A stretch of 36,559 nucleotides of DNA from a virus, in IMG/VR virus record IMGVR_UViG_3300032308_001826, positions 1-36,559 of that record; one strand, given 5' to 3'. The translations under genes were made by a program, and so were the position numbers. Positions 1 to 36,559 of this stretch are shown piece by piece; within the stretch, counting starts at the first letter, position 1, and each line of letters opens with the position of its first letter. The notes below the pieces were generated by a model. The model was not told the DNA's origin and ran no database searches. It worked only from the letters and a program-made list of their open reading frames with translations.

Positions 1-1
1 A

Positions 2-148
2 GATTTAGAGGGTATGGATTTGACTTTAGAACAGTACTCAAATATATTGAGAACTAGTCCTAATAAAAATACATTAGAGGCTATGCAGGAAGCACTAGAG
101 GGTAAGACAACTCCAGAACCTCCAAAGGGTTGGACACCAGCATGGTAG
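2..148 (+). CDS. 3' end of an unknown protein (partial)
   Basis: An open frame runs from the window edge to a TAG at 146-148. It gives a 48-residue C-terminal tail rich in Glu, Thr and Pro that ends PPKGWTPAW. The stop overlaps the next gene's ATG at 142, a coupling seen throughout the window, which supports a real gene. The N-terminal part lies outside the window, so function cannot be judged. Confidence 0.55.
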   Translation, partial: DLEGMDLTLEQYSNILRTSPNKNTLEAMQEALEGKTTPEPPKGWTPAW

Positions 149-399
149 AAGAAACACAGGATAAAGATATTGCACAGTTACACGCATTCTTTAAATACGA
201 TATACCTACTGATGAAATACTATCAGGTAGATTAAAGATACTTCTTGCTGACCTATCATGGCAAATGGATTTGCCTACTTGGACTAAAGAAGAATTGGAT
301 GTTATGTGTGCAAGAATGGACGCACTTGTGGAAGTGTCTAACTTGCTGTATGATATTCAATGGCACAGACTAAATTGGGAGAGGAAACAGAATGGCTAA
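142..399 (+). CDS. Unknown small acidic protein
   Basis: 85 codons starting MVEETQDKDIAQ. I choose the ATG at 142, which overlaps the upstream TAG as ATGGTAG, rather than an in-frame TTG at 130. The protein is acidic and Trp-rich (LSWQMDLPTWTKEELD), likely helical, with no membrane segment or catalytic motif. It overlaps the next start (ATGGCTAA), so it is co-translated. I do not recognise the family; position and size suggest a phage accessory protein. Confidence 0.7.
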   Translation: MVEETQDKDIAQLHAFFKYDIPTDEILSGRLKILLADLSWQMDLPTWTKEELDVMCARMDALVEVSNLLYDIQWHRLNWERKQNG

Positions 400-640
400 G
401 TATATAGATAGTATTGAAGTTGGTCTTCAAATGTGGGCTAACGTAAGTTTGTCTGCTGAAGAGATTGCAGATATCTATCCAGCATTTAACGATATGACTG
501 CAGACGATGACACTGATGAGTTAGAAACAGCAATTGAAGAATATATGAATATGAATTATATGGACCATGTTCAATATTCTGATGGTGCTTTAGATAACTT
601 TGACATGACTATTTTATATGAGGATGATGGCAGTGAGTGA
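392..640 (+). CDS. Unknown very acidic small protein
   Basis: 82 codons, starting MAKYIDSIEVGLQMW, with GGAGAGG upstream of the ATG. The body is strongly acidic (TADDDTDELETAIEEY) and ends DDGSE. Such acidity is common in phage proteins that mimic DNA or bind basic partners, but that is only a possibility here. It overlaps both neighbours and belongs to the same translation-coupled run. Confidence 0.7.
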   Translation: MAKYIDSIEVGLQMWANVSLSAEEIADIYPAFNDMTADDDTDELETAIEEYMNMNYMDHVQYSDGALDNFDMTILYEDDGSE

Positions 641-1055
641 TACTATTATAGAACCATGTGATGACTGTAGTTTCTTAGACTCCTGTCAATTCTGTGGTAA
701 CGAACTATGTAGTTGCCTAGATCCAGACATGAATCCAGATTCACCTAACTATAAACTAGTTATGTTGACTATGGAAGAGTGGGAGCACCACTTTAAACCA
801 ATTAAGAATCACTTAGATGAGAATGCTTCATTTAACGATGGCTCTGGAGGTTTAATGTTTGAAACCTACGGTGCTGAGTATGACAGCGTGGCTGCAGCAG
901 GAGCAGAGAATCCTAACAAGATCTGGACACTAGTCGATGGTGAGGATGGGGAGACCATCATCATTAATGGTTGGGCCATGGTAAATAGAATAGGATATTT
1001 TATCACTGAGGTGCCATATGATGACATGCTAGATATAGTGGTTTGTCTAGACTAA
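633..1055 (+). CDS. Unknown Cys-rich acidic protein
   Basis: About 140 residues. The start is ambiguous. In-frame ATGs lie at 618, 624 and 627, but AGGA at 621-624 sits 8 bases before a GTG at 633, and GTGAGTGA overlaps the upstream stop, so I prefer 633. Near the N-terminus, CDDCSFLDSCQFCGNELCSC holds seven cysteines, which suggests a zinc or Fe-S site. The rest is acidic (LVDGEDGETIIINGWAMV). No family is recognised. Confidence 0.7.
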   Translation: MSDTIIEPCDDCSFLDSCQFCGNELCSCLDPDMNPDSPNYKLVMLTMEEWEHHFKPIKNHLDENASFNDGSGGLMFETYGAEYDSVAAAGAENPNKIWTLVDGEDGETIIINGWAMVNRIGYFITEVPYDDMLDIVVCLD

Positions 1056-1117
1056 GAAATAGGATAGTTTTATATGAGAATGATCGTGGGACCTTTTCCC
1101 CTGCGATTATTGAATCC

Positions 1118-1148
1118 GTGGGGTTAGGCTTGGGTAACTTGACCCCAC
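1118..1148 (+). promoter_or_regulatory. GTGGGGT...ACCCCAC inverted repeat
   Basis: A perfect 7-bp inverted repeat, GTGGGGT (1118-1124) and ACCCCAC (1142-1148), flanks a 17-base loop in the gap between the genes ending at 1055 and starting at 1180. There is no T-tract after it, so it is a poor intrinsic terminator. Its right arm overlaps the -35 box of the promoter at 1139-1167, so it could be an operator. Confidence 0.4.
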
Positions 1149-1167
1149 AACCAAAAACTGATACAAT
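1139..1167 (+). promoter_or_regulatory. Sigma70-type promoter for the 1180 gene
   Basis: TTGACC (1139-1144), a 17-base spacer, then TACAAT (1162-1167) preceded by TGA, an extended -10. Transcription would start near 1174, only a few bases before the ATG at 1180, giving a very short leader. Confidence 0.65.
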
Positions 1168-1179
1168 CAAAGGACAACT

Positions 1180-1419
1180 ATGAAAAAACTAACGATAGAG
1201 GAGAAAGTCGCAACTAAGATAAGTAGTTTATTATCTGACATGCGACTTAACTTAAAGATGATTGGGAGTTATATTGCACTACAACAACCAATGGAAATAC
1301 ATGATAGACTTGCTTATGTAACAGAAGTAATGGAACAACAAATGGAAAGACTAGATACGCACTACGCTCAAGAGACAGACCTAGCAGATTGGAACCCAGA
1401 AGATGACCACTCCATATAA
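1180..1419 (+). CDS. Unknown small helical protein
   Basis: 79 codons, MKKLTIEEKVATKISSLL, preceded by AAAGGA five bases before the ATG and by the promoter at 1139-1167. It is mostly predicted helix with heptad-like Leu and Met spacing (LAYVTEVMEQQMERLDTHY) and no Cys or membrane segment. It heads a run of coupled genes through 2419. Family not recognised. Confidence 0.7.
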   Translation: MKKLTIEEKVATKISSLLSDMRLNLKMIGSYIALQQPMEIHDRLAYVTEVMEQQMERLDTHYAQETDLADWNPEDDHSI

Positions 1420-1693
1420 TATCAAGTACGCAATACTATCTGACTTATGGACACAATATAAAACAGATAAAGATATGGCTGACTTCTTTGAATATAATGA
1501 TTTAGGGCTACCACTTGCTTTCATGATTGAACAAAAGATTGTTGAGAGCACACCTGTAGCACAAGTATATATTGAAGAAACCTTTGAACTATTGTGTGAG
1601 TCATTATCATTAGATTCAGATGATGAATATGAAAGTATAGAAGAAATGTTTGACCTAGAAGCAAACTCAGACAGCGAGGAAGATGATGTCTAA
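1403..1693 (+). CDS. Unknown acidic protein
   Basis: 96 codons starting MTTPYNIKYAILSDLW. Its C-terminal third is highly acidic (LDSDDEYESIEEMFDLE), ending NSDSEEDDV. The start lies inside the 3' end of the upstream gene and its stop overlaps the next ATG, so translation is coupled at both ends. No motif is recognised. Confidence 0.7.
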   Translation: MTTPYNIKYAILSDLWTQYKTDKDMADFFEYNDLGLPLAFMIEQKIVESTPVAQVYIEETFELLCESLSLDSDDEYESIEEMFDLEANSDSEEDDV

Positions 1694-1991
1694 GAGACCA
1701 AGCATTAAAGACTACACCTGGAGTGAGATATACAGTAAGACTGATTCTGAGGGTAAACACAGTATAGTTGTGTTAGGTACTAACGATGAACCGTATGCTT
1801 ACTTTCGTGTACAGGAATCCAGGTATGGTAACAAGGCACCACAAAAAATATTCTATGGTGAAACAGCATGGATGGATGTACAAAGATATGTACACGACCA
1901 GTCTATGGAGTATTGGGACTTTGATGTAGAACAGTGCCATCTTGATCGTGCATTAAAAATTATTGAAGCATTCAGTAGGGTGTCATCATGA
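1683..1991 (+). CDS. Unknown small protein
   Basis: 102 codons, MMSKRPSIKDYTWSEIY; two consecutive ATGs (1683, 1686) make the exact start uncertain. It contains a strand-rich core (HSIVVLGTNDEPYAYFRV) and a C-terminal helix. The TGA overlaps the next ATG (ATGA, 1988-1991). No known family is recognised. Confidence 0.7.
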   Translation: MMSKRPSIKDYTWSEIYSKTDSEGKHSIVVLGTNDEPYAYFRVQESRYGNKAPQKIFYGETAWMDVQRYVHDQSMEYWDFDVEQCHLDRALKIIEAFSRVSS

Positions 1992-2107
1992 CCTTACTAA
2001 ATACTATTCTTGCAGTAATAGCAGGATGTCTTATTCTCTTTGCCGCGACGGTAACGATCTTAGACTACACAAACAAAGGTAAACATATCAACAGGAGGAA
2101 ATGGTAA
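1988..2107 (+). CDS. Micro-protein with one membrane segment (39 aa)
   Basis: 39 codons plus stop, coupled by ATGA to the gene ending at 1991. After MTLLN it has a hydrophobic stretch (TILAVIAGCLILFAATVTIL), then a basic tail ending NRRKW. This is a single-span membrane profile with a positively charged C-terminus. GGAGGA just before its end would serve as the ribosome site of the next gene. Function unknown; small phage membrane proteins include holins and superinfection-exclusion factors. Confidence 0.65.
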   Translation: MTLLNTILAVIAGCLILFAATVTILDYTNKGKHINRRKW

Positions 2108-2241
2108 TGTTATATTGGGGAGACTATTTAGCAATGGGTATTGTCTACACTGTGGCAGTGTTTCTAATAGGATACACTTATGGTGCCTGGAGACAAATGG
2201 GTAAAGATGAAGTTCCACCACCACCAGGATGGCATGACTAA
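2107..2241 (+). CDS. Micro-protein with one membrane segment (44 aa)
   Basis: 44 codons, starting within TAATG at the end of the previous gene and preceded by AGGAGGA. MLYWGDYLAMGIVYTVAVFL is a hydrophobic span, followed by GAWRQMG and a Pro run (PPPPGWHD) at the C-terminus. Position and TAATG coupling to both neighbours make it credible despite its size. Function unknown. Confidence 0.65.
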   Translation: MLYWGDYLAMGIVYTVAVFLIGYTYGAWRQMGKDEVPPPPGWHD

Positions 2242-2327
2242 TGTGGTATGAGACAGGAAACTTTTTACCAGCATATCTAGTTATACTAGGTTTGTTATTC
2301 TTCTTATTGAGTAAGGCCAGCAAATGA
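2241..2327 (+). CDS. Micro-protein with one membrane segment (28 aa)
   Basis: 28 codons starting in TAATG. The sequence is almost entirely a membrane span (LPAYLVILGLLFFLLSK) with a short basic end. Its TGA overlaps the next ATG. It is supported mainly by its place in a continuous coupled chain. Confidence 0.55.
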   Translation: MWYETGNFLPAYLVILGLLFFLLSKASK

Positions 2328-2419
2328 ACCTTGATCAAACCCTTGCCTGGTTTACACTAGGATACTTTGGCATGTTGGTTACTGTGCTATGGATATTGTT
2401 TAGACAATTAGGCAAGTAA
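2324..2419 (+). CDS. Micro-protein with one membrane segment (31 aa)
   Basis: 31 codons, MNLDQTLAWFTLGYFGMLV, then TVLWILFRQLGK. One hydrophobic span with a basic C-terminus. It starts by ATGA overlap and is the last gene of the plus-strand chain before the intergenic region. Function unknown. Confidence 0.55.
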   Translation: MNLDQTLAWFTLGYFGMLVTVLWILFRQLGK

Positions 2420-2535
2420 GCCCGAGCAAACCTTTATATCTTAAAGACATTAAGAACGCCACTCTCCCTTCCCCCCTGAATGTTATTACGATACCAAACC
2501 TTTGTCTCCCAAACCTTTGTATCCTAACATAGGGG

Positions 2536-2541
2536 TATAAT
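2536..2541 (+). promoter_or_regulatory. Leaderless -10 box of the 2548 gene
   Basis: TATAAT ends six bases before the ATG at 2548, the spacing found at other operon heads in this window. There is no clear -35 hexamer. The context GGGTATAAT recurs at 3103-3111 and, as GTGTATAAT, before the tRNA-like gene. Confidence 0.5.
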
Positions 2542-2547
2542 AAATGT

Positions 2548-2730
2548 ATGGGACATCATTTTGATAGAGCATTCAAGTTTAATCCAACAGCATATAAGAG
2601 ATCAGAGAACAGGGTTTGGAATTCCTTTGTTGTTGTTACCCATAGGATTGGTTTGACATCTTTTAAATTTACCCCCGATTATTACGATCCCCGCAAAATT
2701 TCGGGCGGGCCCAAGAAAAACATAGCATAA
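2548..2730 (+). CDS. Unknown small basic protein, leaderless start
   Basis: 60 codons, starting MGHHFDRAFKFNPTAYKRSE and ending SGGPKKNIA. It is basic and aromatic-rich, with no membrane span. The main support is TATAAT ending exactly six bases before the ATG. The 3' half crosses a G/C-rich patch (CGGGCGGGCCC) unlike its surroundings. It may be a small DNA-binding protein, or the frame may be fortuitous. Confidence 0.45.
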   Translation: MGHHFDRAFKFNPTAYKRSENRVWNSFVVVTHRIGLTSFKFTPDYYDPRKISGGPKKNIA

Positions 2731-2834
2731 TAACCCTATTATAAATAACAAACCTTTTCTCCTGGTTTTCTTAATTTTTTAAAACATTTCCATATATTTT
2801 AATTCTTTTTCTTTATTTTTTTTAATTTTTTCTA

Positions 2835-2863
2835 TTGACAAACCATCACATCTGGTATATAAT
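2835..2863 (+). promoter_or_regulatory. Consensus sigma70 promoter with no gene close downstream
   Basis: TTGACA (2835-2840), exactly 17 bases, TATAAT (2858-2863): a full consensus promoter. No open frame begins within about 250 bases; the transcript would start near 2870 and read across the AAAGGTTTGG boxes. TTGACAAACC (2835-2844) is shared letter for letter with the promoter at 5578. This suggests an untranslated RNA, or a strong promoter regulated through an AAACC operator. Confidence 0.7.
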
Positions 2864-3105
2864 ATGCCCCCATATCACGGATATAAAGGTTTGGCAGGAC
2901 ACAAAGATATGAAGGTTTGGTATGTAATTTTTTTTGATCCCCCATAATAAGATTACGATGGGCCCCGCGGCATCGCCAATAACCCATAACCCTCCACAAC
3001 ACTCCACTTTAACCCTATCTAGTTATATAATCAGTAAGATATATTTTCTACCAAACCACTACATCTAGTACCCTATACACTACATATAGACAACATTTTT
3101 TAGGG

Positions 3106-3111
3106 TATAAT
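3106..3111 (+). promoter_or_regulatory. -10 box of the 3123 gene
   Basis: GGGTATAATGG has TATAAT at 3106-3111, eleven bases before the ATG at 3123. The nearest -35-like hexamer, TAGACA at 3087, is only 13 bases upstream, too close to be used in the usual way. Confidence 0.4.
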
Positions 3112-3122
3112 GGTAGTATCGT

Positions 3123-3257
3123 ATGTTACAGGAAGAAGAAATCGCAAACATTATTGCTCCCTTTTTGATGGGTAAGCATAAGAAAGATAAGGCTTTGGAG
3201 TTAGCCAAAGAGATAATTGATCATTTAAATAAGACTATACCAAACCCTAATTCCTAA
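3123..3257 (+). CDS. Unknown small helical protein (44 aa)
   Basis: 44 codons, MLQEEEIANIIAPFLMGKHK, then KDKALELAKEIIDHLNK and a Pro-Asn tail. The composition is that of a compact amphipathic helical protein, unlike random AT-rich sequence. A -10 box lies just upstream with almost no leader. Function unknown. Confidence 0.5.
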   Translation: MLQEEEIANIIAPFLMGKHKKDKALELAKEIIDHLNKTIPNPNS

Positions 3258-3324
3258 TTTTTTGCAGGGTATACCAAACCTCGTATGTGGGCTATTTGGA
3301 TATGGGGTGTATAATGGATATAGA

Positions 3325-3395
3325 TTTGGGTTCGTCTAATGGTCGGACATCTGTCCCCGAAACAGACAATATAGGTTCGAATCCTCTACCCAAAA
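3325..3395 (+). tRNA. tRNA-like gene, anticodon CCG by position (Arg?)
   Basis: The cloverleaf folds as acceptor TTTGGGT/ACCCAAA (7 bp), D-arm GTCT...GGAC with a GG-containing loop, anticodon stem TCTGT/ACAGA with loop CCCCGAA, and T-arm ATAGG-TTCGAAT-CCTCT with one mismatch. By position the anticodon is CCG (Arg). Oddities are C instead of the near-universal U at position 33, a T-initiated acceptor and no encoded CCA. A TATAAT at 3310-3315 would start transcription just before it. It could be a degenerate or specialised tRNA. Confidence 0.6.
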
Positions 3396-3464
3396 CAAAG
3401 GTTTGTTACTATAAGGGTTTGTTATACTAGGGGTTGTGGAGTATCATTTGATATACCCCGCGAA

Positions 3465-4073
3465 TTATCGAAACAACAAAAACTTAGAATCTACTACTTG
3501 AAGACTCAACTTATTCTCAGAAGCAAACCTATTGGCAGCACTTATAACACCAGGCCAAGACGAATTGTAGTCATCACCAACTAGAACCTTATTAGTTAAC
3601 GGCCACCAATCCTGCAGGTCTGCATACACCTCACGCTCTCTGTGTCCTGCATCAATGTAAACCATATCTACTTTAACCTTCTCTTTCATAAAAAGTTCAG
3701 CAGCAGCAGACGAAGTCATAGGCAAAGGGCTAATCTGGCTATTAGCATTTGAATAAGTTATGTTAGCACAGAACTGATCATAAACCTGTGAGAAGTTTTC
3801 AGTTACATTTTTAACATCACCATTTCTCCACAAAACCTCATTTGAACCTAAGAAGGTATCAACGCATATAATCTGTGCCTTTGATTGTTCAGCCATAAAC
3901 AAAGCAGAAGCCCCCAACCAACTACCAACCTCAACTATTGATTCTGGATTTGATTGTTCAATAGCCTGTTTTAATGCAACACTCTTTGAGTTCCAGCCCT
4001 GAATTTTAGGTTCAAGATTTGTGACCATTGGAGTGCCTTCACAATACTTCTTTTTAAAATCAACAAAATTCAT
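3465..4073 (-). CDS. Class I SAM-dependent methyltransferase
   Basis: 202 codons. Residues around 40-55 give the SAM-binding motif I (IVEVGSWLGASALFMAE). ICVDTFLG follows as motif II, and VDMVYIDAGHREREVYADL with LVGDDYN complete the Rossmann methyltransferase core of the Methyltransf_24 type. This type often acts on small molecules or sugars. It starts by ATGA overlap with the glycosyltransferase-like gene at 4070, so it belongs to a three-gene minus-strand operon. I infer methylation of a glycan or surface molecule; the substrate is unknown. Confidence 0.85.
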   Translation of the reverse strand: MNFVDFKKKYCEGTPMVTNLEPKIQGWNSKSVALKQAIEQSNPESIVEVGSWLGASALFMAEQSKAQIICVDTFLGSNEVLWRNGDVKNVTENFSQVYDQFCANITYSNANSQISPLPMTSSAAAELFMKEKVKVDMVYIDAGHREREVYADLQDWWPLTNKVLVGDDYNSSWPGVISAANRFASENKLSLQVVDSKFLLFR

Positions 4074-4780
4074 AAGTTAACACCCATTTGATCTTTAACG
4101 CCATTCCAATTTGATTGAGACTTATACAAATCTAAACATTGAAAATATCTAGTTCTACGTCTTGCAGACTTACCATAGGGGTTTTCCTCAGTGATAGACT
4201 CAGTTTTATCAAACTTGGTATAATGGCCATAGGCTCTATTCATTAAATAATCTTCTGTTTTAGCACCCCATTGTTTCCAACGATTAACCTCTTCCCTAGT
4301 ATTGATAAGGTTATGTGCCTTTCTAATTTTATCTTTTAATTGTAATAAGTAAGGTATATTGTAAAGCCCTATGTTCATAGACCAAAACTGAGTCAAACCA
4401 AAAGAATCAACATCTTTCTCAGGGGTCAAATCGTTTAACTTCTTAACAAAATCTAAACCTACCCAACAAGTATCATGTATATAGAACAAGTAATCAAAAC
4501 CATCAAAAACTTCAGGTCTGTCTATCAAAAAATTAAACAGGGTGTGGTCACAAGAATTTTGCTTAACTGCGTAAATTTTCCAAATGTCCCAAATAAATCT
4601 TAAACATACTTCAACTTCTGAGGCTTCCTCTGGATCATCAAAACCACCAATAACAACAAGAATATCTTTCTTATCCACACCTGCATCTATAAGACTTTTA
4701 AGACTTTTTGGTAGAGTATCTTTATAAAAATTTGCTGTAGAGTTTACTGTTATCAAAACATTTTTGTTATTTATTTGCAT
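4070..4780 (-). CDS. Glycosyltransferase-like protein
   Basis: I choose the ATG at 4780 (MQINNKNVLITVNSTANFY), which overlaps the upstream stop; in-frame ATGs at 4792 and 4831 extend further into that gene. 236 residues. An N-terminal Rossmann-like part (NVLITVNSTANFYKDTLPKS) is followed by FDYLFYIHDTCWVGLDFVK, a strand-acidic pattern resembling the DxD region of GT-A enzymes. It lies between a GT2-like gene and a methyltransferase, which fits a glycan role. Family assignment is tentative. Confidence 0.65.
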   Translation of the reverse strand: MQINNKNVLITVNSTANFYKDTLPKSLKSLIDAGVDKKDILVVIGGFDDPEEASEVEVCLRFIWDIWKIYAVKQNSCDHTLFNFLIDRPEVFDGFDYLFYIHDTCWVGLDFVKKLNDLTPEKDVDSFGLTQFWSMNIGLYNIPYLLQLKDKIRKAHNLINTREEVNRWKQWGAKTEDYLMNRAYGHYTKFDKTESITEENPYGKSARRRTRYFQCLDLYKSQSNWNGVKDQMGVNL

Positions 4781-5486
4781 CTTCTGAGCCATGATCCCAA
4801 TCTGGTGGAACCCACCCACCATGTAAAGCATACTTAACCAATAACTGATTTAATGGTGTTTGCTTTATTATACCATTTTTGTTATCTCTCATAAACCTTT
4901 TAGACCATTTCTCTTTAAAATAAACTTGATCAATCTTAGCAAGAGTCGTTAGATATTTACTGTTAACTGTTTGCACAACGCCATTTAAATGATGAACAAC
5001 TGCTGGAACATTAATCACCTTACCCATACCAACAGCCTGCAACAATATATCATCATCACCGTAATACCACCTCAAAGTCTCATCAGTTCTCAAACCAGAC
5101 TTCAAATCCAAAACCCAACAATACCCTGCTGTACGTGTCAAACCATTACCACTATGTGGATGTGGATAACCAAGTATTGCATTATTATCCCTCATTGCCT
5201 GGGCTATTGTATTAATAGGGTTATCTTTTAATAGTAGATCATCATTCAATACCGCGATATAATCGCCACCATTTGCCCTGGCAATATCTATACCCTTATT
5301 CCACCACCTATGAATGTTATGTGGGTCTAAATCCCAAACATTACGAACACCCTCTATTGGCTCTGACTCGATGGTATGAACTATAACAATTTGATCAAGA
5401 GGTATCTGACTATCTTTAATTATGTCTTGAAGATACCCTCTAGGCTTTCCAGTAGGAATAGTTAACCAAACCTTTAAATCACTCAT
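4767..5486 (-). CDS. GT-A fold glycosyltransferase (family 2-like)
   Basis: 239 codons. Order: N-terminal strand (VWLTIPTGKPRGYLQDII), then RWWNKGIDIARANGGDYIAV and LNDDLLL at residues 80-86, where NDD plays the metal-binding DxD role. WYYGDDDILLQAVGMG later matches the ED/DD acceptor motif, and VHHLNG the C-terminal His. This is a typical short GT2 layout. It heads the minus-strand operon and is probably leaderless: an extended -10 (TGG-TATACT) ends six or seven bases before the ATG. Donor sugar and acceptor are unknown. Confidence 0.8.
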   Translation of the reverse strand: MSDLKVWLTIPTGKPRGYLQDIIKDSQIPLDQIVIVHTIESEPIEGVRNVWDLDPHNIHRWWNKGIDIARANGGDYIAVLNDDLLLKDNPINTIAQAMRDNNAILGYPHPHSGNGLTRTAGYCWVLDLKSGLRTDETLRWYYGDDDILLQAVGMGKVINVPAVVHHLNGVVQTVNSKYLTTLAKIDQVYFKEKWSKRFMRDNKNGIIKQTPLNQLLVKYALHGGWVPPDWDHGSEDANK

Positions 5487-5492
5487 CTGTCA

Positions 5493-5498
5493 AGTATA
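5493..5498 (-). promoter_or_regulatory. Extended -10 promoter of the 5486 operon, leaderless
   Basis: Read on the minus strand, TGG-TATACT is followed by TTGACAG-like spacing (TGACAG) and then ATG at 5486. The TGn extension replaces a recognisable -35. Transcription should start at or one base before the start codon. Confidence 0.6.
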
Positions 5499-5526
5499 CC
5501 AGCAGATAGAATAATCTTACCGTCAT

Positions 5527-5542
5527 TGCTGCGAAAGCAGCA
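5527..5542. promoter_or_regulatory. TGCTGC-GAAA-GCAGCA hairpin between divergent promoters
   Basis: A perfect 6-bp inverted repeat with a GAAA loop lies midway between the divergent starts at 5486 (-) and 5613 (+). A GNRA tetraloop is stable in RNA; as DNA the dyad could be an operator. A TATAAT at 5551-5556 adds a possible second plus-strand -10. No T-tract follows on either strand. Confidence 0.45.
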
Positions 5543-5577
5543 TAGGTAGGTATAATACTTCTATTTTTCGCCGAACT

Positions 5578-5606
5578 TTGACAAACCGTTGCACATATGA
5601 TATGCT
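5578..5606 (+). promoter_or_regulatory. Sigma70 promoter of the 5613 operon, leaderless
   Basis: TTGACA (5578-5583), 17-base spacer, TATGCT (5601-5606), then AGATAT and the ATG at 5613. The predicted transcription start coincides with the start codon. TTGACAAACC is identical to the promoter at 2835. Confidence 0.75.
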
Positions 5607-5612
5607 AGATAT

Positions 5613-5747
5613 ATGAAAAAAATTATATCTATTATAGTAGGCTTTGTATTATATATGTGGCATTATGATCCGTCTTTTGCTGGATGCCCCGCTGGAAAGC
5701 ACGTATACTGGCATAAACTATGTAAGAAATGTGGGAGATACAGATGA
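5613..5747 (+). CDS. Small protein with membrane segment and Cys cluster (44 aa)
   Basis: 44 codons. MKKIISIIVGFVLYMW is a short N-terminal hydrophobic span or signal anchor. After it come three cysteines (C25, C37, C40) in GCPAGKHVYWHKLCKKCGRY, with a CxxC that could bind zinc. It begins at the predicted transcription start of a strong promoter, so it is the first gene of the plus-strand operon. Its TGA overlaps the next ATG. Function unknown. Confidence 0.65.
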   Translation: MKKIISIIVGFVLYMWHYDPSFAGCPAGKHVYWHKLCKKCGRYR

Positions 5748-5902
5748 ATGAAACATATGAACTAATACAAATGATGCGTAGTTCTGAAGAAGAATTAAAA
5801 ACTCAAGAACTTACACCAGCAATGAAAAACTATATGAAATCAAGTGATGCACTTATTTGCTCTATGCAAGCATACATAGACTATTTACTGCAGGATGACT
5901 AA
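5744..5902 (+). CDS. Unknown small helical protein (52 aa)
   Basis: 52 codons, MNETYELIQMMRSSEEELKT, ending AYIDYLLQDD. It starts in ATGA overlap with the previous gene and is Met- and Glu-rich with helical character. AGGA within its 3' end serves the gene at 5905. Function unknown. Confidence 0.6.
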   Translation: MNETYELIQMMRSSEEELKTQELTPAMKNYMKSSDALICSMQAYIDYLLQDD

Positions 5903-5904
5903 CA

Positions 5905-6741
5905 ATGTCTGACTTTGTATCATGCATTAACCATAACATGTATGACATGCTAACCTATAAAAAATGTATTACATGTGGATTTACTCTTGAACATGAAAAG
6001 CAAGGTAGATTAGTACTACTTGGTACCGAAATTGGCAACCCCTTTGACATTACCCCCAGAGTTTTAGATGCAATTTTAACTGCAAACTATATTATTTGTG
6101 AACACGAAGATAGTTTTCAACAATTATGCAACTCGCTAAACATATCTCCTAAAGGAGTTGTATGCCCTTATGATGACTTTTCTGATCAAGAAAATGAGGG
6201 TATTGAAAACCTACAATGGCTTTATGATGAGATTGAAAATGGTTTAAACGCAATAATGATTGCTGATCAAGGCATGCCATTTATTATGGACCCATCTGAT
6301 TACATAGTTAAAGGTGCAATTAAACGCAACATACCAATCTCTATTTTTCCTGGACCTGACGCACCAGTAACAGCATTAAATGCTTCTGGACTAAACGCTT
6401 GGGACTTTACATTCATAGGATCCATACCTTATGACTTTCAAAAAAGAAACACCATATTTAGTGAACTAAATACTGACAACAAAACAAACATATACTTTGA
6501 TAGAGATCATCACCTATTAAACAATTTAGAGCACCTATGTAAAATCATTGGTGAATATAGAAAGATAGCAGTTTGTTTTAACATGACAAGAAATGATGAA
6601 AACATACTTAGAGGAACAACAAAAGAAATTATATCTTGGTTATTACAAAATGGATATGACAAACCCAGACAAGATGCTGAATGGTTAGTACAGGTAACTG
6701 TTGTTGTTGAAGGCAATGAACCACAAAGGCCTCACATATGA
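5905..6741 (+). CDS. Tetrapyrrole methylase-fold protein (RsmI-like) with N-terminal Cys motif
   Basis: 278 codons. Residues 7-24 hold C7, C21 and C24, a possible zinc knuckle. From about 35, RLVLLGTEIGNPFDITPRVL matches the opening strand and GNPxDIT loop of RsmI-type methylases. Then come EHEDSFQQL, MIADQGMPFIMDPSDYIVK and IFPGPDAPVTALNASGL, the GPSA-like segment of the family. Cellular RsmI methylates 16S rRNA C1402 2'-O. This phage copy is divergent and may use another substrate, so I do not name it rsmI. A second member is at 10874. Confidence 0.8.
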   Translation: MSDFVSCINHNMYDMLTYKKCITCGFTLEHEKQGRLVLLGTEIGNPFDITPRVLDAILTANYIICEHEDSFQQLCNSLNISPKGVVCPYDDFSDQENEGIENLQWLYDEIENGLNAIMIADQGMPFIMDPSDYIVKGAIKRNIPISIFPGPDAPVTALNASGLNAWDFTFIGSIPYDFQKRNTIFSELNTDNKTNIYFDRDHHLLNNLEHLCKIIGEYRKIAVCFNMTRNDENILRGTTKEIISWLLQNGYDKPRQDAEWLVQVTVVVEGNEPQRPHI

Positions 6742-7484
6742 TTTATAACAATGAATTTAAAGACTTAGTAGCAATTGTTACTGGTGGAGCAAGTGGAATC
6801 GGGGAAGCAACCGCTAGACTGCTTCAACTACGTGGAGCAAAAGTATTTGTTTTCGATAGAAACCAACCTTCAAATCCAATAAACGGAGTTACTTATTTAA
6901 TTTGCGACATTACAAATAGAGAAGATGTTAATAAATTAGTTGCTGATGTTGCTAAAAACGGTTTAGATATTTTGATAAATAACGCAGGCATAGGAGTTAT
7001 AGGAGATGTTACTCAAGCAAGCGATGAAGATTGGCACAAAGTATTAGACGTAAACGTTGTAGGAACTGCACGAATGAGTGCTGCAGCGATTCCATTTTTA
7101 AGAAAATCAAAGAGTGCTGCCATTGTTAACGTTTCATCAACTGTAGCATTAAGTGGTTTTTCAGAAATTGTTGTATATTCAGCATCTAAGGGTGCAATTA
7201 ACGCCTTAACTCTTGCCATGGCTGCAGATTACATAAGAGAAGGAATCAGAATTAATTGCGTAGTTCCAGCAACCGCTGATACTCCATGGGTGGAAAGATT
7301 TTTACAAGATAGTGCAGACCCTAAAAATCAAAAACAAGGAATAATTGAAATGCAACCAATGAAAAGATTAGTTGATCCTTATCAAATTGCTCATGCAATT
7401 TGTTATTTAGCATCACCATTTTCTACTTCTACAACAGGCACAATACTTAATGTTGATGGTGGAGTTACTGGAGTAAGATTTTAA
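6738..7484 (+). CDS. SDR-family NAD(P)-dependent dehydrogenase
   Basis: 248 codons, the classical SDR length. TGGASGIG (residues 15-22) is the cofactor loop, NNAG is at 81-84, S134 with Y147 and K151 (YSASK) form the catalytic set, and the end TGTILNVDGGVTGVRF is typical of the FabG-like C-terminus. D40 after the second strand (VFVFDRNQ) favours NAD(H). It starts by ATGA overlap. It oxidises or reduces an alcohol/carbonyl; in this neighbourhood a sugar or polyketide-like substrate is plausible but unproven. Confidence 0.92.
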   Translation: MIYNNEFKDLVAIVTGGASGIGEATARLLQLRGAKVFVFDRNQPSNPINGVTYLICDITNREDVNKLVADVAKNGLDILINNAGIGVIGDVTQASDEDWHKVLDVNVVGTARMSAAAIPFLRKSKSAAIVNVSSTVALSGFSEIVVYSASKGAINALTLAMAADYIREGIRINCVVPATADTPWVERFLQDSADPKNQKQGIIEMQPMKRLVDPYQIAHAICYLASPFSTSTTGTILNVDGGVTGVRF

Positions 7485-7690
7485 TGAGTACAATGGATGC
7501 TAGAGGAATACCAACACCACAATGTCCGAGTTGTGCATCAACATTACTTAAATTAACTGTTAAGTTTGATCCTGAAACATATGAAATAGATTTATATTTC
7601 TTAGGAGATGCTGAATGTGCTGTTTGTGGTACACTAGTAACAGCACCAACACCACTAGACCTGCCAGGAGCAGAAGATGATTACTTGTGA
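7484..7690 (+). CDS. Small zinc-ribbon-like protein
   Basis: 68 codons, starting in TAATG. Two Cys pairs (CPSC near residue 14, CAVCG near 45) spaced by a strand-rich segment form a classic zinc ribbon. The tail is acidic (LDLPGAEDDYL). Probably a nucleic-acid or protein-binding adaptor; family not recognised. Confidence 0.7.
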   Translation: MSTMDARGIPTPQCPSCASTLLKLTVKFDPETYEIDLYFLGDAECAVCGTLVTAPTPLDLPGAEDDYL

Positions 7691-7805
7691 AAAATGTCAA
7701 GAACAGTTAACTGACAACACTCATGATACTTTTTGGGAAAAACATCAAACAATTCCAGACTCTTACAACTATGGTGACTTTAAAATTTGGTGTGTAAAAA
7801 AATGA
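7677..7805 (+). CDS. Small protein with CxxC motif (42 aa)
   Basis: 42 codons, MITCEKCQEQLTDNTHDTFW, with CEKC near the start and a single Cys near the end (IWCVKK). It overlaps the 3' end of the upstream zinc-ribbon gene and its TGA overlaps the next ATG. Metal binding is possible. Function unknown. Confidence 0.6.
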   Translation: MITCEKCQEQLTDNTHDTFWEKHQTIPDSYNYGDFKIWCVKK

Positions 7806-7978
7806 GTTTAGAAAAAGATATTAAAAACATATTATTAGAAGTAGTACAAACTGTAAAGATACACAAAATTGATGCAAACAATAGTGCCATAGAATTAGAT
7901 TATGACAGGCATACAATAAAACTATTAGAATTATTTAAAAAATATTTGGAAGAAGCAAAAAATGATAGCGTGGCATAG
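7802..7978 (+). CDS. Unknown small helical protein
   Basis: I place the start at the ATG at 7802, in ATGA overlap with the previous stop; an in-frame upstream ATG at 7787 would run deep into the previous gene. MSLEKDIKNILLEVVQTVKI through LFKKYLEEAKNDSVA suggests two helices with a short strand pair between. No motif recognised. Confidence 0.65.
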   Translation: MSLEKDIKNILLEVVQTVKIHKIDANNSAIELDYDRHTIKLLELFKKYLEEAKNDSVA

Positions 7979-8192
7979 ACCAGACATGACTCCTGAAGAA
8001 ATACAAGACTATCTACGTCAAAACAGGGTAACCAAAGACATGGCAGATGAAGACTTTGCATCATATATTAAAAGATATGTAAAAGAAAATGATAAGGTAT
8101 TGCAAAAATTAGGATCTGATATTGATGAGAATGGAACACCGTATTGGTTAAAGGCAAGACAAGAGCAAATTAAAGGGAGAGATGATATCTGA
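7962..8192 (+). CDS. Unknown small protein
   Basis: 76 codons, MIAWHRPDMTPEEIQDYLRQ, charged and helical, ending KGRDDI. It starts inside the previous gene and its TGA overlaps the ATG of the oxygenase at 8192 (TGATG). Its constant position just before an oxygenase does not reveal a role. Confidence 0.65.
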   Translation: MIAWHRPDMTPEEIQDYLRQNRVTKDMADEDFASYIKRYVKENDKVLQKLGSDIDENGTPYWLKARQEQIKGRDDI

Positions 8193-8815
8193 TGGCGAAT
8201 AGTTTTGTTGACGTATTAGGAACAGACATATCAAATATTAAAACTGATTATAATTTTTTAAATGAAGAGGAACTATATCATTTATTAAGATTTGCGGAAA
8301 TTGGAGAGTCTAGAAATAATGATAAAAAACTTCACATTAGAGCAATGGAACACCTTAATGAAGAAGAGTCTTATTATGCTTCACAATTTGCTACGAAGTT
8401 AAATGATAAAATATTTGATTTTGTAACAAAGGCATACAATAGAGAGTTTATTAAAGAAAAAAATAGTTGGGGATTAAATATTCATAAAGTAAATTCTTTT
8501 ACTGATCCACACACAGATATAATTGAAGAGTCTCCTGGGTTTCAAGAACCTGGACTTGTTGAACCAACTTATCCAAATTGGAAAGATGCATGGGATGGTT
8601 ACTTGGCTTGCAACATATACTTAAATGATAACTATGATGGTGGAGAAGTATATTTTCCTGACAGGAACTATAAATTTAAACCAAAAGCAAACTCAATAGT
8701 CACTTGGCCTGGAAACAAAAATTTTATTCATGGAATTACAAAAACTACAGTTACTAGTAGATATGTCTATGGTTGTTTTTTAAAGTTTGCGGACTATGAC
8801 AAATACAACCAATAG
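8192..8815 (+). CDS. 2OG-Fe(II) oxygenase, prolyl 4-hydroxylase-like (copy A)
   Basis: 207 codons. The double-stranded beta-helix core is complete: HTD at 107-109, the diagnostic YLNDNYDGGEVYFP at 143-156, KPKANSIVTWPG, H180 in FIHGI and R190, which binds the 2-oxoglutarate carboxylate. The enzyme hydroxylates a substrate using O2, 2OG and Fe(II). Its N-terminus (FVDVLGTDISNIKTDYNFL) closely matches the copy at 11577, so the two are paralogs. It is co-translated with the radical SAM gene at 8796. The substrate may be a protein side chain or a small molecule. Confidence 0.9.
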   Translation: MANSFVDVLGTDISNIKTDYNFLNEEELYHLLRFAEIGESRNNDKKLHIRAMEHLNEEESYYASQFATKLNDKIFDFVTKAYNREFIKEKNSWGLNIHKVNSFTDPHTDIIEESPGFQEPGLVEPTYPNWKDAWDGYLACNIYLNDNYDGGEVYFPDRNYKFKPKANSIVTWPGNKNFIHGITKTTVTSRYVYGCFLKFADYDKYNQ

Positions 8816-9743
8816 TGTTTTTATACATGAGTCAGCGTTGTTTAGACGTACAGACTTTACCTATGAGGATGTTAATGCTCAATACCCGCCAAAATGGGAT
8901 GACCAAAACTTTACTGCTGATGGTATCTTAAAATCATTTGACAAAGTTTTATTAAGATTAGAATCTACAAACCACTGTAATTTTAAATGCACCTTTTGTC
9001 CACATCCAATCATGACTCGTGAAAAAGGTTTTATGGATGAAAACATGGTTCATAGATTACTTGAAGAGGCAGGGCAAATGGGATTTAAGATGCTTGATCT
9101 TCGTAACTTTGGGGAACCAATAGTTGATAAAAGAATTGCAGACTTTGCTAAGCATGGTAAATCAAGTGGTTTTGAAACTATATACATACACACTAACGGA
9201 CATCTATTAACTAAAGACAAATTAGATAAATGGGGAGAGTCTGGAATAACTAATGCCATCATATCTTTATCTCCAAAAGGTGAGTTTGCACAAACAAGAC
9301 CAGGTATCAATGTAGATAAGTTCTTTAACAATCTTGAAAAACTAATTAAAGATGATCCTCTTTACTTAGATATATTAAGTGTTGATTATATTAGAACAGG
9401 TATGTCTACTGAAGAAGAAGAGAAAGAGTTCTTTGATTGGATGACTTCTACTGGGCTAAAGAAAAGAATGAGCATTGAACTACATAACTGGGCTGTTGGA
9501 GAGGATACTTCTCACTATAGATGTCATAGGCTTTGGTCATCAATCACAGTATTATGGAATGGTTTAGTTGCTTTATGCTGCCTGGATTATGAAGGAGACT
9601 ATGTTCTTGGTGACATGAATACTCAAACCTTAAAAGAATTAGTAAACAATGATCTTTATGTACAAATTAGAAAAAACCATGCAGATGGTAAGTTCTTATC
9701 TAAATGTGCTTCTTGCGATATGCCTAAGCAAAAAGATTTATAA
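8796..9743 (+). CDS. Radical SAM protein with C-terminal Cys cluster (SPASM-like)
   Basis: 315 codons from the ATG at 8796, which overlaps the end of the oxygenase gene. C61, C65 and C68 (HCNFKCTFCPHP) bind the radical SAM 4Fe-4S cluster. The barrel continues with LDLRNFGEPIVD and IYIHTNGHLLTKDKLD. The C-terminal part has further cysteines in RCHRLW, LVALCCLDYEGDYVLGDMN and SKCASCD, the layout of SPASM auxiliary-cluster enzymes. Such enzymes modify peptides, sugars or tRNA by radical chemistry. The phage substrate is unknown; coupling to a 2OG oxygenase suggests successive modification of one target. Confidence 0.9.
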   Translation: MTNTTNSVFIHESALFRRTDFTYEDVNAQYPPKWDDQNFTADGILKSFDKVLLRLESTNHCNFKCTFCPHPIMTREKGFMDENMVHRLLEEAGQMGFKMLDLRNFGEPIVDKRIADFAKHGKSSGFETIYIHTNGHLLTKDKLDKWGESGITNAIISLSPKGEFAQTRPGINVDKFFNNLEKLIKDDPLYLDILSVDYIRTGMSTEEEEKEFFDWMTSTGLKKRMSIELHNWAVGEDTSHYRCHRLWSSITVLWNGLVALCCLDYEGDYVLGDMNTQTLKELVNNDLYVQIRKNHADGKFLSKCASCDMPKQKDL

Positions 9744-10070
9744 TAAATTTTTAATAACCTTATTAATAATAATCTTGACCCCTCTTGATGTTATTTTATC
9801 AGCATCAAAAGTTTCAGTATAGCCACCTTGAGGCATATCCTCTTTACTTACAAAACCTTCACTCTTTGTTTTATCTTTCATCTTAGATAACACTATTCTT
9901 TCTACCTTACGTGCTATCGTTATGCTATCAAAATACCAATACTCGACTATTTTCCAACCATTTGATCTATGGGTAGGGTATCTAGTATTACCTATGTCGT
10001 TTATTCCTACCTTAAATGCCCCGAATTTTTCGTGGTAAATCAAATATAAAAGGGCTGGACCTCTATGCAT
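9738..10070 (-). CDS. GIY-YIG-like nuclease-fold protein
   Basis: 110 codons from the ATG at 10070, chosen because TATAAT lies six bases upstream; an in-frame GTG at 10088 would place that -10 inside the gene. LLYLIYHEKFGAFKVGI near the N-terminus matches the first strands of GIY-YIG / T5orf172-type domains, followed by Arg and His (RYPTHRSNGW) and an acidic helix (ARKVERIVLSKM). MPQGGYTETF occurs in related phage proteins. It may be a small homing or DNA-processing nuclease. Its 3' end overlaps the radical SAM gene tail to tail. Confidence 0.6.
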   Translation of the reverse strand: MHRGPALLYLIYHEKFGAFKVGINDIGNTRYPTHRSNGWKIVEYWYFDSITIARKVERIVLSKMKDKTKSEGFVSKEDMPQGGYTETFDADKITSRGVKIIINKVIKNLL

Positions 10071-10076
10071 ATATAG

Positions 10077-10099
10077 ATTATATCGCACTATGGTATACT
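10077..10099. promoter_or_regulatory. Overlapping divergent promoters
   Basis: Minus strand: TATAAT (10082-10077) then CTATAT and ATG at 10070, a leaderless layout. Plus strand: TGG-TATACT (-10 at 10094-10099) starts transcription near 10106, and GAGAAAGG then sits before the ATG at 10124, so that gene has a normal leader. The two polymerase footprints overlap, so expression may be mutually exclusive. Confidence 0.6.
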
Positions 10100-10123
10100 T
10101 AAATCCTAAGAGAAAGGTACTCT

Positions 10124-10417
10124 ATGTCATTTGAACAAGGAGTAGCACATATCAGCGAATGGTATGAAAACAATGACGGTCAAACAAGAAGAGACTTTGT
10201 AATCAGAGACTTTGGAAACTGGATTTGGCACGTAAAACAATCAGCAGATAAAGGCTCAACAGTAGTTACTGAAAATGTAGCATACCAAAGTGATCCAAAC
10301 TCAGGAGAAACAAACAAATTAGACATCTCCTATTTCTGCAACAGATGTATCAATCCAGAACTATACCAAGAATTACAGTTTACGCATGAATGCCAATGCT
10401 GTAATTTTAAATGGTAA
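10124..10417 (+). CDS. Unknown protein with two Cys pairs
   Basis: 97 codons, MSFEQGVAHISEWYENNDGQ, preceded by GAGAAAGG. A beta-rich body (RRDFVIRDFGNWIWHVKQS) is followed by FCNRC and CQCC near the C-terminus, a likely zinc-binding pair. It stands alone with its own promoter. Not recognised. Confidence 0.7.
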   Translation: MSFEQGVAHISEWYENNDGQTRRDFVIRDFGNWIWHVKQSADKGSTVVTENVAYQSDPNSGETNKLDISYFCNRCINPELYQELQFTHECQCCNFKW

Positions 10418-10425
10418 AACTAAGA

Positions 10426-10462
10426 TATAATCGTATTGGATAGTACGCTATCCAGAAGGAGA
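10426..10462 (+). promoter_or_regulatory. -10 box and 5'-terminal hairpin of the M23 peptidase mRNA
   Basis: TATAAT at 10426-10431 predicts a transcription start near 10438. From there TGGATAG-TACG-CTATCCA (10437-10454) forms a 7-bp hairpin right at the 5' end, followed by AGAAGGAG and the ATG at 10469. A hairpin at the extreme 5' end commonly stabilises mRNA. Confidence 0.6.
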
Positions 10463-10468
10463 ATTAAA

Positions 10469-10858
10469 ATGGGCTTACCAATCAAAGATGGAAAGATTAC
10501 TACCGCTTACAAAAAGTTAGGCAAGATGTGGTCAAAAGGGTATCATACTGGGGTCGACTTTGCAGTTAAGACAGGTACACCAGTAATTGCAGTTGCAGAT
10601 GGAAAAATTGAACCAGCAAACTGGGGAAAATCATACGGAACTCAAGCAGTACAAAAAGTTGAAGGCGGATGGGTAATCTATGCACATCTTTCTAAACTAG
10701 ATGTAAAAGCAGGAGATAAAGTAACTAAAGGACAACAAATAGGATTAAGTGGAAACACAGGAAACTCTTCTGGTCCACACTTACATTTTGAAATGAGAGA
10801 TAATATTCGTTGGTCAGCAGGAAAAGATATAGATCCACAAGCAATATTAGATAAATAG
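10469..10858 (+). CDS. M23-family metallopeptidase, likely cell-wall lytic enzyme
   Basis: 129 codons from the ATG at 10469, placed by AGAAGGAG 6-7 bases upstream. The LytM/lysostaphin domain fills the whole protein: H26 and D30 (HTGVD), the strand VADGKIEPANWG, H73 (IYAHL) and HLH at 104-106 (SSGPHLHFEM), all zinc or catalytic residues. The family cuts peptide cross-links in peptidoglycan. There is no signal peptide, so it would need a holin or would act as a virion or lysis enzyme; the holin-like gene at 18613 is a possible partner. Confidence 0.88.
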   Translation: MGLPIKDGKITTAYKKLGKMWSKGYHTGVDFAVKTGTPVIAVADGKIEPANWGKSYGTQAVQKVEGGWVIYAHLSKLDVKAGDKVTKGQQIGLSGNTGNSSGPHLHFEMRDNIRWSAGKDIDPQAILDK

Positions 10859-10873
10859 AAAAGGAATAATAAA

Positions 10874-11587
10874 ATGTCTGGCAGATTAATCGTAGGATCA
10901 ATGCACATTGGTCACGTACTCGACATGAGTCAAAGAATGATAGATGCAATTCGTGCTAACAAAATAATATATAGTGATTATATGCCAGACAATTTATATG
11001 ATGTTATAGAATTTTATGGAATGAATAGAAATGATTATGATGTTAGAATTTTAAAAAGCACAAACACATTATTTGCAGATGAATATCAATTAAAAGAATG
11101 TATGGATTTAATAAAAGAAGGAAGAGATGTTTTGTTAGTTGCTGGAGAAGGTCAAATTGGTATAGCAGATCCTGGTAATCAATTTATTCAAGAATGTATT
11201 AAGCAAAAACTTAACTACACTGTATACCCTGGACCAAATTCTCATGTTACAGCCTTTGTTGCAAGTGGAATAACTAACGGAGACTTTACAATATCTTCAA
11301 ACATGCAATATCCAGAAAAAACTATTCAATATTTTAAAGATCAAGATACTCCATTAGTAATACCAATTTGGCCAAACAGACTTAAAGACATGTTACAGTT
11401 AATAGATACTGAGTTTAAGTTTAACAACGGTAAAAATAAACAAGTAACTGTATGCGTAGATATGACATCTAATGAAGAGATGTATATAACTGATTGGGCT
11501 AACAAAATAGCACACAGAGAAGAAATTCAAAAAATTAGAGAACATGGTAAGATAGTTTTAGTAATTAGTGATTTTCTTAAAGAATAA
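10874..11587 (+). CDS. Second tetrapyrrole methylase-fold protein (RsmI-like)
   Basis: 237 codons, preceded by AAAAGGAATAATAAA. RLIVGSMHIGHVLDMSQRMI replaces the usual GNPxDIT loop, so the first motif is diverged. DVLLVAGEGQIGIADPGNQF matches the SDAGxPxxxDPG segment and YTVYPGPNSHVTAFVASGI matches the GPSA segment. It is homologous to the 5905 protein but lacks its Cys-rich N-terminus. The altered substrate loops suggest a new substrate. It ends tail to tail with the oxygenase at 11577. Confidence 0.75.
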   Translation: MSGRLIVGSMHIGHVLDMSQRMIDAIRANKIIYSDYMPDNLYDVIEFYGMNRNDYDVRILKSTNTLFADEYQLKECMDLIKEGRDVLLVAGEGQIGIADPGNQFIQECIKQKLNYTVYPGPNSHVTAFVASGITNGDFTISSNMQYPEKTIQYFKDQDTPLVIPIWPNRLKDMLQLIDTEFKFNNGKNKQVTVCVDMTSNEEMYITDWANKIAHREEIQKIREHGKIVLVISDFLKE

Positions 11588-12191
11588 TTTTATAATTATC
11601 AAAGTCTTTAAATTTTATTGATCTATAAACATTGTATCTATTTCCATCTATAGGATCTTTTACACCATGAATAAAGTTTTTATTACCAGCCCACATAACT
11701 AAAGAGTTTGCTTTAGGTTTAAATTCATAATTTCTGTCAATAAAATATACTTGACCACCAGAGTAGTCATCATTAATGTATATATTACAGGACAGGTAAC
11801 CGTCCCAAGCATTTTTCCAATCAACCAATTCTTTTTCTTCAGGCTTTTCTCTATTCAAACCCTCTATAATGTCAGTGTGTGCAGGAGTTATTGCTCCTGG
11901 AGTTGCTATAGTAGCAGCAAGCATATGTGTATTATCATCAACAAACTCTAAGCCATAAAGTTCTGTAGCAGTTTCTATAATCTTTTTATTATATTTATTT
12001 TGTATTTCAATAATTTCTGGAGTAATAACTTTATCTATTTCTTCTTGAATATGTTGACCATTTTGTGGTTGTGCTGCCGACACCCAATCCAAAAACTTTA
12101 ACATCTTGTTATAATCATCTAAGTCCATAAAGTTTTCTTTAGTCTTAATTAAACTTATGTCACTACCTAAAACATCTGCAAAGTTGTTCAT
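11577..12191 (-). CDS. 2OG-Fe(II) oxygenase, prolyl 4-hydroxylase-like (copy B)
   Basis: 204 codons. It has the same N-terminal signature as copy A (FADVLGSDISLIKTKENFM), then H105/D107 (HTDIIE), YINDDYSGGQVYF, KPKANSLVMWAG, H175 and R185; the active site is complete. It follows the oxygenase at 12188 with ATGA overlap, so two hydroxylases are made together. Copies A and B likely arose by duplication of one phage gene rather than separate acquisition. Confidence 0.9.
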   Translation of the reverse strand: MNNFADVLGSDISLIKTKENFMDLDDYNKMLKFLDWVSAAQPQNGQHIQEEIDKVITPEIIEIQNKYNKKIIETATELYGLEFVDDNTHMLAATIATPGAITPAHTDIIEGLNREKPEEKELVDWKNAWDGYLSCNIYINDDYSGGQVYFIDRNYEFKPKANSLVMWAGNKNFIHGVKDPIDGNRYNVYRSIKFKDFDNYKIIL

Positions 12192-12904
12192 TTTGTATGA
12201 TAGTCTTTGTTTAGATCTCTTAAATATTGTAAGTTTGCTGTGTACGGAAATGGTATTTTTGCTAATCTAGTATCTAGTTCTCTTTGAGTTATGTTAGAGA
12301 AAAAAGAAACTATTGTATATCTAGGATTTCCTGGTCCAATATCATATATCTTGTGTTCATATATGTAAGACGCTGGAAAAACAAATAACTGTTTTGCTTT
12401 TGGCTTAATCTTTAATTTAAAGTTTATAAACTCTAACTCTCCGCCTTCATAGTCATCGTTTGGATAATAAACCATAGCAACAGTTCTTGGGGTTCCGTAA
12501 GAATCATCTGGGTGCATACCAAAATAATCTCCTTCAGTATACTTACTTATTCTCCAATACTCTCTGCTTTGTGGATCTAAATCATAATGCCATAAGTATG
12601 AATCTATAACTTCTTCAAAAACCTTACATAGTTCTAAATCTTTTTCTGGCTCTTCAAATGTTATCCAAGTGCTTACACCTTTTTTGCCAACTTCTTTTGA
12701 GATTTCTTTTCCATCTGAATCGTGTAAATAATCTTCTCTAACAAATCTTCCTTCATCATCTAATTTTTTAATATAATCAAATCCATCTAGCCATACATTA
12801 TCATATATGTGTATTCCTGGTGCTGGTTGTTCATGTTTAAATTTGTTACCCTTGCGACTTTGTGTAATGTTTAACTTAGCATTAGCCAGTTTAATTGGAT
12901 CCAC
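12188..12904 (-). CDS. 2OG-Fe(II) oxygenase, P4H-like (copy C)
   Basis: 238 codons. The start is a GTG at 12904 with GAAAGG nine to ten bases upstream and an extended -10 (TGA-TATAAT) beyond. H131 and D133 (GMHPDD), YYPNDDYEGGELEF, KPKAKQLFVFPA, H184 and R195 form a complete P4H-type site. The long N-terminal half (about 115 residues) differs from copies A and B, implying a different substrate. Confidence 0.88.
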   Translation of the reverse strand: MDPIKLANAKLNITQSRKGNKFKHEQPAPGIHIYDNVWLDGFDYIKKLDDEGRFVREDYLHDSDGKEISKEVGKKGVSTWITFEEPEKDLELCKVFEEVIDSYLWHYDLDPQSREYWRISKYTEGDYFGMHPDDSYGTPRTVAMVYYPNDDYEGGELEFINFKLKIKPKAKQLFVFPASYIYEHKIYDIGPGNPRYTIVSFFSNITQRELDTRLAKIPFPYTANLQYLRDLNKDYHTK

Positions 12905-12946
12905 TTAAAAACCTTTCACTATAAGATTAATTATATCATACATACA

Positions 12947-13549
12947 TTAATCCTTCTTAATGTATATGTCTGAATACCCACAATAACCAAGGGCATATCC
13001 AACAACATACCAATTGCCCTTGTTTAAAAAATTATTAACTGCCTCAACACACTCATATTCTTCCTGCTCAAAGTAACTCCAAAAAGTATAATCATTTATT
13101 CCTATAACTCCACCCTTGTTTATAACTTTTTCAGACTCTGTTAAAAATATACCTACTGACTCATAATCTTGAGATGCATCTATATAAATATAATCAAATT
13201 TTTTATCTATATTTTTAATTGTATCTTTTATATTACCCGCAATAGTTATAACATTTTTATCTTTAAGTAAATTTTTAACATACTCCTCATGATTTTCAGC
13301 AGTCCATCTTCCATACCTAGCACAAGCCTGATCAAAAAAATCTAATAAATAAGAAAGATCAAAATTTTTTCTGTCCAACAACCATTTTGAATAATCTCCC
13401 CCACCAGCCCCTAATTCTAAATACAACCCACTATCAGGAATTATAGACAAAACATTTTCGTCAAATCTGTCAGCAAAAACTTTAGCATTAATTAATTTTG
13501 ATGGTTCTATAAATTCAAATCTTGGATTTTCGCCTCTATATTGCTTCAT
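12947..13549 (-). CDS. Class I SAM-dependent methyltransferase
   Basis: 200 codons from the ATG at 13549 (MKQYRGENPRFEF). This start is chosen because TACAAT lies six bases before it; the frame also opens further upstream, but that would cross the divergent gene. Motif I is YLELGAGGGDYSKWLLD, then FDYIYIDASQDYE and KGGVIGINDYTFW, a Rossmann methyltransferase core. Family and substrate are unknown. It is transcribed from the near-palindromic divergent promoter at 13548. Confidence 0.8.
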   Translation of the reverse strand: MKQYRGENPRFEFIEPSKLINAKVFADRFDENVLSIIPDSGLYLELGAGGGDYSKWLLDRKNFDLSYLLDFFDQACARYGRWTAENHEEYVKNLLKDKNVITIAGNIKDTIKNIDKKFDYIYIDASQDYESVGIFLTESEKVINKGGVIGINDYTFWSYFEQEEYECVEAVNNFLNKGNWYVVGYALGYCGYSDIYIKKD

Positions 13550-13565
13550 GCTATAATTGTAGCAT
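13548..13565. promoter_or_regulatory. 18-bp near-palindrome carrying two divergent leaderless promoters
   Basis: ATGCTATAATTGTAGCAT is a palindrome with one mismatched pair. On the plus strand TGC-TATAAT (13552-13557) is followed by eight bases and the ATG at 13566. On the minus strand TACAAT (13561-13556) is followed by six bases and the ATG at 13549. The two start codons are only 16 bases apart and the -10 boxes share bases, so both mRNAs must be leaderless if these boxes are used. Confidence 0.65.
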
Positions 13566-20976: not shown

Positions 20977-21353
20977 TTTGCACCCAAGTCAATTGCTTTG
21001 AAACCATTTTCTCTGTCAAATAAAATCCAATCCATTGATTCTATTTGCATTTCTCTATTTATGTGTTCAAGAATAATATCTTTATCTAATTCTCCACATG
21101 TGTATAAATCAAATTGCAGCATTGCAGGATCTTTTTCATCCCAAATATGAAATGCAATATGAGATGTTTCAATCATTACTATTGCTGTTAAACCACGATT
21201 TCCTTCAGCCTCAACATAAGAAGCAAAAGGTCCTTTGATAATCTTCATCTGTATTGCATAAACTAGTCTTGTTAAAAACCCAACGCCATCTTCTGGAGTC
21301 TTTAATGGATTTTTTACTTTAGCATTAATCAGTATGTGCTTGTGTTGTAACAT
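20973..21353 (-). CDS. speD: S-adenosylmethionine decarboxylase proenzyme
   Basis: 126 codons, the size of the short bacterial/archaeal class. The self-cleavage region is TSHIAFHIWDEK: S64 is the pyruvoyl-forming serine, H69 the processing His, and C86 in YTCG the proton donor. Between S64 and the Cys there are 21 residues, two more than I expect for the Thermotoga enzyme, and Thr replaces the usual Glu before the serine. It decarboxylates SAM to the aminopropyl donor for spermidine synthesis. speD is a known auxiliary gene in cyanophages; a polyamine role in DNA packaging is plausible. Confidence 0.88.
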   Translation of the reverse strand: MLQHKHILINAKVKNPLKTPEDGVGFLTRLVYAIQMKIIKGPFASYVEAEGNRGLTAIVMIETSHIAFHIWDEKDPAMLQFDLYTCGELDKDIILEHINREMQIESMDWILFDRENGFKAIDLGAK

Positions 21354-21365
21354 TGTTTTCTTTCT

Positions 21366-21716
21366 CTAGTAGCGGAATATTCCAACTTCAACGTTGTGAA
21401 GTTCTGCTTCTGCAACTAATGCAGAAGGTTGATCCTGTGGTGTACTTAAATAAGCAAAGTAACCAACTGAATCAAAATTTTCTTTTAGCCAAGTAGGTGC
21501 AACTTTAAAGAACTTAATCTTTTTGCCCCTTGCTCTTAGTCCTCTTTCAGATAAATTTGAAAACTCTGAAACCATAGAATTAACTTTTGCAGGACCTGCT
21601 GAATAAATATGAAACTTATCATCATCTTCTGGCAAAGAAGCCAGTGCTACCCCCATAGCCCTAATGAATATGCTGTAGTCATCAAAACCTTTACTGCCTT
21701 GAACTGCGACTATCAT
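21366..21716 (-). CDS. SLOG/DUF2493-like nucleotide-sensor fold protein
   Basis: 116 codons. It opens MIVAVQGSKGFDDYSIFIRA, resembling the GxR/KxFxDY start of DUF2493 (YspA) proteins in the SLOG superfamily, followed by FHIYSAGPAKVNSMVSEF and VGYFAYLSTPQDQPSALVAE. Family members bind nucleotides or ADP-ribose-like ligands. The role in a phage is unknown; a signal sensor or decoy is possible. Confidence 0.65.
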   Translation of the reverse strand: MIVAVQGSKGFDDYSIFIRAMGVALASLPEDDDKFHIYSAGPAKVNSMVSEFSNLSERGLRARGKKIKFFKVAPTWLKENFDSVGYFAYLSTPQDQPSALVAEAELHNVEVGIFRY

Positions 21717-21718
21717 GC

Positions 21719-22120
21719 CTATTCACCCTTTCTAAGTTGATCTATAATAAAAAGCATCTTATCTAATTCTACCTTACTCATACCCATTGTGTCAACTACT
21801 TTAGCATTAATTTTATCTACGTTACCGTCAATAATTTCAGACACATAAAACACATTATTTTTAGTCCAATATGCCTTGCCGTCTATAATCAATATCCTTA
21901 TATTAACGCTCTTAAGATGTTTGGCTGATTGATTATTTTTAGGAGCCATCTTTGTTATTTGATCTACCTGTGGAAGTATAGGTGCTAAAATTCTATGTAT
22001 GTGGCTTTGACTATATCTTATTAAAAAAAAAGCCTCGCGTTTATTTCTTTTATTCATTAAAAATAAAACAGATAAAAACAATACGAGAGTTGTTGTTACT
22101 GCTCCTAATAAAAATTCCAT
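21719..22120 (-). CDS. Membrane-anchored unknown protein
   Basis: 133 codons. MEFLLGAVTTTLVLFLSVLF forms one N-terminal membrane anchor, followed by a basic turn (LMNKRNKREAFF). The rest (VNIRILIIDGKAYWTKNNVF) suggests a small cytoplasmic domain ending in a helix. Part of the 24511-20475 operon. Confidence 0.7.
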   Translation of the reverse strand: MEFLLGAVTTTLVLFLSVLFLMNKRNKREAFFLIRYSQSHIHRILAPILPQVDQITKMAPKNNQSAKHLKSVNIRILIIDGKAYWTKNNVFYVSEIIDGNVDKINAKVVDTMGMSKVELDKMLFIIDQLRKGE

Positions 22121-22125
22121 CTATT

Positions 22126-22461
22126 TTATTCTTTTTCCATAATAATTCTGATTATTTCTTTTAATGTATATTTATTATTTTCTTTTAATTTTTCAACTTC
22201 TTCTTTATTAAATGCTTTTGGCAGTAAATTTATTGTTGGTTCTTTTTGTGTTACATCCATTGCTATAAAACCATGTTGCCACAATGCCATTGTTTCTCTA
22301 GTAAAATATGTTGCCATCTCACTATGAAGTTCTGGATTAACATATTCTAATTTTGAAGTAAAGTTATATAATGGCTCTCCAGTTTCTATGTCCATACCAG
22401 CCACTTCTAAAGCACCAGTTAAAATTAAATTAGCAATAATGTCATCATTATTTTCAGTCAT
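22126..22461 (-). CDS. Unknown soluble protein
   Basis: 111 codons, MTENNDDIIANLILTGALEV, with LEYVNPELHSEMATYFTRET in the middle and a charged helical end (FNKEEVEKLKENNKYTLKEI). The start is preceded by AGTAGGG. No domain recognised. Confidence 0.7.
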   Translation of the reverse strand: MTENNDDIIANLILTGALEVAGMDIETGEPLYNFTSKLEYVNPELHSEMATYFTRETMALWQHGFIAMDVTQKEPTINLLPKAFNKEEVEKLKENNKYTLKEIIRIIMEKE

Positions 22462-22470
22462 TATTAAACC

Positions 22471-23124
22471 CTACTTAATAATTGTTACAGAGAATGAGGT
22501 TTTCTTACAAGACTTTAAACTATTTGCAATTGCATCTTTTTCTTTTTTATCAACAGAAAGAGACCATCTAACTTTAACTGATACCCAGTTAGTCAAGTAT
22601 TCGCACACGTATGCTTTATTTGTTGGTAACCAATCTGCTGGATCTCTATCTGATTTTGATCTATTAGATGCACCTGTTACCGCAATTAAATGACGTGGAT
22701 CCATCTGATCATTTGCATAAACTTCACGTTTTTTTGCATCCCATGCCTGTGCACCAGAATCCCATGCCTCTGCTAAAGGAACCATATGATCAACATCAAG
22801 TTTACCTGCTTCAGTTACAGTTACATTGTCGTATATACTTAACCATTTACCACCAGTAATTGCACACTTTTTGTCAACAGTTGGCTTTACAGTTGCTTCT
22901 GAAATAATAACTGCTTTTCTAGAATCACAACCGTTGCCCACTCCAACCCAATGCTTAAATTGTTCTCTTTTATATCCTGTACGAACTTCATCAGCAATCT
23001 TTAAAGTATTTAATGCTGACAATGCATCCTTATATTTTTTATCTGCAGCGTTAGCAGATATAGTATTAAAACATAGTGCTATTGCACACACTGCAACTAA
23101 AACTTTATTATTATGCTTGATCAT
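22471..23124 (-). CDS. Secreted HNH-family nuclease
   Basis: 217 codons. A signal peptide is clear: basic MIKHNNK, hydrophobic VLVAVCAIALCF, cleavage near ANA-A at 25-27. The nuclease core has D110-VDH (H113) in LDVDHMVPLAEA, W128, AND at 137-139 and SNRSKSDRDPADWLP, the layout of actinobacterial secreted HNH/DUF1524-like nucleases. Six cysteines suggest disulphides, fitting export. A phage-encoded exported nuclease could degrade extracellular or competing DNA, or act at the cell surface. It overlaps the 3' end of the kinase gene by 14 bases. Confidence 0.85.
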   Translation of the reverse strand: MIKHNNKVLVAVCAIALCFNTISANAADKKYKDALSALNTLKIADEVRTGYKREQFKHWVGVGNGCDSRKAVIISEATVKPTVDKKCAITGGKWLSIYDNVTVTEAGKLDVDHMVPLAEAWDSGAQAWDAKKREVYANDQMDPRHLIAVTGASNRSKSDRDPADWLPTNKAYVCEYLTNWVSVKVRWSLSVDKKEKDAIANSLKSCKKTSFSVTIIK

Positions 23125-23809
23125 TATTTTTTCCTATTTTTTCTATTTTAAAATTACTTCTATCGTTATGAACAATGCTTTTAACATTCGGTAACTTGAT
23201 TATTTTAGCATTTGGAAAATCTTGTTTAATTGCTTGACCTACTTGTTCAAAATGTAATAAATCATTTTCTGTCATTCCAGAAACATGTTTAACGCCCACA
23301 ACTACTTGTGTATTTGTTGACAAACTATCAACATATTCTGCAAAATCTGTTTCATTCCATTTCTGATAAGTATCTACCATTAAAGTAGTATTTTCTTTCC
23401 AATCAAAAAGTCCAAATTTTCTAATAATAGTTATTGCTCTTGTTGGTAAAGCGTCTTCATGGCTATCACCTGTATCTATTATCTTATGATCAAAATATCC
23501 TGGATCTTCCCAAGCACCAGAATAGGGGTTGGATTTAGTGTCAACCCAAATTATTAAATCTGGTTTTCCAAATATTTTTCTATATTGATCTATGTTAAAA
23601 ACACCATCTACAATTACTGGCTTATCTTGTTTTGATTCTATTAATCTTGCTAATAAACCTAGTTTTTGATAATACAATAATTCATTATAACCTGCAAAAA
23701 AATTAGTAAAACTTTCTTTATCTAAATGTATGCCGTTAATTCTATCTCTTACTGCATCTGCAATTTCAGTTGCACCAGATCCAGGCAATCCTATAAACTG
23801 TATTATCAT
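23111..23809 (-). CDS. P-loop kinase, adenylylsulfate-kinase-like
   Basis: 232 codons from the ATG at 23809, one base after the upstream stop; the frame remains open further upstream but would overlap that gene. Walker A is GLPGSGAT at 7-14; DKESF, IVDGVFN and DLIIWVDTKSNPYSGAWEDP follow, similar to APS kinase-like folds. A C-terminal extension of about 70 residues (VVVGVKHVSGMTENDLLHFE) resembles nucleotidyltransferase tails. Probably phosphorylates a nucleotide or small metabolite; exact substrate unknown. Confidence 0.75.
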   Translation of the reverse strand: MIIQFIGLPGSGATEIADAVRDRINGIHLDKESFTNFFAGYNELLYYQKLGLLARLIESKQDKPVIVDGVFNIDQYRKIFGKPDLIIWVDTKSNPYSGAWEDPGYFDHKIIDTGDSHEDALPTRAITIIRKFGLFDWKENTTLMVDTYQKWNETDFAEYVDSLSTNTQVVVGVKHVSGMTENDLLHFEQVGQAIKQDFPNAKIIKLPNVKSIVHNDRSNFKIEKIGKNNDQA

Positions 23810-23810
23810 T

Positions 23811-24266
23811 TTAACTAAAGTGCCTATCATATTGCAAAACAACTTGTGCAATCATACTGTCTATAGAACCCATAGACTTTGTTATTATAAAATGATATTC
23901 TTCTTCAGATGGCTTTTCCCATCTAAAATCAGATGGAGCATTTGGAACTGCGGGTGGATTAACTGCATCCGCTTCATCAATTGTGTCTACCCAAACAGTC
24001 ATAGTGTCAGGGAATAGATCTGGATTATCTCTAAATTGCTCTCTTGCTTCTATAGTTGGAAAATATCCACTTGGAACAAAAAGTTCTACATTATTTTTTG
24101 ATGCCACGGTACCAATAGTTCTTAGCCATCTAGCAAATGGTGACTCTGTACTTGCAGTAGGCAACTCTCTGTCTGTACAAAAAAATCCATTCATTTTGTC
24201 TGAAAAACCTTTTGCAACTTGATTTCTAGTTTCTGCGTCTAAACCAAAAAATTGAACTGTACGCAT
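23811..24266 (-). CDS. P-loop-deficient paralog of the 23111 kinase
   Basis: 151 codons. It aligns with the downstream protein: VQFFGLDAETRNQVAKGF matches IQFIGLPGSGATEIADAV, but the Walker A glycines, Lys/Ala and Thr are gone. TVWVDTIDEADAV matches the LIIWVDTKSNPYS segment and the later FRWEKPSEEEYHFII the WEDPGYFDHKII segment. Without a P-loop it should not bind ATP in the usual way. It may be a regulatory or substrate-binding partner of the adjacent kinase, one base away. Confidence 0.75.
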   Translation of the reverse strand: MRTVQFFGLDAETRNQVAKGFSDKMNGFFCTDRELPTASTESPFARWLRTIGTVASKNNVELFVPSGYFPTIEAREQFRDNPDLFPDTMTVWVDTIDEADAVNPPAVPNAPSDFRWEKPSEEEYHFIITKSMGSIDSMIAQVVLQYDRHFS

Positions 24267-24268
24267 GT

Positions 24269-24511
24269 TTAGCCTTGTCCCTTCAACTTGTTCTCGATTA
24301 ACCTATCTCTTTCATCTACTATATTAATAGCAAACTTCATAATTTTATCATACCCAACAGCATTATCTACTATCTTGTTATAATGATGTGCACAAAACAA
24401 TAGTTCTCCATCTAAGCCCACAGCCTTTACATAGGCTTGTGCATTACACCTATCACATCTATCGTTTAATGTCAATAGATATTCGTTTACTTCTGGAGTT
24501 GTTTTAGTCAT
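24269..24511 (-). CDS. Small actinobacterial-type CDRC...CAHH protein (DUF7455-like)
   Basis: 80 codons from the ATG at 24511, seven bases after TATAAT; in-frame ATGs at 24517 and 24556 lie in or before the promoter. The core is RCDRCNAQAYVKAVGLDGEL then LFCAHHYNKIVD, the metal-binding C-x2-C...C-x2-H pattern of small actinobacterial proteins (DUF7455, recalled from memory). It heads the operon that ends in whiB, supporting an actinobacterial host. Function unknown. Confidence 0.8.
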   Translation of the reverse strand: MTKTTPEVNEYLLTLNDRCDRCNAQAYVKAVGLDGELLFCAHHYNKIVDNAVGYDKIMKFAINIVDERDRLIENKLKGQG

Positions 24512-24518
24512 TAACATA

Positions 24519-24547
24519 ATTATACCTTTGTTTAGTAGTTGTATCAA
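24519..24547 (-). promoter_or_regulatory. Sigma70-type promoter of the 24511-20475 operon
   Basis: On the minus strand TTGATA (24547-24542), 17 bases, TATAAT (24524-24519), then TATGTTA and the ATG at 24511. It drives ten closely spaced genes ending with whiB. Confidence 0.75.
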
Positions 24548-24580
24548 TTCTATCATATACCGCGAACTTTGTCCACTGTA

Positions 24581-24766
24581 TTATTTTTTTCTTTTATCTG
24601 TTGAATAAAACCCATCACCATTAAACACACTGGCTACGGAATCATATTTTCGAACCAAGGATACGTTGCATTTTTCACAATCGTACCCTGGATCGTTTTC
24701 CCTAATTGAGCGAACTTTTACGTATTCTGTTTGACATTTTTTACATATATATTCATAGATGGGCAT
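24581..24766 (-). CDS. FmdB-family zinc ribbon protein
   Basis: 61 codons. MPIYEYICKKCQTEY followed by DCEKCNVSLVRKYDS is the classic FmdB/CxxC-CxxC small regulatory protein. It likely binds zinc and may interact with nucleic acid. It is coupled to the DUF2061-like gene upstream. Confidence 0.85.
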   Translation of the reverse strand: MPIYEYICKKCQTEYVKVRSIRENDPGYDCEKCNVSLVRKYDSVASVFNGDGFYSTDKRKK

Positions 24767-24990
24767 TAATCCACCTTTTTACCAAACCTTGACCAGGCTC
24801 TTTCATGTAAGAAAAATCCAACCATTTCACAGGCTGTGTAAATTATTGCAAAAGATCCAGCATATTCCCAGTGTGCTTCACCAGTAATTAACTTTTCAAA
24901 AAAATATACCAACGTACCAACAAAGCCTATGTGAACAATAGGCCAACTAAAACTTTTATACAAACTTCTTTTTCTAGATTCTTTTTTCAT
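24766..24990 (-). CDS. DUF2061-like small membrane protein
   Basis: 74 codons from the ATG at 24990, with AAGG ten bases before. Two membrane spans (WPIVHIGFVGTLVYFFEKLI and AGSFAIIYTACEMVGFFLHE) end in HERAWSRFG, matching the E...HERxW end of DUF2061 proteins. It starts inside the end of the oxidoreductase gene. Function of the family is unknown. Confidence 0.75.
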   Translation of the reverse strand: MKKESRKRSLYKSFSWPIVHIGFVGTLVYFFEKLITGEAHWEYAGSFAIIYTACEMVGFFLHERAWSRFGKKVD

Positions 24991-25951
24991 AAATCTCATT
25001 CCTTATCTCATCAAAGAACTCTGCAAATTTGAGTGATTCATAAACTGACATAACCCAAGATTTTTCTCCCCTAATATGATTAGCAAACTGTTCTGCCATT
25101 ATCTTATAAGGATCACAAGCCTCAAATTCTTCTACTACTATTTTACCATAATTGTTTTCAATAATCAAGTTGCTTACATTATTATAAGAAAAATAAGCAT
25201 CGTTACCTGGTGTACATATCTTACCCTCTGTTCCAGTAATTGTTAAATAGTCCGTTTGTTTAATATTCATAGAAGTAACGGTCCTACACTCTATGTCATC
25301 GATCTTATAATTAATTATTAACGTTTCGTCACAACCATCTGGATGCCAACGTACCTTTGTTTTGATATCTTTAACTGGAGCAAAATCAGTTATCCACAAT
25401 GGTGCAACAGCAGAATAAGGACCAAGGTCATAAAGACTTCCTCCACCTAATTCAGGGGTTGTTCTAATCTTATTAATATCATTAAGTTGAGAATAGGTTG
25501 CAGATGTATCAATACTGGTTATTTGACCAATTAATCCTGAGTCAACTAATTGTTTAATTCTCTTAGTTCGAGGATGCCATCTATTCCAACTTGCTTCCAT
25601 TAACAATTTTCCTGTTGATTCAGAAACCTTGATTGCTTCCTTTAATTCTTGAGCATTCATTGCTATTGGTTTTTCACACAAAACATGCTTTCCTGCTTGC
25701 ATGGCCTTTATTGCCCAAGGAATGTGCAGGGAATTAGGTAGCGAAATATAAACTGCCTCAACTTTTGGATCATCAATTAAATCTTGGTAATCGGTATAAA
25801 ACTTTCCTGAAGGAGATAATGCCTTTGCTCTATCAGCATCCCTTGCTGCTACTGCATAAATTTCACTGGATGAAGAGTTATTTAATGCAGGGTAAAGACC
25901 TATCTTAGCAATTAGACCTGCACCAATAAAACCGAATCTAACTTTCTCCAT
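24974..25951 (-). CDS. Gfo/Idh/MocA-family sugar oxidoreductase
   Basis: 325 codons, normal for the family. N-terminal Rossmann fold GFIGAGLIAKIGLYPAL (GxGxxA), VEAVYISLPNSLH and the diagnostic CEKPIAMNAQEL (EKP at 93-95) with the Lys that assists hydride transfer. MEASWNRWHPRTKRI and GGGSLYDLGPYSA match the C-terminal substrate half. It oxidises a sugar or NDP-sugar with NAD(P). It lies next to a GT60-like transferase and a carbamoyltransferase, so I infer it makes or edits the transferred sugar. Confidence 0.92.
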   Translation of the reverse strand: MEKVRFGFIGAGLIAKIGLYPALNNSSSSEIYAVAARDADRAKALSPSGKFYTDYQDLIDDPKVEAVYISLPNSLHIPWAIKAMQAGKHVLCEKPIAMNAQELKEAIKVSESTGKLLMEASWNRWHPRTKRIKQLVDSGLIGQITSIDTSATYSQLNDINKIRTTPELGGGSLYDLGPYSAVAPLWITDFAPVKDIKTKVRWHPDGCDETLIINYKIDDIECRTVTSMNIKQTDYLTITGTEGKICTPGNDAYFSYNNVSNLIIENNYGKIVVEEFEACDPYKIMAEQFANHIRGEKSWVMSVYESLKFAEFFDEIRNEIYEKRI

Positions 25952-26908
25952 TTATGAATACGTCTTGCTATTAATAATGCTTCTTCTTACCTTCCAATAA
26001 TTTTCTTCCATATCTATTTCATTATAAAAATCTACTATGCTTCTTGTATAGTTTAAAATATTAAAGTATTTATTTTTACCCATTATCATTAATTTTTTGA
26101 CTTCTTTTGTCATTTCTTCATCATCAAAAATCCAGATTCTAGTCCAATGATTTTGATTGTTACGATCAGTTCCAACAAACTTCCACCATCTTTCATCATA
26201 TGGAAACGAGTACTTAACATCGTTGCCAGCATAGTGAACTATATTTTCAGCATATGGAGCAACCACATCATAACCTTGGCAATATACTGCTATAGACTGC
26301 TCTGGTTCTTCAAATGGAAATCTATGATATGAAGGAAACTTTATAGCCTTAATGTCAGAACATTTTGCAAAAATAAAATTACAAGAAATATAATAATTTT
26401 TAAAATATTTGTCATTAACTCTATCTTTATTTAATACTGAATCAAACTCAACAACTTCACCATGCAAATCCAACTCATCAAAATCTCCATCTATAATCCA
26501 TTTTGTTTTCCAATTATGTTTACCTTGAATAGTGGCTGTAGCCTGTCTAGATATTATTCTCTTTTCATTGTTCTTGGTTAATTCTTCTATGTCATCTATT
26601 AAGGCAGTGTCCCAGTTAAGTTCAAAATCTGCATGAGCATCTATTCCTAAGAAATACTGTTCATCGTCTATTAGACCTCTTATAGCCTCTCTAATGCCCA
26701 CTATACCTGGCTGACCCTCTGCTATGTCTTGATCTCTAACTATCTTTACATCATTAAACATTGATAGGTCTGGCTCTTCTTTATAGTTTAGTCCAAGTCC
26801 AAATACAATATTTTCAGGGTAATAGGCAGTATCCAAAATATGATTCATGGTATCTACTAGATGAGTATCTTCCCATGCTGGAATAGATACAAATATTTTT
26901 TTATTCAT
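25952..26908 (-). CDS. GT60-like glycosyltransferase (Skp1 GlcNAc-transferase type)
   Basis: 318 codons from the ATG at 26908, in TAATG overlap with the carbamoyltransferase. MNKKIFVSIPAWEDTHLVDT opens like family GT60 (PF11397), followed by YYPENIVFGLGLNY, QPGIVGIREAI, YFLGIDAHADFELNWD (DAH at 90-92 in place of DSH, WD at 99-100), CNFIFAKCSDIKA and PFEEPEQSIAVYCQGYDVVAP. GT60 adds GlcNAc to hydroxyproline of Skp1 after a prolyl hydroxylase acts. Five to seven prolyl-hydroxylase-like oxygenases in this window make that pairing striking. Donor and target remain inferred. Confidence 0.8.
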   Translation of the reverse strand: MNKKIFVSIPAWEDTHLVDTMNHILDTAYYPENIVFGLGLNYKEEPDLSMFNDVKIVRDQDIAEGQPGIVGIREAIRGLIDDEQYFLGIDAHADFELNWDTALIDDIEELTKNNEKRIISRQATATIQGKHNWKTKWIIDGDFDELDLHGEVVEFDSVLNKDRVNDKYFKNYYISCNFIFAKCSDIKAIKFPSYHRFPFEEPEQSIAVYCQGYDVVAPYAENIVHYAGNDVKYSFPYDERWWKFVGTDRNNQNHWTRIWIFDDEEMTKEVKKLMIMGKNKYFNILNYTRSIVDFYNEIDMEENYWKVRRSIINSKTYS

Positions 26909-28338
26909 TATATTATCTTTGCTCCGTATGCTTGTTCCCAATTAATTATATCACTCTCATCATTAAGTAATGGTTGACCCTTAATATTTAAACTGGTATT
27001 AAGCAAAACTGGTACCTTTGATATTTTGTACCATCTAGACAACAGGTCGTATAGTCCAGGATGCTGATCCTTATTTACAGTCTGAACCCTAGAAGTTCCA
27101 TCTTTATGAACAACGGAAGGTATCAAGTCTGGCTTTAAACACTTAACTGCGTACTGCATATAAGGACTTGTAAAACTCATATCAAACCATTTACTTGCAT
27201 GCTCTTCCATCACAACTGGTGCAAAAGGTCTAAAGAGTTCACGCTTTTTAATATTATTAACCTTATCTTTAATGTTTGGATCTCTAGGGTCTGCTAATAT
27301 ACTTCTGTTACCTAACGCTCTTGGTCCATATTCTGCTCTTCCACTCGCTACCGCCGCAATTCCGTTATTCACTATTTCATTTAATGCTGCATATACTGGA
27401 TAGTTATCTCCCAAATCATATCCAAGAAACGGTGTCTTAAAATCAACATGCTTTCCATACAAGGCTGCTGCAGCACCTAAAGAACTTCCAGCATCTCCAG
27501 GGTTTGGCATAATCCATATATCATCAAATATATTCCACAACAACGTATTAGCAGAACAGTTAAGAGCACAACCACCCATAAAAACTAATTTATTTTTCTT
27601 AGTTAATCTTTTTGCCATATACATAAAATCTATTAACTTTATTTGATAAACTTCTTGTACTGCTGCGGCAATATCAAACCTATCTTGCTCAGTTATTTCT
27701 GATCCCCAATCAAAAATTCCTTTATGAAAATTATATTTTTGATACCCAATTGATGGAAAGTATTCTAAAACTTTTTTAAGATATTTTTGTTTATCTCCAT
27801 AAGCAGCCATGCCCATCATTATGTACTCTTCTTGGTTTGGCATTAAACCAATCAGTTGAGTAAAAGCAGAATAAAATAAACCAAAACTAAACGGATAGTT
27901 ATCTTTGTACATTAATTTAATATCATTTCCTTCTCCAGTCCAAATGGTAGAGGTATTAAATTCTCCAATTGAATCAAGCACTACTATTACTGCATCATCA
28001 AACTTGCTAGTATAGTACCCTGCTGCAGCATGCGAGTAATGATGTTTAAAATTAGTTCTTGGTATTGCATTAAGATAGGTATGTTCAAACCAAGGTTTGC
28101 CGCCACCAAAACCACCGCGAGTTGCAACTCTTAGTTTCTTTAAAAATGGATTTTCATAGTAGGCTATTTGATCTGGAATCCCATACTGCAATGCATTATC
28201 TATTAAACCCTTATTAGTAAACCAATCGTTTTTAACTTTACTATATCTTTCTGCATGCCCAGAAAATAAAACTTCATCGTCTTTAATTAAAGATATAGAA
28301 GCATCATGCGTTGTTTCATTAATTCCCATGATTAGCAT
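26908..28338 (-). CDS. NodU/CmcH-family carbamoyltransferase
   Basis: 476 codons. MLIMGINETTHDASISLIKD begins the kinase-like fold. HHYSHAAAGYYTSKFDDAVI carries the HxxxH metal site, and FMGGCALNCSANTLL and MPNPGDAGSSLGAAAAL the nucleotide side. The C-terminus GRAEYGPRALGNRSILADPR then RPFAPVVMEEHASKWFD is diagnostic of the YrdC-like/transferase partner domain. It carbamoylates hydroxyl groups, usually of sugars, using carbamoyl phosphate and ATP. Located between SGNH and GT60-like genes, it probably decorates a glycan. It is slightly shorter than the typical family length. Confidence 0.9.
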   Translation of the reverse strand: MLIMGINETTHDASISLIKDDEVLFSGHAERYSKVKNDWFTNKGLIDNALQYGIPDQIAYYENPFLKKLRVATRGGFGGGKPWFEHTYLNAIPRTNFKHHYSHAAAGYYTSKFDDAVIVVLDSIGEFNTSTIWTGEGNDIKLMYKDNYPFSFGLFYSAFTQLIGLMPNQEEYIMMGMAAYGDKQKYLKKVLEYFPSIGYQKYNFHKGIFDWGSEITEQDRFDIAAAVQEVYQIKLIDFMYMAKRLTKKNKLVFMGGCALNCSANTLLWNIFDDIWIMPNPGDAGSSLGAAAALYGKHVDFKTPFLGYDLGDNYPVYAALNEIVNNGIAAVASGRAEYGPRALGNRSILADPRDPNIKDKVNNIKKRELFRPFAPVVMEEHASKWFDMSFTSPYMQYAVKCLKPDLIPSVVHKDGTSRVQTVNKDQHPGLYDLLSRWYKISKVPVLLNTSLNIKGQPLLNDESDIINWEQAYGAKII

Positions 28339-28345
28339 CTATGCA

Positions 28346-29146
28346 TCACATTCTATCTAAAAATTCTATAGCCCATGCGTGATGTGCAGCCTCGCTTGGA
28401 TGACTTCCATCATTTCCCACAATAGTCATAGAAGGATCAATATCTTGTATATACCTAAAAGTATTATCAGCAAATCTTTTATTATCTATTTGATAATAAG
28501 TATCAAAAGATTCTTTCATACTATTATGTGTTTTAATCTCATAATCTTGTATATCCAAATGAATAAAATCAGTTACTCCTGGAACGGTATCCACCCAAGA
28601 TGTTGTAATTAGTTTAATGTTTTTATTTTTACAATAACTATCCAATATGCTGTATAAATTATATACAAATAAATCTACTATTGTTCCATCTCTACCAATA
28701 TTAGTATTAAATTTATTCCAATCTCTGCCGTAATTAGAAAAAAGAATAACTATATAGTCTGGATCAGAATATTGTGCAATATATTTAAAAACATTTAAAA
28801 GTATTTCTACTGGAGATCCACCAGACAAACTTACATTAAAATATCCACTACACTCTTCTCTTTTATTCATTTCATTATAGACCTTATAAGACCAACTTTT
28901 TTTAATATTATCTAACCCACAACCTGCTGTAATTGAACATCCAGCAAACAACAAGTGTTTTTTATTATTATGATTTTTTGTAAATGCATCAGAAAAATAT
29001 TCATTATAAAATGATTTTTCTAAGTTTGGTTTTAAAAAAGGTCCTGCAATATCTTTATCTTTTGTTAATAAATATTGAAAAAACTGAGGAGTCTTTGTTC
29101 TTTGCTCTTCAACTATTTCTTTAAATTTATCTTTATCATAATTCAT
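28346..29146 (-). CDS. SGNH/GDSL-type hydrolase (copy 1)
   Basis: 266 codons. Nucleophile motif FAGCSITAGCG (S71) is block I with Cys before Ser. SLSGGSPVEILLNVF fits the Gly block, ILFSNYGRD the Asn region and NDGSHPSEAAHHAW the catalytic DxxH block. SGNH enzymes remove or transfer acyl groups on glycans. Its paralog lies directly upstream. I infer acetylation editing of the glycan made by the neighbouring transferases. Confidence 0.8.
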   Translation of the reverse strand: MNYDKDKFKEIVEEQRTKTPQFFQYLLTKDKDIAGPFLKPNLEKSFYNEYFSDAFTKNHNNKKHLLFAGCSITAGCGLDNIKKSWSYKVYNEMNKREECSGYFNVSLSGGSPVEILLNVFKYIAQYSDPDYIVILFSNYGRDWNKFNTNIGRDGTIVDLFVYNLYSILDSYCKNKNIKLITTSWVDTVPGVTDFIHLDIQDYEIKTHNSMKESFDTYYQIDNKRFADNTFRYIQDIDPSMTIVGNDGSHPSEAAHHAWAIEFLDRM

Positions 29147-29214
29147 ATTAGTAAATAAAGTCTCTTTTTTTAAAATGTTTTTTATTTTTTCTTAACCAAA
29201 AATAAAACTTAATC

Positions 29215-30135
29215 TTATATATTATTTGCTTCATTTAGATACCTTTCGTAAAAATATTCACTCCATGCATCATGGTAAGAAATTCCGTAATGTCCAGACC
29301 CATCTAACGTTTCCATTAAATTTGGCTTATTTTTATTTTTTACACAATATTCGTACACATTTTTATAAAACTGTAACGTATTCATAGTTTTAAAAGTTTT
29401 AGTATTTTTTTCTAATAAAACAATATGTTCGTAAGGATCTCTAAATTTAAACTCACGATAACTACTTTCATCACTTGAAGGTAGATATCCATTTTCATCA
29501 GTAAGACTATAATTATTATTTATCATATTTAAATTACTTTCAAGTTTATGCCACAATAAATCTTGTTCTGGAACTATCCAGGTAGTTGATATTAATTTTA
29601 TATTATTAGATATACAATAATCTTCAAATTGTTTATAAAATTCAATAACAAATGGAGTAAGCAATATATCTGGATTTTTTAAATATATAAAATCTCTTTC
29701 AAGATCTGGTAACAATAAAAATACCACATCTGGCTTTGAATATTTTCTTATATATCTATAAATATTTGTTATTGTTTCTATTACACTTCCACCTGAAATT
29801 CCAAGATTAAAATATCCACTAAACTGTTCCTCTAGTAAAAGTTTTTTATATAACGAATAACTCCAAACCTCTTCATACTTACTTCCAACACCAAAAGTGT
29901 GTGAACAACCAGAAAACAAAACATGTTTTTTATCATGTGTTTGTAAAAATTCATCACACCTAAACCCTTGTTCGTTTAACTTAACAGGGTTATTTGCTTT
30001 ATCAAAATATTTAATTACATCATCATTATCTTTCTTTATTAAAAAATCTTCTAAACTAGTATGTATTAAAAATTCATTTAGTTTAGCACGATATCTATGA
30101 TTAGAATACAAAATGTCTTGTTCAAACGTATTCAT
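29215..30135 (-). CDS. SGNH/GDSL-type hydrolase (copy 2)
   Basis: 306 codons, starting in TAATG. VLFSGCSHTFGVGSKYEEVW (S78) and LGISGGSVIETITNIYRYI match copy 1 closely; FLLLPDLERDF replaces its Asn block. The C-terminus holds LDGSGHYGISYHDAWSEYF, where the DxxH block carries Gly-Ser. N-terminal 65 residues are unique. Two unequal paralogs side by side suggest different acyl or glycan substrates. Confidence 0.78.
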   Translation of the reverse strand: MNTFEQDILYSNHRYRAKLNEFLIHTSLEDFLIKKDNDDVIKYFDKANNPVKLNEQGFRCDEFLQTHDKKHVLFSGCSHTFGVGSKYEEVWSYSLYKKLLLEEQFSGYFNLGISGGSVIETITNIYRYIRKYSKPDVVFLLLPDLERDFIYLKNPDILLTPFVIEFYKQFEDYCISNNIKLISTTWIVPEQDLLWHKLESNLNMINNNYSLTDENGYLPSSDESSYREFKFRDPYEHIVLLEKNTKTFKTMNTLQFYKNVYEYCVKNKNKPNLMETLDGSGHYGISYHDAWSEYFYERYLNEANNI

Positions 30136-30809
30136 TACTCTTCTCCAGTTGAATTTCTAATCATGTGCGACGGTACATTATGAAACCAAGTTGGTAGTGC
30201 ATATCTTGGCCCCTTCAAAACAGAATCAACTTCGTGAACATATAAAAAGTTAGATGGAAAAAAAACAATACTACCTGCTGATGGTTTAATAGTTACATTG
30301 GATTGTTTAAATGTTATTTCCCCACCAACATAGTCATCGTTAAGGTATAACAGTACAGATAAAACCCTAGTACTTACACCCTGGTCTTGATGTGGTGGTA
30401 AGTATCCAGACTTATCATATCTTAATAAACTAGTTGCGTGCTCTTTTGCTTTAACATTTTTTTGTGCAAATGGATATAATTTTGTTGAATAGTGCAATAG
30501 TGCTTCATCAATTGATCCATGTATTCTAGAAGATATGTTTCTTTGTTCATCTTTAAAAGCATCATCTTCTGATATCTGTTCCATAGTTGGAATAAACTTT
30601 TGCCAACAAAATATTTCTTTTGTTCCAGCACTATCATTAATCCAAGGAGACCAAGGTTGAACAACTGTTCTTTGTTTAATATCTTCAGAACTATTCAAAA
30701 ACCTTTCTTCTAAGTCTTCTATGTTTCTTATAATCTGATCAGTATTTTTTACAACATTCTTATAATATACTAAACCTAAATCTAATACTTCATGATCTAT
30801 TGAACTCAC
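30135..30809 (-). CDS. 2OG-Fe(II) oxygenase, P4H-like (copy F)
   Basis: 224 codons. The start is a GTG at 30809, within the last 20 bases of the next oxygenase gene, with GAGAGG before it. H140/D142 (LPPHQDQG), YLNDDYVGGEITF, KPSAGSIVFFPS, H192 (YVHEV) and R202 complete the site. TAATG coupling to the SGNH gene shows that hydroxylation and acyl-editing enzymes are made together. Confidence 0.88.
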   Translation of the reverse strand: MSSIDHEVLDLGLVYYKNVVKNTDQIIRNIEDLEERFLNSSEDIKQRTVVQPWSPWINDSAGTKEIFCWQKFIPTMEQISEDDAFKDEQRNISSRIHGSIDEALLHYSTKLYPFAQKNVKAKEHATSLLRYDKSGYLPPHQDQGVSTRVLSVLLYLNDDYVGGEITFKQSNVTIKPSAGSIVFFPSNFLYVHEVDSVLKGPRYALPTWFHNVPSHMIRNSTGEE

Positions 30810-31416
30810 GCTCTGCAGCCTCTCTTTCTAATGGATACTCTACGGCTTGCCAAGTTGGATTCTTATCTTCCCCCAAGAAATCTGGATCTGCATGTTCTGG
30901 AAGTGATGTGTGCATATATAGTGCAGTGTATCTATGACCTTCAGTTACTTCAGTAATACCGTGAATATATTCTGTACCAGAACTTGGAAAGAATACTGCA
31001 GAATATTTTTTAGGCTGGTATACAAAATCTTGATTAGGAAAAAATATTTTACCACCTTGGTATTCTGGAGTTTCATTTAAATAAATTATTGTACTAAATT
31101 CTATAAATGGTTCTGGACCTTGTGCATCTAAATGTAGTCCACCCCTTGTACCCTTTATCCAGTGTGATCCAAAACCTTTAAACACATATATTGGATTAAG
31201 AAATCCGTTAAGGGACCTGTGTATTTCATTAGACTTATTGCCATACTTAATCATAATATCCATGACCGTTTTATTGTACGGTAATGATGTACCACCATAT
31301 CTTTTACTATAGTATTCTGGATACGGATTAACCTCTGATGGGTTGTGTTGTTCCCTTATTAGGGTATCTGCGTCTTCCTTGGTTATGAAATTATCCACTA
31401 CCGCGATTCTATGCAT
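30790..31416 (-). CDS. 2OG-Fe(II) oxygenase, P4H-like (copy G)
   Basis: 208 codons, MHRIAVVDNFITKEDADTLI. H95/D97 (GGLHLDAQG), YLNETPEYQGGKIFFP, H152 (YIHGI) and R162 are all present; the Asp-Gly-Gly turn is varied (YQGGK). It has its own promoter, so the oxygenase-SGNH-carbamoyltransferase-GT60 run probably starts here. Best guess is a hydroxylase of a peptide or amino-acid side chain. Confidence 0.86.
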   Translation of the reverse strand: MHRIAVVDNFITKEDADTLIREQHNPSEVNPYPEYYSKRYGGTSLPYNKTVMDIMIKYGNKSNEIHRSLNGFLNPIYVFKGFGSHWIKGTRGGLHLDAQGPEPFIEFSTIIYLNETPEYQGGKIFFPNQDFVYQPKKYSAVFFPSSGTEYIHGITEVTEGHRYTALYMHTSLPEHADPDFLGEDKNPTWQAVEYPLEREAAEREFNRS

Positions 31417-31436
31417 ACTGTTCCTGTCTTTTCTCT

Positions 31437-31442
31437 ATTATA
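31437..31442 (-). promoter_or_regulatory. Extended -10 promoter of the 31416 operon
   Basis: On the minus strand TGA-TATAAT lies about 20 bases before the ATG at 31416, with ACAGGAAC as ribosome site, so unlike many genes here this mRNA has a leader. It sits at the end of the gene at 31446. It would drive 31416 through 24581. Confidence 0.55.
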
Positions 31443-31445
31443 TCA

Positions 31446-32369
31446 TTAATCAATATAGTTGATCTTAGTCATAAACTTCTTTGAATCTATGTCAGTAAAC
31501 AAAGATGCGTCTGGATCGTACTCTACATCGTTTAATGGAAACGGTATATAGTTTAATTCATTAATATTAATCTTATGCTTTCCAAAGAAAGAAGCAGCAT
31601 CCCCCATTAAAGGCTTGCCTATATCCTCATATTTATTTTTTTGTTTTTTAAACAAATCAATCATTTCATTATAGTTGTGATATTTAGAAAAGGTTGTATA
31701 CAGGTATTCCAAAGTATCTACTTCATCCTTATTGTAAAAACTATCTGGACAACTGTATACCTTTATATGGTTACTATAGTATAAAAGAGATAGGGTTTCC
31801 TCTTCACCATAATACTTCATGTACCATGGATAGCCAATTTGTTGTAATGTTGATGTATGTCCAAAAATTAAATCTCTGCTAACAAAATATGTTTGATTAA
31901 GACTATCAGTTGTTTCTTCTTCTTTTTTTAAATAAAACAACCCATCATTACTCAAAGTTATTTTATTCTTTCCACTAATAATAGACTGTTTATCTTTAAG
32001 ATTTTTTAACAAATATTCATCCCAGTCTTGACTTAAATATATATTGTCAGACAACAATAATGTATATGAATACTGGGATTGACTAAGTATGTCATTTTTA
32101 TACTTACAAGGACTTTTTATTTTATCCCAAACAATGTGACTGTAGTTAACGTCTTGAAAATTTTCAAAGTATTCCCATTTTTCTAAAGCATTTTCATTAT
32201 AAAATCCAAACTGATCCCATTTTGTTAAAGGGCTTTGATCAAAAATTTTAACAAATATTTTATTTTTTTTAGAAGATCTTTCTACTAAATTGGCAACAAC
32301 ATTTTTTAAATTTTTGTTCTTATAAGAATATATAATTACATTGATTGGATTAGGCAAATCTTTATTCAT
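31446..32369 (-). CDS. Second, diverged GT60-like glycosyltransferase
   Basis: 307 codons. INVIIYSYKNKNLKNVVANL opens the GT-A fold; IFVKIFDQSPL and KSPCKYKNDILSQSQYSYTL parallel the GT60 segment before the DxH. At 104-117, LLLSDNIYLSQDWD replaces the IDSH...WD, so SDN stands where DSH would be. YFVSRDLIFGHTSTLQQIGY and YYGEEETLSLLYYSNHIKVY match the C-terminal half including EE. The altered metal site may change donor or activity. It overlaps the DUF6065-like gene upstream by eight bases. Confidence 0.7.
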   Translation of the reverse strand: MNKDLPNPINVIIYSYKNKNLKNVVANLVERSSKKNKIFVKIFDQSPLTKWDQFGFYNENALEKWEYFENFQDVNYSHIVWDKIKSPCKYKNDILSQSQYSYTLLLSDNIYLSQDWDEYLLKNLKDKQSIISGKNKITLSNDGLFYLKKEEETTDSLNQTYFVSRDLIFGHTSTLQQIGYPWYMKYYGEEETLSLLYYSNHIKVYSCPDSFYNKDEVDTLEYLYTTFSKYHNYNEMIDLFKKQKNKYEDIGKPLMGDAASFFGKHKININELNYIPFPLNDVEYDPDASLFTDIDSKKFMTKINYID

Positions 32370-33123
32370 CAGAATCTTCTTTTAAACCCTTGTTTCTAAA
32401 TAGTTTTTTTCTCCAAGCAGTTTTTTTATAATAACCATATAACATTGACCTTCTATTCTCTGCTTTAAACTCATGCTCGTCAAATTTTTCTTGACTTAAA
32501 TCTAATTCCATTTCCCAATTATCTCTTTTAAAAGGTATCATTTGAAATAGTGGAGTTCCCTTTTTAATAATTCCCTGAAAGCCTCTCTTTAAAAAGAATG
32601 CTGTAAACACTGGAAGGCCCCATATATCTGATTCGACAATACCAGACATAGTAATAAAAGGTAGATCGTGTCTATTCATTGGATGAGTTATTAATACAGA
32701 ATAACCTGGAGGTGTTTCATAGTACCAATTCATTCTCCATCCGTAATGTATTGGATGACAGTTATCTGGAACTGGAAGATCTATTGTTGGTCTTTTATCC
32801 ATTATCATTATATCTTTATCCCAAGATAATTTTGGTTTTCCATCTTTATCTAACTCTACTAACAAATCATCTTCTAATAAATAATAATATCCAGCAGTTA
32901 ATGAATCAAGAAATGGCATACACATCTTTGTTGCAACTCTTGCACCATCTCCACCTATATTATTTACTGGAGATAAATACTTTTCGTCATTCCATATTTC
33001 ATGTTTTGCCAAAGCCTTATACCATTCTGGCACATGCTTTACAGCAGGTTCTGGTGGAGTAAAAATGTTATTATAGTTTGGTCCACCACCTGGAGTAAAA
33101 GATATTTTTAGTGGATCATTCAT
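32362..33123 (-). CDS. DUF6065-like protein (copy 2)
   Basis: 253 codons. MCMPFLDSLTAGYYYLLEDD, TPPGYSVLITHPMNRHDLPF, GIVESDIWGLP, FFLKRGFQGIIKKGTPLFQM and PFKRDNWEMELD correspond segment by segment to copies 1 and 3. N-terminus SFTPGGGPNYNNIFTPPEPA precedes the PEWYKAL segment. The family is beta-rich and soluble, of unknown function. It overlaps copy 3 by one base (TAATG). Its position beside oxygenases and GTs suggests it supports modification of a shared target. Confidence 0.75.
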   Translation of the reverse strand: MNDPLKISFTPGGGPNYNNIFTPPEPAVKHVPEWYKALAKHEIWNDEKYLSPVNNIGGDGARVATKMCMPFLDSLTAGYYYLLEDDLLVELDKDGKPKLSWDKDIMIMDKRPTIDLPVPDNCHPIHYGWRMNWYYETPPGYSVLITHPMNRHDLPFITMSGIVESDIWGLPVFTAFFLKRGFQGIIKKGTPLFQMIPFKRDNWEMELDLSQEKFDEHEFKAENRRSMLYGYYKKTAWRKKLFRNKGLKEDSDE

Positions 33124-33851
33124 TACTTATATTCTTTTTTTTGTCTAAATTTTTCTTTATAAGAATTTCTAAAACTGCTTCTCACTAAAAGTCTTTGTCT
33201 TTCAATTTCACCCTTTCCTTCAGAGTGAGCAACAAATTCTGATTCCCAACTTTCTCTTTTAAAAGGAATTGCTTGAATCAATGGCGTTCCTTGTTTAATT
33301 ATTCCTTCAAAACCTTTTTCAATATGCATTGAAAGATGTCCATCTGAAGCAAATCTATCTGTGTCAACAACTGCTTCAAACATTTGAAATGGAACTGGAT
33401 CTCTATGAAATGGATGAGTAAACAATGTGCTGTATCCTTTTGGGGTCATCAATGCCCAAAACGGTAATATTCTAAATATTTGTTTGTGATATCTGTCTAA
33501 GTTTACTGGATAATTAGATACTTGTTCTGTTGTATGAGTTGCAATCATGTCGTTTCCAAGAAACTTTAATTCATTTGGAACACTCCAAGTTATTTTTTCT
33601 GGATTAGTAGCATTAACATATATGTCCATTGGAACTTTAAAAATGTATCCAGCAGTTATCAAATCAAATATTGGCATACATCTTTTTATTGTGCTACTCA
33701 TACCACCTTTAGATATATACTCTTTAAACTCATCACCTATAAATCCTGGCTGTTGCTTGTACCAATCTGGCATACACTTAATTGCTGCTTCTGGTTTTGG
33801 TACAAAAACTTCTGTCTTATCAGAAAAAGGATAGAAACTAACCTTATTCAT
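33123..33851 (-). CDS. DUF6065-like protein (copy 3)
   Basis: 242 codons. KRCMPIFDLITAGYIFKVPM, TPKGYSTLFTHPFHRDPVPF, AVVDTDRFASDGHL, IEKGFEGIIKQGTPLIQAIP and FKRESWESEF are the family landmarks. It starts by overlap with the 33844 gene's stop (TATGAATAA). Copies 2 and 3 are adjacent and coupled, consistent with tandem duplication and divergence. Confidence 0.75.
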   Translation of the reverse strand: MNKVSFYPFSDKTEVFVPKPEAAIKCMPDWYKQQPGFIGDEFKEYISKGGMSSTIKRCMPIFDLITAGYIFKVPMDIYVNATNPEKITWSVPNELKFLGNDMIATHTTEQVSNYPVNLDRYHKQIFRILPFWALMTPKGYSTLFTHPFHRDPVPFQMFEAVVDTDRFASDGHLSMHIEKGFEGIIKQGTPLIQAIPFKRESWESEFVAHSEGKGEIERQRLLVRSSFRNSYKEKFRQKKEYK

Positions 33852-34551
33852 AAAATCTCCTAATCTCTTTTACCATTATATCACTTGCCTCAAAAACCAT
33901 GTTGTACATTGGAGAAAACCTACTTATCTTTCCATACTCTTGATCAACCATATGACTTCCTATTTTCTTAAATTGAAAGTGAACAAAAGGTGGATCAACA
34001 TGTTGAGTGTTGTTTAGTATTTTTTTAAAACTCATTGTGTCTTCTGATATTAGAAATGGAGAACCCTCTGGTTGCCTAATGTCAACAGATATATCTTCAT
34101 CAATAATCCAAGGTACATAGAATCTAAATGTCTGATTAAAACATGTTGCAGAGTCACCAAAGTCTTCCCTATCTGATAAATAGTATTGCCTAATCCAAGG
34201 ACGATCTAAGTTCCACATAATTCTTTCCTTATATGGCTCATCCCTTTCCATTGTGTTAATAATTTCAGGGCTATTAACTAAAAATATTTCAGCATGATTA
34301 GTTTGCTGAAGAGTAACCACATTGTTATCAATACTTATTAGTTTTGGTTTTGGATATAGCCTATCAACATAAAGGTTAATTGGTTTTATAATATCATTAT
34401 CTTTTCCTTTGATGCCTTCAGGATAACTAAGCCATCTTGATGGAACCCTAGATCTTTTATTAATCCATGAAAAAGATTCAGACTTTGATTTATGCCATAT
34501 AAAAAAGTCTTCTCTTAATTCAGAGATTGACTCGTTATTGCTCTGTTTCAT
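33844..34551 (-). CDS. Unknown protein, possibly a distant DUF6065 relative
   Basis: 235 codons, MKQSNNESISELREDFFIWH. Order along the sequence: RVPSRWLSYPEGIKGKDNDI, FRFYVPWIIDEDISVDIRQP, EGSPFLISEDTMSF and HVDPPFVHFQFKKIGSHMVD. The length and a VPWI...GSPF segment vaguely recall the neighbours' TPxGYS region, but I cannot show homology. It overlaps genes on both sides. Confidence 0.65.
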   Translation of the reverse strand: MKQSNNESISELREDFFIWHKSKSESFSWINKRSRVPSRWLSYPEGIKGKDNDIIKPINLYVDRLYPKPKLISIDNNVVTLQQTNHAEIFLVNSPEIINTMERDEPYKERIMWNLDRPWIRQYYLSDREDFGDSATCFNQTFRFYVPWIIDEDISVDIRQPEGSPFLISEDTMSFKKILNNTQHVDPPFVHFQFKKIGSHMVDQEYGKISRFSPMYNMVFEASDIMVKEIRRFYE

Positions 34552-35020
34552 CCCAATCCTTATTTAATAATTCTTTTGGTATAACCTTGTACCCACTTCT
34601 ATCAATACCAATCTCATATCCCTTTTCAGCCTCTATCCAACCTAACAACTTAACTGTTCTATATTCTGAGTCTGATAGTTCTGCACCCCAAATAATTAAA
34701 CCACGATTAAGATCCTTTTCACGCACTGCTGGACCAGACTGTGTTCTTACTCTTCTTACCTCTATGTTTGTTCCTACATCTGGCATATCTTTATACTTCT
34801 TATGCTTTCTACCGTCCCAAACTGAGGCATGCCAATACTGGTTTGTATATTTAGCAACTGCTAATTCACAAATTGCTGATGCAGGTTGAGCGTTTCGATC
34901 TTCTTCCATACTAGATCTATTGTAGTATGAAGCGTCTACCTTGTTCCAATTTTCTGTATATCTTCGCATACCTACCATATAAGCATGTTCGTATTCCCAT
35001 GGTTCTAATTCAACTATCAC
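34535..35020 (-). CDS. Unknown protein with nuclease-like acidic motifs
   Basis: 161 codons, GTG start at 35020 with AAAAGAGA upstream. ICELAVAKYTNQYWHASVWD gives a Glu helix; MPDVGTNIEVRRVRTQSGPA gives D-x-x-x-x-x-ExR, and RGLIIWGAELSDSEYRTVKL a core strand. This resembles the E...D...ExK order of PD-(D/E)XK folds, with Arg in place of the Lys. Such proteins are common in phages. Assignment is tentative. Confidence 0.6.
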   Translation of the reverse strand: MIVELEPWEYEHAYMVGMRRYTENWNKVDASYYNRSSMEEDRNAQPASAICELAVAKYTNQYWHASVWDGRKHKKYKDMPDVGTNIEVRRVRTQSGPAVREKDLNRGLIIWGAELSDSEYRTVKLLGWIEAEKGYEIGIDRSGYKVIPKELLNKDWDETEQ

Positions 35021-35034
35021 TTAATCTCTTTTCT

Positions 35035-35463
35035 TTAAAACTTACTTTTTAATAAGTTGTTTGTTCTACTAAATGTTCTAACTCTGTGACAATTTGAGCA
35101 AACCACATCACATTTTTTTACTTCTTCTAAAATATCATCATACTTGTACCATTTAACCATTTTAGATATGTTATCAACTTTTTTACCTCTAACATGATCA
35201 AAATCTAATACATAATACGGAAACTTTTTATTACAATCTAAGCATCCAGTTTCTTCTTTTATTTCTGCCAAACGTTGTCTTATCTCTTCTCTACGTCTTT
35301 CGCTTCTTTGTTTACTTTTATCAATTTGATTTTCACCTAAATGATAGGAAATGGTACTTTTTGAACACCCTAATTCTTTTTGTATTTGATTATAAGTATA
35401 TCCTTTTGATCTTAAATCAATTATGTTTTCTTTGTGTCTTACTGTATTATTTTTGTTTTTCAC
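35035..35463 (-). CDS. HTH-HNH endonuclease, homing type
   Basis: 142 codons from the GTG at 35463, eight bases after an extended -10 (TGA-TATGAT); an in-frame TTG at 35472 is the alternative. Order: helix-turn-helix (IIDLRSKGYTYNQIQKELGC, SKSTISYHL), basic linker, then the HNH core CLDCNKK, YVLDFDHVRGKK and CSNCHRVRT, with two CxxC zinc pairs. Free-standing nucleases of this kind sit beside tRNA genes and spread through phage genomes; here three tRNAs lie just upstream. Confidence 0.85.
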   Translation of the reverse strand: MKNKNNTVRHKENIIDLRSKGYTYNQIQKELGCSKSTISYHLGENQIDKSKQRSERRREEIRQRLAEIKEETGCLDCNKKFPYYVLDFDHVRGKKVDNISKMVKWYKYDDILEEVKKCDVVCSNCHRVRTFSRTNNLLKSKF

Positions 35464-35487
35464 AATATCCAATCATATCATAGTACG

Positions 35488-35559
35488 AGCCCCAGAGCGA
35501 ATTCGAATCGCTAACCTTCCGCTTACAAGGCGGATGCACTGCCGTTGTGCTACTGGGGC
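35488..35559 (-). tRNA. tRNA-Thr (TGT)
   Basis: Minus strand. Acceptor GCCCCAG/CTGGGGC, anticodon stem CCGCC/GGCGG with loop TTGTAAG (anticodon TGT), T-arm with TTCGAAT loop. U33 is present and the fold is complete. CCA is not encoded. It reads ACA/ACN codons, frequent in this AT-rich DNA. Confidence 0.93.
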
Positions 35560-35560
35560 G

Positions 35561-35634
35561 TGGGAGTAACAGGACTTGAACCTGTGATAGCCGAATTATG
35601 AGTTCGGTGCCTTAACCTACTTGGCTATACTCCC
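35561..35634 (-). tRNA. tRNA with CAT anticodon (Met, or Ile if lysidine-modified)
   Basis: Minus strand. Acceptor GGGAGTA/TACTCCC, anticodon stem CCGAA/TTCGG with loop CTCATAA (anticodon CAT), T-arm ACAGG-TTCAAGT-CCTGT. The first acceptor pair is G-C, so it is not an initiator. Elongator Met is likely, but tRNA-Ile2 cannot be excluded from sequence alone. Confidence 0.9.
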
Positions 35635-35636
35635 TT

Positions 35637-35712
35637 TGGCTGGCGTGGTAGGTCTCGATCCTACGACTTCGAAATTAACAGTTTCGCACTCTGCCAACTG
35701 AGTTACACGCCA
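35637..35712 (-). tRNA. tRNA-Asn (GTT)
   Basis: Minus strand. Acceptor TGGCGTG/CACGCCA, anticodon stem CGAAA/TTTCG with loop CTGTTAA (anticodon GTT), T-arm GTAGG-ATCGAGA-CCTAC. Uniquely of the tRNAs here, the 3' GCCA follows the acceptor (35640-35637), so CCA is encoded. It is the first of three in transcription order. Confidence 0.93.
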
Positions 35713-35718
35713 TCTTTT

Positions 35719-36559
35719 TTATTCTGAAACTAACACTAACTTGTCAGTAACAGTTAAACCTTTTTGCCATTGTGTTGCAACAGCAACATTTGCAGAAGAG
35801 GTTGTTTGAGGAATTAAACCAAACAGCACTGAGCCATAATTAAACTTACCTGTTGGTAATACTCCAAAATAATCTGTATTAGCATCATGATTTCCTACTG
35901 GAAATGTAGAAACAGAAACTGTATCAGTAATACATGCTGGATACGCTACTGGTTTTCTATTTGAATCATTACCTGTAGAAACAAATACTGGTATGCCTTT
36001 ATTTTTTAAACTGGTAACTGTTGATCTAATTGCTGGATCGACAATTTTAATGTTAACTAATCCAGTTGGAGAAAGTTTACATTCTCCTGGTTTTGTCATA
36101 TTTCCACTTAGTCCATAAGAAAATGACACAGCAGATACATTTGATGAATTAGCATCCACCCATTTCAATGCTGCAAGAAAATCATTTCCATTTAAAATTC
36201 CAACTGCACCTTTTTTATCAACATTTGCTGACCTTAACAAAACTAGAGGGACGTTTGGATTATTTCTACGAGCAACCTCAACCATAGCCATACCATGATT
36301 TACTGGATCAGAAACTCTCTTAGAAGGTTTCGGTGTATTTACACACTTATCTGTTGCAATACAAACAATAGTTGTGTTAGCAACTCTTGTATCAAAGTAA
36401 CTATCAATAATTACAATTGGTTTAGTATTAACTGCTGGTGTTGGAGTTGGTGTAACAACTGGTGTTGGAACAACAACTGGTGTTGGACTCTCAACTATAG
36501 GTGTTGGAGTTGGTGTAACAACTGGTGTTGGAACAACAACTGGTGTTGGACTCTCAACT
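35719..36559 (-). CDS. Subtilisin-like (S8) serine protease, N-terminus outside window
   Basis: The open frame reaches the window edge, about 280 residues. A Pro/Thr/Val repeat linker (36437-36559) precedes IVIIDSYFDT (catalytic Asp), DPVNHGMAMVEVARR (catalytic His), VSFSYG, PVFVSTGNDSNRKPVAYPAC (oxyanion Asn) and QTTSSANVAVATQW, where the Ser sits in a TSxA-like motif in place of GTSMA. All three catalytic residues are thus present. Pro-Thr linkers are usual for secreted or virion-attached enzymes. Possibly a structural or tail-associated protease, or an exported enzyme. Confidence 0.82.
   Translation of the reverse strand, partial: VESPTPVVVPTPVVTPTPTPIVESPTPVVVPTPVVTPTPTPAVNTKPIVIIDSYFDTRVANTTIVCIATDKCVNTPKPSKRVSDPVNHGMAMVEVARRNNPNVPLVLLRSANVDKKGAVGILNGNDFLAALKWVDANSSNVSAVSFSYGLSGNMTKPGECKLSPTGLVNIKIVDPAIRSTVTSLKNKGIPVFVSTGNDSNRKPVAYPACITDTVSVSTFPVGNHDANTDYFGVLPTGKFNYGSVLFGLIPQTTSSANVAVATQWQKGLTVTDKLVLVSE
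36437..36559 (-). repeat. 63-bp tandem repeat encoding a Pro-Thr-Val linker
   Basis: One full unit (36437-36499) and 60 bases of a second (36500-36559) are identical, running past the edge. The encoded unit is VESPTPVVVPTPVVTPTPTP plus Ile. The exact identity of the copies points to recent expansion by slippage or unequal recombination, and the linker length probably varies between relatives. Confidence 0.88.

What the first reader, a model, noticed from the sequence alone, without database searches (positions are those of the whole stretch)
24974..34551. Candidate phage hydroxylate-then-glycosylate pathway: P4H-like oxygenases with GT60-like transferases
Seen: two prolyl-hydroxylase-type 2OG oxygenases (30135, 30790), two GT60-like transferases (25952, 31446), a NodU-type carbamoyltransferase, two SGNH hydrolases, a Gfo/Idh/MocA oxidoreductase and DUF6065-like genes in one co-directional, mostly overlapping run. 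Known: in Dictyostelium and Toxoplasma, Skp1 prolines are hydroxylated by a P4H and then capped with GlcNAc by a GT60 enzyme. Inference: a phage version of hydroxyproline (or hydroxylysine) glycosylation with carbamoyl and acyl tailoring, acting on a virion or host-surface protein.
Basis: partly seen in the sequence, partly recalled or inferred. Interest (0 to 1): 0.85.

Follow-up and report, generated by a model that had tools for sequence, protein, structure and literature searches.

The report
Phage hydroxylase–glycosyltransferase gene module
This stretch of an environmental phage genome carries a tightly conserved set of genes that probably adds a hydroxyl group to a protein and then attaches sugars to it, a two-step scheme known from eukaryotes and giant viruses but not, in the papers searched, from phages.

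Summary
The genes are real and mostly as described. 25952-26908 passes the GT60 (PF11397) cut-off. 31446-32369 matches nothing directly, but its family aligns with the 25952 family (profile E 2.8e-9), and two orthologues pass PF11397 themselves. The oxygenases at 30135 and 30790 have prolyl hydroxylases among their nearest solved structures and an invariant HxD...H...R.

The conserved unit is not the list given. In 77 distinct viral loci the order 33844–DUF6065(1–2)–31446–30790 is kept; the second oxygenase, 30135, follows directly in 72 and after one gene in four more. 25952, the SGNH genes and the Gfo gene are accessories. The module evolves as two blocks: {33844, DUF6065, 31446} and {30790, 30135, carbamoyltransferase}.

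GT60–oxygenase coupling recurs independently in bacteria: as gene pairs in 21 of 25 SAR86 loci, and as single-chain fusions in four other loci.

Large relatives encode no thymidylate-synthase homologue, C5-methyltransferase or TET over cut-off, which argues against DNA hypermodification. The acceptor is unknown. PT-repeat and collagen-like phage proteins are candidates, but linkage to collagen-like genes is not above chance (P=0.19).

Verdict: a phage hydroxylate-then-glycosylate system is the best explanation (about 0.55). The chemistry is untested.

The parts
33844..34551 (-). core gene U: 235-aa protein of unknown fold, no hit in Pfam, PHROGs, NCBIfam or PDB sequences; fast-evolving, co-diverges with DUF6065 and 31446
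33123..33851 (-). core gene D: phrog_7084/DUF6065-like, 242 aa; predicted dUTPase-like fold (model pLDDT 73)
32362..33123 (-). core gene D, second copy: DUF6065-like, 253 aa
31446..32369 (-). core glycosyltransferase g: GT-A type, GT60-superfamily by profile comparison
30790..31416 (-). core 2OG-Fe(II) oxygenase A, prolyl-hydroxylase-like; HxD (H95, D97), H152, R162 invariant in 77 loci
30135..30809 (-). core 2OG-Fe(II) oxygenase B, PKHD/P3H/P4H-like; HxD (H140, D142), H192, R202 at least 97% conserved over 76 loci; GTG start overlaps gene A
29215..30135 (-). accessory SGNH-like hydrolase (variable copy number, 0-3 in relatives)
28346..29146 (-). accessory SGNH/GDSL-like hydrolase
26908..28338 (-). 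NodU-type O-carbamoyltransferase; in most relatives follows the core, co-diverges with A and B
25952..26908 (-). accessory GT60 (PF11397) glycosyltransferase with conserved D90-x-H92 and W99-D100
24974..25951 (-). accessory Gfo/Idh/MocA oxidoreductase (only in close relatives)
35722..36558 (-). candidate acceptor, inferred only: S8-like secreted protein with N-terminal PT-repeat (PTPVVVPTPVVTPTPTP), cut by the window end; PT-repeat only in close relatives
18898..19620 (-). third DUF6065-like (phrog_7084) copy outside the core
16181..16837 (-). further 2OG oxygenase outside the module
17929..18582 (+). further 2OG oxygenase outside the module (PF13640 1.7e-8)
12188..12904 (-). further 2OG oxygenase outside the module
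11577..12191 (-). further 2OG oxygenase outside the module
8192..8815 (+). further 2OG oxygenase outside the module

Best explanation
A phage protein-modification module. Two P4H/P3H-type 2OG oxygenases (30790 and 30135) hydroxylate side chains, probably prolines, of a phage or phage-directed protein. The GT60-superfamily transferase 31446, with the partner proteins 33844 and DUF6065, puts the first sugar on that hydroxyl or a neighbouring one. Accessory enzymes then elaborate the sugar: GT60 25952, the NodU-type carbamoyltransferase, SGNH hydrolases and the Gfo oxidoreductase. Shown: gene content, family membership, catalytic residues, conserved order, two-block co-evolution, and recurrent GT60-oxygenase coupling elsewhere. 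Inferred: that the substrate is a protein, that proline is the residue, the order of steps, the sugar, and the acceptor (virion tail or secreted PT-repeat protein).
For: Fixed order U-D(D)-g-A in 77 distinct loci, with B directly after A in 72 and after one gene in four more. Nearest solved structures are prolyl hydroxylases and PKHD-type hydroxylases: A to P3H1 6.8e-7; B to PKHD 6e-6, P3H1 1e-5, B. anthracis-type P4H 2e-5 and PHD2. Facial triad plus Arg at least 97% conserved. GT60 assignment. The model of 31446, although low confidence, matches GT-A enzymes including polypeptide GalNAc-transferases and the mimivirus collagen glucosyltransferase R699. Independent coupling in bacteria: in 21 of 25 SAR86 loci a 2OG oxygenase gene lies within 70 bp of GT60; in the two SAR86 genomes and the Rhizobiales genome checked it is the only PF13640 gene found. 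Single-chain fusions: three about 2000-aa alphaproteobacterial proteins with several GT60 stretches and two 2OG matches, and a P4H-GT60-TTL chain. GT60 enzymes are polypeptide alpha-GlcNAc-transferases, including the one that caps Skp1 hydroxyproline (PMC8724618). Two-block co-divergence, fixed A-B-C and swapped U-D-g, fits a constant hydroxylation step with an exchangeable glycosylation cassette.
Against: No substrate is identified. The collagen-like tail gene is not closer to 2OG genes than chance gives (6 of 12 within 5 kb, expected 4.1, P=0.19), and the PT-repeat in the 35719 protein is missing in more distant relatives that keep the module. PF13640 also holds oxygenases with other substrates. 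The phage enzymes use Arg rather than the Lys seen in the SAR86 partners. In an even sample most GT60 genes are fused to a methyltransferase, not a P4H. A dUTPase-like fold for the DUF6065 proteins is not explained by protein glycosylation.
Confidence: 0.55

Rival explanations
1. Glycan or small-molecule tailoring: the oxygenases oxidise a sugar, lipid or free amino acid, and the transferases, carbamoyltransferase and SGNH hydrolases build or decorate a host cell-surface glycan (receptor masking or superinfection exclusion), with no protein hydroxylation.
For: NodU-type carbamoyltransferases act on sugars in known cases (Nod factors; own knowledge). The SGNH and Gfo/Idh/MocA enzymes are typical of polysaccharide work. 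GT60 is next to a carbamoyltransferase, with no oxygenase found in the neighbours scanned, in the cultured Stenotrophomonas phage RAS14. Low-confidence fold matches of 31446 include the wall teichoic acid transferases TarS and TarP.
Against: Nearest solved relatives of the oxygenases are protein hydroxylases. GT60 is known as a polypeptide transferase, and is fused in one chain to P4H-type domains in bacteria.
Confidence: 0.27
2. DNA hypermodification: the oxygenases hydroxylate a base, and the transferases and carbamoyltransferase decorate it, as in 5-carbamoyloxymethylcytosine phages.
For: A phage NodU-family carbamoyltransferase is proven to carbamoylate 5hmC (PMC8670742). The DUF6065 models resemble dUTPases. 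Weak, below-cut-off Tet_JBP matches.
Against: No thymidylate synthase/hydroxymethylase homologue, canonical dUTPase or C5-methyltransferase in 20 large relatives of 75-125 kb; no TET over cut-off. In the published data the DNA-modifying carbamoyltransferases co-occur with thymidylate synthase homologues, while others are flanked by glycosyltransferases. The records may be incomplete.
Confidence: 0.06
3. No joint pathway: a stable late operon that collects unrelated auxiliary genes, the order being kept only by common descent.
For: The phages are related and the order could be inherited. Seven 2OG genes are scattered over the window. A-B-C and U-D-g evolve almost independently.
Against: U, D and g co-diverge as a unit (rho 0.66-0.84) and A, B, C as another (0.49-0.64), with most gaps near zero. 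The order survives down to about 40% identity of U and 34% of g. GT60-oxygenase coupling recurs in unrelated bacteria.
Confidence: 0.1

Closest known systems
Skp1 prolyl hydroxylase (PhyA) plus Gnt1 (GT60) pathway of Dictyostelium and Toxoplasma
   Same: A PHD/P4H-type oxygenase and a GT60 alpha-GlcNAc-transferase act in sequence on a cytoplasmic protein (PMC8724618, PMC7864055).
   Different: Here in a phage; acceptor unknown; two oxygenases instead of one; extra partners 33844 and DUF6065; carbamoyltransferase; the constant transferase is a divergent GT60 relative.
Mimivirus collagen modification: L230 lysyl hydroxylase/transferase and R699 collagen glucosyltransferase
   Same: A virus carries its own hydroxylase and a transferase acting on the hydroxylated collagen-like protein (PMC9546862); R699 is among the fold matches of 31446.
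   Different: Mimivirus enzymes act on hydroxylysine of collagens; no collagen-specific linkage could be shown here.
PBCV-1 (chlorovirus) prolyl 4-hydroxylase
   Same: Viral P4H reported to act on proline-rich repeats coded by the virus (Eriksson 1999, cited in PMC7019647; details from own knowledge).
   Different: No dedicated GT60-type partner; eukaryotic virus.
GT60-carbamoyltransferase pair of Stenotrophomonas phage RAS14
   Same: PF11397 gene (1.5e-73) directly before a NodU-type carbamoyltransferase gene, as 25952 and 26908 are neighbours here.
   Different: No U, DUF6065 or P4H-type oxygenase found in the neighbours scanned.
phrog_7084/DUF6065 proteins of haloarchaeal tailed viruses (HF1, HRTV-8)
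   Same: About 30% identity over 92% of 33123.
   Different: Single gene beside the tail gene cluster, without oxygenase or GT60 annotated nearby.

Membership tests
GT60 (PF11397) - 25952 | passes the curated profile cut-off | tested here: met
   56.4 bits vs cut-off 21
GT60 (PF11397) - 25952 | conserved D-x-H and W-D motifs | tested here: met
   D90, H92, W99 and D100 invariant in 11 sequences; that these correspond to the metal-binding DXD motif is from own knowledge
GT60 (PF11397) - 31446 | passes the curated profile cut-off | tested here: inconclusive
   31446 itself has no match; two orthologues pass (31.0 and 22.2 bits) and one hits GT2 PF00535 instead; profile-profile E 2.8e-9 to the 25952 family
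GT60 | transfers alpha-GlcNAc to a polypeptide hydroxyl | not testable with these tools
   needs enzyme assay
prolyl hydroxylase structural family of 2OG oxygenases - 30135 and 30790 | HxD...H iron triad and basic residue for the 2OG carboxylate | tested here: met
   at least 97% conserved in 77 and 76 distinct loci; basic residue is Arg
prolyl hydroxylase structural family of 2OG oxygenases - 30135 and 30790 | nearest solved structures are prolyl hydroxylases | tested here: met
   P3H1, P4H, PHD2, PKHD; matches cover mainly the C-terminal core
prolyl hydroxylase | hydroxylates proline in a protein | not testable with these tools
   needs enzyme assay
Skp1-type hydroxyproline glycosylation pathway | P4H and GT60 present and linked | tested here: met
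Skp1-type hydroxyproline glycosylation pathway | Skp1 acceptor and the later pathway transferases | not tested
   no Skp1 search was run; acceptor unknown
NodU-type carbamoyltransferase - 26908 | both Carbam_trans domains over cut-off | tested here: met
   175.6 and 114.3 bits vs 27 and 24
NodU equivalog (NF041651) | passes the equivalog cut-off | tested here: not met
   149.7 bits vs 1000, so the sugar substrate cannot be assumed
5hmC DNA hypermodification | thymidylate-synthase-type hydroxymethylase, or C5-methyltransferase plus TET | tested here: not met
   0 of 20 large relatives for PF00303 and PF00145; PF12851 never over cut-off; records may be incomplete
DUF6065 (PF19541) - 32362, 33123 | passes the curated cut-off | tested here: not met
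   32362 18.5 bits vs 26.6; 33123 no hit; both match phrog_7084 at 4e-32 and 7e-45
dUTPase superfamily - DUF6065-like | fold match | tested here: inconclusive
   top PDB hits are dUTPase/dCTP deaminase but best E is 1.5e-3; a viral dUTPase model at 2.6e-4; no PF00692 match over cut-off in large relatives
collagen-modifying system | oxygenase genes linked to collagen-like genes | tested here: not met
   P=0.19

The most novel reading that the evidence does not exclude
A phage-encoded hydroxylate-then-glycosylate system for a virion or secreted phage protein, in which hydroxylation (A, B, with C) is constant and the first glycosylation step is an exchangeable specificity cassette (33844-DUF6065-31446); together with the bacterial P4H-GT60 pairs and fusions this would be a prokaryotic counterpart, and possible evolutionary source, of the eukaryotic Skp1 hydroxyproline-GlcNAc pathway.
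Probability: 0.35. Interest if true: 0.88.

Novelty: new variant of a known kind. Interest (0 to 1): 0.72.

Why it matters
If true, glycosylation of hydroxylated residues, so far seen as a eukaryotic and giant-virus feature, also exists in phages and bacteria. It would give a function to part of the many unexplained 2OG oxygenases of environmental phages, and a testable origin for the Skp1 oxygen-sensing pathway. The SAR86 oxygenase-GT60 pair and the bacterial fusions make the chemistry accessible with recombinant proteins, without culturing the phage. The cultured phage RAS14 makes the GT60-carbamoyltransferase step accessible.

Tried and rejected
Whole-region DNA match to cultured phages: none. 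30790 in cultured phages: none. DNA hypermodification: tested by four family searches in 20 large relatives and set aside, using the published carbamoyltransferase case as guide. Collagen-like tail protein as acceptor: looked striking in several relatives, but a circular-shift test gave P=0.19 and the median distance was as expected, so not claimed. PT-repeat protein 35719 as general acceptor: PT-repeat absent in more distant relatives, so only a candidate. 33844 as a divergent DUF6065: profile comparison 1.7% probability. GT60 as a general sign of hydroxyproline: rejected, most GT60 genes of an even Pseudomonadota sample carry a methyltransferase domain. Structure model of 31446: mean pLDDT 54, only the N-terminal half usable. 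Sequence searches of PDB with the GT60 families found no Gnt1-type relative. Terminase search by PF03237 failed; the large terminase of a relative was then recognised by its match to Streptomyces phages.
Full report
What the window is. The record is a 36.6-kb virus contig of IMG/VR, GC about 33%. No cultured phage matches its DNA. The large terminase of a 91-kb relative is 55% identical to that of Streptomyces phages such as Gilson, of the Stanwilliamsviridae, so an actinobacterial host is likely (inference). The tools gave no habitat.

Check of the observation. The run 24974-34551 is real. Pfam confirms GT60 for 25952 (4.6e-15), P4H-type 2OG oxygenases for 30135 and 30790, the NodU-type carbamoyltransferase and the Gfo/Idh/MocA protein. 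31446 has no direct match. Its family aligns with the 25952 family (hhalign probability 96%, E 2.8e-9), iterated profiles of each find the other (4e-21 and 2e-21), and two orthologues pass PF11397 while a third hits GT2. It is therefore a divergent GT-A transferase of the GT60 neighbourhood. The SGNH assignments are weak: 28346 is below cut-off and 29215 has no hit, but both fall into one family. The DUF6065-like genes match phrog_7084, and a third copy lies at 18898. At least five more 2OG oxygenases are scattered over the window.

What is conserved. Scans of viral contigs with the two oxygenase families and the two transferase families, followed by profile searches of all open frames, gave 137 loci, 77 of them distinct, with the order 33844, one or two DUF6065-like, 31446, 30790. 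The second oxygenase 30135 follows 30790 directly in 72 and after one gene in four more. The carbamoyltransferase was counted within reach in 40 and is often further along. The GT60 gene 25952, the SGNH genes and the Gfo gene come and go; PF11397 matches were found in 6 of 20 large relatives. Genes are packed: 28 bp median gap between 31446 and 30790, and a 16-bp overlap between the oxygenases.

Two evolutionary blocks. In 39 loci holding all six genes, pairwise identities of 33844, DUF6065 and 31446 follow one another (rho 0.66-0.84), as do those of 30790, 30135 and the carbamoyltransferase (0.49-0.64). Between the blocks rho is -0.01 to 0.30 (Mantel permutation). Some pairs of loci have oxygenases 98-100% identical but 33844 and 31446 only 55-58% identical. 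The junction between 31446 and 30790, neighbours 28 bp apart, is where the correlation drops, so this is not just decay with distance. The reading that 33844-DUF6065-31446 is swapped as a specificity cassette is inference.

The enzymes. The nearest solved structures by sequence are prolyl and PKHD-type hydroxylases: P3H1 for 30790 (6.8e-7); PKHD, P3H1, bacterial P4H and PHD2 for 30135. The iron triad and an arginine in the 2OG position are at least 97% conserved. The DUF6065 model (pLDDT 73) has dUTPase and dCTP deaminase structures as its top matches, weakly (PDB best E 1.5e-3; viral dUTPase model 2.6e-4). This is unexplained and is the main loose end. 33844 has no known relative.

Independent support from bacteria. 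A scan of GTDB genomes with the GT60 family alone, so not biased towards oxygenases, returned 70 loci. In 21 of 25 SAR86 loci a 2OG oxygenase gene lies within 70 bp of the GT60 gene, divergently oriented. In the two SAR86 genomes checked, and in a Rhizobiales genome where the two genes are in tandem 6 bp apart, it is the only PF13640 gene found. Three alphaproteobacterial loci encode a chain of about 2000 residues with several GT60 stretches and two 2OG matches. A fourth, from an even phylum sample, encodes P4H, GT60 and a TTL-type domain in 875 residues. Against a general rule, most GT60 genes of that sample (28 of 398 genomes) carry a methyltransferase domain or have no visible oxygenase in the roughly 3.7 kb seen.

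Mechanism. GT60 enzymes are polypeptide alpha-GlcNAc-transferases, and one of them caps hydroxyproline of Skp1 after a PHD-type hydroxylase has acted (PMC8724618; PMC7864055). The best explanation is therefore hydroxylation of a protein by 30790/30135, sugar addition by 31446 with 33844 and DUF6065 as partners, and decoration by 25952, the carbamoyltransferase and the SGNH enzymes. Only gene content, families, conserved residues and linkage are shown. Residue, sugar, acceptor and order are inferred. Candidate acceptors are the PT-repeat secreted protein 35722-36558 and the collagen-like tail proteins of relatives. A test of linkage for the latter was negative (P=0.19).

Rivals. DNA hypermodification is disfavoured: 20 large relatives lack thymidylate-synthase, C5-methyltransferase and dUTPase matches, and TET matches stay below cut-off, whereas the proven DNA carbamoyltransferase travels with a thymidylate synthase homologue (PMC8670742). 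Tailoring of a surface glycan cannot be excluded. The cultured phage RAS14 pairs GT60 with a carbamoyltransferase, and no oxygenase was found in the neighbours scanned.

Novelty. Viral hydroxylate-then-glycosylate precedents exist in mimivirus (PMC9546862), and viral P4H in chloroviruses (cited in PMC7019647). The paper searches made here turned up no phage or bacterial P4H-GT60 system; the library is partial, so this is weak evidence of novelty.

Noticed in passing
L061:9104-15184, L084:8033-14233, L101:7055-13072: About 2000-aa bacterial proteins with several GT60 stretches and two 2OG oxygenase matches in one chain, one with a clear AhpC/TSA-type redoxin domain.
   Followed up: partly
L333:490-3114: 875-aa bacterial protein with P4H-type, GT60 and tubulin-tyrosine-ligase-type (TTL) domains.
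   Followed up: partly
L071-L128 (SAR86 and related loci): Divergent 2OG oxygenase-GT60 gene pair; in the two genomes checked it is the only PF13640 gene found.
   Followed up: partly
L310-L339: GT60-methyltransferase fusions in several Pseudomonadota genomes.
   Followed up: no
L340:5992-9809 (Stenotrophomonas phage RAS14): GT60 gene directly followed by a NodU-type carbamoyltransferase gene in a cultured phage, both annotated hypothetical.
   Followed up: partly
window 33123-33851, 32362-33123, 18898-19620: Three DUF6065-like proteins whose predicted fold resembles dUTPases, although the large relatives lack canonical dUTPase matches.
   Followed up: partly
L042:11866-12702, L043:9866-10750: DUF6065-like gene at the end of the tail gene cluster in haloarchaeal tailed viruses.
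   Followed up: no
L307:4585-10525: In relative G021 a collagen-like tail protein, a protein with a 42-residue (TP)n stretch and a GT60 gene lie in one stretch, with a 2OG oxygenase gene just upstream; linkage over all relatives is not above chance.
   Followed up: yes
window 22471-23124: GmrSD_C/HNH-type protein with an apparent signal peptide.
   Followed up: no
window 8787-9743, 14264-14932, 20973-21353: Radical-SAM-like and nucleotidyltransferase-like proteins (by eye) and an S-adenosylmethionine decarboxylase match: further auxiliary metabolic genes.
   Followed up: no
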